Positions 1 through 64,000 of a DNA stretch of 64,000 bases are shown piece by piece. The DNA is from Branchiostoma lanceolatum. Lineage: Eukaryota; Chordata; Leptocardii; Amphioxiformes; Branchiostomatidae. Position numbers and translations under genes: made by a program. The stretch covers positions 4,048,501 through 4,112,500 of the forward strand of contig NC_089733.1 in assembly GCF_035083965.1 (NCBI RefSeq), written 5' to 3'. The notes below the pieces were generated by a model, which did no database searches, was not told the DNA's origin, and saw only the letters and a program-made list of their open reading frames with translations. How positions within the stretch are numbered: position 1 is the first letter of the stretch; each line of letters starts with the position of its first letter.

Positions 1-1303
1 TGCTCGCTGATCTCTTGTGGGAACTGTGTGTGAAAGCATTCCTGTTGGAAGGTGCCCCCGCAACCGGTGAGGCAGGCGTCTGTAGTTGGTGCGTCAGGTA
101 GGCCGCGGCCTGGCAGATCATGAATGAGTGAGACGCCGTTGAAGGCTGGGAGGAACCTGAGCCACCATTGGATGTCCTTACGAAACTCGCTATTGAGGCG
201 AGCCCTATGATGATTGCTGCGGAGGCCTTTCAGTGTCGTTATGATGCGAGAGAGAAAGACTCGCCCCGGTGTCACGCAGGCGGAGAGGAATGAGAGTTTG
301 CCTAGAATGGCTTGAATCTCCCGCTTTGTCGCCCGTTTCTTCGTGGTCCAGAGCTTGAGGTCGCTGAGAGTGTCGCTGAGTCTGTCGGGTGTCACTTCCT
401 TGGACATCTTGTCTGAGTCGTAGCCGACGCCAAGGAAGGTCATTTGTGTGGAAGGTGGAGTGGCCTTGTCCGCCGACTCCTCTAGCCCGAGGTTGTCGAA
501 GGTGTCGCCCAAGACACGAAAGGCCTCTTTCGCGCGGGTTGGTGTGTCAGCACCTCCGAAATCATCTATGTAGTTGACGCACGAGTAGCCCTGCTGAGAG
601 TAGACGAAGGACACGGCGTTCGTTGTGCGCTGACAGGCCATAGCCGCGGACCTGAGACCGAAGGGAAATGACGAGTCGAAGTAGTAGCCGTTCCGCCATC
701 GGTAGCCCATTAGGTGGTAGTCGTGGGGGTCGACCGGGATTTGGCGGTATGCCCTGCTGAGATCCCTCTTAAACATGAGGCAGCCTTGGCCCTTGGTGCG
801 CAAGAGTTCCTCAAATGCGTCGTAGCTGGGGAGAGTGAGTGTGAACTGGTCGCCCAGGTATTCCTGCGCCGGGATACCGCTGTTCACAGAAGATCCTGGG
901 GGGAAGCTGAGGTCCACGACCACCCTGCGTTTTTCTGAGTCTCGCTTGGGGACTGTTTGTAGAGGCGAACAAGCGAAGTGCTCGAATGGGGTGTCAAAGA
1001 ATGGACCGTGGGTGGCGCCGAGGCGAATTTCTTTATCCAGATAGTCTTCAACGGCATCGCTGTGTTCGTTGGCTGACGGGTGATTGCGTAATGTGGATGT
1101 AGGAATGGTCGCCGCAGTGTAGCCCACCGGCCAGCCGAAGTCCAGGAAGTCGGCGACCACGCTGTCGTGGTACTGTGAGAGGGCGGCGCGCCAGGCCGAG
1201 ATGTTCAGATTGGAGTTCACGGGTATGCGTAGTCCGCGGAAGTTGAAGTCTCCGGAGTCATAAATCGCCTTGTGTAGCGCCTGGGCCCGCCATGTTTTTT
1301 TTC
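1..1303 (-). CDS. DIRS-like reverse transcriptase / RNase H, partial (runs off left edge)
   Basis: An open minus-strand frame runs from about 1303 to the window edge with no stop. It reads RVVVDLSFPPGSSVNSGIP, then FKRDLSRAYRQIPVDPHDYH, then YYFDSSFPFGLRSAAMACQR, then the catalytic YIDD box at 561-572 (VNYIDDFGG), then TQMTFLGVGYDS. Further on, LPDAPTTDACLTGCGG looks like the start of an RNase H domain. The DLSRAYRQIPV and PFGLRSA wording is typical of tyrosine-recombinase (DIRS/Ngaro) retrotransposons rather than LINE or Gypsy RTs; this assignment comes from family knowledge. The 5' end stops where the adjacent MITE begins, so the copy looks cut by that insertion or truncated there. No frameshift is seen over about 430 codons. 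Confidence 0.75.
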
Positions 1304-1827
1304 GGGGCGCTGGGATGAGAAAGAATCAGCGTAATTCTCGCTCATTGAAATACATTTCGCCCTTGTCTTGGATGATTTGGACTTAGAGTTGATGTGGCAG
1401 AAACAGACGGACGTCTCATCACGAATTTCTACAACAGAAATCCGTCCCGAACCCTGCCATTCACGACTGTGTCCTGAGGCACGGTTCGTGACAGTGCCTG
1501 AGTGTCACAAACCGTGCCTGGGGCAAAAGCACAGTTTGTGACACTCCGGCACTGTCACGAACCGTGCCTGGACAGTGCCCGGGGCTACAACTTCCCGTAG
1601 CATTGATTTAGATCGGGCGAGCAGACTGCCTCGGGACGTCGAAGTAATCGGCAAGTGGCCCGATCCTAGTCTAGTTTCCCTGGATAGAATATATTTAGTC
1701 GTATGAATTGTTTTTTTTAGCATCTGTTATAGACACTGTCTTTTTGTGCCACTTCGATTCTAGGTCTAAGTTATTCAATTATTTTACAGAGCGAGAATTA
1801 CGCTGTTCCTCCTTACCTCAGCGCCCC
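1304..1827. mobile_element. MITE / foldback element with about 80 bp inverted termini
   Basis: The ends are inverted repeats. The left end starts GGGGCGCTGGGATGAG and continues CAGCGTAATTCTCGCTC near 1329-1345. The complement of the right end reads GGGGCGCTGAGGTAAGG and then the same CAGCGTAATTCTCGCTC near 1785-1801. Similarity continues inward to a GTGGCA(G/C)AAA block. There is no ORF of note. The centre holds a strong hairpin, listed separately. I see no clear target-site duplication, so the outer limits are approximate. Sequence around 21.3 kb and 58.6 kb resembles its right half (GTGCCACTTCGAT followed by TTACAGAG and CATCCCAGC), so it belongs to a dispersed family. Confidence 0.65.
1479..1567. 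repeat. Near-perfect 39-bp hairpin inside the MITE
   Basis: The arm at 1479-1517 begins GCACGGTTCGTGACAGTGCC. The arm at 1529-1567 is its reverse complement with two mismatches. The loop is 11 nt (CTGGGGCAAAA). The GTGTCACAAACCGTGC module is also partly self-complementary, so the arms contain smaller nested palindromes. It could form a cruciform or a foldback RNA. Confidence 0.9.
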
Positions 1828-1935
1828 AAAAAACAAAGATGACGGGGGTGGGACTGCGGTAAACAAAAACACGCTGCCTTATATGGAAACGCGGGCATCA
1901 CTGCCCCATCAGTCACAGTGATTGACAGCACTTCC

Positions 1936-1977
1936 GGGCACAGTCTGTGACGGTCGGGCTGTGTCACGTTCTGTGCC
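1936..1977. repeat. Short imperfect hairpin related to the MITE hairpin
   Basis: GGCACAGTCTGTGAC (1937-1951) pairs with GTCACGTTCTGTGCC (1963-1977) with three mismatches. It reuses the GTGTCAC and GTGCCTGG words of the hairpin at 1479-1567. It is probably a decayed piece of a related element beside the intact one. Confidence 0.5.
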
Positions 1978-2970
1978 TGGTTGACATTACGGTTTTGCGT
2001 ATTTTACAGAACGGCATCTCGAAAACCCCTAAATAAGCCTCCAGAACTACTTACGTCATCATCCAGCCGCCACCAAATATCCTCCCCGGACAGGGCGTAC
2101 ACATGTGCCGCCATAAAATAGTGCGGCCAAACAGGGAACGTCTTATGAATATGCGGCTATCTTAGATTGTGTTATTGGATTTAATTGCTTTCGTACTGGC
2201 GTTTGTAATTTTTTAACAGTGTAATCTGTAAGGAAGTCATTCATCTGGATCTTAAAAAAGCATTCCAGATGTGTACGCGCATGGATACAAAAGGAATGCG
2301 TCGGTCCTGTGTGGCGTGGAATTTAGTCAGACCAGGGCGGCCATTGTAAGGTGAGGTTGTACAGAAAGGATTTTAGTGTTTTGACTTATTTTCTGCCACG
2401 AAAACACTCCCGGTTACCGCGTAGTTTAGCTGTTTTAGTCATGAGTAAGTACATTGAGGTTCAAGGCTGTTACTGGTGTGGTTCGAGGTTTTATTTCGTG
2501 AGGAGCATGGCGGCCGTATGTGGGAGACATAATTTTTCTGATGTTGAACATGTCGGGGAAATGATCGGGAAATTTTCGCCAATGCCGGCGGTAATGTTAT
2601 TATATTTGTGTGGAACCTGGAGGCTGTAGACGACATTTCTGTGATTTTTGTGCGCGTAAATGTCAGTTTCCGTTACCGAGTCCTGCAGCTAGATCCTATA
2701 GGTAGAGAACAAAGGACCGGGTGGCGTATGGCGTGGTCTGGGCTGGCCATACGGGTTCTTTGTACTGAATTATGATACTGGAAACTTCGTTAGTGGGCAA
2801 TAGTACACAGTGTATTAAAGGGCACAAGTACCAGAGAAAGTACCTGGGTGTTTTTACCTTCGCATTGTTGGAAATGTAACTAACGTGACATCCTTTGTTA
2901 TACTGTATTATTGTACTCAGTTGTTACTAACAATTCTGAGTATGCATCTAAATTCCTATTGTTACTAACT
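1978..2970. other. No supported gene; short unassigned plus-strand frame
   Basis: A plus-strand frame of about 90 codons (2351-2629) contains a CysXXCys (YWCGSRF) but matches no family I recognise and has no clear splice context. The rest shows no coding signal. At 2922-2946 and 2959-2980 there is a direct repeat, TGTTACTAAC followed by ATTCTGAGTATGCA. Confidence 0.3.
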
Positions 2971-3029
2971 ATTCTGAGTATGCAGCTCAAAATCTAACAA
3001 TGTTAGATTTCGAGCTGCATACTCAGAAT
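2971..3029. repeat. 29-bp inverted repeat with 1-nt loop
   Basis: ATTCTGAGTATGCAGCTC... (2971-2999) is followed by one A and then by its reverse complement (3001-3029), with a single A/G mismatch. A partial extra copy of the arm lies just upstream at 2933-2946. This is a near-perfect palindrome, prone to cruciform formation. Confidence 0.9.
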
Positions 3030-3437
3030 AAAGGCAATAATGACTTAATGGAATCTACACGGGTGTCTAAAAATAGGTAGCTTTTTCAACCCCATAATAT
3101 CCTGCCAATCAAAAATGTGATTGGCAAATTGAAGTTATTCGTTCCCTCTTGTGTCTCATTTATAGAAAGATACATGTGTGTGCTATAAATAGATTATGCA
3201 TTGAAAATTATATGTGTATTTCTTTCCCACAGGTCTACGCAGTTTGAAGGGATTGTGACAACACATATGTGATGTCTGAAGTGTTCATCTCCAAATGTGG
3301 CAAATCATCCCACTATCTACAAAAGATAGCTGAAACATTACAACCTGCCTTCAACAACAGAAGCTGCTCCGATGAAACTTCCAAACACATCAAAATGTAC
3401 ACATAGGTGACAGCAAATATGTATTGGCTACGGCGGG

Positions 3438-3554
3438 ACATCCAGCTTACTCAGAGTGTGTTAGTCAGCTGTCAAGCCTCTTGGAAACCCAGACTTCGGG
3501 GACTGTGCCTTTGGTTCAGTGGGGGCTTGTTCGGCTTAGTTAGATGGGTTTGCT
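3438..3554. repeat. Dispersed repeat, copy A (pair with 7980-8114)
   Basis: ACATCCAGCTTACTCAG, GCTGTCAAGCCTCTTGGAAA and TAGATGGGT occur in the same order and orientation at 7980-8114, where a 17-19 bp insertion (GTTTACTTAAATTCAAA) separates two blocks. The two copies differ at only a few sites outside that insertion. No coding frame is shared. It is probably a short interspersed repeat of unknown class. Confidence 0.75.
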
Positions 3555-4978
3555 GGATGCCTAAGCCACAAATAATGTATCATCCCTTTTGCTCTTGTTC
3601 CTGGTGTCAACTGCTGTGGATGACCCACATGAAAATGAACATTGCGAGAAACAGTCGGCCTCTGGAGACTACAGGAGAACAGTGCATACAACAGGAACAG
3701 CCTGTCGCAATCGTATATTATCCTGCTCCGTTGAACATGCCATTAGCAGTCTTTTGTTGCTAACCAAACCTAACTTATTAGTTATAAGCCAGTCATCCTC
3801 TACAGTCAACCTATCTTATGTCTGGAAAAGAAAAGACATTCCTGCACAGTATTCTCTAGACTCAGTTCTACACGACGTCCAGCTGTGCTTTTAGTAACAC
3901 TATAGAAAAAAAAAGATATTTTACCGCATGTAGTTGCTATTGTCATCCTTAATGGTGTCGTTGTCACCCGGTTTGATAGTCATCCTGTCTTCGGGGCTTA
4001 CCATTTTGCTGGTATCACAAATAAGCCCCTCGCCTGAAATGACTTACTGATGCACTTAAAATATGACCACAGATAGGTGCTGAAAAGATTGGCAGATGCC
4101 ACTTTTGTATGCATCAAGGTTAACTAAACTTGTTCTCATCAAATGGATGGTCCTCTAGCATGTCAGGCAATGTAATAAATATTTCTTTTGATAGATTTCC
4201 GTAACGAGTACTTGGTTCGTGTTCAACCTTGTCCCCTTTTTCATGTGCCCGCATCTCTGGTCTTCCTGGCTTCATCAACTACTCATCAACTAGCTTCTGC
4301 ACAACCTTAGTACCCTCAAGTGCTATCAACATGCTGAATTCTTAGTCAGAAATGTTTTACTGCCGCCTCCCTCCTTCGGTAATAGTAGTATGCATAAAGA
4401 ACGTTTTATGTTTCAAAAGAATAAAGCATTCATCAAAACCTTTGCTTCCAACGCTTGTTTGCCCTCTGCGCTTTGCATCCTCTCAACTGCGTTCTCTTTC
4501 CTCGAGGTCTCAATTCAACTTCAATCCTCGGACTCTTACAAATGGACTGATACTAGTGGTGATGAAACAGACTGGCTTGAACTAACCTTTAACTTTAAAA
4601 AATGCAATTCGGATATCCAGGATGTCCCAAGCACTTGCGCCGTGAATGGCACCTTTTTTGTTGTTGACAACATGTGGCTCTGTCGACAGGTGTTCAGGAC
4701 TGAGGCAGAAACACATGCCATAGATGACTGATGTCTCTGCTACCGAGGTCAAATTTGCCTTTCCATGCCATGTAAGCTACACTATGTACATTCATTCGTT
4801 TTCTTCTAGCTAAAACGTGCCCGGAATCCAGGGCACATAGATGACACTTAAGTTGGATCTTTGAATTACTTGTCCGGTTCATACACAGGTGCATACTGAC
4901 ATACACAGGTGCTAAATACTTAAGTCAGTTCCTTCCACGCTCACAGGCTCTCATCATAACTATTGCAGTAAGCCTCAC
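3555..4978. other. No supported gene
   Basis: I found only overlapping short frames in this AT-moderate sequence, with no domain motif and no convincing splice-bounded exon. Plus frames near 4352-4731 and minus frames near 4536-4906 overlap each other and look like chance ORFs. Confidence 0.4.
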
Positions 4979-5102
4979 TCATCCAGTCAAGGATAGCGAG
5001 GTTCACCCGCAGCATGTAATTCCTCTTCCCCAAGTTGATCCTTTTGTCATGATAAACCAACATGGCATTGTTGAAACTTTCAACATACTGTGTGTCATTT
5101 GC
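4979..5102 (-). CDS. Transposase-like exon (FNN...KRI...LAILDW motif)
   Basis: This is a 124-bp exon with a pyrimidine-rich acceptor (CCTTCCCACCAG) and a GTGAGG donor. It encodes ANDTQYVESFNNAMLVYHDK, followed by RINLGKRNYMLRVNLAILDW. The pattern of a conserved E-x-FNN, then KR, then an N-terminal-to-LAxLDW helix recalls a multi-copy transposase-like family in invertebrates and fish; that is recalled family knowledge, not a search. The neighbouring minus-strand exon at 5421-5530 could belong to the same transcript. I cannot name the gene. Confidence 0.5.
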
Positions 5103-5420
5103 CTGGTGGGAAGGACGAAAAACATTCATTCGCAATCGATCAAGTAATCCTCAATATTGTTAAAGGACCATTCCCTGCCTCGCTGACCAGGATGTGAAAA
5201 AAATAGTTCATTGCGAGGTTGGAGTCTTGGTTGGGTATATTGGGGATGTGTTTCTTTCATGCACAATTGCCCCCGTGATGTGTGTTTCTAATCTTGTATT
5301 TCCACCTGACTGAGTGCAACAATAGAGCGATATAAATCTAAATATTTTGATAATGGTAAACAAAGCAAGATGTAAAATATACAAAGGCTGACAAAAAAAT
5401 AGTAACCTCCATGCACATAC

Positions 5421-5530
5421 TTGCCAGCAATGAGCTTTCCCTTCACCTCTGCTACAAAACCTGACACGACATGGTTATGTGACTCCAAACTTTTGTAGTT
5501 TTTAAACTGTTCAGTAGTGTAATAACTTAT
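5421..5530 (-). CDS. Exon resembling SWIM/YqaJ-associated protein family
   Basis: This is a 110-bp exon: acceptor CTTGTCCTTCAG, donor GTATGTG. It encodes YYTTEQFKNYKSLESHNHVV, then SGFVAEVKGKLIAGK. The NYKSLE...GFVxxVK order matches the segment that precedes SWIM zinc fingers in YqaJ-exonuclease-type mobile-element proteins of invertebrates, as I recall them. No SWIM CxC...CxH segment is seen within the next kilobase. The partner exon at 4979-5102 lies downstream on the same strand. It is likely one exon of a degraded or dispersed gene. Confidence 0.45.
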
Positions 5531-5885
5531 CTGAAGGACAAGGTAATTGAACAATCACTGTTTTACAGGCGGCAAACATTAAGGGTCAAACTGATGACTC
5601 GGAATAGTCACTGGGTCTATGTCAATGACAGCAATTTTCTCAATATACCGACGCTTGATATGGCTTTCCAAAGTCAAGGCAGTCGTTGACAGAACTGGTG
5701 CAGTCTTCCTCTTGTATTGGCCGAGCATGTGTATGTCCACTTGGAACGGACTGCAAGCCCAGTGTGTTTCCCTCCCCCGAATTTAGTTGCAAGCCCATCC
5801 CCATTTTATTATTTCTGGATGTTAGTGAACTAAATGTCTGAGTTAACACACTCCTTAACCGACATTAACGCAGCTCCGCTTGGTA

Positions 5886-6302
5886 CTATAAAACCACTTG
5901 TCGAGTCTTGCTTTTTGCTCCCCCATGTCTTGGCCTGGTCCATCGTTGGACTTGCCTGGGCCATGGGAGGTTTGGCTTGTTTCTCCAAAACGCTGAAGAT
6001 TCCTCGTGGAAATCTGGACATCGATACGTTATTGTCATTGCTGTCCCGGTGTTGAACTTTTTTGTGATGAGTAAGGGTTTTTCACGCTTGTGCAAGAAAC
6101 AGACTCTGCCAGCAAAGAGTTCCAAGATCTTTCTCTCACTGACAATGTAGTACGATCCCAGATTGATCTTCTCAACATTATTGATGACCGTCTTCACTTC
6201 TGCTGCATCGCCCTCCTCTGACTCAATGGTAGACTCAGAATCTGACAATACGCATGAAATGTCTATTTCTCCCTGTACTGTAGTTCCAGATGAGATAGTC
6301 AT
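5886..6302 (-). pseudogene. DDE transposase-like fragment (same family as 54.75-55.6 kb)
   Basis: The frame reads SDSESTIESEEGDAAEVK (acidic), then LGSYYIVSERKILELFAGR, VCFLHKREKPLL, NTGTAMTITYRCPDFHE and SAFWRNKPNLP. The same order (KFMVFF..., FRC, GTMAIVTQSC, W-SQP) is found in the minus-strand gene at 54.75-55.42 kb. After W-x-N-K-P the frame loses family resemblance and stops, with the expected hydrophobic and GDGR segments absent. I call it a truncated copy of that transposase-like family. Confidence 0.4.
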
Positions 6303-6662
6303 AATGGAAGGGGTCCTAAAACGATTACCAAATAGCCCAACTACCAGTCTTTCAGATACCCTGCCTCCCTGATACGTTTCCGGGCCTGCAGCTTTGATCT
6401 CGTATCTTTTTTTATCTCGTCTCGATCATCGTACGTCACTGCGCGCCCTTACCCTTGCCCCGGAAAGTGCACGTTCTACTGGGGCCAACTGACTTTTACC
6501 TTCTTTGCTATGTTCTTAATTGTACAAGAGCGACCGCGTCTGACATGATGCTGACCCCAGTAAAGTTCTCACGGTCTGTCATCACTTGAATCCCCGTCTC
6601 CTACGAACATGGAGATTAGGTTTAGTACAATATTTCTTTTGTTCCTGTTCATCGCGTTATCA

Positions 6663-6990
6663 TTAGCACATGTGGTATTTGTGGTATAAGTGATTTCTGA
6701 TGGCGTCTACTACGAGCCTGATTTTGTCTGGCTCCCTCTGGTACCTAGCCAGTTGCTTCTCTATGTTTGACTTTCCCTTCCTTGGCAATTCGCTTAAGGC
6801 CCGGTAACCCGTGGGTTTGGTGGCATCAGCAGGGGTGGCGAGGGTGGTAGTGTTGTTTTTCAGCTGTTTTTTCCACCTGTTGTTGATCTCTTTTTCTTGA
6901 TGCCTGCGGGTTAGTGCCTGAATCCCCTTCTCTGTATACGCGTTCCAAAACGCCTCTAGGCCATCCCCAGAGGTGTCCTTGACTCTAGTA
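6663..6990 (-). CDS. Unassigned basic exon
   Basis: The acceptor CCATTACTAG precedes a frame of about 109 codons ending in a stop at 6663. It encodes VKDTSGDGLEAFWNAYTEKG, a lysine/arginine-rich helix with NNRWKKQLKNN, and a C-terminus rich in R, K and Y. I do not recognise a domain. It looks like a terminal exon, since the frame runs to a stop without an obvious donor. The neighbours are transposase-like fragments, so it may be part of a mobile-element gene. Confidence 0.35.
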
Positions 6991-7752
6991 ATGGTTAAAG
7001 AAATAACATACCTCATTAAATCATTGCCTTATTGCATCCTCCGCTTTAAACAAAAACTTTGTACAAACTCTAAAAGAGACCTATGATATATCAATAAGTT
7101 CAGCTTTTGCAAAATGATGCAGACTGTTTAGTCTTATGTGTCTCGTCACCCACATTCCGGTTTCCCAAACCTTAAAATTTTTGTCCCGAGTATCCAGATT
7201 ATAGTTAGGCTATAGGCTATGGGGAGTGTTGTGCGCGTAGGATATTGCTAATTTTGTGTTTGTTGAAACTGGCCATACAGCCTAGCAGTCACGTTCTAAT
7301 TCGTGTTGTTGATATGTCGAAGTTTAGCCATGTACTCTCCTGGTATAGAAAACACGTCCTTCTGTCTTATTTGCAGGCCTAAAGAAAATGGCCGCAACCG
7401 ATTTCTACTGTTTTCAAGTCTTGGAAAGGTTGGCTTCCAGAAACAATAGAAAAACAGCAAAGAAAATGTCCAATAAAACATACGTAGAATGACCAGAACT
7501 GTACTATACGATAGCAATACTTTGGCACCCAGTTATAATTTTTCCCATCCATTAAGTAAAACCTCATGAGTTACGTATCCAGTAAACATGTGGACGACGT
7601 TCAGTGAAGTAACTGTCGTTGGTTAGTTAACTACAAACTTCAAATTCGCCTGCCAGGCGGTAGGAGCTTATCTGACGGAACAGCCAGGGTGGAAAAAAGC
7701 GAGGTTTCGATTTCGTCAGCATAAAAACAGTCACATACAATCTTACATTCAC

Positions 7753-7890
7753 CTGAGGGAACATGGCGGAGAATCTCGTCACTCTTGGGGGACACTTGGG
7801 CTTAGGCGATGGCGTGTGCATGGCCGGCTGGAGAAACTTAATCAGGTTATCCACTGCATTATCCCCTGGCGGGGTGGATAGCTCGTGTGC
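7753..7890 (-). CDS. Unassigned exon with PAMHTPSPK motif
   Basis: The frame reads HELSTPPGDNAVDNLIKFLQ, then PAMHTPSPKPKCPPRVTRFS, and AMFPQ before a GTGAATG donor. The 5' edge is uncertain. The proline/serine-rich segment with a basic CPPR is not a domain I can name. Confidence 0.35.
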
Positions 7891-7979
7891 ACCTCCGTCA
7901 AGGTGTAGGTGTAGGATCTTGGCGCCCCTCTGGTCTTAGGTTTTGCCTGGTCGAAGGAATGCTAATTGGGAAGGGCAGA

Positions 7980-8114
7980 ACATCCAGCTTACTCAGGGTG
8001 TGTTAGTCAGGTTTACTTAAATTCAAAGCTGTCAAGCCTCTTGGAAACCCAGACTTCGGGGACTGGGCCTCTGGCTCAGTTGGGGCTTGTTCAGCTCAGT
8101 TAGATGGGTATGCT
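7980..8114. repeat. Dispersed repeat, copy B (pair with 3438-3554)
   Basis: Second copy of the repeat at 3438-3554, in the same orientation. It carries the extra GTTTACTTAAATTCAAA between the GTTAGTCAG and GCTGTCAAG blocks. No coding content is seen. Confidence 0.75.
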
Positions 8115-8211
8115 CTATGTTCTTATTATGTGCAATTCTTGCTCTTTTCCCTGATTCTTTGCTATGAAACATTAAATCTGCTAGATTGAAATCTCTACCC
8201 TAACATACACA

Positions 8212-8450
8212 TTACTCCCTTCCAAAGCCCAGCCCGCTAACAATGGCCTCCTCCATTGCCGTGCTGAATTCCTGCTGAGAGAGGGTTGCCATGTTCTGTG
8301 GCATTGTCAGGGTAAAGACACAGGTGTTTGGCACTGGAAGGCACTTGCAACCTGCAAGACACTCGTTGTAGAAGTGGCTTCATCTGCCCGCCAGTTTGTG
8401 GTTCAGCATCCATGGCTTTGACAAACGTTAACAAGTCACCAAGGGAGACA
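8212..8450 (-). pseudogene. HECT-type ubiquitin-ligase C-lobe fragment, frameshifted
   Basis: The final frame reads HFYNECLAGCKCLPVPNTCV, then FTLTMPQNMATLSQQEFSTA and MEEAIVSGLGFGRE before a TAA. LPxxxTC followed by a hydrophobic strand, an E-F-x-x-x-M helix and a terminal GFG is the layout of HECT C-lobes, where the Cys of TC is the catalytic thioester residue. The upstream part (GDLLTFVKAMDAEPQTGG) fits the preceding L-L-x-F-V-T-G segment but lies in another frame, so a one-base shift breaks the gene near 8370. Upstream exons were not found. It is probably a processed or decayed ligase fragment. Confidence 0.5.
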
Positions 8451-8454
8451 CGGC

Positions 8455-9170
8455 CATCACATGAACGTTAATAACAAAAAATACATTACTGTAAGTCTAA
8501 CTTGAATTGTACTAAGTTCTTGTGAAATGATTGTGACTACGAATCATGCAAGGTATTAGACACTTCAACAGCATCTAGCATGATGCTTGGCCAAGACACT
8601 ATTGTGATGAAGTTCTCCCTCCATGATTCACATCATGCAAAGTAGTGTAAAATGTAAGTTTATAAACATGTACACCTATTAAAAATATCCAACTATGACA
8701 ACTATGTAGAAAGCTTTGATTGTTTTCATTTCGAAAAACATTATTACTTATACAGTGGTGTCGTGCTCAAGCTTATAGCTTATGTTAGCTTTGATTGGCA
8801 ACAATGCCTTGACTGTTAACACTTTAAGAAGCTTCCGTTTTTAATGTATTTGAAGGGAATGAAAACCTGACTAACTTTCTTCTACACAATCCATCCACTT
8901 TGTCAGCTTCTGCAAGATGTCTTTCTGTCTCTCTTTTCGGTTTCACCCATCTCTGCCCATTTGACATCTAGTGACCGTTTTATGTCATCTGCAGTGACTG
9001 GTTCTGTTTATTTCTGTAGTAGCGCTCCACCCAGCTGGGGCTCGCTCTCCAGAACATCGATGTCGATGGCTGACTGTTGTGATTAGAACTAAGAATTATA
9101 TATAATATGTAAATGCCATACATGTTTTACATAACAAATAGTTTAAATGAGTTCAAACTGATATTTATCG
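8455..9170. other. No supported gene
   Basis: There are only very short frames and AT-rich sequence. I see no splice-bounded exon, no repeat structure and no RNA gene. Confidence 0.4.
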
Positions 9171-9452
9171 TCAATACCGACCGGTAAGCATCCTAGCACA
9201 CCGTGGCATGGACTCAAAAACAATATATACATCCGGCATGTGGTGGTCGGGAACCTGTAACCAGGGCGGCTCTACGACAGGGCTAGGCGTGCGGGTTGGC
9301 TCGGACTCAGCGGCAAGGCTAACCGTCTCCGACCCGGGCAGCTCTACGGCAGGGCTAGGCGTGCGGGCTGGCTCACACTCAGCGGCAGGGCTTACCCGTC
9401 TCAGAGCGGGGTTGCGCCTGGGGGGATGGGGGTCCGGATTGTACGGGTACAT
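9171..9452 (-). CDS. Proline/serine-rich exon with 72-bp tandem duplication
   Basis: After an acceptor-like CTAATTCCAG the minus frame begins MYPYNPDPHPPRRNPALRRV and contains two similar blocks, ECEPARTPSPAVELPGSE and ESEPTRTPSPVVEPP. They correspond to a 72-bp tandem repeat on the plus strand (9269-9340 and 9341-9412, starting GCTCTACG). The region is low in complexity and disordered, and the function is unknown. The SP/TP motifs resemble phosphorylatable linkers, but that is inference. Confidence 0.4.
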   Translation of the reverse strand: MYPYNPDPHPPRRNPALRRVSPAAECEPARTPSPAVELPGSETVSLAAESEPTRTPSPVVEPPWLQVPDHHMPDVYIVFESMPRCARMLTGRY

Positions 9453-9462
9453 CTGGAATTAG

Positions 9463-10435
9463 GAAGGAAACGACGATGCATTAACTGTAAGATATTGGTG
9501 TACTTGTGTAAGCTTTATGGAATCCCGAAGACAAAGTCTGGAGATTCGCTGCTCTACTGTGATGGTTCCGAGAGTAAAGCCAGGGCTCCGATGATCATTT
9601 CTGATCCTTTATTTAAATCCTGTGTTCTTGGAGGATACGAGTGGCCGACAGTCTCAAGATGACAACGCAAAGAAAAGGGGATGTCACTTCCCTGGTCCTG
9701 GAGATTAGTGGGGAATTCCCCTAAAAACACTGAGTTCTCTAATCTCTCCCAGATTCTAAGTGTTGGCGAATAATCCAACTGTCTCTTCCCCTGGATGTAG
9801 CGTACAATCTCCAGGACTCCAAAACCTCTCTCTCTCTCAGTCATAGACTTTTTATCCCTCCACTTTTGGTTCTACATCTGCCCAAATTTGGTTAAACCAG
9901 TCTAGAATCGATCAATCTGTTTGGGCCGTTCTTGTACAAACAATTTGTAAACTTGAAACTTCTCCAACCACCTTGATTGACAACTCTTATGATCATTCGT
10001 GAATAACTTCATTCCTTTCAAATTAAACTATCATTTGTCTCCGGTTTGACCCCAACCTTGAGCGGACGTGCGATGGGTTCATGTCCTTTACCTCACTATT
10101 TCTGACAGCAGCATGACTGTTTCAATATTTGCCAATCAGACATTCAACATTCAATCTATTTTACTAAAAGAGTCGTAGCACTAAGGTGGTATCGACAGGT
10201 GACTCGAATTACCCCGAAATGAGGGGCGACTTCCTTTCCGTGCACTGCCATCTGTCGGCCATCACGTACTTAACAATGCGTCCTTAAAGAGGGAGGTTCC
10301 ACTATAAAACCACCCAATAAATTCGGCTAGTGTAAACTGTGTGGGCACAGTCCACCACTGTCTGGCATGCCGTGCACATGGGTGCCGGGGCTGCACAGTA
10401 GAGTACCAAGTACTAGTAGTTACTGTATTGTATTA
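9463..10435. other. No supported gene
   Basis: Short opposing frames exist at 9426-9844. The minus one contains a TCTCTCTCTCTCAG tract near 9825-9840, which on the other strand is only simple sequence. Nothing resembles a domain. Confidence 0.35.
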
Positions 10436-11243
10436 TGGCGATGAACTTGACTGACTCGGGTTTCTTGGAATTGTTGGCGACTTACAGAAGGCTGGGATAT
10501 CAAATATGGCGTCGCTGACATGATAATAAATAATCAACAAATAGTTTGCGCCCATCAACCAAGATCGACTCGACATTCTGTGCAGTCCTGGCTCCTCTTT
10601 TTCAGTGAGTAGCGAGTTTTACCTCAACGGCAGAGAGAGCGACTTAGAGCTGGGCTTCGCGTCCTTGTTCGGCGATTTGCGGCTGGACTCTCCGCCCAAC
10701 ATCTATCTACACGACTTTGTTGGAACTGCGACGGCGATGAACTTGACTGACTCGGGTTTCTTCGCTGACATGATAATAAATAATCAACAAATAGTTCGCG
10801 CCCATCAACCGAGATCGACTCGACATTCTGTGCAGTCCTGGCTCCTCTTTTTCAGTGAGTAGCGAGTTTTACCTCAACGGCAGAGAGCGACTTAGAGCTG
10901 GGCTTCGCGTCCTTGTTCGGCGATTTGCGGCTGGACTCTCCGCCCAACATCTATCTACACGGCTTTGTTGGAACTGCGACGGCGATGAACTTGACTGACT
11001 CGGGTTTCTTGGAACTGTTGGCGACTTACAGAAGGCTGGGATATCAAATATGGCGTCGCTGACATGATAATAAATAATCAACAAATAGTTCGCGCCCATC
11101 AACCGAGATCGACTCGACATTCTGTGCAGTCCTGGCTCCTCTTTTTCAGTGAGTAGCGAGTTTTACCTCAACGGCAGAGAGAGCGACTTAGAGCTGGGCT
11201 TCGCGTCCTTGTTCGGCGACTGGCGGCTGGACTCTCCGCCCAA
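10436..11243 (+). repeat. Tandem repeat of a 250-294 bp unit (5' part of nanos-like sequence)
   Basis: GTGAGTAGCGAGTTTTACC occurs at 10605, 10855 and 11149, giving units of 250 and 294 bp plus partial units at both ends. The 294-bp unit has a 44-bp block (TTGGAACTGTTGGCGACTTA and following) that the 250-bp unit lacks. Each unit contains a CTCCTCTTTTTCAG tract and then an open frame beginning SSEFYLNGRESDLELGFASL, so the array may be repeated copies of an intron end plus coding start. Units differ by only a few substitutions, implying recent amplification. Confidence 0.85.
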
Positions 11244-11530
11244 CAGGCTAGACTTCAGCAGGCAGCGTCACCGAGAGCCTCCCAGTGCCTCTCTCAGCTC
11301 CCGCGACCAGGACATCCTCATCCGGCGACAGGCCAGCAGAATGGAAAGCGGCGGTGTGGGCACCAAAAGTCATATGTGTGTGCTCTGTCGTAATGACGTG
11401 TCCGCTGTGGCATGCGACGGGAGATGAGGTGCACACCATCCGAAGTATCGCCCGCAGAACACCAACCAGCTACCCAACTTCAAAACCCTGAAGACCACGC
11501 GGGCACGCCCGTCCCTGTCCGCTCTGACTT
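11149..11530 (+). pseudogene. Nanos-like zinc-finger gene, broken
   Basis: The frame SSEFYLNGRESDLELGFASL continues through a serine-rich linker (SASLSSRDQDILIRRQASRM) to HMCVLCRND, the start of the first Nanos CCHC finger. About 25-30 codons of the family pattern are then missing. A second frame gives CPLWHATGDEVHTIR, which matches the second finger (CPLC-x-A-x-GD-x-HTI), with Cys replaced by Trp. A third frame continues KYRPQN, where the family has KYCPxN. So there is an internal deletion, a changed zinc ligand and a frameshift. Nanos proteins repress translation in germ cells with Pumilio; this copy cannot fold the double finger. Confidence 0.6.
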
Positions 11531-11741
11531 GTCCTTCTCGCTGGGGAGACTACACCTCCTTTGACTTTACTGTAAATGCCTTCAAGTTTGCGTTGTGACG
11601 TAGCTGCTGAATATTTGCAATTGTCCGAACAACTTTTTCCATAGCGCCGAAAGAAGGTATTCCTGGTCAGTAACAACAAAAAGTCCCCCTCGATTTACAG
11701 TTTCCTTCTTTGTACTGTAAGGAAGATTTACTTTACCTTAC

Positions 11742-12043
11742 CTTAAACTTTCCATTGTGATAGAAGTGCAGCAAAAGAGCATGAGGGATATAACCAGTAA
11801 TGTACCGTAGCACCAGCTCTTCAGATTCACTGGTAGCTGTGTCTGGATAACTACCACCCGTAACAGGGACATCCACACTATGTTTCTTGTCCAAAGAGCC
11901 CTCAAAAGCCGTTCTTGTTACAAACATATGCAGTAAAGGGCATGGAATCTTGCCTACACTAGTCATGAAAGTATCCCACAAAACGGAATTGGTCACTTGA
12001 GCACATCTTGTTGAACTCACCCAACATTGTTTCATTAGCAGAA
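11742..12043 (-). CDS. Unassigned exon (YITGYIPHALL)
   Basis: This is a 302-bp exon: acceptor TATTCTCTATAG, donor AAG/GTAAGG. It encodes LMKQCWVSSTRCAQVTNSVL, then WDTFMTSVGKIPCPLLHMFV, and ends ESEELVLRYITGYIPHALLL plus HFYHNGKFK. The R-Y-I-T-G-Y-I-P segment resembles the YIAGYVPF motif of some invertebrate transposase-like proteins, a weak resemblance. The frame is open with strong splice sites, so it may still be transcribed. Confidence 0.4.
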
Positions 12044-12527
12044 CTATAGAGAATACTATAGAACTAGCATCATGTTTCAGACTTCGAGAGAAATGTACGA
12101 ATTGTTCCAGTACCTAATAATTTCCTTGATAAACACATTTCATTACAATTGTGCCACCACCCCCTTTGACTTGATTTTAAATTTACAACTTACCTCTTAC
12201 AAGTATCTTGTCTTTGCAAGACAAAATTGTCTTAAGTCAGCCATCGCCCATCCCCCCTGGCTTTCCGAAGTTGAAGTCATCTGGAAGGCCCTCCACCACA
12301 ACTGTCTTTGCCTCAACTTTGGAATAGGGGAAGCGTGTCTTGGTTCCTTATGCCTGCCCTAAAAGAAACAACAACATTGAAATGGACTGCTTGGATTGTA
12401 ACACGCTCATGCAATACTGTCGAATGGTTATTACTTTAATAGGTAGAAGTATGAGACTTGACTGGTGTCTTATCCTCTGTACTGGTAACTGGTTGCTATT
12501 TGCTCTAATACATGTAACGTCCATGTA

Positions 12528-12938
12528 CTACAAGTTGTGTCCAGTTACAAGTCTGACCATTTTTTTGGCAACAGGCCTAAAATGATAAGTATAAATTCCA
12601 AACCTCATGAACTCCACCCCTGCTGTGGTACCGTCCTGCAGGACCTTCCTGTTGTTGTGGTGGTTGAGGGCCATACCACAAGTCTTTATCTTCTTCAGCT
12701 TTAAAAACACAAACTTTGTTTTAACATTAAAGTCTGTAGCTGTTAAGACATCTAAGCTTGTCCTTGTATTAACCAAGCAAAGCGATGTCAGGCCTGATAA
12801 CGTCTTCCATTTGTAGGTGCTCGGACCCGGTTTAGTTGCCTCCTTCATGTAGAACGTCCGGATACCCACATCTCTCATGGCTTTCTCTAGCTTTTCAGCT
12901 ACGTCTTGGTCAATGACCCAGACAATGAACTGAAACAT
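12528..12938 (-). CDS. Unassigned ORF/exon
   Basis: This is a 136-codon minus frame containing FIVWVIDQDVAEKLEKAMRD and VGIRTFYMKEATKPGPSTYK, then a lysine-rich stretch. The N-terminal half looks like a normal globular exon; the rest may be intron read-through. I recognise no domain. Confidence 0.25.
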   Translation of the reverse strand: MFQFIVWVIDQDVAEKLEKAMRDVGIRTFYMKEATKPGPSTYKWKTLSGLTSLCLVNTRTSLDVLTATDFNVKTKFVFLKLKKIKTCGMALNHHNNRKVLQDGTTAGVEFMRFGIYTYHFRPVAKKMVRLVTGHNL

Positions 12939-13184
12939 AAAAAAGTTTACAAATAGTCACATGAAAATGCATGTAATAGATGACACATATTGGTGCTTAG
13001 CATTTAATGGGGGACTCTAGTGGATTTCTGGTCTATAACATCCATCATTTACAGCGGTACGCGTACGGTTAACTGAAACGTGTAGATTTCAACACGAACA
13101 TACCTGCAACATTACATGTACATGGTTACCAATGAAGGCGTGTCCATGCTTGCCGCTTGAAATGAAACGACAAAAGACCATTCT

Positions 13185-13451
13185 TTATGTATATACAAAG
13201 CCATACCATCTTGATCCTGTCCTCCAGGCGGAGGAAGTTTCCTCTTGCCTTGTCAGGTTCGTCGTGATCCTCCTTTTCCCCATCTTCGCCAATTTATTCT
13301 CTTTTGCTTTAAGTACCTCCTGCAGGTCTGTTGCTTTCACCTCCTCGGCCCGTGCAGCATCTACGGCATCCACGTAGGTCTCCAGTCCGTGGAGACGGAA
13401 GTCGTGCAGGCCCTGGGTCATGTTTACACCATGCTCGCCATCTTCTAACAA
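13185..13451 (-). CDS. Unassigned helical exon
   Basis: The frame reads GVNMTQGLHDFRLHGLETYV, then DAVDAARAEEVKATDLQEVL and KAKENKLAKMGKRRITTNLT. It is predicted helical (A/E/K-rich heptad-like spacing). The end of the frame runs into probable intron. No family was recognised. It lies between other mobile-element fragments on the same strand. Confidence 0.3.
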   Translation of the reverse strand: MLEDGEHGVNMTQGLHDFRLHGLETYVDAVDAARAEEVKATDLQEVLKAKENKLAKMGKRRITTNLTRQEETSSAWRTGSRWYGFVYT

Positions 13452-13658
13452 CTTTCATGTTAGGATGTATCCAAACATGTAAATGTGGTCATATTGAAAA
13501 GACTATCACATAAGAGTATCACATTTCTTTAAAATACAACCGTGTAACATTCATATTTCATCTTCAGATGGGACTTTGCAAGCTAACAGACATGTCGTTC
13601 CTTGTAATGTATAAGGTATGTTAGTTTCGTAATCGAATAGCTAAGCCTCACACGGTCC

Positions 13659-13955
13659 TCAAACCTTGTCATATGGTTGAAGCAAATCGACATTCATTGT
13701 AAATCCTAGATTATATGGTTCAGACCGAAAAGGCTTCCCATCATAATGTTGTAAGTCTTTCCACATATTTCCATCATAGATATCACCAAAGACACCCTCT
13801 TGAACATTACGGTTTCTCCATCCCTCACATTTCTTCAGGAATCCTGGTTTCTTAACTAAATCCGACAGTGAGTCTGCAATACTACGATAACAAAATGTTC
13901 GTTTGGGGCGAAGATACTCAACGCCATTCTTACCAATTACTCTTTTCATGAGCAA
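13659..13955 (-). CDS. CACTA (En/Spm) Tnp2-like transposase fragment
   Basis: The frame encodes PKRTFCYRSIADSLSDLVKK, PGFLKKCEGWRNRNV, GVFGDIYDGNMWKDLQHYDG and FRSEPYNLGFTMNVDLLQPY. The CExW, DxYDGxxWK and LxxNVDxxxPF order is the N-terminal part of Tnp2-type transposases in animal CACTA-like elements (the Transposase_21 family); this is family knowledge. The rest of the domain (NLP...GPKEP) is not found in the expected direction. It is a single uninterrupted piece of about 98 codons. Confidence 0.55.
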   Translation of the reverse strand: MLMKRVIGKNGVEYLRPKRTFCYRSIADSLSDLVKKPGFLKKCEGWRNRNVQEGVFGDIYDGNMWKDLQHYDGKPFRSEPYNLGFTMNVDLLQPYDKV

Positions 13956-14303
13956 AGTGCCACAGGGACGGCCAATCGGAAGTATCCGGACAACTTGCCC
14001 TAGGAAGGCGCCAGCCTAGTTATCGGAATGCCAACAAGCTCCTTGGGAAGCGGGGCTCTGATATAGCCACATAAACTCGACCCGCCCATTCTAAAGAACT
14101 ATTACTCATATCAGGTTGGCCCTGCAGCTGAGAAGACGGTCATGTATGTCTCCTCTTTTGACAGGTTCAGGTTGTTAGTGACCTTTTTGTGGCCCATTCT
14201 TATTAGTTTCGCCAAGTCTCCGGTTATGTTGCAGTACACTTTCCTTTGCAGAACACATAGTTTGATTGCAGGGCCTGAGAATGGTAATATGTATTCTATG
14301 TAC

Positions 14304-14676
14304 ATCGCGTTGGGGCCTTTTGGTATCACGATCTGAGTTGGTTCGCCCACCACTGTGGCCTGCTGCGCCTCAATGCCGTCTTGTAGTCCCACTCTGGCAT
14401 CCGTAGTTGTAGTCCCCATATATCCGCACCTGACCTTAGTGGCCATTTGGTAGTAGCATCGGGATTTTGACTATGCATCCCAGTGACCTTCACCCGCCTA
14501 GTAACCCACATGTTCGTGACCGCTGTAGGTTTTGGTGACGATGCTTACCTCCCTCACTACCCCAGCATCGCGTTGGGGTCTTTCGGTATTACGATCTGAG
14601 TTGGTTTGCCCACCACTGTGGCCTGTTGCGCTTCAAAGCCATCTTGTAGTTCTACTCCAGTATCGGTAGTCCTCCG
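14304..14676 (-). pseudogene. Degenerate mobile-element coding sequence with a ~105-bp direct duplication
   Basis: Plus-strand 14304-14410 and 14575-14676 are about 85-90% alike, starting CATCGCGTTGGGG and including CCCACCACTGTGGCCTG. On the minus strand both encode nearly the same peptide (LQDG-EAQQATVVGEPTQIVI and LQDG-EAQQATVVGKPTQIVI, each followed by PK-PNAM). A further open piece at 14678-14881 contains ADLGDRSQWANTYTIGIPVV. No named domain is visible. The protein-level conservation between copies suggests a repeated segment in an old mobile-element polyprotein. Confidence 0.5.
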
Positions 14677-15645
14677 GTCATCGAGGCTGGTGGCATGATG
14701 CTGATTGTTGTAGTAGTGTTCCCGCGATGTCGAATACGACGGGAATTCCTATCGTGTAGGTGTTAGCCCACTGGCTCCTGTCCCCGAGGTCCGCTGGTTT
14801 GCTGTTACTCGCTGGGTAATCTGCCAGTACCCCCATCCTGTCCCTGAGTAGGTTCACCTCTATTGGCCAACGTAGCCGCAACTAGGCTGGGTTGTAACTT
14901 ACCCCTGGAGTCTGCAGGTTCGTTACACATGTTGCTTGGTCCAGTTGGACCGCCACCGCTTGCTTAAAGCCCTTCTCGTTAAATATTTAATATGACACCG
15001 ACGTCCAGTCGGGGACATTGTGTACACATGTCAGCCTTGTCCAGGACTCCACTCCTTGGAGTTCCTTTGCGTGATCCAGTAGGACGTTCTGTACCTTTCT
15101 GGCTACCTTCGTTGCATTAGTCGCGTCGTTGTTAATCTTTGCCCAGTTGACTAATAGGTAGTTTGCTGGTTTCAGGATAGCAAAGCCCTAGATCTTGTCT
15201 GCCGAGGCCTTCAATATGAGCCGCTGTGCTTCTTCCCCCACCCCCTGCTATAGGTCTGACTCACAGCCGTTTGCGTACTAGTGTTATTTTAGAAGTCATG
15301 ACCGTCCAGGCCGTATCTGCAACCAATATGCTAGGTTGGTCCTGCTTAACACTTGCTCCTTTTCTGTAGGATTCATATCTTTACCTCTGGGAAGGAGTTT
15401 TTGTGGTTGGTCATGTCCGTATGTTCCCATCCTGTATTGTATGTAGTGTTGTCCGCTGTTCCTATCACAGCCTTGGTATAGCCAGAACAATCATGTGTGT
15501 ACTATCATGTAACATAAATTCTTAACATATGGGACCAATCAGTCTCTGCCTGACTTCCTCAGGCAAGTCCAGCATGTCTAACTCTATTTCCATGCTGTAA
15601 TAAAAAATTGACATAGATATCATCTGTATCTGCCTATGTTAGTTC

Positions 15646-15920
15646 TTACAGCTGTCCAGCCTCTTGGAAGCTGTCTAGCGTCTTATTATTGGACTCCTTC
15701 CCCTGGTCTGTGCGGACTGCACCTGCTGCACCGTGCCGGTAGAAGACTTTCATGATGCATGCAGCAACTTCATTGGCTGATTTGGTCTTCAATGGGTATG
15801 CTTCCATCCACTTTGTGTAGTAGTCCGTCAATGTGACGAGAGATATTTGTAACCTCTTGGCTTTGTAGGAGGCAGGTTAGGTCGACCCCCACCAAGTCCC
15901 AGGGTTCTGTCACCTGGGTC
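15646..15920 (-). pseudogene. Retroviral-type integrase core fragment, frameshifted
   Basis: One frame reads EPWDLVGVDLTCLLQSQEV. A shift of frame then gives QISLVTLTDYYTKWMEAYPL, then HGAAGAVRTDQGKESNNKTL. TDYYTKWMEAYPL and xxDQGKE are the two catalytic Asp regions of integrases of the Gypsy/Ginger type. At least one frameshift (near 15850) and loss of the downstream Glu region mark it as a remnant. The flanking 14.9-15.5 kb minus frames (such as LLPRGKDMNPTEKEQVLSRT) may be other pieces of the same element. Confidence 0.55.
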
Positions 15921-17193
15921 GAAACAAAACACGAGTTGTTAAGTCCATGTTAGGCCACACCAATTTATTTTCTTGGTTGACGGAATAAATTCAAAAAATT
16001 CAAAAAATGCTAGATTGGGAAAACAACATGAAAACAGGATCTCAGAGGAATGTTTTTACTTTATTGCACACAGTTTCAGGTTGTGAACAGGGTCAGGTGC
16101 AAGTTTTCATGCCAGCCTTCTGTTTTCATGATTTTTTTTTGCCAAAATTTTTTTTTGGTTGAAAATGAAAAGCCGTTAACTAAGAAATTAAATTGGTGTG
16201 GCCCAAAATCTTGCTCTATTCTTAGGTTTGTGGCATCGCCGATGCGTTGAGTAGCTGTTTTCTGTTGGGTTGTGGCGTGCGTTTAAATGTTTAGACTGTT
16301 ATTTAGTCTGTGCCTCGATACCAGGTAGCCTGTGTATTTCCCCATGTTTTGACACTCCTTCTGGAAATGGTGAGAGAGCAGTAAAATTTGACATTTACAT
16401 GAGCACTTAAAGTTGAGTCACTTCAGCTTTTGAGCTAAAACAAAATAATTGAAGCACAATTACTTATTCCTAGAGTAAGGGGAGCTTGTTGAGTTACATA
16501 CTAAAACTTAAGCTATTATCATAAGGTCAACAAAAATATGCATTTTTACAATGTCTCACTGTAAGTTGTGTACTTGGAATACATCATGATACGTGGACAA
16601 ACAGAGCATGTTGTTATTGTGATCTACTATTTTGCAAATATACTTTTTTTCGGTATGACATAAATAAGCATGCCATTCAGCCATCTTAATTAGTCTTAAT
16701 ATCTGGCAACAAAAAACATAAACAAACACAGACTTCTTTCCAGTTTCCACTTACTGTAATCAGTCTAATCACAGTAAGCCCGTAAAATGCAACAGCATGA
16801 GCATGGAAGTCCAAGAATTCTGCCATCATCAAAACAATCTACAACTAGTCTACGACATGTACCATGATTTAAACAATGCCATTCTTTGCACTTACATCAG
16901 TTACATATCTAAAGTAATGTAACTTACAGGCTAACAGCATGGTAATCTCAGTCTCCCGGTGCGGAAACAATCTACAGAAACATGTTTTACAAAACAATCA
17001 ATAAAGTCACCGTTCACCGTATCATCCATCCGTGGTTTAGCATCGCTGTTTCTACAGGGAGGTTTAAAGACGGTCGTGCAGAAACAAGAACACAGCATCA
17101 TTCTATCTCAAGCTAAAATCATACCTTGCACTACAGTACACCTGTCTAAGTGTTCTTTCTGTACTTTGCAAATATGTTCTTCTGATAACAGGG
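15921..17193. other. No supported gene
   Basis: The sequence is AT-rich with many homopolymer runs (16130-16160) and no coding or structural signal beyond short chance frames on both strands. Confidence 0.4.
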
Positions 17194-17742
17194 CTAAAAA
17201 CTACAGACTACTTTCTGTCCATCTACCATAGTATGTGCACACACAGTTTTACAATATATGCGCTTCACAGGCATAAAGGAGGCACAACCTCGGCACACAA
17301 AGCTCTTTTTCCATGTGGTACAACATTTACCTTGTCCAATTCTGTCTTTCACGGGAGACGACTTGTACCACTCGACTACTGCAAATTTATGGTTATCCAG
17401 CTTTCCATTAATCTCTACAGCATGTCTATAAAAGCACTGTATTATACCAGGTCTCAACTCACTACCCACGTCAATGCTACCTTCATTAGTTGCCCATCGA
17501 CCCATGACACAAGCAGAGTTTCTTGACCTAGCAGCCACTTTGGAGCCAAAGTATTCTTGTCCTACCTGGCAGGTGCTATATTTTCTAGCTTTTGTAGCCA
17601 TGTTTGAAATGGTACCTTCAGGATACATTGATGAGTATGCGCTAGCAAGTGAACATTTTTCATCTCTGGACAGGGAAACTCTCGTGAAATTGATAGGTAG
17701 CTTAATGGTATGAGGGTCTTCATACCAATTAATATCTGACAC
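17194..17742 (-). CDS. C-terminal part of a CACTA/Tnp2-like protein
   Basis: This is an open frame of about 180 codons. It contains YSSMYPEGTISNMATKARKY, GQEYFGSKVAARSRNSACVM, GRWATNEGSIDVGSELRPGI and IQCFYRHAVEINGKLDNHKF, then AVVEWYKSSPVKD, CCTTWKKSF and ASFMPVKRIYCK. The RPGxxQxFxxH, VxWxKxHP and FMPVxRI order is the C-terminal region I associate with animal CACTA-like transposases. The N-terminal-type fragment at 13659-13955 lies downstream rather than upstream on this strand, so the two are not one co-linear copy. Internal CAG/GT pairs look spliceable, but the frame reads through them. Confidence 0.55.
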   Translation of the reverse strand: MSDINWYEDPHTIKLPINFTRVSLSRDEKCSLASAYSSMYPEGTISNMATKARKYSTCQVGQEYFGSKVAARSRNSACVMGRWATNEGSIDVGSELRPGIIQCFYRHAVEINGKLDNHKFAVVEWYKSSPVKDRIGQGKCCTTWKKSFVCRGCASFMPVKRIYCKTVCAHTMVDGQKVVCSF

Positions 17743-18702
17743 ATTGAGAGTGGTAGCAGTGGTTTGGAGGTTGATTTCAACATTGGGTGAGATATCTACA
17801 TTTACAACTTTGGCTTGAGAGTGCCCTTACCAATTACCTATCTACATTACTTTTCTTTGAGTAGAATTTTGCAAATAGTGAGCCCAACACCTCATGTAGA
17901 TCGGTGGGCAAGGGGATGGAATGGGTTGGTATCCATTCTCTCCCTGAGTTGCCTGAAGGGACAAATAAATACTGTCAGTCCCCAAACACCAGTTAATCAC
18001 TGCTGATTACTGTAACAGTACTTTAAGTTGCTAGATAATTTCCTCCTCAGCCTACTGTCTGATGGCCCTCGTCTCTTTGAGGACAAGGTCAAGTTTCTCA
18101 TGCGCCACCTTCCTCCTGCTATGGTCCTCAGTCAAGGGTATGCCTGGAACAGACATCCTTTGACCTGGAAGCAGTCAGAATTCAATCAAGGTGCACTTGC
18201 GTGTTCACATTTACGATATGAATGTTTGCGACCGTACACAATGGTCTAAAAGACATGGCTACTTGTATCATCTAAAAGTGTGGGGTTGTCACCAGTTGAT
18301 CATTTTAGTGCATGTTATTTCTGCAAGCATGAGTTTTATGTATTTTCTTTTGAAGAATCATTCTTTACCCCAATTCGAGTTGCAGTTGCCTTTAATCCTT
18401 TACCGTCTTGGGAACTGACATGACCTGCTGTAGCAAAGATTGATGGCCTGCTTGTATCAGCATGTCAAGACAGTTCCATCACGTAGATACATTGTAAGAT
18501 AATAGTATACGCAAAATAGATTAACAGGTGGGAATGCTGATGAGGCTTTGTTGATGTGTGCAATGTGCTAAAACAGATATTCATGGTTACTCTGTTGAGT
18601 GCCCTCGGGGATTTCTAATCTTGGTCCTTGGTGGGAAACAAATGATAACTCAGTTGGCAGAACTGGCACACGCATAGCTGCTGTATAACTGAGACTGCTT
18701 AC

Positions 18703-18862
18703 CTGTCTTAGCGTCATTGTCCCCAGTGCTGTTGTAATTGCACAGGTGACTTTCGTAGAAGGTGCGCTGTCCTCTGTTGGACATCACCAAGGTGCTGACA
18801 GTGCTCCTTATGAACTGCCACACCTTCTCCATCTCGGACAACAATCCAGCCATAGAGAGGCA
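18703..18862 (-). CDS. Possible next exon of the integrase-core gene, copy 1
   Basis: The exon has donor GTAAGC and a weak acceptor (TTTAATCTAAG). Joined in phase to the exon at 19146-19243 it reads VPLYGWIVVRDGEGVAVHKE, which could hold the second catalytic Asp (V-R-x-D/G-E), but this frame meets TGA near the donor. Another frame stays open and reads MAGLLSEMEKVWQFIRSTVS. The choice of frame is unresolved. The duplication boundary falls inside this exon, so copy 2 holds only its 5' part. Confidence 0.35.
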
Positions 18863-19145
18863 CTTAGATTAAAGCAAACCAGATATTAGCTAATAACTTG
18901 AAATAAATAGGTATTGTTTGAAATGTTTACATTGTAGCAAAATGAGCCTGTGAATTTACAGCAAACAAACGAAAGGGCAAGGAAACACATCATTTTTTTT
19001 TAAAATTCAGGCGGCCTTGCAATGACATGAAGAAACAATTTAAGGGTCATGGTCAATGTTTACATAGCTATTTTCTCAAATGATAATATCATATAAAAGT
19101 ACATGTGAATAGCCTTTCTCTTGTCCCATAGGGAATTTGTCTTAC

Positions 19146-20312
19146 CACTTAGCTGACGGACAGCATCCAGGTAAAACCCTGCCACAATTTTTGCATCTTT
19201 GTTGGTGGATCCCACATGCAGCCATATTAGCCTTCTGCTATAACTGTAATGGAAGAACTATAATCATTAAACCACATGTAGATGCCATCATATTATCTAC
19301 ATCTTTGTGACCTCAAATCCGTCCAAAAATATCGTTAATCATCTACCACTCAAGATTTCAAAACTATTCATACCCTGCATAGCTTATCCTCATGCACATT
19401 ACTGTTAAAGTTCATAGTTAAAATTGTGCAATGGTTTTTAATGCATGCAACACTGGTCTAAATTCCACTTAACTATGTTTGATTGCTAAATGAAAGGTAC
19501 AAATATATATTAATAATGAAACATACCCATCGATGCATCCATGAATGCAAAACTCAAAGGGTTTTAGTTTATCATTACTGAAGGACAAAAGGCATAATTT
19601 CACTACAACTTGAATTTTCACAGCAATATAAGAGTTATGGGAGAGAGTGAGTAAGTGAGTGAGTGAGTGATAAGAGTTTATTTTACTTTATTAAGGGTTG
19701 AAAACATAAAAAGACTGATTATACATACCCGTCTATAAGCCACAGCATGTTGGGACCCTGAAATGCAGAAAGCAAATGATGTGGGCTGGATTACCATCTG
19801 TGAATATCACTGAAATTATAGAAGTGTACCACAATCATAAGGTATGAAATACATTAAAAGTAAACATTGGGGACTAAAAAGGACATTATCCATCTATTTA
19901 GAATATACAAAATGCTTGTGCCAAACTGAATTACTCCCTGCGGTGAAGGCGGTGTCTTTTCCTCAGGAAAGAAGCCTCTGGATCTTTCTCCCGCAACAGC
20001 TGCTGAACTGTATCTCTGTGAAGCCACATGAAGGTAATTGAGTGACATATGCAGAATGATGGTCTTTTGTCAAAGTCAACTGAACTCACTAAAAAATCGT
20101 CAATTGCAACAATAATGATTTGACATTTAAAATGAATTATTTCTTTTATTTCTACAATGAAGCCCAGAAATCGAGGTAATATAATGGTATGGGTAATAGG
20201 AAGATGTACCTCCTGACATTCAGATCATGTTCTCTGACCAGGCAATGCCACATTGTTCTGTATCCTGCATTGGCCCTTGGTCCCTGAAGTTCTTCCAGAG
20301 GATGAGCATGAC
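19146..20312 (-). CDS. Integrase-core-domain gene, copy 1 (five exons)
   Basis: Five minus-strand exons have GT-AG sites: 20210-20312, 19935-20015, 19729-19757, 19527-19577, 19146-19243. They read GPRANAGYRTMWHCLVREHD, then LNVRRDTVQQLLREKDPEAS and FLRKRHRLHRRE, then GPNMLWLIDGNDKLKPFEFC, IHGCIDGYSRRLIWLHVGST and NKDAKIVAGFYLDAVRQLSG. Exon joins 1-2, 3-4 and 4-5 are phase-matched. Join 2-3 is off by one, so a small exon may be missed or this copy broken. The order (HTH-like VRRDTVxxLL, RRxY, GPNxLWxIDG, IHGCIDGYSR) is that of the animal integrase-like family with a retroviral-type DDE fold. The Asp of LIDG is the first catalytic residue; the rest lies downstream and is uncertain. Confidence 0.7.
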
Positions 20313-20719
20313 CTAAAATAGCCATGAGTATGACCAACAATAGCCCTTAAAGAAAGGTGTCTTATCACGTCATCCAGTTTTACAATACAGCGCCATGGAC
20401 TGCCACTCTGGATGCTGAGGTTTGTCAGCAATCTTGAAAGAAAAAAAATTTGTATTTGCATTGAATTAGCAAGAAATCTAGTCATAATTGTGTACTTCTT
20501 TATACTTCTTTCCATTTATATACTGAAAACAATCAGGCTTTCAGTGTATCAACTTGCAGTGATCTTGTGACTTATGATTCAGTTGGTTTTGAGAAGCAAA
20601 CATAGAAAAAGCATGTAGTACTTGGTTTAACACCAATACCATGGGGAGGGTGCAAAGCAAATTGACAACAAAATATACTGATTGGACTGTCATAAACTCT
20701 TCATTATGTTTATGTCTTC

Positions 20720-20867
20720 TTTGTTGTCTTCTTGTGAACAGCACACAGCTTGCACTTTGAGCATGCCTCTGTCTGTGTCTCTTTGTGCTGCTGTTGCAGT
20801 GGATTGTGTCCGATTTGCTGAATGGCGTCAATCGGGGTGTTAAAGCTGACCTGTGAAAACAGTATAG
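20720..20867 (-). CDS. Possible exon in the duplicated block (unassigned)
   Basis: After the acceptor CTGTTTTCACAG the frame reads VSFNTPIDAIQQIGHNPLQQ, then QHKETQTEACSKCKLCAVHK, and stops at a lysine-rich end. The two CxxC pairs suggest a zinc-binding tail. The same frame is present in copy 2 near 57980-58128. The relation to the integrase exons downstream is unknown; it may be the last exon of a gene further upstream. Confidence 0.35.
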
Positions 20868-21109
20868 TAATATATAGTTTACATATAATTTCTTTCAATT
20901 CATTCATATCAACATCTTTTCACAAACTTTTTTGGGCACAAATTAAAACATGAAATCAATAAAAATCATGTGTTATTTCTATCCAAGTATTGCCATGTCT
21001 TGAATGATTTAGAATCTAGTGGCATAAACAGACAGTGTCTTAACACAATAAAACAGATGCTTTAAAGCTATAAAAACAACTTGATCAATTTGTAAGACTG
21101 AAGGGCCAG

Positions 21110-21425
21110 GATTAAAAGTTCAAAGCACAGTTCCAGACACATTTGGTGTATTAACACAGATCCGGATACACTTTAGTCTCAGGCTCATCCAAAACCGTGC
21201 ATAGGGCAAAACCATGTACTAATGGGTCACGGGGACTATCCAGAACCGTGCCTTTGGATATACAACATCTTGATTCTCGGATAAATCTTTACTAAGTTAA
21301 GTAGACACTAAGACACTCCGTTTGTGCCACTTCGATAAATCTATAAATCATCCAAGACAACTGTGAAATGCAGTTACAGAGTAATTAAGTCAATTACACT
21401 GATTCTTCCTCATCCCAGCAATGTA
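21110..21425. mobile_element. MITE fragment related to the element at 1304-1827 (copy 1)
   Basis: It holds CACAGTTCCAGACAC, AAAACCGTGCATAGGGC, CAGAACCGTGCCTTTGG, then GTTTGTGCCACTTCGAT, TTACAGAG and CTTCCTCATCCCAGC, all in the order seen in the 1.3-1.8 kb MITE. The inverted partner is not clear, so it is probably a decayed copy. The same block recurs at 58370-58690 as part of the segmental duplication. Confidence 0.5.
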
Positions 21426-21911
21426 ATGCCTTTTTAAGTAGCTTTTTTTCAAAGTTTAACTGACAGCCAACACAGTCATTACACTTTTGTGTTGTATTAT
21501 ACACAGGTATGTTTTCTAAAAAATGGCATTGTATTATCAACCCAAGTAAGAAGATTGCAGGTTAATGTTCATTCATCTGTGATCACATTCATTCTTCATA
21601 ACTTTAACAAGCCTTTCGTGAGGAATGACCCGGGGTCTGCCTACAGGTATGGGGCCCAAAATCTTTAATCTCTTTGAGGTCGCATCTACCTTGGCTATTC
21701 ACACACCGAATATCATTTAAACATTCTCAAGTTATAGGTACACACAATCACATAAACAAACACATTTAGCCCTACCAAAAACATTAACCTAATCTATTAG
21801 CGAAAGGAAAAAGTACAATGCACCTCTAGGAGGGATTGTAGGTCCAGTCTATCCTTACTTCTGATGGCAGTGTCCTCGCTTCCTTACATTCTACCCCGAT
21901 CCAGTTTCTAT

Positions 21912-22115
21912 TGGTTTCCAGTAGTATTTCTGGTCAAATCATCTCGCAACACCTCATACTCGTGATCTTGTACAGCACACAATCCTGTACTTGAACTAGT
22001 AACACCTTCAAAGTACCCTGCTCCCTCCCCACGTACAACTTCAGTTGACATTTTAAGAGTGCCAAATCTTACTAGAACATGGTCGTCAACATTCAGTGAC
22101 ACATGTGTGTTGTCT
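21912..22115 (-). CDS. Possible exon (unassigned) shared by both duplication copies
   Basis: The frame contains NTHVSLNVDDHVLVRFGTLK, then MSTEVVRGEGAGYFEGVTSS and STGLCAVQDHEYEVLRDD, before a stop. It is preserved with one conservative change (L to V) at 59183-59386. A linker encoding SSITSELASGTSS and SRFESASATSS lies upstream at 22.13-22.25 kb in another frame and contains an ACTAGTA repeat. No domain was recognised. Confidence 0.35.
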
Positions 22116-22251
22116 GTAGTGGGTGGAGAAACAGATGTGTTGTTTATTGTCAGACGTGCTACTAGTAGCGGATGCTGACTCAAACCTGCTACTAGTACCG
22201 GATGCTAACTCAGACGTGATACTTGAACCTGATCCTGGCTCCCCCCTCGCC

Positions 22252-22581
22252 TTAGAATCCCCCCCTGCCAAGTCCCCTGCCATTGCCTTTTGCTACCTTC
22301 GTAGGCGACTTCCCATCGGCGAAGAGGAATGACCTCATATTTTTGGTCACTCCTACACCCTCAGGAAAACTCTTGGGTGGGGTGTTCGGAAGAGGAAGCA
22401 CTGTGAGTTGGTTGGCCTCCATGATGGACTCTAAAGTGTGGGTGGTGTCGCTGGCTAACGATCGATGTGTGCCGGCTCTGTACTGCTCTCTCAATTCCCC
22501 CGTTGCGTAGACCGTCCTCCCTTTCTTTTCATTGATGATGACCTGTATGTTGCAGCGAGTGCGTACATGGAACTCCATTGC
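22252..22581 (-). CDS. Unassigned exon joined to the LINE RT fragment
   Basis: The acceptor TTTCCATTCAG is followed by AMEFHVRTRCNIQVIINEKK, GRTVYATGELREQYRAGTHR, SLASDTTHTLESIMEANQLT and KSFPEGVGVTKNMRSFLFAD. It looks like a genuine protein exon, but I cannot name the family. In copy 2 one T is missing from the pyrimidine run (rough position 59800), which shifts the frame, so copy 2 of this exon is broken. Confidence 0.45.
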   Translation of the reverse strand, partial: AMEFHVRTRCNIQVIINEKKGRTVYATGELREQYRAGTHRSLASDTTHTLESIMEANQLTVLPLPNTPPKSFPEGVGVTKNMRSFLFADGKSPTKVAKGNGRGLGRGGF

Positions 22582-22584
22582 CTG

Positions 22585-23120
22585 AATGGAAAGGGGAAAA
22601 AACAGTATAGTCCCCGAATAGAACCCTGTGGGACTCCTGACACTACAGGAAGCCAGGATGAAAGAGCTCCTTCGATTAGAGAGATAGTCAGAGAACCAGT
22701 CTAGAAGATTAGAATGAAAGCCAAATGTTTGGAGTTTGTGTACCAGAAGATGATGCGGGATGCTGTCGAATGCTTTCGAAAAATCTAAGTATACAGCGTA
22801 TACCTGGCCACTGTGGTCAAGAATTCTGCCTTTGGTTTGTAAGGTTTCCAAAAGTCGGGTGCTTGTAGACCCCCCTTCTATAAAACCGTGCTGATGAGGG
22901 TGAATTTGTTCTTGGAGATTAGGGAATATACGATTAAGAATACAGCGTTTCATAACTTTGCTTACAACACTAAGTAACGATACAGGTCGATAATTTTCCG
23001 CACGTTCTCGACTACCTTTCTTGAAGATAGGACAGACGTTGGCTTCTTTCCATCTAGCTGGGACTCTGCCAGATTGAATACTTTTGTTGAAAATTGTAGT
23101 AAGTTGTGTCTTGGTCTCCG
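22585..23120 (-). pseudogene. LINE reverse transcriptase fragment (CR1/Jockey-like)
   Basis: The frame reads VPARWKEANVCPIFKKGSRE, RAENYRPVSLLSVVSKVMKR, IHPHQHGFIEGGSTSTRLLE, VYAVYLDFSKAFDSIPHHLL and LLDWFSDYLSNR: RT motifs 0 to A, with the catalytic Asp in YLDFSKAFD. A 20-bp deletion at 22674 (between two CTTCG repeats; the block is present in copy 2 at 59955-59974) then shifts the frame before the SGVPQGS motif. The YADD box is absent. The 5' edge coincides with a good splice acceptor (TTTTGTTTTGCAG, exon start 23120), suggesting it may be used as an exon. Confidence 0.7.
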
Positions 23121-24400
23121 CTGCAAAACAAAATTGACATATGTCTTAATGTTCTGCATAGTTGGTACACATTTAGAACAGTCGAATTAGGCCAAAGCAA
23201 ATAAATTTTGTGGATGACAATGGTTTTGATTCAAAATGGCAAAGGAACAACCAGCGTTTCTGCTCATGATAAAAAAGGTGAACAGATATTACTACTTGTG
23301 TTATTAAACATAAGGCACCGAGTAAGGGCAGAACACAGCGGGCGGTCGAAACACCGGGGGACATGGAGAAGGGACAAACGTACATAGCCCACCTCCCTCA
23401 ACTTAACGGAAGTTTTATGCAAGCTATTTTGTCTCTGGCTGTCTCTAACTTACACTGTCTCGTCCGTCTCAGACCACAAACTATGTGGTAATAAATCTTA
23501 CTTCAAAGTACTTCTATCTCCTTCACCTTCAATGCTAGCAAGTTTAATTTCTGATATACAAATTCTATGTTTCATGCCAATATTGGAGCCATTCTGGAAT
23601 TTTTCCAGGTCTAGCAAGAAAGATAATTAGGCAGGGGAAGAAATTATTTGTAGCTATTATGTGTAGTTCATGGACAACATTTAAACACCTTGGGCAAGCC
23701 TAAAAGTTAGGCAATTTTCTAGGGACAATATCTGCCATGTAGGAACGCAGGAAAGTAACTTTAAAGGTCGCAGGACACAGTATTAATGGGCGACCCCTAT
23801 CCCCAATAGTAGGTCGGGTATAAATGTAAATAAAGTAGTGAATCACATTTCTTGAAAAGCCCCTAGTTTTTGTTCTGTACACGTTAGCGAGGCGGAAACT
23901 GGCGGAATGGTAGAAGAATATGTCAGTTTTAAGAATGTTGGAGTTGTATTACGATGTTTGTTCGGTCGGCTTGGATTCGCGCCTGAATATGGTTCATACC
24001 ACCCGACTACTGTACGTCGGCTGCCATGAAGACCCCTGCTGGGGGTCATATCATAGTGGCTTTTGAAAATAAAGCTTGTTTTCACATATTTTGTAGATTG
24101 AACCCTAAAGTCAACCATACTAAAATCGTGCACCTTGATTGTGCACCCTACTAGAAATCTTGAATGGTCGAAGCTTCTCACTTTGAGATCCTTAATCATG
24201 TAAATCCCTATACTTGAAATACTGTGGTCTAAGACCTTAAAAGAAAATAGAATAATTTATACTAGAAAGGTAGATTAACTTCAGTAGCTTTATGCTCTAA
24301 GGATTGCAAAACAATTAATATGCAGCATTACGGTATACAAAAATTTACTTCAGAAAGTGGGCATAGATAATCACCTCAGCTTGGCTGCTGCTGTGGGCCA
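23121..24400. other. No clear gene; possible SINE-like or noncoding sequence
   Basis: Minus frames at 23173-23385 and 23843-24199 have no recognised domain. Around 23990 the minus strand reads GTCGGGTGGTATGAACC and then GGCGCGAATCCAAGCC, loosely like tRNA-derived promoter boxes, but the spacing and consensus do not hold up. I see nothing else. Confidence 0.3.
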
Positions 24401-24429
24401 TTCCACCACTGGGCAGCATTTCACTCGCA

Positions 24430-24670
24430 CTATTCAACAGTGACAGCATGCTGTTCATGGGGGTGCTGGTGCTGAAGAGCGCACGAGGTTGGCCAATGTT
24501 GGTTGCATGTGTACTGGGGGTGATATTGAAGCGAGAGTTGATGTAGCTGTAGGTAGGTGAGAAGGTGTTGTGTTGGCACTGGTGTTATTGGCACTGGTGT
24601 TGTTGGTACTGGTGTTGCGGCCAGTGGTGTTGTGGCCACTGGCGTTGCGGCCACTGGCGTTCTGTTTTTT
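24430..24670 (-). CDS. Threonine/proline-rich minisatellite-coded segment
   Basis: The plus strand shows a 15-16 bp degenerate repeat (GTTGCGGCCACTGGC, GTTGTTGGTACTGGT and variants) at 24540-24660. One minus frame reads it as ATPVATTPLAATPVPTTPVP, continuing TPVPTQHLLTYLQLHQL. It may be a low-complexity coding exon or only a minisatellite. Confidence 0.35.
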
Positions 24671-25019
24671 TATTATTTTTTATTAAACAACAGAAAATAT
24701 ACAGGACACAGAGGCGATGCACTCTAGCTAAAGCTAATATTTAACATCACCTATGGAAATAAAAATTACAACTTACATAGACAAGTACAATAACAATAAG
24801 AAACAGCAATAGGGACGTCCAATACAAACAAACTAACAAACAAACAAACAATGAATATATCAACATACCTGAACTAAGTTTTAAAACGTTTGCTTGTCGC
24901 AATATTTTACTTGAGCTGTAATTTCTGTTTTAGGAAGTACCAATACCTTGGGCAGTTTTCATGGGAGAATATCTCCCTCCTCTTGAATCCCCAGGGCAAG
25001 TGGACCCTCTCTTCCCTTA

Positions 25020-25455
25020 TCACCGGACAACAGTGTTTGTAGGGAAGGTGCGCACATCCCAGTGTTTCCCAATGATTGCGTTAAGCTCTGTCATTCTGTT
25101 CCCAGGAACATGAATGGCTCGTCCTCTAAAGCAGTTCTCCAGTTGCTTCTCCTCCAACAGGTCCTGACACACAGGAAGTGACAACCTCTGGAGGAAAAGG
25201 CCCCTGAAGTTTTGCTTGGAGAAGGGAACCACAACGGTTATCCTCCTTTCATGTCCCAGCTTTCTTGAAGGAGTGTATCGGTATCCCATGCTGTAGGTTT
25301 TAAGATATGTTTTTAATGAAGAGTCATTCTCGGTACAGAGTCAATTCATTTTATCATATTGCTAAACATGTTTACTTACTTGTCAGATATCTGCTGTCGA
25401 AGAACACGCAGGGCCGGGTTTGGGTGCAGGGCCACCTGTTTTTTCATTGAATGCT
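25020..25455 (-). CDS. Unassigned two-exon gene segment
   Basis: Exon one (about 25380-25455) ends MKKQVALHPNPALRVLRQQI SDK before a GTAAG donor. Exon two (25020 to about 25292) follows an acceptor AAACCTACAG and reads YTPSRKLGHERRITVVVPFS, KQNFRGLFLQRLSLPVCQDL, LEEKQLENCFRGRAIHVPGN and RMTELNAIIGKHWDVRTFPT to a stop. The wording looks like a conserved globular domain, but I do not recognise it. Two strong splice sites and no frame breaks suggest a live gene or recent copy. Confidence 0.5.
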
Positions 25456-26143
25456 GTAAGTTAAGTGTATACAATGTACATTGTAAATATATTTGTAAAA
25501 ACTAAAAAATGAATTTAAGGAAGTCAAATGGAAAACAGCTAATATAGCTGGTCTGCCTCAATTGACATTGTTTACTGTCCTTGTTTTAGAATATAGCCAA
25601 CTTTAAGTTTTTCTCTCTACCAAGGTACACTGTACATGTAACCTTGAATTTCCATGAGGTAAGACCACACATGCTTTGTGCTACTGAAGAACACAAGGTT
25701 TTATCATCATTGAGTAATGGCATAATGATAAAAATGTACAGAGAAATATTTGACACTGATACCGTTGATACTGGGATTACAGCAGTTCTTCTGCAATGTC
25801 TTCTCCAAATCCGCATTTTACCACAGGTCAACAATGCTGTTGGACCATACACTTGTTGTAGGGGCCCACTTCACCTCACTTCATGGTTTTCGTCGACCCA
25901 GCGAACGACCTCAAGAATGGGCCACTGATCAGAACTTTCCTGAGGCCTTTTTTTCTCAACTCTAGAGTTAGGAATGTGTGTCCATACTCTAAATCTTCCT
26001 TTGTAGCAGGGCTTCGAACTCTGTGAGCTCCTGAGCGCCATAGTTGTGAAGAAAGGTCCGTGAAGGAAACGGGACTGTGCGTTTTTTGTGTGACCTGGCC
26101 TTTCCCCTGGAGAGGTTAAGTTTTACTTGTAGTTTTGACTTGA
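25456..26143. other. No supported gene
   Basis: Plus and minus frames at 25586-25965 overlap and none shows a domain. I saw no repeats apart from the palindrome just downstream. Confidence 0.35.
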
Positions 26144-26209
26144 AATAGCTGCTTTAGATTGCCTGCATCTTATTTTTAAATAAGATGCAGGCAATCTAAA
26201 GCAGCTATT
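26144..26209. repeat. Perfect 32-bp palindrome with 2-nt loop
   Basis: AATAGCTGCTTTAGATTGCC... (26144-26175) is followed by TT and then its exact reverse complement (26178-26209). All 32 bp pair. No such structure is expected by chance; it is typical of a foldback insertion or a minimal MITE. Confidence 0.95.
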
Positions 26210-26973
26210 AAAATACCATAAAAACCTTGATTATCGGCCGTGTATTATATTTATATCCTATTTTCATCATAGTAGAAGGTAAACTTTACCCCATTTGTGT
26301 GTAGAGATTCCTGCCAAGGCTTGGAAAACAATTCTCTGTTCCACATGTGGAGTGAGAGGGTATATTAGGTGGGAAGTCGTTCTCCAATTTCCATTCCGAA
26401 CGTTGTGCAGTCACAAAGGCCCAAATCTCTCTCTTGTCTAACAGTTTCTTTGCCTTTATTTCCCATTTTTCGTGTCCGCCTCTAACCAAATTTGGTCCGA
26501 GGAGATATAAAATTCAAACAGCAATTGGTCAACGAAAATAAGTTTTAGCATTTCCCATTTATCAATCTGGGATATCCTCTCCGAATTTGATAGACATTTG
26601 GGAGGGAAGATGGTGATTAAGACGCTTTCTGTCTCATAAAACACGCGATATTGGGGTGACAGGGCTCAATCGGCGGGCAAACTGAGACGGGTTCGCGTCC
26701 TTTGTCAACAGCAGATTTAGGAGCCGGGACTTCTCCTATTCAGCCCCTTGAAATAATCAATATCATTGGTCAACATTGTTAAAACATAAACAATCTTTTA
26801 TTTTTTGCAACCAACCGAGAAGATAACAAACAAGGGGAAACACCGTAAGCCTCTGGATACATATGACAAGTGGGGGAGGGCCGGACGACAGGCGTGACCG
26901 AACCATCTGGTCTCTGGCCCCCCGCCCCCAACCGTCAGTAGGACAAGAAGAATATATATATAACTATAATTCC

Positions 26974-26984
26974 AAGATGGCGGC
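26974..26984 (+). promoter_or_regulatory. YY1-type motif upstream of the J-domain-like ORF
   Basis: AAGATGGCGGC is a strong match to the YY1 consensus, a common TSS-proximal site in animal housekeeping promoters. A second weaker match (AAAATGGCGAC) overlaps the ATG at 27214. The flanking 26.9-27.25 kb is richer in CG than its surroundings. I infer a promoter; no TATA box at the expected distance is convincing. Confidence 0.45.
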
Positions 26985-27213
26985 GAAGCGAACACCTCTG
27001 CAGGATCGCTCCGCTTGAGTGCGACTAATTCCCTACTTTTACGGTAAAAGTGAGACTCAAAGTGTATCAAGCCCAAAGTTGGTAATAGATATAGCTGTCA
27101 CATATACAGCATTTAGACGCAGGATAAATCCTTAACCTTTTACAAGGTAAACTTTGTCCGAGAGTTACCCGCGCGTCAGGAGCGTCAGAAGAACAAAGAC
27201 CCAAGCGGACAAA

Positions 27214-27567
27214 ATGGCGACCGGCGACCGTGACTTGAAATCGTCTAACGAGTTATACAGCCTGCTTGGAGTTACAAGCAACGCAACAGAAGAAGAGATC
27301 GTCGCGGCGTACGGAGAGAAAGTAAAGCGACACGAGAAAAAGCTGAACTCAACCAAGGACAAGCGTCTCCAAACTGTGGCCCGTCAAGCTTTCTCCAAGG
27401 TAAGCAAAGCCTTCTATGCCTTGTCGGACAAAGAACGCCGACACAGCCGCCAAGCCACGTTGAGAGTTCGAGGCAGTTTTATTTTCCTTCCGCGAGAGAA
27501 AGTAGTCCGTTCCATGACTCCGGGCGTCAACACCCCTTACAACAGAGCTTGTCGCTGGAGTATATGA
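27214..27567 (+). CDS. J-domain-like protein, probable first exon (HPD absent)
   Basis: The ATG sits in a good context (GACAAAATGGCG). The frame reads SSNELYSLLGVTSNATEEEI, VAAYGEKVKRHEKKLNSTKD and AFSKVSKAFYALSDKERR: helices I-IV of a DnaJ domain, with LYSLLGV and AFYALSDxxRR typical. The loop has KRHEKK where canonical J domains have HPD, so it would not be expected to stimulate Hsp70. A perfect donor (AAG/GTAAGC, 27397) lies inside helix III; use of it would truncate the domain, so the reading frame beyond may be retained intron or the true exon. After codon 75 the frame no longer looks conserved. Confidence 0.5.
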   Translation: MATGDRDLKSSNELYSLLGVTSNATEEEIVAAYGEKVKRHEKKLNSTKDKRLQTVARQAFSKVSKAFYALSDKERRHSRQATLRVRGSFIFLPREKVVRSMTPGVNTPYNRACRWSI

Positions 27568-29640
27568 CCGTGTATCTTCCTGTTTTCAAGTGATTTACAA
27601 TTTTCTAGCCTCCTTTTGTACTCCTATAGATTTTTTAACTGTTAGTTAATCGCTTTCCAGTCAAAAATACGACCCGAAATCAGGTGATTTTCGTGTAATT
27701 TCCCCCCTTGTTTTTAACTTGTTGTAGATTTCAAACCAACAGGAAATCTAGTGTGTGTGAAAGAGCAAAAATTGTACTTTCTGTCAGTATATAACTTCTT
27801 ATCGATTTCGAGGGCGAAATGCAGATGCCCCCAATCCGCGCGAGGCCATGTCACACGGAGCGGTCATTTTGTTTCCAGAATAGAACGCACCACTCGTAAG
27901 CCGCGCGCGGCCATCACAGATCATTTTGCATTTCATAGCAAGGATGTTCCAAGCAGAGGTTGTGTTTCGGCTTGTTTTTGACGTCCCTTTCGGCGTTTTT
28001 GTCGGGCTTTATATCTACTAGCAACATAAAGAAACCGTGACAAAATAGAAATCCACTGCAATCTCTTGAATATAGCGATCATCTACAGACTAATGCACAC
28101 TTTATTAGCATTGTCTAACGATAACGTTATATTTTTGTTTTTGCTACGACTCTTCAAGGATAGGGTCAACGACCTAGCCCAGACGGCTGCAACCATGGTT
28201 ACTGGTAAACAGCAGAGATCCTGTGGTGTTCAATTACATTATGTAGCAACCAGCATTTAACAGATCTGGAGGTCACCATACATATGAATATGTTTGATCA
28301 AAAATATGAGAGCAGTAGTTTGCAAGACTTGACCACGTGAAGGTATACACTATGTGTCTGGTTGCAAATCTTACCTATCTCATTGCGTTAAAGTATGATA
28401 CTAACTAGAGACATATTAAGGTTTTTACTATGAAATAATCTGATCCATTTAATCAAGAAACTCTAGCAATACCAGGATTTACCCTACAGTTTAATGTTTA
28501 TATTCAATCATCATATACTTAAAGTCATACTCGGCAGACAACAGTTAACTGTGTATGAATATAAGAAATAAAAAAAGAGTTATTCTAAACTCTTTCTTCT
28601 CTGTCCTATACCTTAATCTAATGTATATAATAAATACCATTGCCACTGTCCAAAATAAATATACAAAGAGCCATATATGTTGAATTCATGCCAAACTTTA
28701 TTGAACAAATATGTGATTTCAAAATATCAATGCCGAATTGGAAACAAGACTTGTAATCTCATCTCAGGTATCTGTTTTGCCAAACATCTGACCTTTTTTG
28801 GCCAGAATGATATAATTCCAATGTCAAGTAGTAATAAAATTCCAATCATGCCGAAAGATTTGATTAACTAAAACAGCTGTCTGATGAGCATCCACAGCAG
28901 AACATCAACCTGTATAAAACAGATAATATTTCACATTATTTTATGAAAATTTGAGTATCATATAAAATTCTGCATTCACAATGATTCAAGGCATGTTATC
29001 ATATCTAAATTACATCACTCATTATCTCAATCATGATATATTGCCAATCAAAAAATTGAAAGGTATGGACAATGAGCTGCAAGAAGCATGTCCTCAGCTG
29101 ATCTGGGGTCGAACTCCACCTAATGCAAAAACAGAAAGCGTGTTAATTTCTGTTTGTCATACTTACTGTTCTTTGATTATCCATATCACATAAGTATAAA
29201 ACACTCACACTCGTTCACCATCCATTCAGCATCATTATTTTACTATCATATTAAGATTCATATATCAAATTATCATATTACATTATATCATTAAAAAAAT
29301 TATATACAGATTTATATTATATCATATATTATCATATCAAGAATTATTCATAACCCACAGGTGAGGGACTGCTGGAATAAGGAAGATGAGTCAGAACCTC
29401 CAACCTACACCCGTACCAAAGTGCGGGGTTACGCCTTTCCCGTCAACTCGGGGATCTGTGTGATGTACCCCTTGTTGACGTCAGTATGTCCGACCTTTAC
29501 AGGGGTCAGGCGCCTCTAGCTACCTAGGGGGGGCGATGGTATGGCTAAACCTAGCAGGAAGAAGGTTCTTGGAAAAAAGGAGAGGGGGAGAGAAAGGGGG
29601 TGAAAATAGTACAGAAAAGTCCAGCTTCCCCTCACCTATA
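27568..29640. other. No supported gene; 3' flank of the giant ORF
   Basis: It contains the 110-bp repeat at 27728-27836 (listed separately), AT-rich sequence and short chance frames. Toward 29345-29640 the sequence becomes GC-richer (CACAG/GTGAGGGACTGC...), with no reading frame I can name. A TTTATT at about 28690 would be an AATAAA polyadenylation signal for the minus-strand giant gene. Confidence 0.35.
27728..27836 (+). repeat. Two-block conserved sequence, copy 1 (pair with 38440-38547)
   Basis: ATTTCAAACCAACAGGA (27728-27744) and a 29-bp block containing GAGGGCGAAATGCAGATGCC (27808-27836) recur with almost the same spacing at 38440-38456 and 38519-38547. The sequence between the blocks is not conserved. 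Both copies are directly preceded by AG (TTGTTGTAG and CCTACCCAG). Confidence 0.8.
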
Positions 29641-29686
29641 CCTATTGGACCTACAAACCTATCGTACAGACCACTAATTATTACCC

Positions 29687-32600
29687 TTAGTCTATATCAG
29701 AAAATTCTGAATCTGAAATATCCTCTAATAAAGATAAACTACCACAATAAAAGTCATCAATAATATTATGATAGTCCTGATCATTATCACTACTGCTACT
29801 AGTATCTGAATCAGATTCCGTGTCTGCATGATCCTGACCTACCTGAACTTCCTCAATACAAATAGAATTTGAACAATCTAAACACCTACATCCAGGGCCA
29901 CATACCTGTCCCTTCTTGAGACACTTACACCTTTTACTGGAGCACCCACTTTTACATTTACACCCCCTGATTAAGAAATCAACTGTCTTCTGAACCTTTT
30001 CAATATTTTCTTTGGAATCCCAAATAATCATTAGATTGCCTTTTTCTATTTCCCAACCATACCTATCTAATAATACAGAAGAAAAATCCTGCTCTAAAGC
30101 CTGAGCCCAGGTAAGGTAAACCCAACAGGAACGTAACCAATGGAACCAAAGGGACTGAAATGAAGGTAAACTATTATCTTCAAACTCAATTCTTTCAAAT
30201 ATGGCACCTCTAATATTTTGTAACCAATTTTCATGACTACTTGAATTAGTCCCCTCCCTCATTTCTCTGAACATTTCAGCTGGAGATGAATACTTAAGAA
30301 AAGCTGAACGGTGTTTTTGAAAGTAAACACTACCAACTAAACGAACAAAAGCCAAGAACCCTGAATCTTTTTCTGCACAAGAAAGAGAACCACTAGTTGG
30401 TACAGAATTTCCACCAGAAATGAATTCTGAAAACTGAAAGAAAGTTTTCATAAATGATACCTTACCAAGACCAACAAAGAAGGAAACATAATCACACCCT
30501 GTGGTAATAAACAATGACTGTAATATGTGGGGTAGTATATTTCTAGAAAGGGAGGCAAGATCAGGGTCCTTGTACAAGCAAGATACCAACTCATTCACAT
30601 CCAGACATTGCCAATTTCCAGGTTCAGCTTTTTGCAAAATCACAATTCTTTTACCCATCTCCCTCACAATAGGAAGGCCCACATGATACGTGTCCGTATC
30701 AGGTGAATAAATCAATATATTTTCGTATCTGCTTGAAGCAGCATGCAGCCAAACACGAGTGTCACTTTCCTCGTGATTGGACCTACAGTCTGGATATGGA
30801 GAGATGCCATCTACAGAGGAAACAAAACACATGTCTCTTTTATCATCTATAAATGCCCCAGCTGTGAAAACTTTCTGCAGCTGCCTCAAAAAAGGTCTAC
30901 ATACTGTAAGTAAAGAACTACACAAATAAGAACATAATAGACGTTTGTTTGGACGCAAGGAAATGAACTTTCTCCAGTCTTTTGGGGTGAATGTGTGATC
31001 GGAAACTGAATCAAATAGTACTAAATTGTCACATTCTACAACAGAGTCTCTTCTACTTCTTTCAACATCTTTTGCACTAAGGCCGTTTCTATGTGGATCA
31101 TCAAATACAATGTGGACTTCATTACAACCTGACTGGAGTAAAGGCAAAACCCATTTTAGAAACAGAAAATGTGAATACTCAAGAAAGGTTCTATGCTGAC
31201 CCAAGGGGGCTGTGTTGATCAAAAACATGCCTTCTAAAACAGAACACTGGGGGGAAAAGTTAGCAGGGTACATTTTGGTAAAAGCACTAGGGTATCTAGA
31301 CTGGAAAAAAGAAGTAGCGGCTGATTTAGCTCCCTTGTGGGGAACACCATCAGCATCACATAAAGCACGAGGCAGCTCCAGAAACTGACCTAGCTGGGGC
31401 AAATCTAACAGGTGGGCTATCTCAGATAAGGGCTTATTTTGATTTTGAGACCAAGAAACTGCTCTACGATAACATTCTAAGACTATCCTCTTATCCTTTT
31501 CACTTTTTGAAATCCTAGACTTAGTCATTTTTAAGTGAGAAAAAGTCCTTAAAGACTTACGTCTTTGAGGTGCTTTATTACCTGGGCTGTTAAGGATCCT
31601 GAAACTAATAAATGTGTCTAATGAGGCTGTACCTATTTCCCTAAACTTAAGCAAGTCCTCCCTTTGAATATCAGAAATAGAAGCTCCTGTGAAGGGTTGG
31701 GCCAGGCGTCTATCTTGCACAGGAACAGAAGAAATGTGGGCCTCTACAACTTTGTTTGCATAATAAACAATATTCTGCCTCTCCTGTTCAATAATGGTGG
31801 GACTTAGGTCATTTTGAGTTCTAAGGTTAGACTTAACAAGAATCTGTTGTTTTACTTTCTTAATCAATCTAGCTCGATATGGTAAAAACAGAACAAGATC
31901 TTCAATGACAAACTTATTGGGCCCTGTTATAACTTGTTTAGTGTCGCGGTTAATTAACATTTCATGACCCTCATCTAATGCTACACTTGAATAGTTAACA
32001 GCATTAATACTGGTAACGAATCCCCCTTCTTGAAAATATCTAAGAATATGATCTGGACAAGACAATAAATCAGAAAGATGCAAAGGTATAATTCTAGAGT
32101 ATATTACATGGTCAAATGCATGGAAAATGGGTGCCATCTTTTTGTATGCATACAAACGCAAATCCCAATTCCCTGATCTAATCGCTATGTAAAGAGAAAT
32201 GTATGCCATAAAATCATCATGAACAAATCTATGCCAAAACAAAAATACTTCATCACGAGCACATGCACTAGAACAGAATGCAGCAAAATCATCCTCTATA
32301 CCTTCTAAGTCAATTTTCAATAATTCTTGTCTTCTTACAAAGTTTTCTCTACTGAAATCTGGGTCACCAAAGTGTGGTTCAGACTCTAAAAATACTCTTA
32401 CCTTTTCAATAATAGTGTCTGCTGAAAAAGAACATCTTGATGAACAATGATCTGTACAGTTCCTCCTATGTTCAAGAAAAGATTCAATTTGGCATCTATA
32501 GAAGGCCTCCCATACTTGAACCAAAAATTTATGAGTACGTTTAAAATTCTTACACAAGCCAACTGAAAGTAATGTCTGTCCTTTTATTCTACCCGAGGCT

Positions 32601-35600
32601 ACCTGTTTCAATCCTCCCTCCCAATAAACTTTCATTAATGCATGCTGGTAATTTTTCAAAGTATGCCAATCACCTGGAAATAGAATTAACCAACTTAAAG
32701 CGGGGCCATACTCCTGTTTCAATTTAAGAAGGTGGTCAAAGGTTTTCGCATCCCCAACAACAACTAAGTATTCAACATCACGTCCAACATTAAAGGAATT
32801 GTAAAGGAAATCAAGAGCTTTTAAAATTGTTTCCTTACAGTCAGCATTTTCATTCATTATTGACAAGTAGGCAATATTAGATTTTTCTGTGACAGGGTCC
32901 CTTTCTAAAAATAGTTTACATTTCAAACCAGGTAACTTAGGAGAACAATCTTTTAGATCTGATACACATCTTTCAAGCTGATAAAATAAAACTTCAGAGT
33001 TAAATGCATGTGACGCTTTAATTTCTTTCTCAGATATGCTAAACTGTTCTAAGGTGAGGGAACTGGGGGTAGATGGGATTATAGACTGAACACAAGATGG
33101 GGGTGTAAGGGATAAAGTACCCTCAATTTCCTTCGGACACCTTTTTCTTTGCCTAAACTTTGAAGTTAGTTTTATCTTTTTAATCACAGGCTCCTCAATT
33201 TCAGTTACATTATCTACACCTACAGAGATATCTTGACTAGTAGTAGTACATACAGATGCTGAAGTTGGCCTAGAAACAAGAAGAGATTTAGGTTTGGGTT
33301 GGACGGCTTGAATAGAAGTACCATTCCACCCACGGGGACTACCTGTCACAGCTGCATGGGGGCTACCACTATTTATATTGTCTATGGAAGCTACAGTAAA
33401 GGAACCTTCTGTCAAATTATAGTAATTATCTTCCAATTTCAATTGATCTAACATGCAAGCAAGAAATCTTTTATGAGAATCATTTGAGCAACATACTCCA
33501 AGACGATTTAACAGTTGCATTAGATCATAAGACTGGCTATAAGAATGAATCAATTCTGAATTAATCATATGGAAAGGATAACTGCACTTACCCTCAGACA
33601 CAATAAAGAAAATAAGGAAAGTTGCAAAAAGTCGTCTTAAAAACTTGGAGCTATGGCTAGAATTATCCTTAAGAAATGCTAAATAATGTTGATTCATATC
33701 AAATGTTTCAAAATCAGACATGGGAATTTCAGATTTTTGCATAGTTAATACAACAATAAAGTTCCATACAACAGGATTTATTTCTTTTGAAATTTGCAAA
33801 AGGTCAATTTCATGCAAGGAAGTTGGATTCTTAACATACTTATCAATAAATTTTGATGATTCTTTATGAATCAAATTATTCATGTACATTAAAGAAGATA
33901 GCAGGCTAGAATTAAGTATGTCTTTGTTATCATGATCATCTGTAAACATAGAAGCAACAGTAGACTGAATTGACTTTAACTCAAGATCACGCTTGAAAGT
34001 ATTTAATCTTGCAGTATATAAAGCCAAATGGAGGGATTCAATTAAATCACATTCTCTATAGTATAACAATAAACCTAATTTGTTGGATTTACTTGAACTT
34101 TTGTGGATCGAAAGAAAGTCTCCCAGATCACTCAATAATCCAACCAACAGCCATTTAGCTTCAAAACAAAATGCATCAGCTTCATCACACTTTTCTTTAT
34201 CTTTAAATTCCTTAATTAGCATTTGAATATTTTCTACATATAAATCATAGGCATCAACAAGAAGCAGAGATTTGTTCTCCAAAAACATTTCACCTACCTT
34301 ACAAGAAACTTTGTGCAAAGCTAATTGTGGTACATTTTCTGGGCTATGTTTTAAATCAAATTCTTTTAACATTTCTAATCGTTTTTCTAGATTTTCCTCA
34401 CCCTTAACAAGATTACCTGATCTATATAAACACTGATAACAATAGTTACATAAAATTGAACCTTCTGACAAATTTGAGTCGGCCAATTCTAAAGCTGATT
34501 GTGGTATATCTAATTTGGGACAGAATCGTTTCCTTTTATGGGACTTTATTACCTTACAACAATGTACACATTTATCTTCATCACAAAATCTATAAAACTG
34601 ATAATAATGAAATGTACACATTGAAATAGAATTTGGTAAAGTGCTAAAACCTGCTGCTAAGTCTGAAATGGAGCTAAGATAAGACATCATATCATCAACA
34701 GAAACATCTTTACGTTCATGGTCGGCCAATGCATGGCACAAACCAAAGTCAGACATAAAACATTTTTTTTCTGGCACTGTTTGAGAGAGCTTCTGTGAAG
34801 TGTCAGTTGGTGAATTAGAAACTGGAGTTTTGGCCTGTAATCGTCTAAACTTACGCTCACAAGAACGGCAAACACAGTCAGTAATTGAAAGTTCTGTATT
34901 ATCACTTACCCAATTTCTAAGTACTTCATTCCATCCCTGTGGATGCCTATACTCATCAAATTGAAATGTAGATGGTTTCTTACAGTAGGCACATGCTGTG
35001 AAACATGGCCTATCTGGATGGAAATTAATAGTTTTACCGCCCCCACGACCAAAAAATGTTACAGATACCGTCTTACCATGTACTTCTACAATCTTATTTT
35101 CATCACCGAGAAAACAACCATCTAAACTAAGGTTTTTACATGAAATACTGAGTCCACATACCTCACTTACCATCTTTTGCAATTTACACACCTGAATACA
35201 TTTGCTACTTGCCTGTACAGTAGATAACTTGCCTTGGAAATTAATAAAGAATGCATAGACTAAACTCTCTTCAACATCACACTTATCTCCTCTCTCCTCC
35301 TCACTACTCTTACCTGGTACATCACACTCATCTCCTACCCTGTCCTCACTACTCTTACCTGGTACATTACACTCATCTCCTACCCTCTCCTCACTACTCT
35401 TACCTGGTACATTACACTCATCTCCTACCCTCTCCTCACTACTCTTACCTGATACAACATTACACTCATCTCCTACCCTCTCCTCACTACTCTTACCTGG
35501 TACATTACACTCATCTCCTACCCTCTCCTCACTACTCTTACCTGGTACATCACACTCATCTCCTACCCTCTCCTCACTACTCTTACCTGGTACATTACAC

Positions 35601-37795
35601 TCATCTCCTACCCTCTCCTCACTACTCTTACCTGGTACAACATTACACTCATCTCCTACCCTCTCCTCACTACCCTTACCTGGTACATTACACTCATCTC
35701 CTACCCTCTCCTCACTACTCTTACCTGGTACAACATTACAACACTCATCTCCTACCCTCTCCTCACTACTCTTACCTGGTACATTACACTCATCTCCTAC
35801 CCTCTCCTCACTACTCTTACAGGTCACAACATTACACTCATCTCCTACCCTCTCCTCACTACTCTTACAGGTACCTACCTGTTTAACCTGTTCTACCCAC
35901 CCTGAAGGATTAATGGGCCCACTATATAACATTCTCACCTCTAGCTTAGTAGCTACTGGGTACTTGTCCCTCCTCTTACCTGTTTTACCATTAACCTTCT
36001 TACACCTAGTCTGTCCCCTGCTAAACCCCCCTGATACAGCTGTACTCTCCCTGCCCTTCCTAAGCTTACAACTACTCCACCCTGTAGGACATATTACATA
36101 ATGTACATTTTCCTTATGACAATCAATCCCTTCCACAACTTCACCTTTATCTTGAGCTACTTTAAACTGACACATCCTTCTACCACTCGTCCTCTTCCAC
36201 TCCCTTTTACTCATTAGAACCCCCCTGGTCCTGAAAGGACCCTTCCCTGCACTAACCCCCTCTACCTTCCCTGGGACCCTCCTAGACTTAGTAACTGGCA
36301 TCCCCCTTGCTATGGAAGGACCCTTCCCTGCACTAACCCCCTCTACCTTCCCTGGGGTCTGTCTAGGCTTGTGGACAGGAACCTCCCTGGCCCTGGAGGG
36401 ACCCTTCCCTGCACTAACCCCCTTTACCTTCCCTGGGACCTTCTTAGGCTTAGGGACAGGCACCCACCATGCTATGGAAGGACCCTTCCTTGAACTACCC
36501 CCCTCTACCTTCCCTGGGGTCGGTCTAGGCTTACTAGTAGGGACAGGAACCTCCCTGGCCCTGGAGGGACCCTTCCCTGCACTAACCCCCTTTACCTTCC
36601 CTGGGACCCTCTTAGGCTTAGGGACAGGCACCCACCATGCTATGGAAGGACCCTTCCTTGAACTACCCCCCTCTACCTTCCCTGGGGTCGGTCTAGGCTT
36701 ACTAGTAGGGACAGGAACCTCCCTGGCCCTGGAGGGACCCTTCCCTGCACTAACCCCCTCTACCTTCCCTGGGACCCTCTTAGGCTTAGGGACAGGCACC
36801 CACCATGCTACGGAAGGACCCTTCCTTGAACTACCCCCCTCTACCTTCCCTGGGGTCGGTCTAGGCTTACTAGTAGGGACAGGAACCTCCCTGGCCCTGG
36901 AGGGACCCTTCCCTGCACTAACCCCCTCTACCTTCCCTGGGACCCTCCTAGGCTTAGGGACAGGCATACTCCTTGCTGGGGAAGGACCCTTCCTTGCACT
37001 ACCCCCCTCTACCTTCCCTGGGGTCGGTCTAGGCTTACTAGTAGGGACAGGAACCTCCCTGGCCCTGAAAGGACCCTTCCCTGCATTAACCCCCTCTACC
37101 TTCCCAGGGGTCCCCCTAGGTGCTCCTCGCACTACCCTAGACCACTCTCCCTGTCCACGGTACTTCCCTGACTTCAGTTCCACTCCTGGATGAGCCCTTC
37201 TCCTTCCTCCATCTGCCTCTAACCCTGGCCACTCCTCATCCCTGAACACATAGCGGTCCTCACGCTCACAGCTGCGACGGTGCAGCTGCAAGTAGAAGTT
37301 CAAACGGGCTGAGAGATACCGAGCAAAACTCAAATTACCAGCTCTACTCAAATGCAAACCATCAACTGAAAACATGGCCCGGTCAGCCCGGCTACCATTG
37401 TCAAGGAAAAACACACCCTGGCTTGAACACAGGCTAAGCAAATGAGCGTTCAACTCAAGGCGCCTCCTGTCATAGACCTCATAGTCAAACCTAGGCAGGA
37501 CGCTAGAGATGACAACAGAGGCTGACGGGAAGCGGGACTTGGTAACAGAAATAAGAGAACTGAAATCATCAAGAGTCCGGCTGAGTGGACGGTACATGGG
37601 GAGATTATTGGTCCCCACATGCACGAACACCACATCCGGCTCAACAAAAGGATGACGTGAAATATCAGAAGTCAAATCATATACTGAAGCTCCAGGGTGC
37701 GCATTAAGGGAAAATAAAATGTCAGGAGAGAAGGTGGCATGATTAGACAGATATTTACCAATCGAGTCACTGAACGCCAGGATGATCTGAAACAA
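29687..37795 (-). CDS. Giant composite protein: SGNH hydrolase, tandem repeats, transposase-like core, FEN/PIN-like motifs, CXC domain
   Basis: This is an 8.1-kb frame without a stop. In order: SGNH esterase (FSDSIGKYL; HVGTNNL; DGLHLSRAG, residues 8-170); basic PGKVEG repeats of about 57 residues (230-520); 15-residue SSEERVGDECNV repeats (640-845); cysteine-rich blocks (CFTACAYCKK, CVCRSCERKFRRL; then CxxC pairs near 1080-1150); a core with VVVGDAKTF (1679) and FPGDWHTLKNYQ (1710); FDDPHRNGLSAKDVERSRRD (2230), HEESDTRVWLHA (2342) and YSPDTDTYHVGLP (2368), like a FEN/asteroid-type nuclease; and CKCKSGCSSKRCKCL with GPGCRCLDC (2607-2640), a tesmin/TSO1 CXC zinc motif. The C-terminus is acidic. 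The first residues follow an acceptor (TTCTTGTTTCAG), so an upstream exon is needed. Similar CXC/nuclease proteins are multi-copy in invertebrates; a transposon origin is inference. Confidence 0.85.
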   Translation of the reverse strand: MFQIILAFSDSIGKYLSNHATFSPDILFSLNAHPGASVYDLTSDISRHPFVEPDVVFVHVGTNNLPMYRPLSRTLDDFSSLISVTKSRFPSASVVISSVLPRFDYEVYDRRRLELNAHLLSLCSSQGVFFLDNGSRADRAMFSVDGLHLSRAGNLSFARYLSARLNFYLQLHRRSCEREDRYVFRDEEWPGLEADGGRRRAHPGVELKSGKYRGQGEWSRVVRGAPRGTPGKVEGVNAGKGPFRAREVPVPTSKPRPTPGKVEGGSARKGPSPARSMPVPKPRRVPGKVEGVSAGKGPSRAREVPVPTSKPRPTPGKVEGGSSRKGPSVAWWVPVPKPKRVPGKVEGVSAGKGPSRAREVPVPTSKPRPTPGKVEGGSSRKGPSIAWWVPVPKPKRVPGKVKGVSAGKGPSRAREVPVPTSKPRPTPGKVEGGSSRKGPSIAWWVPVPKPKKVPGKVKGVSAGKGPSRAREVPVHKPRQTPGKVEGVSAGKGPSIARGMPVTKSRRVPGKVEGVSAGKGPFRTRGVLMSKREWKRTSGRRMCQFKVAQDKGEVVEGIDCHKENVHYVICPTGWSSCKLRKGRESTAVSGGFSRGQTRCKKVNGKTGKRRDKYPVATKLEVRMLYSGPINPSGWVEQVKQVGTCKSSEERVGDECNVVTCKSSEERVGDECNVPGKSSEERVGDECCNVVPGKSSEERVGDECNVPGKGSEERVGDECNVVPGKSSEERVGDECNVPGKSSEERVGDECDVPGKSSEERVGDECNVPGKSSEERVGDECNVVSGKSSEERVGDECNVPGKSSEERVGDECNVPGKSSEDRVGDECDVPGKSSEEERGDKCDVEESLVYAFFINFQGKLSTVQASSKCIQVCKLQKMVSEVCGLSISCKNLSLDGCFLGDENKIVEVHGKTVSVTFFGRGGGKTINFHPDRPCFTACAYCKKPSTFQFDEYRHPQGWNEVLRNWVSDNTELSITDCVCRSCERKFRRLQAKTPVSNSPTDTSQKLSQTVPEKKCFMSDFGLCHALADHERKDVSVDDMMSYLSSISDLAAGFSTLPNSISMCTFHYYQFYRFCDEDKCVHCCKVIKSHKRKRFCPKLDIPQSALELADSNLSEGSILCNYCYQCLYRSGNLVKGEENLEKRLEMLKEFDLKHSPENVPQLALHKVSCKVGEMFLENKSLLLVDAYDLYVENIQMLIKEFKDKEKCDEADAFCFEAKWLLVGLLSDLGDFLSIHKSSSKSNKLGLLLYYRECDLIESLHLALYTARLNTFKRDLELKSIQSTVASMFTDDHDNKDILNSSLLSSLMYMNNLIHKESSKFIDKYVKNPTSLHEIDLLQISKEINPVVWNFIVVLTMQKSEIPMSDFETFDMNQHYLAFLKDNSSHSSKFLRRLFATFLIFFIVSEGKCSYPFHMINSELIHSYSQSYDLMQLLNRLGVCCSNDSHKRFLACMLDQLKLEDNYYNLTEGSFTVASIDNINSGSPHAAVTGSPRGWNGTSIQAVQPKPKSLLVSRPTSASVCTTTSQDISVGVDNVTEIEEPVIKKIKLTSKFRQRKRCPKEIEGTLSLTPPSCVQSIIPSTPSSLTLEQFSISEKEIKASHAFNSEVLFYQLERCVSDLKDCSPKLPGLKCKLFLERDPVTEKSNIAYLSIMNENADCKETILKALDFLYNSFNVGRDVEYLVVVGDAKTFDHLLKLKQEYGPALSWLILFPGDWHTLKNYQHALMKVYWEGGLKQVASGRIKGQTLLSVGLCKNFKRTHKFLVQVWEAFYRCQIESFLEHRRNCTDHCSSRCSFSADTIIEKVRVFLESEPHFGDPDFSRENFVRRQELLKIDLEGIEDDFAAFCSSACARDEVFLFWHRFVHDDFMAYISLYIAIRSGNWDLRLYAYKKMAPIFHAFDHVIYSRIIPLHLSDLLSCPDHILRYFQEGGFVTSINAVNYSSVALDEGHEMLINRDTKQVITGPNKFVIEDLVLFLPYRARLIKKVKQQILVKSNLRTQNDLSPTIIEQERQNIVYYANKVVEAHISSVPVQDRRLAQPFTGASISDIQREDLLKFREIGTASLDTFISFRILNSPGNKAPQRRKSLRTFSHLKMTKSRISKSEKDKRIVLECYRRAVSWSQNQNKPLSEIAHLLDLPQLGQFLELPRALCDADGVPHKGAKSAATSFFQSRYPSAFTKMYPANFSPQCSVLEGMFLINTAPLGQHRTFLEYSHFLFLKWVLPLLQSGCNEVHIVFDDPHRNGLSAKDVERSRRDSVVECDNLVLFDSVSDHTFTPKDWRKFISLRPNKRLLCSYLCSSLLTVCRPFLRQLQKVFTAGAFIDDKRDMCFVSSVDGISPYPDCRSNHEESDTRVWLHAASSRYENILIYSPDTDTYHVGLPIVREMGKRIVILQKAEPGNWQCLDVNELVSCLYKDPDLASLSRNILPHILQSLFITTGCDYVSFFVGLGKVSFMKTFFQFSEFISGGNSVPTSGSLSCAEKDSGFLAFVRLVGSVYFQKHRSAFLKYSSPAEMFREMREGTNSSSHENWLQNIRGAIFERIEFEDNSLPSFQSLWFHWLRSCWVYLTWAQALEQDFSSVLLDRYGWEIEKGNLMIIWDSKENIEKVQKTVDFLIRGCKCKSGCSSKRCKCLKKGQVCGPGCRCLDCSNSICIEEVQVGQDHADTESDSDTSSSSDNDQDYHNIIDDFYCGSLSLLEDISDSEFSDID
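35263..35880 (-). repeat. 45-bp coding minisatellite in the giant ORF
   Basis: About 13-14 copies of a 45-bp unit (plus strand CTCATCTCCTACCCTCTCCT and following) encode PGKSSEERVGDECNV with variants. Unit length varies only by multiples of three (45, 48, 51), so every indel keeps the frame. This pattern is expected under selection for an open frame. Confidence 0.95.
36220..37110 (-). repeat. ~171-bp coding tandem repeat in the giant ORF
   Basis: Units encode KVEGVSAGKGPSRAREVPVP, then TSKPRPTPGKVEGGSSRKGP and a SIAWWVPVPKPKRVPGK half-unit. Four to five full units and several half-units are visible, highly alike at the DNA level. They are very basic and proline/glycine rich, probably a disordered nucleic-acid-binding spacer. 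Confidence 0.95.
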
Positions 37796-38697
37796 GAAAT
37801 GAGATACATCAATGCATCATTTTTTCTAGATTCAGGACACATAAAGTTACCAAATATTACTGTTGTCTCAAATATTTTTTTTTGCAATGTATACAGTATA
37901 GTATGTATTTCATCATTCTATTGCTGCTTTTTTGCAATTTACAGTATGGGCGAAAATATTTTTTGGAAAAAATTTGCTACATAGTAAGCCACCTGCGTTC
38001 ATGTTGCAAACCTGATCATACTACCAACCATGAACCTACGTTGTTATGCAAGTTTGTTTTTCTTTGCCTGACAACGTCAGACATGTGACTGTATTGGCGG
38101 GAAATTATGGTCCCGAGCAGGCCATGTTAACACATTGAACGATATTATAACGTTATCTTTCACAGCTAAATTCTCGGCTGTTTTCAATCAAAATCCCTCC
38201 CAGCACACAGAAAAACTCAGAATCAAAATATTTGTCACGTTATGTCGACATTTTACATCGAATCATAAAGGTTAGATCCTCGATAGCTGTCAAATTTACA
38301 AGAAATACTCGCGACAAATCACATGTCACACGTTTAAGCTGTAAAAACGTCATAGAACTCGCACTACGAACGCCATCGTGTAGGCGAAAATCGCTCAAAA
38401 AAGGGCCCTAAGTAGACATGGAATTTTAAACCTACCCAGATTTCAAACCAACAGGATTTTCACATGGGATATAGACGAAGGTTAAACAGTCCTGACGCAC
38501 TATCAATTGATAACAGAATCGAGGGCGAAATGCAGATGCCCCCAATCTGAAAATCGCCGAAATTTTAACTCTTTACTGTGCTGCCATTTTGCTAATTTCA
38601 CTATGTACCAAATTTGATCATGAAACTAGTTAAAATCCTTGTAAAACCGCACAAAAATGGATTTAATGGAGAGCACACAGTAAACACGTCCGTCACT
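37796..38697 (-). other. Inferred intron 1 of the giant gene
   Basis: It lies between a possible leader exon donor (38697) and the acceptor at 37793. There is no reading frame. It includes the conserved two-block repeat at 38440-38547. In the opposite orientation it would be LINE 5' flank or UTR. Confidence 0.35.
38440..38547 (+). repeat. Two-block conserved sequence, copy 2 (pair with 27728-27836)
   Basis: See 27728-27836: both blocks are identical in the two copies (17 and 29 bp) while the roughly 63 bp between them is not conserved. It lies 264 bp upstream of the LINE ORF1 start. Confidence 0.8.
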
Positions 38698-38730
38698 TAC
38701 CGCCATGGTGTCCAAGAGGCCGGATGTCGT
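38698..38730 (-). CDS. Possible leader exon of the giant gene
   Basis: On the minus strand ATGACGACATCCGGCCTCTT... encodes MTTSGLLDTMA and ends at a consensus donor (GCG/GTAAGTG). Its phase (0) fits the acceptor at 37793, giving MTTSGLLDTMA-IILAFSDSIGKYL, which supplies an ATG for a frame that otherwise has none near its start. The join is inferred; no transcript evidence is available. Confidence 0.4.
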
Positions 38731-38810
38731 CATGAAATCAGCTGTCAAAGTCGGATGAAATTTCATCGGCGGCGCGAAGGCGGCGCGGGAAATTTGAGTC
38801 GGCGCATACT
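38731..38810. promoter_or_regulatory. Possible bidirectional promoter between the giant gene and the LINE
   Basis: About 80 bp separate the putative leader exon (minus) from the LINE ORF1 ATG (plus). The stretch is CG-rich (GGCGGCGCGAAGGCGGCGCG) and contains the short palindrome GATGAAATTTCATC. No TATA box is seen. If both starts are right, one promoter region would serve two mobile-element-like genes. Confidence 0.3.
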
Positions 38811-41186
38811 ATGGACCGCGGAGGGATACATAAGAAAATAAAAACTGTTCGAAACGCGTTCGATTCACTGCGTGGCTTGGCGGCTGGACAGAAATATGAC
38901 AAATCAAACAAGATAGTAGAGCCAGGAAAACGCGACAAACGGATCAAGCCGAATGACGACTACTTCGTGGAGTTCAATGACAACTGTGTTACAATTTATA
39001 TTCCGTCAGAATCGGACAAACATTGGATAGAGATTCTTGAAACACACTACAGCTTGCCTACCGATGACAAGGGCAAACATGGCCATCAACTCAACGTACC
39101 ATACCATGATCCTACCACAGACGAACTTATCGGCTCAGTAACGCTACATGTATACCATACATGTAAGATCCTAGTACAGGGACCAGCCTATTTGCTATGG
39201 GTGCTGGACATGTTCGAAAGGTTGAAGAAGACGCTAGAAACAAACTGCACCACGGCGGAAGATGAAGAGTCCCGATGCGAGGACATTGTCTGCAATAAGT
39301 GCGAACGGCCAGGCCCAGAAGATGATGGTATCATTCAATGTAACATTTGCCAGAATTGGTATCACTATGCATGCACGGGCGTACACGAGTTCCTGCTACA
39401 TGAACTGATAAAGAATGCAGAGAGCGAGTTTGTCTGTAATGAATGTTCTTATGACAGCATTATGTCCGACCCGAAGTTGATAGGCGAAACATTCCCTGAG
39501 GACGCAAGTGAAAAAGAAACTATACCAAAACAGTTTATTGGCGAATCAACACCAAACGAAAAAGATGGCAACAACAATGACAAGCTGGACATACTACAAT
39601 GTAGTGTAGACAAGCTAGAAGCCATTACAATGAGCAGAATTGTACATGAGAATAACAATATCGACACGCTGTCAGCACGTCTTTCTCACCTTGAGGGCCT
39701 GTTATCCAAAACAATGGAAACCTCCGGTGAGTCAGTGAAAGAGAAAAGTGCCATCGAAGGGCTGTCAAAACGAGTGAAGTCCCTAGAAGCAGAAAACAAA
39801 AACCTTCGGAAAAGAATCACGGCATTGGAAAAGAAGTATACAACAGATGAAAGCCAATCATCAGATCCAAAAGACGCAGACAACGAGCCGTCCGATCCAC
39901 AAGCTGAAACCTTTGAGAGCAACATTCCGACAAACAACAGATACCAGGTGCTCGGCGACAACAGGCCCATGACAAAGGGACAATCCTCTCACTTAACAAG
40001 TGACCATTGTCATGACAATCCCCTTGACAATGGCCAGTCGCAGACACGATCAGCACGAAGGCGTTCAGAGGATTCAGAAGATGGCAGTTTGGCGGAGATA
40101 GTCATCATTGGTGACTCGAATACTAGAGGCATTATTCCCAGCGTGCTCTACCCGGGTAAGGAAACTGCCAAACACTCAGCTATGAAAGTTCCACAGGCCA
40201 CAGACCTGATCACAACAACGACCTACTCGGATCCCAAGTGCATTGTCTTCCACGTGGGGACAAATGACATTCGAGAGGAAAGGGCGGCACACGGTGTTAC
40301 AGAGAACCTCAGACAGCTGGTCGCAACAACACACACAAAGTACCCGAATGCAAAGATCGTTATGTCTGCCATACCCCCGAGGAACGACCAACAACTGATG
40401 GAAGTCACGCGGGACGTAAATGCCTTCCTACATATTCTCAACCAAGAAACCTCCTACATCAGTCTGGCCGACAACAACAATCTAGGTGAAGATGGATCCA
40501 TCAAGAGTAATCTGTACAAACGAGACGGGTACCACCTAAACAGGGCCGGTCTGAAAGTACTCGCGGCTAGCTGGAAGACGGTAATCCACCCCATTTTAGG
40601 CATGGGTATGTACCACAAAGGACAAAGGAGGGGCAGCACCCTTGCATCGCGCTCGGAAGTGAGTCAGACACAGTCTCAAGAGAAAAACAGGGAACGTACA
40701 TCACAAGGACGACGACCCAATCGACCAAATTCAGATTCGAGACAGAACAACCGACCGAACCCAGATTGGCGCCCACGCGACGGACCGAACCCAGGCTGGT
40801 TTCCACGGGACGGACCGAACCCAGAATGGTTCCCTCGCGACAGACCAAACCCAGATTGGCGCCCACGCGACGAACTAAACCCAGGCTGGTTCCCACGGGA
40901 CGGACCAAACCCAGGCTGGCTACCACGCCGGGACAGACCGAACCCAGAATGGTTGCCACGTGACGGTCCGAACCCAGGCTGGCGCCCACGCGACAGACGA
41001 GACCCAGACGACCGACCAAACTGGCTTCCACACAACCAAGACTGGCACCGTGAACCGAAAACGTTCAACCGTCCGTTCCACGGCTATGACGACTGGTTCC
41101 CGACAGCACTGGACGGACCTAGTTCGTGGTCTCTACCAAAGCGCTTCGAAGACTACCCTGCCCGGCGTCAGAACTACAACTACTGA
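38811..41186 (+). CDS. LINE ORF1: PHD finger, coiled coil, SGNH esterase, RPNPxW repeats
   Basis: 791 codons from ATG to TGA. Residues about 158-215 form a PHD-type finger (CNKC, CNIC, WYHYAC, CNEC). Residues about 255-350 are coiled coil ([20 protein letters not shown]). Residues 428-600 are an SGNH hydrolase with IIGDSNTRG (Ser), FHVGTNDI (Asn) and DGYHLNRAG (Asp/His). Residues 643-740 are eight or nine 14-residue repeats such as [18 protein letters not shown]1-like LINEs are known to carry PHD and esterase ORF1s; ORF1 binds RNA in the retrotransposition complex, and the role of the esterase is not settled. ORF2 begins 235 bp downstream on the same strand. Confidence 0.9.
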
Positions 41187-41420
41187 GGGTATTATCATCT
41201 CACACTATATCCTTAACGTTTCATTTTATATAAAACAAGAACCGACATGTGATAATTTAAGAAGACCATATGCTAAATCTGTAGTAATCAGACGTAGGAA
41301 CTGCGTACTAAGTTTATGCAATGATATTGCACATTCAAGTACATGTATAATTAAGTAAAACTAACTTATCGTAAAAGTAGGGACAAAGTCGATACTCATG
41401 GATTAATAGAACGAGCACCA

Positions 41421-44400
41421 ATGCCAGCTAGGTCATTGAACATAGGGTTCTGGAATATCCATGGATTAGGTAAGAAACTTGAAGAATGTAGCTTTAGAAG
41501 TAATTTAGAAAAACTAGATCTCTTCTCTCTTATTGAAACCTGGAGTAACGAATCTTCAGAAGTTAACATTCCAAATTATCAACATTTCTCGTCTCTGAGA
41601 CAAAAACAACGAAAAGCAAGAAGGAATTCAGGCGGAATAATTTTTTACTACAAAAATGAACTCTCTAAATACATCAAAAGAGAGCGTGGAACTTCTGAAT
41701 GTAAAGACTTACTCTGGGTTCGCATATCGAAAGACCTGTTAGCGCTCTCCAAAGATGTATTTATATGTAGTGTCTACATTAGCCCTATATACTCCACCAT
41801 ACACAAAAGGGCGGAGGATTCCATATTCGACATTTTAGAACAAGATGTAGCAGCCTTCACGTCAAAAGGCCATGTAATTCTCGGGGGAGACTTTAACAGT
41901 AGGATAGGGTCCTTGCAAGACTTCACTGAAAAAGAGCACGTAGATTTTGAACTAGAGCCAGTGCCGCTCACCCCAAACGTAGATATTCCTAGAAATTTTA
42001 CCGACAGAAACCCGGCTAATTCTTTTGGTAAATGTCTTGTAAACTTATGCGCCCAGGCTGACCTGCGCATTCTAAACGGACGTGTCCTGGGCGACTTAAA
42101 TGGCAGATTCACGTGCTACCAGCCTAATGGTTGTAGCACGGTAGACTACGCCATCTCTAGTAGCTCACTGTTTCACAACTTAAATATGTTTAAAGTCCAT
42201 CCACTTACAGAATTTTCTGACCACTGTATGGTTTCTGTGAATATACGCGCATTAGCGCACTCACAAGAAAACGTGAAAACTAAACAAAACACACGCTCCT
42301 TCCCATGTCGGTTTGTCTGGGGTCCCGATTCTGGCGATAAATTTATAAAAGCGCTAAGTAGTTCAGCGATCTCCCAGAAACTGGAAAAGATTGTATCCCT
42401 AGATAGCAATGACACAAAGTCAACAGCAAAGACAAACGAGAATGTACGCGAGCTTCAAGACATTCTAGTGTTGACAGGAAAGATGTCTCTCCAAATGAGA
42501 GGTAAGAAAAAGACAAAAGGATTCAAAAGTAACAAAAAATGGTTTGATAAGACTTGTTACGAAGCTCGCAAAGAATTGCAAAATGTGAGGTACCTTTTAG
42601 TAAACAATCCCAAAAATCCAATCGTAAGAGGTAGTTACTTCAGAAAGAAAAGGGAATTCAACAAACTGATCCGAAAGCGCAAAAGAGAGTATGAAAGTAA
42701 TTGTCTGATTGAACTCCAAAAACTTCAAGACAATAACCCGACAGCTTTTTGGAATCTACTTAAAGAACTAAAGAAAACCGACTCAACTAATCAAGAAGAC
42801 ATACCAGTAGATTCATGGGTGGAACATTTTAAAACCCTTCATGAAAAATCTAGATTAAAAAGACAAGATTTTGATGCCACCTTTGAAAAAGTAATTCTAA
42901 GCAAACTTGAAGTACTACAAAACCATAACCAATCCCAAGGCCCTCTAGACTATCTTATTACAGAATCAGAAGTCAATATTGCCATCCAAAGACTCAAGAA
43001 CAAAAAAGCCAGTGGTGAGGACATGATAACAAATGAAATGCTAAAAGCAGGTAAAACTCTCTTACTTCGTCCTCTTTTAAACTTGTTTAATAATGTCCTC
43101 TCAAGCGGAACCTTTCCCCTTGACTGGTCCAGAAGCTATATTGTCCCAGTATTTAAAGCAGGGAGAAAAGATGACCCAAACAACTATCGAGGCATCTCCA
43201 TATCAAGCTGTCTCGGAAAACTATTTACCTCGATTCTAAACAAGAGACTATCAAACTTTCTCGACGAAAACGACATTCTAAAACCAAACCAGACAGGATT
43301 CCGGAAGAACTACAGAACTTCAGACAACATATTTTTACTAAAAACCTTAATCTCTAAATATACTCAGTCAAGAAAACAGCTGTTCGCTTGCTTTGTAGAC
43401 CTCTCAAAGGCTTTTGACTCCATTTGGCACGGAGGTCTGCTATACAAACTTTTATCAACAGGTATATCTGGAAGATTCTTTGATGTAATGGAAAACCTAT
43501 ACAGCCAATCCAAAGCCAGTGTCAAAACAAATCGAGGTCTGAGTGAAACTTTCCCCGTCGAAATCGGAGTCAGACAAGGCTGTGTCCTAAGTCCTTCACT
43601 ATTCAATCTGTACATCAGCGATCTAGCAAACGAACTAAATACAGAAGATCTAGATTCCCCCCTACTAAACACAACCAAAGTATCTAGCCTTTTCTATGCA
43701 GACGACCTTGTCCTGTTATCAACAAGCCAACAAGGTCTTCAAAAAGCAATAAACACTTTAAGCCTTTACTGTAAAAAATGGAAGTTATCAATAAACCTAA
43801 ACAAAACTAAAATAATGATATTTAATAAAAGAGGACACTTGTTCTCAAACTTTAAATTCCAATTGTTTAACCAAAACATAGAGGTTGTATCGTCTTATAG
43901 TTATCTAGGAGTGATGTTTACAACGGGTTGTACTTTCAGCACCGCTATGAAAACCCTGCAAAAGAAGGCTTTACGAGCGCTCTTCAGTATTAAATCAACT
44001 CTTGGAAACAGCAATCCCCCTATATCAGTGTACACTAAGCTATTCGATGCATGTGTAGTTCCAATATTAACTTATGGTGCGGAGGTATGGGGCAAGATTG
44101 GGCTAAACGATAATTCTCCAATTGAACAAGTACATCTCAAATTCTGTAAAGCAATCCTGGGCGTAAGAAAAAATGCCAGCAACCTTGCCACAAGAGCAGA
44201 GCTTGGTAGATATCCCCTCTGGATTGAAGTGTATACTAGAATCTATTCATACTATAAAAGATTAGTTAGAGAAATGCCGAAAGATAGCTTACAATATGAA
44301 GCTTTTTTAGTACAGCAGGACCTACATAGGAGAAAGATACCATGCTGGCTTTCAAATATTAGTAAAATCTTGGAGGAGTCAGGCTTTGCCTACCTTTTAC

Positions 44401-44924
44401 TTAACAAAGACCGAAACACGCTATCCGCTCAATCTGAACTAAAACAGAGGCTGAAAGACAACTTTCTTCAACATTTCTACTCACAACTTAATTCTTATGG
44501 TGAAAAAGGGAAGAATGGAAACAAATTGAGAACTTACAAAAAATTCAAGATTACGTATGAAAAAGAAAAATATCTAGATATACAAAACTCTAACTATCGC
44601 CGAGCCATGACTAAACTAAGGATCAGCGATCATCCATTGCAAATTGAAGTTGGTAGGTACAACCAGACTCCACCAAATAACAGAATGTGTACTTTCTGTG
44701 ACAAGGATTGTATAGAAGATGAAATACATTTTATCTTAGAATGCTCACTATACGCAGACATGCGCAGATCCCTTGTAAGTCCCATACGACTAGACAAAAA
44801 ATATACGCATCTTAAAAATAACGAGCTATTCACATGTATCATGTCATCTAAAAACGACGATATAATTGGAAAACTATGTGAATTTGTGTACAAATGTTTC
44901 AAGAAGAGAGAAGAGACTCTGTAG
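41421..44924 (+). CDS. LINE ORF2: APE endonuclease and reverse transcriptase
   Basis: 1167 codons. The APE-type endonuclease is N-terminal: IGFWNIHGLGKK, LIETW, GGIIFYYKN, ILGGDFNSRIG, VDYAISS and FSDHCMVSV (about residues 8-275). RT follows: NNYRGISISSCLGKLFTSIL, NQTGFRKNYRTSDNIFLL, CFVDLSKAFDSIWHGGLLYK (first catalytic Asp), IGVRQGCVLSPSLFN, and LFYADDLVLLS (catalytic YADD) at about residue 758. The thumb reads WKLSINLNKTKIMIFN. A C-terminal CTFCDKDCIEDEIHFILECS is a CCHC-like finger. All catalytic residues are present. It nicks target DNA and copies the element RNA at the nick. Confidence 0.95.
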   Translation: MPARSLNIGFWNIHGLGKKLEECSFRSNLEKLDLFSLIETWSNESSEVNIPNYQHFSSLRQKQRKARRNSGGIIFYYKNELSKYIKRERGTSECKDLLWVRISKDLLALSKDVFICSVYISPIYSTIHKRAEDSIFDILEQDVAAFTSKGHVILGGDFNSRIGSLQDFTEKEHVDFELEPVPLTPNVDIPRNFTDRNPANSFGKCLVNLCAQADLRILNGRVLGDLNGRFTCYQPNGCSTVDYAISSSSLFHNLNMFKVHPLTEFSDHCMVSVNIRALAHSQENVKTKQNTRSFPCRFVWGPDSGDKFIKALSSSAISQKLEKIVSLDSNDTKSTAKTNENVRELQDILVLTGKMSLQMRGKKKTKGFKSNKKWFDKTCYEARKELQNVRYLLVNNPKNPIVRGSYFRKKREFNKLIRKRKREYESNCLIELQKLQDNNPTAFWNLLKELKKTDSTNQEDIPVDSWVEHFKTLHEKSRLKRQDFDATFEKVILSKLEVLQNHNQSQGPLDYLITESEVNIAIQRLKNKKASGEDMITNEMLKAGKTLLLRPLLNLFNNVLSSGTFPLDWSRSYIVPVFKAGRKDDPNNYRGISISSCLGKLFTSILNKRLSNFLDENDILKPNQTGFRKNYRTSDNIFLLKTLISKYTQSRKQLFACFVDLSKAFDSIWHGGLLYKLLSTGISGRFFDVMENLYSQSKASVKTNRGLSETFPVEIGVRQGCVLSPSLFNLYISDLANELNTEDLDSPLLNTTKVSSLFYADDLVLLSTSQQGLQKAINTLSLYCKKWKLSINLNKTKIMIFNKRGHLFSNFKFQLFNQNIEVVSSYSYLGVMFTTGCTFSTAMKTLQKKALRALFSIKSTLGNSNPPISVYTKLFDACVVPILTYGAEVWGKIGLNDNSPIEQVHLKFCKAILGVRKNASNLATRAELGRYPLWIEVYTRIYSYYKRLVREMPKDSLQYEAFLVQQDLHRRKIPCWLSNISKILEESGFAYLLLNKDRNTLSAQSELKQRLKDNFLQHFYSQLNSYGEKGKNGNKLRTYKKFKITYEKEKYLDIQNSNYRRAMTKLRISDHPLQIEVGRYNQTPPNNRMCTFCDKDCIEDEIHFILECSLYADMRRSLVSPIRLDKKYTHLKNNELFTCIMSSKNDDIIGKLCEFVYKCFKKREETL

Positions 44925-45016
44925 ATTTAGATGGAATAGATCACAATGTTCCATTTCTTTTACTTTATGTTACCTAATGCATTTAGCCCATGCTGGGCAT
45001 GAATATGCAATAAAGT

Positions 45017-45046
45017 TCATTGTCATTGTCATTGTCATTGTCATTG
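45017..45046 (+). repeat. (TCATTG)n terminal repeat of the LINE
   Basis: Five TCATTG units (TTCATTGTCATTGTCATTG...) end the element just after an AATAAA. Such simple tails are used for priming by CR1/L2-type RTs. Confidence 0.9.
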
Positions 45047-45049
45047 TAT

Positions 45050-45600
45050 AATATGAAAAATAATTAAGGGTATTTGGGAGACTGACAACATTTTTTTATA
45101 TAAAAAACAACGACCCCAAACCACCCAAACAGTCTAATAATCTTCACGACAGTGATGATTACATGAGATGCTGTTGTACGTGTATTGTGAGCTGCCTGGG
45201 GGATGACTCTTCTCCTGTCCTCCTCTGCCCTCAAGGATTCCTAGATGTACCACATTCTCTCTTCAGGGGTCCACCCTGGTCTTTTATCCATCAGTTTTTG
45301 TGCTGCATGCTTCCATACTGATGCCCTTGACCTCGTGAAGGTCATACAGAATTGCCTGCAACATAGATATAACAGGCCATGTATTGACCCTGCAGGGAAA
45401 TATATTCACAGGCATCCTCAATTACTCCAATGAAACATAGTTAAATGTTCATTAATTTGGACCTATTTCAGTACAAGTCCTTATCTGTGCATGGGACCTC
45501 TGGAAATTAGCTAAGAACTATACAGTTCAGGCCAAGAGCCGGAATTTCTGGTAAGAGTGCTAAGTTCGTGCATTCAGTATGTCGGGTTTCAATGCAATCT
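45050..45600 (-). other. Mostly unassigned; possible exon near 45240-45340
   Basis: A minus frame reads WKHAAQKLMDKRPGWTPEER, then MWYI, before losing coherence. It may be a small exon of a transposase-like gene, but has no recognised family. The remainder is AT-rich with no features. Confidence 0.25.
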
Positions 45601-45609
45601 GTGTTGCAT

Positions 45610-46233
45610 AAACACCTCACCCGACCTCATCCGACCTCACCCGACCTCATCCGAGTCTAAAATGCAGTGTATACGGGGCAGGGACATTATTTGACGTTCT
45701 GGATACGTTAAATATGCAATTATGAATGCAAAACAAGCAGCAAACTCTAAGTATTTACCAGTTTTTATAAGTTACTCCGCTCGTTTCCAAGATAGAAGGG
45801 TGATACGCGCCGTTTTGGGTATCAAGACATGCATGGTCACGGAAAAAGCTCAATAGTGCAGTCAAAATAGGTCAGATCAAGCATATAAATGTGTCTCCGG
45901 TATCGTAACAAGTTCGCCAATCTCCTACAGTGCTTCAGAGGAATCAGACTTTTGTCAGAAACGAGATTTGACGAGTCAAAGTTGATCTATTTTCCGCGGG
46001 GTTTCGCCATTGTTTACAACCCGAATACGCACCATATGGGGGTTTCGCGGCACCCGTTAGAGCGGAATAACTTATAAAAACTGGCAAATACTTAGAGTTT
46101 GCTGCTTGTTTTGCATTCATAATTGCATATTTAACGTGTCCAGAACGTCAGATAATGTCCCTGCCCTGTATACACTGCATTTTAGACTCGGATGAGGTCG
46201 GGTGAGGTCGGGTGAGGTCGGGTGAGGTGTTTA
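45610..46233. mobile_element. Foldback MITE, ~170-bp inverted termini
   Basis: The left arm (45610 to about 45781) starts AAACACCTCACCCGACCTCA and is the reverse complement of the right arm (about 46060-46233), including TTTAACGTGTCCAGAACGTC, TGCATTCATAATTGCATATT and CCAGTTTTTATAAGTTA. Both ends carry CACCCGACCTCA sub-repeats (3-4 per end). There is no ORF in the central ~280 bp beyond chance. It is a non-autonomous DNA transposon; no clear target-site duplication was identified. Confidence 0.85.
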
Positions 46234-46527
46234 GGCATACCCTGTGTAGATGTAGATTGTACATCCAGACTCCTATGTCAATACTTTGTCAACCTGTGTG
46301 AGTAATGTATGAATAAAACCTGACGGGCGGGGCGTGTGGTGACACGTGGCTGGTGCGGTGGCGCTTGAGCCGTTGCCATTACTGGCTGGCCAGGAACGGT
46401 TGTACCAGCCTCGTCGTCAGGTACTGAGGTCACCATTGAGTCCGCCTCGCCAGATCCCACCGCCTCGCCAGATCCCACGGCGTCAGCGTGCGGTCTCCCC
46501 TGCCAGGGGCTGCCGTCAACACTGGGG

Positions 46528-47013
46528 TCATCTCGTGAGGTTCTTCCGCTGTCGTTTCCGGTACCAGCATGTCATCTGTAACAGAAATAACATCGGGGGG
46601 GGGGGGGGGGGGTTCCCCGGGTTATGCCCAACCCTGGGCGGGGCTTGGGGTGCATCCTCACCAGTCGGGGGACGGCGTAGAGGTCTCCGACGTCGGCCAA
46701 TCCTGTCGGCGTAATCTGGATCCCAGTCAAAACGCTGTGAATTTAAAGGGATGATATTCTCGAAGTGGGCGATTTTCCTCTTGATCAAATTCCTAACCCG
46801 TACCTCAAAAGCCTGTGCTGACTCCGTGGCCGACTGCCGTAAGGAGTTAAGATATGCCTCATAGTGTGAAGGGTCAAATATTGCCCTTAGGAAGTCCAGA
46901 ACGTCGTTGCACGTCCCTGATTTGATGGTCGTGTCGGCAGATGTGTAGGTTGACAAAGCGTCACCCGAGAGGTGGCGGAGCAAGGTGGCCTTGCTCAAAG
47001 CATCTCTGACCAT
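46528..47013 (-). pseudogene. Gag-like retrotransposon protein fragment
   Basis: The frame reads MVRDALSKATLLRHLSGDAL, STYTSADTTIKSGTCNDVLD, FLRAIFDPSHYEAYLNSLRQ and SATESAQAFEVRVRNLIKRK. It is helical, with the L-x-G-x-A...L...F-x-x-x...L-x-x-x-R...E-S-x-x-x-F pattern seen in retrotransposon gag capsids. Downstream (toward 46595) it runs through an 18-G tract and arginine-rich read-through. No protease or zinc knuckle follows. It is probably an LTR-retrotransposon or gag-derived remnant. Confidence 0.4.
46595..46612 (+). repeat. 18-nt G tract
   Basis: CATC is followed by 18 consecutive G and then TTCCCC. It is a strong candidate for G-quadruplex formation and for length errors in assembly or sequencing, which would also affect the minus-strand reading frame across it. 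Confidence 0.9.
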
Positions 47014-47100
47014 TGGCCATAAATTTTATCATTGTGGAAGTGTGTTTTGATTTCTTCCCACGACACCGATGACGTGCCCGTGAACCTACACATGAGCTTA

Positions 47101-47320
47101 CTAATTGGAAATTGGGTGGACAACAATGCAAACATTGTCGAAGTGTACGCCTCTGTCCTCACACTCCGTGAGGTAATGACAGCAGACGCATTCCCCCACA
47201 GTCTGCATCTGCTTGCAGTTGCCACACCTGCACCATATGAACTGCTCCAGGCGCCATTCCTCCGTCTCAACATCTGTGCCGTCCCACTCGGCGATGCTGA
47301 CGGGCTCGATCAATAATGGA
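47101..47320 (-). pseudogene. P2X7-C-terminus-like cysteine-rich fragment
   Basis: The frame reads VSIAEWDGTDVETEEWRLEQ, FIWCRCGNCKQMQTVGECVC, CHYLTECEDRGVHFDNVCIV, then a stop. WCxCGxCxxMxTxxExxCC is the signature of the cysteine-rich ballast domain at the P2X7 C-terminus, which in invertebrates also occurs as stand-alone multi-copy proteins. The frame is cut after VHPISN, and a second frame (FPISKLMCRFTGTSSVSWEE) may be its continuation, suggesting a frameshift. Confidence 0.5.
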
Positions 47321-47578
47321 TTTTCCGGCGGTGCGACAGGAACGGCGACAGGAACCGCAGCTCCATCGACGCCGCTGCCCCCTATATGAATAGGTGGCCC
47401 ATGTGATGGTCAATTGTTGCGGACCAGTGTCCTGGCAAGACCCTTACCCAAGGCGGCATCACATGGTTTCAGACCTTGAAATGGCAACCATAAATTTTCG
47501 GGCGTGAAGTTCTTATTAACATTCTTGGCCAAGTTGTGTGATAGGTACCAGCAGTGGAATTTTATCACAGCTTGAAGT

Positions 47579-47926
47579 CTATGAAGAGATCTCTGTTGCT
47601 TCCACCTGCAGCCCATGTACCACAATCATCCTGAAAACGTCCTTTCTGGTTATATTGTCTGTGTTGTCAATCACATAGTAACAGTCCTGTATGGTTATTC
47701 TAGGGATGTCATCCAGAGGCGTTGTTTCCATGTCGCTAAGAATGCGGAGTAGTCTGTCATTTTCTATGAACTTACCCGGGAAGGGCAAACCATGTCCTCC
47801 ATCTGCAGGAAGGACAGAAAGCATCATGTCCGAATCATTAACCTCATCCTCCACATGCCCTAACGATGGTAGATCATATGGAGCGTCGAAGCCACATTCA
47901 GGCACCCAGAAAGACTTATCTAACAC
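47579..47926 (-). CDS. Unassigned ORF
   Basis: The frame reads MLDKSFWVPECGFDAPYDLP, HVEDEVNDSDMMLSVLPADG, GKFIENDRLLRILSDMETTP and IQDCYYVIDNTDNITRKDVF. It is acidic and free of low complexity, with no recognised domain. It may be part of the mobile-element protein whose gag-like and P2X7-like pieces lie downstream on this strand. Confidence 0.3.
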   Translation of the reverse strand: MLDKSFWVPECGFDAPYDLPSLGHVEDEVNDSDMMLSVLPADGGHGLPFPGKFIENDRLLRILSDMETTPLDDIPRITIQDCYYVIDNTDNITRKDVFRMIVVHGLQVEATEISS

Positions 47927-47960
47927 AGTGGCTCCTCATTATTTCAGGAGCAGGACTTAG

Positions 47961-48960
47961 CGGGATGGAAGGCACACCTTTTCACACTTTTGGTAGCAGG
48001 GTCTTTCCAAGAGTGGATGACACGGTGACACAATCACATTCCAGTTCAACCATATCACATAATGAAATAAAATTGAAAATGAACATCATTCTTTGTGTCT
48101 ATCAAGACCTTCTAGATAGTTTGCCCTCGACGTCGCATAGGCGTATTGGCTGCATTTGTACACACCAGCAAGGCCCTTCCCTGGCTGTACTGAGGAATTT
48201 GTAGGTACTGGTGCAGCTTATGGTGGCTGTCCAGGTTTTTATTTGTGTGTGAAGATTTTGCCACACATATCACACGAATTCTCCTTAGGGTTCGGGCCAT
48301 GAAGCTTCATGTGCCGAGTCAATTCGACTTCTCAGTGAAACTCTTGATAGTTAGAAAATAACATTATGTCTACCACTCTAAAATGTACAGTCAACACAAT
48401 GCATGTTCGGTAGTTTATTAATACATAAGCATGTGCAGTTTGCCGAGCACCCAACATCGTTCCAAAATCACGCCAACTTCTGAGTCTGCCCAAAGTATCA
48501 AGCTATTAAACACTTGTACGTTTACTGTATCTATTGTCTAGAATAAGAATAGCTCTACTACCAGCTGCCCACCTTTTCGGGTTGCCATGTGGTTCCACTC
48601 CCAAAGCACAAGCCAAGGAACATCATCACTTCCGGGTCACGCGGGGGTTTCCGCTGAGAGTGTTGTTCCCACCTGTACCTGTGCTGATACATTTGCTTAG
48701 CTTCTTTCAGTTTGCGGGGTTATACGATATCTTACCATCTGATTTTAGGTCACAACTGGTCAATCTGCTTTCATGCTGCCGATATTGACTTGAGTTTCGG
48801 CGCGTTTTGCAGCCCAGGATCATTTTCATGGCCGTAATGACCTCATGTTTTTCGATAGTTACAAACGGGGTCGGGGGAAGGTAACTGATTAATTTTTTGT
48901 TTGTATCCGATCTTTAAACCTTTAATTCTTTTCTTTTTATAGTTGATAGTTTTTAACTTT
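47961..48960. other. No supported gene
   Basis: Only short overlapping frames are present. At 48230-48320 the minus strand encodes CVAKSS and HTNKN with a nearby CxxCG, like a decayed C2H2 finger, but one unit is too little to call. Confidence 0.3.
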
Positions 48961-48963
48961 CTC

Positions 48964-49680
48964 TCACCCTAAGAAAACAATGTTCGGTTGGGGCAATCTT
49001 CCTGCTGCCCTCTCCCCATCTGTGGATGGATGACATCTGCACTTTTCTTCGCCCTTGTACGCCTTTCTGTGGAAGGGACACGTGGAGTTTGGCTCCCCTG
49101 TACACTTCATATCGGCCGGGCTGCATTTCTTGCAGGTGCATCTTCTCTCGCCATGAAAATCGCACTTGCCTCCCTCCCACTGATGGATATTTCTGGCATG
49201 GTATTTGCCAAGGTCCTGCATTCTTCTTGCGTACAGGGTGTGTTCGGTGCCGCTCTGCACGAGCGCTGCAAAGTGGTTGATTTTCATTTGTTTCACTGTT
49301 TTCGGTGACAGACATCCACAGTTACCTTTGTGTCTTGGTTCACAATGGCACTTCAGCTTTTCAAGTTCCTTGTACTCCGACTCACTCGTTGAGTGCCTCT
49401 TTATGAAGTCTGGAGTGAACGTCTTCATTTAAAAAAATGTTTCTAGCTGCTTGCCATGGGCTCTGCCAACATGTCCGCCACAGTACATGACCTTTCCATT
49501 TGGGAAGAAAGTTTCAAACGACTTCTCACTTGAGCTGTCCCCATCTTGCCAGTGCACATGGAGTTCAAACCCATCACTCCTCAGTTCGTCCCAGATTAGT
49601 TCAAACCCATACCCCTCAGCTGACTTGGCAGTACCGTCGAACAGAGGAATGTCTGCTGTGGTGGCATCCTCACCGCGCAT
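48964..49680 (-). pseudogene. DGDSS-type transposase-like protein with one nonsense codon
   Basis: The frame reads GYGFELIWDELRSDGFELHV, HWQDGDSSSEKSFETFFPNG and KVMYCGGHVGRAHGKQLETF, then TAA at 49429-49431. It resumes in the same frame with MKTFTPDFIKRH, CHCEPRHKGNCGCLS, INHFAALVQSGTEHTLYARR, LGKYHARNIHQWEGGKCDFH, ERRCTCKKCS and CPFHRKAY. D-GDSS followed by CGGHVGRAH recalls DDE-type (Mutator-like) transposase families of invertebrates, with a cysteine/histidine-rich C-terminal region. A single stop splits an otherwise open ~240-codon frame. Confidence 0.5.
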
Positions 49681-49989
49681 GAAGAGGTGGACAGCAGCTA
49701 TCAGAGCATTCTTTGTGTAGTCATTAGTCCATTACTGAAGAGTCTGATGTCAGCAGATGCGAATAGAGGACAGTAAGTAGACAATGTTTTCCTGTACTCA
49801 TGTAGGAGCACTTTCACTTTCGCCAACCTCCCTTTAGCGTACAGGCAACTTCACATTGTTAATAAAAGCCTCAGACTGCGAGAACGTTACTGAGCAAACT
49901 TCTGGTTGTGCACACTGGCATTGTCGATGGCAAACCGAACAACACTCATGACCCGTTTCGTGTGACACAGGGTCTTGTTCAAAGTTCTT

Positions 49990-50630
49990 TTACAAACGTT
50001 GTCTAATACAGCCCTCGCTTTCGATGAATTCCTTTATCGCTGTGTCAACTTTTATAAGCTGCTGCCGATAATAATGCAATGTCGTATGTGCCTGTTGGCC
50101 CTCTCTACCTGCCCTGCCAGTCATCTGTAGCACAACTTCCATGTCCTCAGGTGGTCCATACAATACTACATGTCTAACATTCTTAAAGTTAACCCCCATT
50201 CAAAGTGCACTTGTGGCTACAACAACTCGACAACTCCCCTGCCCTAGCAATGAGTTAACAATTCTCTCCTTGTATTCTGACAGTGTGTGGCTATGATACA
50301 TGCCAATCAGCATGTTTTCTGTGCACTGCTCCCCTGACCATGCACCATCCCCCAGTAAGGCCTGTAGGTAAACAAACACTTTACCAACTGATCTTAGTGC
50401 TCGACAATAGATGATAATACTTTCCATATCTGTTCCTTTACTGAGAATGTCTTTCACAATCCAGTCTAGGCAGACGAGTTTATCATGTGTGACCGGAACT
50501 ATTGCTAACCCGATGTTTAGCTTGTTTGGACTTATTCTGACCATATGTGCTCTCTCCATGTGTAGTATCTTCCTTACTTTTTGTGTAGAGTTAATGTCCG
50601 CAGACGCAGTCAGGGCCAAGATGGGCATTC
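49990..50630 (-). pseudogene. RecQ-family helicase C-terminal helicase domain with one nonsense codon
   Basis: After the acceptor CTTTATTCAG the frame reads MPILALTASADINSTQKVRK (motif III region), MESIIYCRALRSVGKVFVYL (IV), IGMYHSHTLSEYKERIVNSL, CRVVVATSAL (V), then TGA at 50200-50202, then MGVNFKNVRHVVLYGPP and EVVLQMTGRAGREGQQAHTT (VI). The stop replaces the Gly of the A-L-G-M-G-V motif (GGA to TGA). RecQ enzymes unwind DNA 3' to 5'. The N-terminal Walker A exon was not found upstream within this window. It is probably a recently inactivated, mobile-element-associated RecQ copy. Confidence 0.75.
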
Positions 50631-51029
50631 CTGAATAAAGAAACAGTGTTGAACAGGGAGAGTTTTAATTTCAAGGGAGGGAAAAAAATATGGAAATTGC
50701 AACTCTATACAGGCACACAACTGTGCGAATATGTTCATGTATAATCATGCGTATACTGTATGTGCACTTCATTGTATAATATTTTACAAATTCTTTACAT
50801 ATTGCATGTAATTTGTGACAGCGTTTTACACAGATCCGTCATAGCCATTTTCTCCACCTTCAATAAAACTATGATTGTTATATTACCTGGTGTCATTTTC
50901 TATGAAATCCCATAATGAGAGAAGGGTTTATAAACGAGAGACGAGTCCTTGAACATTATCATTTCCATAGTCAACAAAAAGGCTGGGATACGAGCCTTCC
51001 AATAATGTCATTTCCATACACTAGGGAAA

Positions 51030-51412
51030 TTAAGGGGCTAAGAACTGGGGGGCGCATGCAACACCAATTGGACGACTGGCCATGGGTATTGTTGGGTTGG
51101 TGCCGAGGTTGTAAGGGTGGAAGGCATGAATCCCTCCAAACGGTCCCATGATCACACCACCCTGGTTTGTGATCGGTGAGAAAATGGGGCCGTTTGGTAG
51201 GAGTGGAATGAGGCCAGGGGATATGGTTGCGGGTGGTGAAATAAGACTGGGGACAAAGGTTGGGGATGGTGAAATGTGGCTGATGGGGACAGGTGGGGCT
51301 GGTGTTAGTTTAGGAACAATCCTTCGGTAGTGCGTCACTGGAGTTGGTTGTTGGTGGTGCTGCTGTAGTTGTGAGCCCGGCTGCTGCGGTTGCGGTGTGG
51401 TTTCCAAGATGG
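51030..51412 (-). CDS. Proline-rich last exon, exon 3 of a three-exon series
   Basis: The acceptor ATAACAG is followed by CCATCTTGGAAACC and a frame encoding ETTPQPQQPGSQLQQHHQQP, PKLTPAPPVPISHISPSP and PFGGIHAFHPYNLGTNPTIP to a TAA at 51030. It is glutamine/proline rich and disordered. Two upstream exons (51795-51869 and 52473-52574) start with similar sequence (CCATCTTAACAG and CCAATCTGGAAG), as if one exon had been duplicated twice. Function unknown. Confidence 0.45.
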
Positions 51413-51794
51413 CTGTTATGATAGAAAAGGGAACATCAATTATAATGTCGTATCATTGTGATAATGATGCACCATGCCAGTAGATAAAATATAGCACAGG
51501 GATCCTTTGGACGCATAGTGGAGACCATGGATGGGTAATTTGCACGAAAGGAATGTAGTTTTATTGGGTTACAACCGTGCCACCAATGAATCCTAACAAT
51601 GTTGCTCAAAGATTTGAATTGTAGACTTGCTTGTTCAGGATTTGTGAGTATAGCAAACTGTTCCCATGAAAAGTATTGACAATGTGTTTAGGGTCAAATT
51701 GCAGATGTATTCCACTCAGTACTAATCTGCAACGTGTGTAATGAAGGCTACCTAAGGTGTAATTAGACAGATATATGTGATATTAAATTCATAC

Positions 51795-51869
51795 TTAGGA
51801 GACCATCAGGATCCCATTCTGTTGGGTCGGCAGCCGGCTGATGTGGGTCCAGTAGGTCTGTTAAGATGG
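51795..51869 (-). CDS. Exon of the proline-rich gene
   Basis: This is a 75-bp exon with acceptor ATATCTACAG and donor GTATGAA. It encodes ILTDLLDPHQPAADPTEWDP and DGLL. Its length is a multiple of three, so it can be skipped without a frameshift. Its start resembles the next exon's start (CCATCTT). Confidence 0.4.
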
Positions 51870-52472
51870 CTGTAGATATGAAAAGAATGAGAGCATATAT
51901 TACAATGTCTTGCCAATATTATTGGAATCCAGCAGTATCAGGTACAATAGCACAAAGTCATCTGGTATGATTGAAGGCAGCTCCCACACACCACGGCCAG
52001 CCAGCAGAACGTAGGTTCCCGGGCCCTCTCTTTTACACACTGGAATAGAGGTAAATATTGTCAAGGTGAGGTTTCGGACGGCTCCAAGTCACACCACAGC
52101 CACGGTCAGCAGGACGTTGGATCCCTGTCTATAGCAGGCGGAGAAAAACTGTGATCTGCGACCTTGTCAATTTGTACGAATAGTATATGGTATATGGTCA
52201 TTGTGATAGAGCCGTACCACCTGGCGGATTGTTACATTATTGCGCAAAGACATGACTTATAGATATGTTTCTTTACTATGGATTGATGTTTTATATTTTT
52301 TGGTGGTGCTGATATGTTTGTCCTATCACCTGGGGTTGAGGTCATTGTTTGTTTTGCCCGTCTGTGTAATATATGCTGTATAAGGTAATTAGAAAGATAT
52401 GTGTAATTTAAAGACTTACTAAGATTTAAAGACTGGTTTGAGGTTGCCCACTACTACTGCCTAAAGACTTAC

Positions 52473-52574
52473 TTTCGAGAGTGTCTATGTACGCCTCCGT
52501 GTCATTTTGATCGTCTTGTTGTGCTGGCTTCGGTCTGGTAGGCTCCTCTGCTTGTTACACGGCTTCCAGATTGG
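52473..52574 (-). CDS. Exon of the proline-rich gene, with in-frame stop
   Basis: This is a 102-bp exon with acceptor TATTACAG and donor GTAAGTC. In the frame shared with the next exons it reads ANLEAV, TAA (52555-52557), then QAEEPTRPKPAQQDDQNDTE and AYIDTLE. Length is again a multiple of three. Either the stop ends this isoform or the gene is decaying. Confidence 0.35.
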
Positions 52575-52852
52575 CTGTAATAGTTATGAAGAAGGGAACA
52601 TAGAAATTAATGTCGGCTTTGTTGCTGTCAATGCAGTATCTCGTAGACGCTAATGCTTTCTTACAACCACATTATGTTTATACAAGTATAAAGGGAGGGA
52701 GCAAAATAAGTATACTCACCTACTAAAGTAATCAATCGCGTCCAGCACATGTTTCTTGAGAGAGCCATCCTGGAAATCCACAGAACTAAAGTCGATCCAG
52801 AGACGCTGGAAGACTTGAATGTAAAAGACTTGAATCAATACGGGGTACTTAC

Positions 52853-52968
52853 TTTGCAGGGGAATGTGAGCAGATCTTGTCTTCCGTATTTCTTCCCTCT
52901 CTCTTTTGCTTCCTGCCTCCTGCAATGACTTCTTCAGGTTGTCGCAAACTGTGCATTTGGAGAATCGG
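52853..52968 (-). CDS. Transposase-like exon (FSKCxxC...RxxHxxLQ)
   Basis: This is a 116-bp exon with acceptor CACAGTTCAG and donor GTAAGTA. It encodes RFSKCTVCDNLKKSLQEAGS and KREREEIRKTRSAHIPLQ. The FSKCxxCxxLK zinc-binding start followed by a charged helix and R-x-x-H is typical of a multi-copy transposase-like family in lancelets and fish, as I recall it. No following exon (Y-Y-x-x-R...DGMDQ) was found. Confidence 0.5.
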
Positions 52969-54357
52969 CTGAACTGTGTAGGAAAGCATTATGCGTACAG
53001 AGTAAATAACCCAGATTGAATCTAAGAAGAGACGACACAAATCAAGTGATGGCTTCATGATTTTATTTTTAAGCGAAACACGTTCTGCTAACTTCACTTC
53101 CTCTTGCTGCATGGGCGTCTACTCATGGGCGCTGTGGGTAGGCTGGAGGAGGAGGAGGCTGCAAAACATGAAATGTAATTGTAAATTAATCGTCGTTCAC
53201 CCATCTCGTCGGTACCTGTATCTACAAAAACTAAATCATACATACTGAAATAAAGTACAACACACACAGTTCACAGACGACCGGCGCCCCTCCTCCCAGT
53301 AGATTTTGTACATTTCATATAAATCATTGGAAAACTTATTCTCTTTGTGTGTCTGTGTAGACTGTGCAATTTATACATGTAGTTACCTGCATGAACACGA
53401 GGCATTTTGCTTCAATGCCCATTGAGTGTTCCCATGATTTGGTCAGCTTTAGCCTTGTAGAACCCACGATGTGAATCCCTCTCAGTGCGGCGCTGGAACA
53501 GAAAACAAGTGACATCTGTTTATCTTATGCTAATGCAACGGGTAAGAAAATTCGGAAAAACAGAATTTGTACTGTCCGATGTCTTTACTCTCCATGCGGA
53601 CGTATAAGGTCCGGGTTATATTTGCCGTATTTTCGTCGTATTTAACGGTCAAGTCAGCAGATTAATATCCTAAAGACGACGGTTGGTTGCACGCCTTTGA
53701 ATTGAGAGAAATGTCGTAATGGTGGAAGTCCGTGATGCTCCCGGAAAATTGTGAAATCTTGACCCGCTGAAACGCTATTTCCCGCGTAACGAGGAATTAC
53801 TCAACGCGCTAGGTAGAATTGAAACGACCAGTAACGCTTCACGACTAATATAACCATAACGCTTAACGTTGAATTAGAGCGGATCGGCCCTCAATAATAG
53901 CACAACTCTGGTTTACGTACGAGATCTGAACCGAGAACCACACCCTGAATTGGAGAGAGAACGAAAATAAATTGTGCGGGAAATAACAGTATTGTAAATT
54001 CAAGTCAGAAATGATTCTCGATAGGGAGTTATAAAGTAATGCAAACTAAAATAAAAGAATTTTTTACCAGGAACATTCTCCAACGGTTACCCGAAAAATG
54101 TAGGATGGAAACGAATTGCCAGGTCATGATGATACTAGTCCACCGTCTTGCTAGTAGTGAGCTGGAATGGTGACTGATAAAAATCTAGACATTTGACGGA
54201 AGTTCACGCCACCCAGCTCAGAAAGTGTGAATAGTGTGACCAATGAAATCACTAGTTGATATCACATGACTTTACGGTGGACAAATTTCCCAGACATCTT
54301 GCACAAAAATTATCTACCTCTCCGCAAATTCGTGTTTGAGGCAAAGACTTGATCGAG
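52969..54357. other. No supported gene; likely 5' regulatory sequence for the exon at 54358
   Basis: I find no domain or splice-bounded exon. The 53.5-54.3 kb part has more CG dinucleotides than its surroundings and could be the promoter region of the plus-strand exon at 54358. Confidence 0.3.
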
Positions 54358-54446
54358 ATGCGGAACTCTTACCCTTGCTCAAACTGTGGCCAACAATGCG
54401 GAGTCGGGTCGATCCAGTGTTCTTTTTGTTCCGTGTGGATGCACAG
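54358..54446 (+). CDS. Zinc-finger first exon (PHD/treble-clef-like start)
   Basis: The ATG at 54358 opens a 29-codon frame, MRNSYPCSNCGQQCGVGSIQ then CSFCSVWMH, ending at a GTAAAT donor. C-xx-C...C...IQCxxCxxWxH is the first half of a PHD-like finger, as in many multi-copy invertebrate proteins. The following exons are not found on the plus strand here; the next 1.2 kb instead carries a minus-strand transposase-like gene, so the host gene is either split or this exon is orphaned. Confidence 0.5.
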
Positions 54447-54749
54447 GTAAATTTTTAGTAATTCAAAGTTTTATTGTGTTTTTTTTCCTTCCTTCGTGTG
54501 TAGAGCATGTATGGATGATACTGTAAATTCTGAAATGCTCGCGGTGGTTTAATATTAGCGGTAGTGAGAAATTAGCTCTAACGGTTAGAGGTGTCAGACG
54601 GGCGGGCAAAAAGTTTAGCGGTGGTTTTATGTTTGTGCTCACGAATATAAGCTACCGCGAATACATTGTCTGCATTTAGACCCCCAAAATTGGCAAGATT
54701 GCCATGAGAGCGCCGAACTCCTGGAAAACGTGCTCAAGTGGAATCTGTA

Positions 54750-55609
54750 CGGCGACCCTTGCGCGCTCTCAGCGCGACCAAAAGACGACTGTTAGCCCTG
54801 CATCAGTTAGGAAGGCAAAGCTGCGTTTTGCTCCCTCGAGCTCCATGGCATTGCTGTTCTTGCACTCATTGGACTGCAGCAACTCGAAGTGTACCAGCTT
54901 GTTGATCGTATTGCAAAACATGGTGTACGCTCCATACTTCGCGCTATGTCCCATTGAATCGTACCGGCCATCCCCACTCCAGACTGCATTCTTCTCTCCT
55001 TTGAGTAGGTTGATCAGCCTCTGCCGGTACGATTTCCAGTAGCAGAGTATGGACGGAACCAGGTATTTTTTCTGGTGCTGGTGATATGCTCTGCCAGAAA
55101 ACATGGACAGCCCGATGTGCTTGAACAGGAGCAGTGTTTTTGACAGGCTTATTCCAGATATCAGTATACCAAAACTTAGCAGAATGTTTCCAGTGGGGTA
55201 CTTGCCGAATACGAATGGTTGGGAGGGCCATGCGTAGCTGTCCTCACCGCATGATGTACAGCTTTGAGTAACGATAGCCATTGTTCCAGTCATTTTCACT
55301 GTTACGGTGGGTCTCTCCTCTTTGCACCGGAAGCAGAACAGGCTGAAGAGACTCACCAGCATACTGAAGAAAACCATGAACTTGGGCTCTTTGAAACAGT
55401 GTGTTCCAGGTTCAACACTGTAAAACATGACAATGAACAAAAATTACAGCTTATCCTTTACAACTTATCCTCTTCTTACTTTAAGCTGGGGGAATTCAGC
55501 CTTCAGATACTTTCCGACCTCGTTGCGAGATAGGCGGAAGTCGTCCAAAAGCGCCACGATGGTTTTCAGCTCAAGTGTACCAAAAGGGTCTGGCCTTATA
55601 TTTCGCAAC
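54750..55609 (-). pseudogene. DDE transposase-like gene (GDGRxDSxGHSAKY family)
   Basis: The exon at 55480-55609 encodes IRPDPFGTLELKTIVALLDD and FRLSRNEVGKYLKAEFPQLK. The exon from 55417 downward encodes CFKEPKFMVFFSMLVSLFSL, CFRCKEERPTVTVKMTG, TSCGEDSYAWPSQPFVFGK, GNILLSFGILISGISLSKTL, YWKSYRQRLINLLK, VWSGDGRYDSMGHSAKYGAY, VHFELLQSNECKNSNAMELE and GAKRSFAFLTDAGLTVVFWS. GDGRYDSxGHSAKY carries the first catalytic Asp. The expected second Asp (xDRH) reads SR followed by TGA near 54769, and sequence resembling the family resumes (ARVAVQI). Splice phases between the two exons do not match as read. It is likely an inactivated copy; the fragment at 5.9-6.3 kb is a relative. Confidence 0.6.
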
Positions 55610-56438
55610 CTTAAGAAATATGGGATGAAATACAGTCAATCTCCTTATCTTTTAACATTTTTTCTTTTATACAAAATCAGGAGCAAACGTATATCATTTC
55701 TGTTTATATGCAGTTTGAACATTTCATCCAGATTATGAACATTATATCTATTTCTGCCATGTTGATATAAACGAATAAAGATTTGCAGAAGTTGGAGTGG
55801 AAAAATTCCCTGACGAATTGCATCACGAATCTAACATCAAGAACTTCAAAAAGGCCAACCCCAGAAGAACGAATCATGTGAATTAATATCTTCGAAATCA
55901 CCAGGAACTGTTACACATAGCATGGAAGTACCAAACTGCTTGCACGTAATTGTTGTGAAATTTTTCCTTCCAAAAATACCCCCATCACCAGAACACGAGT
56001 AAACAAACACGAATGATTTCTCGCCCTATTGGTATACGTTCGGGAAGAGAAAAGACTCGTATAGTTCTTAGTATATAACTAATTATATATAAGGTTATAA
56101 GGTGCTCTCTATGAACTGCCACACCTTTCCCATCTCGGACAACAATCCAGCCATGGAGAGGCACTTAGATTAAAGCAAACCAGATATTAGCTAACTTGAG
56201 ATAAATAGGTATTGTTTGAAATGTTTACATAGCAAAATGAGCCTGTGAATTTACAGCAAACAAACGAAAGGGCAAGGAAACACATCATTTTTTTTTAATT
56301 CAGGCGGCCTTGCAATGACATGAAGAAATAATTTAAGGGTCATGGTCAATGTTTACATAGCTATTTTCTCAAATGATAATATCATATAAAAGTACATGTG
56401 AATAGCCTTTCTCTTGTCCCATAGGGAATTTGTCTTAC

Positions 56439-57577
56439 CACTTAGCTGACGGACAGCATCCAGGTAAAGTCCTGCCACAATTTTTGCATCTTTGTTGGTG
56501 GATCCCACATGCCATATTAGCCTTCTGCTATAACTGTAATGGAAGAACTATAATCATTGAACCACATGTAGATGCCATCATATTATCTACATCTTTGTGA
56601 CCTCAAATCCGTCCAAAAATATCATTAATCATCTACCACTCAAGATTTCAAAACTATTCATACCCTGCATAGCTCACCTCACACACATTACTGTTAAAGT
56701 TCATAGTTAAAATTGTGCAGTGGTCTATATTTCACTTAACTATGTTTGATTGCTAAATGAAAGGTACAAATATATATTAATAATGAAACATACCCATCGA
56801 TGCATCCATGAATGCAAAACCCAAAGGGTTTTAGTTTATCATTACTGAAGGAGAAAAGGCATAATTTCACTACAACTTGAATTTTCACAGCAATATAAGA
56901 GTTATGGGAGAGAGTGAGTGAGTGAGTGATAAGAGTTTATTTTACTTTATTAAGGGTTGAAAACATAAAAAGACTGATTATACATACCCGTCTATAAGCC
57001 ACATCATGTTGGGACCCTGAAATGCAGAAAGGAAATGATGTGGGCTGGATTACCATCTGTGAATATCACTGAAATTATAGAAGTGAACCACAATCATAAG
57101 GAATGAAATACATTAAAAGTAAACATTGGGGACTAAAAAGGACATTATGCATCTATTTAGAATATACAAAATGCTTGTGCCAAACTGAATTACTCCCTGC
57201 GGTGAAGGCGGTGTCTTTTCCTCAGGAAAGAAGCCTCTGGATCTTTCTCCCGCAACAGCTGCTGAACTGTATCTCTGTGAAGCCACATGAAGGTAATTGA
57301 GTGACATATGCAGAATGATGGTCTTTTGTCCAAGTCAACTGACTTAAAACTCACTAATAAATCGTCAATTGCAACAATAATGATTTGACATTTGAAATGA
57401 ATTATTGCTTTTATTTCTACAATGAAGCCCAGAAATCGAGGTAATATAATGGTATGGGTAATAGGAAGATGTACCTCCTGACATTCAGATCATGTTCTCT
57501 GACCAGGCTATGCCACATTGTTCTGTATCCTGCATTGGCCCTTGGTCCCTGAAGTTCTTCCAGAGGATGAGTATGAC
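56439..57577 (-). CDS. Integrase-core-domain gene, copy 2 (five exons)
   Basis: The exons at 57475-57577, 57194-57274, 56988-57016, 56794-56844 and 56439-56533 match copy 1 one for one with all splice sites kept. Differences: H to T and C to S in the first exon (GHTHPLEEL, MWHSLV), L to M in GPNMMWLIDG, E to G in KPFGFCIHGCIDG (copy 2 has the more family-like Gly), and loss of one Leu codon (IWHVGST). All are in frame, so both copies remain open in these exons. The downstream catalytic part is missing because the duplication ends there, so copy 2 alone cannot encode a full integrase core. Confidence 0.7.
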
Positions 57578-58369
57578 CTAAAATAGCCATGAGTATGACC
57601 AACAATAGCCCTTAATGAAAGGTGTCCTATCACGTCATCCAGTTTTACAATACAGCACCATGGACTGCCACTCTGGATGCTGAGGTTTGTCAGCAATCTT
57701 GAAAGAAAACAATTTGTATTTGCATTGAATTAGCAAGAAATCTAGTCACAATTGCTCCTTATATACTTCTGTCCATTTATATACTGAAAACAATCAGGCT
57801 ATCAGTGTATCAACTTGCAATGATCTTGTGACTTATGATTCAGTTGGTTTTGAGAAGCAAACATAGAAAAAGCATGTAGTACTTGGTTTAACACCAATAC
57901 CATGGGGAGGGTGCAAAGCAAATTGACAACAAAATATACTGATTGGACTGTCATAAACTCTTCATCATGTTTATGTCTTCTTTGTTGTCTTCTTGTGAAC
58001 AGCACACAGCTTGCACTTTGAGCATGCCTCCGTCTGTGTCTCTTTGTGCTGCTGTTGCAGTGGATTGTGTCCGATTTGCTGAATGGCGTCAATCGGGGTG
58101 TTAAAGCTGACCTGTGAAAACAGTATAGTAATATATAGTTTACATATAATTTCTTTCAATTCATTCATACCAACATCTTTTCACAAACTTTTTTGGGCAC
58201 AAATTAAAACATGAAATCAATAAAAAATCATGTGTTATTTCTATCCAAGTATTGCCATGTCTTGAATGATTTAGACTCTAGTGGCATAAACAGACAGTGT
58301 CTTAACACAATAAAACAGATGCTTTAAAGCTATAAAAACAACTTTATCAATCTGTAAGACTAAAGGGCC

Positions 58370-58690
58370 AGGATTAAAAGTTCAAAGCACAGTTCCAGAC
58401 ACATTTGGTGTATCCTGGTAGATTAACACAGATCCGGATACACTTTAGTCTCAGGCTCATCCAAAACCGTGCATAGGGCAAAACCATGTACTAATGGGTC
58501 ACGGGGACTATCCAGAACCGTGCCTTTGGATATACAACATCTTGATTCTCGGATAAATCTTTACTAAGTTAAGTAGACACTAAAACACTCCGTTTGTGCC
58601 ACTTCGATAAATTTATAAACCATCCAAGACAACTGTGAAATGCAGTTACAGAGTGATTAAGTCAATTACACTGGTTCTTTCTCATCCCAG
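58370..58690. mobile_element. MITE fragment (copy 2 of 21110-21425)
   Basis: It is the same block as in copy 1 of the duplication, including AACCGTGCATAGGG and GTTTGTGCCACTTCGAT. It carries a 10-bp insertion relative to copy 1 (GTATCCTGGTAGATTAACAC versus GTATTAACAC). Confidence 0.5.
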
Positions 58691-59541
58691 CAATGTAATG
58701 CCTTTTTATGTAGCTTTTTTTTCAGTTTAACTGACAACCAACACAGTCTTTACACTTTTGTGTTGTATTATACACAGGTATGTTTTCTAGAAAATGGCAT
58801 TGTATTATCAACCCAAGAAAGAAGATTGCAGGTTAATATTCATTCATCTGTGATCACATTCATTCTTCATAACTTTAACAAGCCTTTCGTGAGGAATGAC
58901 CCGGGGTCTGCCTACAGGTATGGGGCCCAAAATCTTTAATCTCTTTGAGGTCGCATCTACCTTGGCTATTCACACACCGAATATCATTTAAACATTCTCA
59001 AGTTATAGGTACACACAATCACATAAACAAACACATTTAGCCCTACCAAAAACATTAACCTAATCTATTAGCGAAAGGAAAAAGTACAATGCACCTCTAG
59101 GAGGGATTGTAGGTCCAGTCTATCCTTATTTCTGATGGCAGTGTCCTCGCTTCCTTACATTCTACCCCGATCCAGTTTCTATTGGTTTCCAGTAGTATTT
59201 CTGGTCACATCATCTCGCAACACCTCATACTCGTGATCTTGTACAGCACACAATCCTGTACTTGAACTAGTAACACCTTCAAAGTACCCTGCTCCCTCCC
59301 CACGTACAACTTCAGTTGACATTTTAAGAGTGCCAAATCTTACTAGAACATGGTCGTCAACATTCAGTGACACATGTGTGTTGTCTGTAGTGGGTGGAGA
59401 AACAGATGTGTTGTTTATTGTCAGACGTGCTACTAGTAGCGGATGCTGACTCAAACCTGCTACTAGTACCGGATGCTAACTCAGACGTGATACTTGAACC
59501 TGATCCTGGCTCCCCCCTCGCCTTAGAATAATCCCCCCCCC

Positions 59542-60010
59542 CCCCCTGCCAAGTCCCCTGCCATTGCATTTTGCTACCTTCGTAGGCGATTCCCCATCGG
59601 CGAAGAGGAATGACCTCATATTTTTGGTCACACCTACACCCTCAAGAAAACTCTTGGGTGGGGTGTTCGGAAGAGGAAGCACTGTGAGTTGGTTGGCCTC
59701 CATGATGGACTCTGAGGTGTGGGTGGTGTCGCTGGCTAACGATCGAAGTGTGCCGGCTCTGTACTGCTCTCTCAATTCCCCCGTTGCGTAGACCGTCCTC
59801 CCTTTTTTTCATTGATGATGACCTGTATGTTGCAGCGAGTGCGTACATGGAACTCCATTGCCTGAATGGAAAGGGGAAAAACAGTAGAGGTCCCAGAATA
59901 GAACCATGTGGGACTCCTGACACTACAGGAAGCCAGGATGAAAGAGCTCCTTCGACAATAACCCGCTGTCTTCGATTAGAGAGATAGTCAGAGAACCAGT
60001 CTAGAAGATT
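59542..60010 (-). pseudogene. 3' part of LINE RT plus adjoining exon (copy 2)
   Basis: The minus frame reads FSDYLSNRRQRVIVEGALSS, then WLPVVSGVPHGSILGPLLFF: RT motif B region, intact here but lacking motif A because the duplication ends. It continues into the exon equivalent to 22252-22581, which has lost one T of a T run and shifts frame. Compared with copy 1, each copy has its own damage (copy 1: 20-bp deletion and altered LGPLLF; copy 2: Gln to His in VPQGS and the frameshift). Confidence 0.6.
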
Positions 60011-60344
60011 AGAATGAAAGCAAAATGTTTGGAGTTTTTTTTATCAGTTTCACCTTGCTTGCTCCTCTCTCTGGCCATGCATTTGATTAAGTGGAAGGAC
60101 CAATGCCACCTTGGCAATGTATACCAGCAAGGGCTATACATGTTCAGTTCCTCGTTCATCATTGTTGCAGAGTCTCCACCACTGAACTGACTCTAAAATC
60201 AAGAAAAGTAACAAATATGACCGTAAAAGTAACAAATATGACCGTGAGTAAAAGCTGCAAAGACAAAGTAACAAGTTGTTTCAGTTAATTTCAAAGCACA
60301 AGAAGACAGAGGGTTAGGTTAGTAAATGAAAGACTGTGAACATA

Positions 60345-61270
60345 TGAACGGCTTACCCTAGTGTCTGTTCCAGGATGTTTGTAAGCTCATCCTTGGCCAA
60401 TTTGTATGTCTTCTCTGCCATGTCATAACACTCAACAATGCTGACATCTGAAGTGCCAGAGGGATGTAAAAAAAAGGATTTCAACAGACGATTGACCGGG
60501 CTCCATAGAGTCTACTCAAATTACTATAAGCGTCTAGGATCTAGGGCTATTTAACGAAATACATCCTGGGGGAAAAGCAATTGCAAGGAAAAAAATGTGT
60601 TCATCTAACGCATTAGCTTCCTACTGACAATTTTAATATTGAATAATGCTTTCTATGCAACGTGAGAGTACGCATATCTACAATATTCGTCCTGCCGTAA
60701 TGAAGCAATTCATCTGTCAAATGGTCGATCCCATAGGTTGGTGATGAAACAGCTTCTTTGTGTGTTTTCCAATGATGACTCCTACACCTCTCTTGACATT
60801 GTATCTGTGGCTGTGGGATCTAGTAGACCAACAACCATCAGCTATTAATTAAAGCCATCGTCTCACTTTGCCTCAAGCCTATCATTACTCAAATATCATT
60901 GTCGCTGTCAAGTCTTTTTCAGGCAATCATACAATTTAGTTATTTACAAAACTTGCACATGCATGGTTAAATGTTCCGAAACTTATATCCCAAGAACGAC
61001 CAGAAAATTTAAGCCATTGGGACCTTAACCATACGTAGTATTTGCTTTCAATCAAACTTCAAGTTGATATCTCTGAAAGGATAGTTATCAAAGACAAATG
61101 TCAGTGATGCAAATACAAATTGTGATTGATAAAATGGGAAACCAATACAATCCTTAGCTCACTTGTCAGGGCCTTGTGTTTTATTTGTATGGTCTCAGGG
61201 GTGACGTCACGGGGATGATAGCGGATGGCTTCTGAGTTACTACTGTACCTGTAGTATCGATAAAGTAAGT
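60345..61270 (-). CDS. Two unassigned exons, possibly of the 62.7-63.9 kb gene
   Basis: One exon (about 61160-61262, acceptor-side CTACAG) encodes YSSNSEAIRYHPRDVTPETI and QIKHKALTSEL before a GTAAGG-like end. The other (about 60352-60450) encodes VSIVECYDMAEKTYKLAKDE and LTNILEQTL before GTAAGC. Both look like real exons, and neither shows a named domain. They lie in the expected direction downstream of the HTH-containing exons at 62.7-63.9 kb. Confidence 0.35.
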
Positions 61271-61899
61271 AGTTCCTCATTAGCATAATACACACTTTCA
61301 ATTTTCATTTAAGTAACTACATCTCCAAGACGTCTATAGCATGTACATAGTGATGGAAATATGAATTTGCTGCATAAGTTACGCAATTGGCGTCCTCATT
61401 AGTGTGATTAACATAACATTCCGTTTAACCACATATATGATATGCACTTTTTGTTTTACATTACTTATCGACATCTTGTTAGATTGAGCAGGCAGTTAAA
61501 ACAAAAGAATGGCACCCAGGTAAAGTTGGTGTTACCTTAAAGATTATTCATTAAAAGGAAAGACAATTGTGCACAAAAATTGATACGATATGTAAGACCT
61601 ACTCTGCTCTAGTCGTCGACTCGATTTCCTCGGGAAAGGTGCTTTCCTCAAACCTCACCGTGTCTCTGCCATACAGAAGAATACTTGATCACAGAGTCAA
61701 GGAATCGGCATCGTATCTGAGTATCATGACGTAAAAGTTATCTTTGACGTTTACCTTCACTTTCGACAACCCACCAACATTTTCATTAAATACAATGATG
61801 TGTCCGAATATCATCAAACAGTATGGTGAATATGTGCTATAAACATCGTTGTTTAAGTATATATGATAGCAGTAGTACAACTATATTAACCACTAATTT

Positions 61900-62032
61900 A
61901 TTTTTGATTTCTATATAAAGGATATTTGGCTTCATCTTTCCTTCATTGATGGCGCGAAGAGCATCGGACGTAGCTGTCTTGGCAACGTCTTTCTGGCCCA
62001 GTTCCCACATACCATCGTTTGAGAAGATCTCC
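61900..62032 (-). CDS. Unassigned exon
   Basis: After an acceptor (TTGATGTAG) the frame encodes EIFSNDGMWELGQKDVAKTA, then TSDALRAINEGKMKPNIL, with no clear donor. It may be the last exon of one isoform or read into intron. No family was recognised. Confidence 0.35.
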
Positions 62033-62282
62033 CTACATCAATGGTAGCAATTGTTACGACGTAACATTTAATTAAGAAATGTATATCTAACAGTGAGCCC
62101 CTAAAAATATTCCCCTCAATATATAAAGCAGCTAATTTCTTCGAATGTGAAGATATGTTTTTTTCTTCTTCTTTTTATACTGCCACACATGTTTTCAAAC
62201 TCTCTGTGACGTGAACAATGTTATTATCAAGGGCATGCTATTCCTCTAAATGGTAGGAACGTACAGATACAAATGACTCATA

Positions 62283-62384
62283 CTCCAAGCAGAGGTTTTG
62301 GTCGGGGGGGAATTGTGGCCATAACAGGAGGCCAACTTAAAAAAAGGCCACTATTACCCCCCGACCAAAACCGCTGCTTGGAGA
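62283..62384. mobile_element. Minimal snapback element, 38-bp inverted termini
   Basis: CTCCAAGCAGAGGTTTTGGT followed by CGGGGGGG (from 62283) is mirrored by CCCCCCGACCAAAACCGCTG followed by CTTGGAG (to 62384), with few mismatches. Pairing extends inward to AATTGTGGCC/GGCCACTATT. About 25 bp separate the arms. There is no coding capacity. Confidence 0.85.
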
Positions 62385-62544
62385 ATATCATACTACGTGT
62401 ACTTAGATCAAAATCACACGTGTCTGTGAGGTCATAGGATTTATTGAACATGGCAAAGATTCAGTAATCAATATACCCAGTGCGAGGGGGGTGGGTACCT
62501 TGTAAAGTCTCTTTCTCAATATTTGGATTAAAAGACTCTTTTGA

Positions 62545-62695
62545 CAGGACGATCTTGTCAGCAGTTGTAAAACGTGCACTATTGACAAGATTATCCTGTC
62601 AGCAGTAGAAAAATGTGCACCGCTGTCAGGATGATCCTGTCAGCAGTGCACTTTTCTTTTACTGGATATACTGCATACAGGATGATCCTGCCAGC
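62545..62695. repeat. Degenerate tandem repeat built on a CAGGATGATCCTGTCAGCAGT core
   Basis: Four copies of CAGGA(C/T)GATC(T/C)TG(T/C)CAGCAGT (near 62550, 62587, 62624 and 62673) are separated by GTAAAACGTGCACT-like spacers. The core contains AGGATGATCCT, itself a near-palindrome. It is a small minisatellite with no reading frame. Confidence 0.7.
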
Positions 62696-62729
62696 AATGC
62701 AGTTTTGGAGTATGATAAGACTTTCTTAC

Positions 62730-62884
62730 CTAAATGCCACATGTACTGAGCGTATTTTCCATCATAAGCAGCGTGGATTGTGATGTTAACCCTGAACATT
62801 GGATGGCGAAGTGCTGTTCCCATTGGGTCAACACTTCTGCATGCGTCGCGTAAGTCTTGCCTCTTTACCCGCACACCCATCGAC
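62730..62884 (-). CDS. Integrase-family gene exon 2
   Basis: This is a 155-bp exon with acceptor TTTCTACAG and donor GTAAGAA, phase-matched to the exon ending at 63451. It encodes SMGVRVKRQDLRDACRSVDP, MGTALRHPMFRVNITIHAAY and DGKYAQYMWHL. GxRVxRxxLRxxxRxVDPxG is the second N-terminal helical region of the animal integrase-like family. The W-H-L end may correspond to the LWHIDG start of the catalytic core, a weaker match. Confidence 0.55.
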
Positions 62885-63264
62885 CTGTAGAAAGACAGGA
62901 GGAAACGCATTCCAAACTGTTTTGTCTTTGTACAAAAATGTTAAGAATGTGTTCTACAAAATGATAAAGATATTAGTACATCATGCATACATGCAGTGTT
63001 CACGTTTCTTCTCTCTCGTACTTTTTCTCGCTCGCATTGAAGGTATGACTATGCACTGCTTTTCTGACCTGGCAATTACCATAATAATTACTCTGCGGCC
63101 ATACCAAGTACTACATGTATGGTATACATTGGGAAGTATATCAAAGAATGTCTAGACGTTAGAAACTCCTCCAATGATTCTAAAGTCCCATTGTCATCCC
63201 ATACAATTACACCATATCTTATAAGATAGACTAATTAGCCTAAATATATAGCTCTCTCAACTCA

Positions 63265-63291
63265 AACACATAAACACACACACACACACAC
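63265..63291. repeat. (CA)n microsatellite
   Basis: About ten CA units follow AACACATAAA. It is simple sequence without coding content. Confidence 0.85.
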
Positions 63292-63450
63292 ATCTTATTT
63301 ACCATACTCCAATTTGGTCGAGTGTCGGTTACAAGTAAATACTTTTCCTTTAATTTCAAAGGAAATTATGAGATATTGACAAACAGAAGAGACATAGTCA
63401 GCGAGGGTGTATTAGTATGTAGGACATGGCATAAAGAAGATAAAGCTCAC

Positions 63451-63900
63451 CTTAAATGACCGTTCATGACCTTCATTCCCATGTCGTTGAACCCGTTGGT
63501 GCGCCGTGCTCTTATCACAATTTCTTCGATTTCATGTTGGGGTATATCACTGTAACGATGGATGTCAATGCCATAGTCTTTTAAACGTCTGTAGATAGTG
63601 GACCTATCGACGTGTAATTTTTTTTGGCTACGTCTGTTACTGTATAATCAAGGTCAATGATGTCATGTAGCACCTCTTTAATTGATATGTCCTTACGTGG
63701 ACGTCCAGGCCCTGCGCCGCTAACGTCACCAACAGGCGAAATGGTTTCTCCGCGTTTGGGCTTAGGTAGTGCGCGTCCTCGTTTGTTATTCCAGGTTCTG
63801 AGAAGGCTGCGGAGCTCTGTTGCAAGATCCGAAATTGCGACCCTAAAGCTTAAGTCACCATCAGGTGCCAGATTGCCAGGTGCGCGCGCGAGTAAAATAA
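63451..63900 (-). pseudogene. Integrase-family gene N-terminal HTH exon, frameshift in an A8 run
   Basis: The upstream part reads FRVAISDLATELRSLLRTWN and GAGPGRPRKDISIKEVLHDI, then IDLDYTVTDVAKK. After an A8 tract (plus-strand T8 at about 63618-63625) the family continues one frame away: LHVDRSTIYRRLKDYGIDIH, RYSDIPQHEIEEIVIRARRT and NGFNDMGMKVMNGHLR to a GTGAGC donor. GRPR plus VDRSTIYRRLKDYG is a helix-turn-helix as in the animal integrase-like transposase family to which the 19-20 kb gene also belongs. One base in the A8 run would restore the frame, so this could be a real frameshift or a sequencing error. Confidence 0.6.
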
Positions 63901-64000
63901 AGGAAATACAACAAAAAAAAGAAATTCTATTAAACCACAAGATCTAGGACTACAAATCTGATATTATATAGTAAGTTTATTGATTCGATCATTCATACAT

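Follow-up and report, generated by a model that had tools for sequence, protein, structure and literature searches.

The window analysed here, 64,000 nucleotides of the Branchiostoma lanceolatum genome (contig NC_089733.1), contains a CR1-like LINE whose ORF1 is split by the insertion of an 11,443-bp element (Table 1). We regard this element with high confidence as a DNA transposon, because its ends, a target site duplication (TSD) and an empty site have all been found. The terminal inverted repeats (TIRs) are perfect over 16 bp, the TSD is 4 bp long (GACA, one copy on each flank of 27444-38886), and when the transposon and one GACA are removed in silico, the LINE ORF1 becomes open over 841 residues, with a J domain. 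These features bear out the one-gene mobile element proposed in an earlier note on this DNA, although the mobile unit is larger than the stretch 29687-38730 outlined there; position 38730 falls within exon 1 (38701-38766), which lies upstream of the long frame.

Table 1. Features of the transposon and of the interrupted LINE, in window coordinates.
Feature	Position	Strand	Evidence
DNA transposon, whole, 11,443 bp	27444..38886	- (gene strand)	TIR, TSD and empty-site ORF
GACA duplication, left of transposon	27440..27443	.	TSD
GACA duplication, right of transposon	38887..38890	.	TSD
Left TIR, CAGCCGCCAAGCCACG	27444..27459	+	16/16 match with right end
Right TIR	38871..38886	-	Perfect 16-bp inverted match to left end
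Subterminal repeat, left copy	27726..27836	+	29-bp exact motif in common with right copy
Subterminal repeat, right copy, inside intron 1	38438..38547	+	29-bp exact motif in common with left copy
Exon 1, 22 residues	38701..38766	-	In-frame GT-AG junction; same exon in P0012, similar in P0014
Intron 1, GTAAGT...TTTCAG	37787..38700	-	GT-AG sites
Exon 2, continuous frame up to stop codon	29687..37786	-	ORF and splice sites
Possible optional intron, 450 nt, in frame, removing SGNH core	37309..37758	-	GT-AG sites, frame; P0012 junction
SGNH esterase-like domain, DS/GA/GTN/DGLH blocks	37292..37786	-	PF13472 1e-9; PDB 4c1b 1.7e-10; alignment
Tandem array 1, 168-bp units, PGKVEG...KGPS peptide	36217..37109	-	In-frame tandem repeats
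Linker domain SKREWK...VHYVICPTGWSSCKLRKGREST...SGWVEQ	35882..36220	-	Conserved in P0002, P0012, P0016, P0017; no fold assigned
Tandem array 2, 45/48-bp units, KSSEERVGDECNV peptide	35272..35868	-	In-frame tandem repeats
Ubiquitin-like domain ending RGG-G, ~residues 850-926	35036..35269	-	AF2 model and fold comparison
Cysteine-rich module, probable zinc, start of transposase part	34829..35017	-	Cysteines as in P0002-P0004, partly P0016; no named family matched
DUF6589 / putative RNase H-like DDE domain	31847..33409	-	PF20231; invariant columns; secondary structure
FEN/XPG/XRN-type 5' nuclease domain	30023..31327	-	Predicted model and fold search
CXC (tesmin/TSO1)-like stretch	29852..29968	-	PF03638 below cut-off in window
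LINE ORF1 5' part, J domain, stops at insertion	27214..27443	+	PF00226 9.6e-9
LINE ORF1 remainder: PHD, coiled-coil-like, SGNH, repeats	38887..41186	+	Pfam profiles and rejoined ORF
LINE ORF2, endonuclease and reverse transcriptase	41421..44924	+	Pfam profiles
LINE 3' tail (TCATTG)n	45017..45047	+	Tandem-repeat scan

The two exons together encode a protein of 2,721 residues, and this structure is supported by the splice sites and by an independent gene model. Accordingly, the single-frame protein previously described holds for exon 2, which is one open frame, but not for the upstream exon 1, joined to it across a GT-AG intron. The reported 8.1 kb without a stop is the minus-strand frame 29687-37816, 2,709 codons from stop to stop, whereas the longest ORF in 200 base-shuffled versions of this sequence had 207 codons (mean 119). 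All four motifs noted earlier (HEESDTR, SPDTDTY, GDAKTF and GDWHT) are present in the protein, as are the two in-frame tandem arrays. A plus-strand ORF of 293 residues (36312-37193) was rejected as a gene; it overlies array 1, of which it is apparently a by-product.

The N-terminal SGNH domain of the earlier note is recovered by PF13472 above the cut-off (1e-9, residues 39-161). In the alignment, the window row carries the Ser, Gly, Asn and His/Asp blocks (D16-S17, G41, N69, D151 and H154), and of the 11 rows covering the position of G41, 10 have this glycine and the LINE ORF1 lacks it. With these catalytic blocks present, the transposon protein is predicted to include an esterase. Because alignment A4 omitted four of the 14 SGNH relatives (P0021, P0022, P0023 and P0025) and combined the other 10 with the LINE ORF1, the PDB search was repeated with the window sequence as sole query, and the nearest solved structure was 4c1b (1.7e-10). 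This is the SGNH domain of ZfL2-1, a representative of the CR1/L2/RTEX LINE ORF1 proteins, which shares the catalytic blocks (PMC3905857); block I, however, reads GDS there and SDS here, and the domain in the window is joined to a DNA transposase, with repeats and a ubiquitin-like domain behind it. Other mobile elements have also recruited such genes. The Texim SGNH genes of fish are likewise moved by a DNA transposon, but they are captured genes that lie next to a Helitron as units of their own (PMC4021074) rather than transposase fusions. In bdelloid LTR retrotransposons and Terminons, for which a membrane role of the esterase has been proposed, the GDSL protein is encoded in a separate ORF3 of a retroelement (PMC5408684, PMC6431247).

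Between the SGNH domain and the transposase lie the arrays, a linker and a ubiquitin-like domain, the last of which is absent from the domain list of the earlier note. AF2 modelled the linker and array 2 mostly at pLDDT values below 50. For the ubiquitin-like stretch, structure comparison matched a beta-grasp fold, with a mean pLDDT of 48 in the AF2 model, a best Foldseek E of 0.021 and no Foldseek match at E 0.001 or better. Pfam returned no family at E up to 1 for the 171 residues around it (window:34787-35299), and the ubiquitin family PF00240 appeared in the relative P0020 below the cut-off (E 0.13). In several rows of the structure comparison, the alignment stops at G925-G926, which face the C-terminus of ubiquitin, and GGG occurs in all five rows with the stretch (the window, P0002, P0003, P0004 and P0016). 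Two relatives that share the DUF6589 core, P0004 and P0011, bear an OTU-like insert, unlike the window element, and P0004 also has the ubiquitin-like stretch ending in GGG; alignment A6 covers these two of the three OTU-like inserts, the decayed P0009 being left out.

The transposase core matches PF20231 (DUF6589; 5.1e-8, residues 1649-1916), a family to which Pfam attaches no function and of which, alone or together with transposition, we found no mention in the open-access papers searched. An 11-row alignment has invariant acidic columns at D1479, D1689, D1716-W-H, D1948/E1949 and E1952, and the predicted strand order is compatible with RNase H; the fold search list was taken up by the nuclease part. 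The conserved acids and predicted strand order are the basis on which we designate this a putative RNase H-like DDE domain. PDB sequence searches with the core, as single sequence or profile, gave no matches. Alignments A1 and A2 include all 10 core relatives (P0003, P0010 and P0011 being incomplete), and A3 nine chosen ones.

Behind the transposase, a FEN1/Exo1/XPG/XRN fold is predicted for residues 2164-2598, acidic motifs included, in agreement with the FEN-like reading previously given to HEESDTR/SPDTD. Predicted fold and motifs resemble those of the FEN1/Exo1/XPG/XRN 5' nucleases, at identities of 8-15% among the matches listed; the distinction is that the predicted nuclease in the window is joined to a transposase. 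A viral structure library yielded six matches at E 0.001 or better, five named as XRN-type 5'-3' nucleases and one unnamed. The CXC domain named earlier fares less well: PF03638 does match at residues 2617-2651 (3.5e-4), but its 21.3 bits lie below the cut-off of 23.5, which is exceeded in the relative P0005 (2.3e-5, 25.0 bits). A second Pfam scan covered the relatives other than P0002 and P0016.

Collectively, we consider it probable that an autonomous-type, Academ-like cut-and-paste transposon jumped into the ORF1 of a CR1-like LINE. The order of the domains, the open frame, the ends, the 4-bp TSD and the empty site are seen directly at the locus, while Academ membership, with AcademX as the nearest group, is judged from published descriptions and is fairly likely. 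The AcademX nuclease is of the XPG type. Academ elements (AcademX) have a TSD of 3-4 bp and a nuclease in the transposase protein, and here the TSD is 4 bp and the protein has a predicted nuclease. AcademX elements are described as DNA transposons that have a TSD of 4 bp and in which a putative DDE transposase is linked to a nuclease (PMC10045372); the window element adds to this plan two repeat arrays, an N-terminal SGNH domain and a ubiquitin-like domain ending in RGG. In the open-access papers searched, we found no mention of an Academ element with an esterase or an XPG nuclease, nor a description of an SGNH domain, a ubiquitin-like unit and a DNA transposase in one protein. A new DNA-transposon superfamily outside Academ, sharing the nuclease-plus-DDE plan, would accord with a comparison made by description only and with the little-described DUF6589; given the fit of TSD and accessory nuclease to AcademX, we hold it to be improbable.

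The relatives bear on whether the two halves of the protein belong together. SGNH is listed in none of the 10 core relatives and DUF6589 in none of the 14 SGNH relatives, and no protein record combines them. The SGNH/ubiquitin-like half might normally be separate, as a second ORF or a gene captured from the host or a LINE, and run into an Academ-like transposase frame in this copy only. Three SGNH-only models of 396-498 residues (P0013-P0015), which come from B. floridae and from a hybrid of B. floridae x B. japonicum, terminate inside array 1, so that in some copies each half may have its own gene; P0020-P0022 have SGNH and a stretch ending in GGG without DUF6589, and P0002, from another Branchiostoma and matching at 84% over the core, starts downstream of SGNH. 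The SGNH-half gene models sit on three different B. floridae contigs. Against a normally separate SGNH half, P0016 (B. floridae) is colinear with the window from SGNH to the transposase zinc finger, with the arrays, the linker and the ubiquitin-like domain in between, the window frame is unbroken, and exon 1 recurs in P0012 and, in similar form, in P0014, which makes this reading unlikely. Misassembly of the SGNH part, which the earlier note had allowed for, is likewise unlikely, because P0016 is colinear and P0012 (B. lanceolatum) keeps the exon 1/exon 2 junction with the SGNH core skipped. More generally, repeat arrays are prone to misassembly, but the shuffled frames fall far short and independent gene models share the junctions, so a chance frame or an artefact of unrelated pieces is scarcely credible. 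A domesticated, host-useful gene of transposon descent could explain the long intact frame, the orthologue-like P0002 and the single whole copy known here in B. lanceolatum; yet TIRs and TSD are intact, with no loss of transposon ends, and the copy sits in an otherwise open LINE ORF1, so that domestication is very unlikely. P0012 and P0019, both from B. lanceolatum, could be alleles of the window locus, because their linkers are identical to it at 107/110 and 109/110 positions; the MFHAS1 part of P0012, unmatched in the window, favours another genomic place for that sequence.

For the Academ-like transposon, we propose that the C-terminal half would carry out transposition. Zinc-finger and CXC modules would bind DNA; cutting and joining at the TIRs would fall to the D/D/E domain (D1479, D1689 and E1949 or E1952), and the trimming of flaps or overhangs, or cleavage of the second strand, to the FEN/XPG/XRN-type nuclease. 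The N-terminal half may be accessory, possibly gained in the amphioxus lineage. By analogy with LINE ORF1 proteins, its esterase might bind anionic membrane lipids, a role that we suggest tentatively. The RGG of the ubiquitin-like domain, which corresponds in place to the C-terminus of ubiquitin, might be a cleavage point where deubiquitinases, from the host or, in some relatives, OTU-like and element-encoded, would separate transposase and esterase parts; we rate such cleavage as doubtful. The full combination, a self-separating polyprotein in which a LINE-type lipid esterase and an RGG ubiquitin-like module are cut by a deubiquitinase to release a DDE transposase with its FEN-type nuclease, is unlikely.

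Esterases of the SGNH type are found repeatedly in LINEs, LTR elements and Terminons and beside Helitrons, and their proposed membrane role, still unproven, is tied in LINEs to RNA particles. Since a DNA transposase has no RNA particle to assemble, the esterase must serve outside retrotransposition, and the membrane hypothesis becomes directly testable. The RGG junction, together with the OTU-like inserts of sister elements, points to the ubiquitin system as a possible route by which transposons of eukaryotes process their proteins. If the polyprotein reading is true, contact with lipids or membranes, of the kind suggested for the esterases of LINEs and retroelements, would serve a cut-and-paste transposon in reaching the nucleus, spreading outside the cell or transferring horizontally. 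Its defined ends, recognisable target and intact gene make the element a good subject for transposition assays in cultured cells.

As to the surrounding LINE, a search for its own target duplication yielded nothing convincing. A right transposon end beyond the LINE was also considered and rejected, the sole candidate within 45041-48000 being an A/T-rich 12/16 match. The idea that exon 1 derives from the LINE 5' untranslated region (antisense, ORF0-like) was discarded because TIR and TSD place the transposon end inside LINE ORF1; it had been prompted by the LINE apparently starting only after a gap of ~45 bp.

Collectively, these results point to a genuine composite DNA transposon that appears to be intact. 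The long single-frame protein claimed in the earlier note holds up, as its frame runs without a stop over 2,709 codons, compared with a longest ORF of 207 codons in 200 base shuffles of the same stretch. An upstream exon joins the main frame through a GT-AG intron, giving a spliced product of 2,721 residues; residues are numbered here by the stop-to-stop translation (P0001), to which 12 are added for the spliced protein. An independent gene model from B. lanceolatum (P0012) shares the exon 1/exon 2 junction, and a B. floridae model (P0014) has an exon resembling exon 1. An alternative splice removing the SGNH core would be a possible regulated isoform.

Features of the transposon and its surroundings (window positions)
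Feature	Position	Details
Main frame	29687-37816 (-)	stop-to-stop
Exon 1	38701-38766 (-)	in frame with main frame
Intron	37787-38700	GT-AG
Possible alternative intron	37309-37758	450 nt, in-frame, GT-AG; removal deletes SGNH core, yields P0012 junction
Terminal inverted repeats	27444-27459, 38871-38886	perfect, 16 bp, CAGCCGCCAAGCCACG
Subterminal repeats	27726-27836, 38438-38547	~110 bp, ~70% identical
3' region of element	27444-29686	no ORF >76 residues wholly inside
Host LINE ORF1	27214-27443, 38891-41186	interrupted by the element
Direct duplicate	18801-22737, 56102-60037	~3.9 kb, 95.7% identical, 37.3 kb apart
Inverted repeat	45605-45782, 46060-46237	178-nt arms, 96% complementary, 277 nt between
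Short inverted match	27016-27047, 41366-41398	upstream of LINE ORF1 vs ORF1-ORF2 spacer

The proposal that this is a mobile element is borne out by its perfect terminal repeats, the GACA adjoining both outer sides as a 4-bp target-site duplication, and the restoration of a LINE ORF1 from the rejoined flanks; both kinds of hallmark sought, termini and duplication, surround the window copy. Exact 16-bp inverted-repeat pairs 3-20 kb apart number 4 in the window (two overlapping), and the terminal pair is the one with matching 4-bp flanks; in 60 simulated windows, the mean was 0.45, with none having matching flanks. The two flanks are halves of one ORF, the left being a J-domain start (PF00226, 9.6e-9) that ends ...ALSDKERR at the insertion. 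Rejoining the flanks, with the element and one copy of GACA taken out, restores an ORF1 open over 841 residues (the remainder with PHD finger, SGNH domain and coiled-coil-like matches below cut-off); it is followed by an ORF2 that encodes endonuclease and reverse transcriptase, and by a (TCATTG)n tail. The insertion target was therefore a CR1-like LINE. Within the element, the subterminal repeats share 29 identical bases forming an imperfect palindrome and are candidate transposase-binding sites.

Fusion of the SGNH and transposase halves is supported by the continuous frame, by a B. floridae protein (P0016) colinear with residues 9-980, spanning the SGNH through to the transposase's first zinc finger, and by two B. 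lanceolatum proteins (P0012 and P0019) containing SGNH-side sequence, array and linker. Against it count the precomputed Pfam lists, in which SGNH and DUF6589 share a record in 0 of 10 relatives of the transposase core and 0 of 14 SGNH relatives, three gene models terminating within array 1, and P0012, in which an in-frame splice of 450 nt cuts out the SGNH core; the window has the splice sites for this too. The 3' ends of P0012 and P0016 pass into MFHAS1 and a PF04326 (AlbA_2) domain, respectively; no convincing counterpart to either tail is present in the window, and both may stem from gene-model joining or from exon capture.

Among core relatives, P0002 (B. floridae x B. japonicum) and P0003 (B. 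floridae) are 84% and 81% identical to the window, whereas P0004, from B. lanceolatum, is just 46% identical and is a different branch of the family. On the SGNH side, P0012 (547/643 identical; linker 107/110) and P0019 (276/294 in the best segment; linker 109/110) are closer to the window than B. floridae proteins, which makes B. lanceolatum the probable source of the window; the two may be other B. lanceolatum copies or alleles of the window locus. B. floridae models of this half (P0013, P0014 and P0016) sit on three contigs that differ in length, so it is present at several places, with no second whole element among these models. Because no SGNH is listed for the sea-urchin core relative and six further ones (P0010 and P0011 being incomplete), the N-terminal half may have been acquired in the amphioxus lineage. 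Three amphioxus proteins (P0020, P0021 and P0022) combine SGNH with an L-K/R-GGG-ending stretch like the ubiquitin-like domain, without DUF6589; proteins of this type are a possible source of the N-terminal module. An OTU-like insert occurs in 3/10 DUF6589 relatives, P0004 (~830-1000), P0011 (~120-285) and P0009; P0009 has lost the catalytic-type Cys and His that the other two retain.

The AcademX nuclease is of XPG type. In the portions of the source consulted, target-site duplications of 3-4 bp in AcademX and 9-10 bp in AcademH are tied to their encoded nuclease and helicase (PMC10045372). The element resembles AcademX as there described in its 4-bp duplication and nuclease, and likely belongs to Academ, the comparison being of reported features rather than sequence. 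SGNH esterases are described, in the passages available, in LINE ORF1 (PMC3905857, PMC4120745), in bdelloid retroelements (PMC5408684, PMC6431247) and beside fish Helitrons (PMC4021074). The open-access literature searched held no paper combining Academ, transposase and esterase, none with Academ and XPG, and none mentioning DUF6589; in a broader search, titles and abstract openings among the matches listed reported no SGNH-transposase fusion.

In the host ORF1, the DnaJ (J) domain comes first, then PHD and SGNH; word searches of one survey of LINE ORF1 types (PMC4120745) gave no 'J domain', and the lone 'DnaJ' match is a run-together reference. The direct duplicates flank the LINE/transposon nest on either side, one of their ORFs being reverse-transcriptase-like by eye. 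Just past the LINE tail, the longer inverted repeat has the look of a fold-back element or a MITE.
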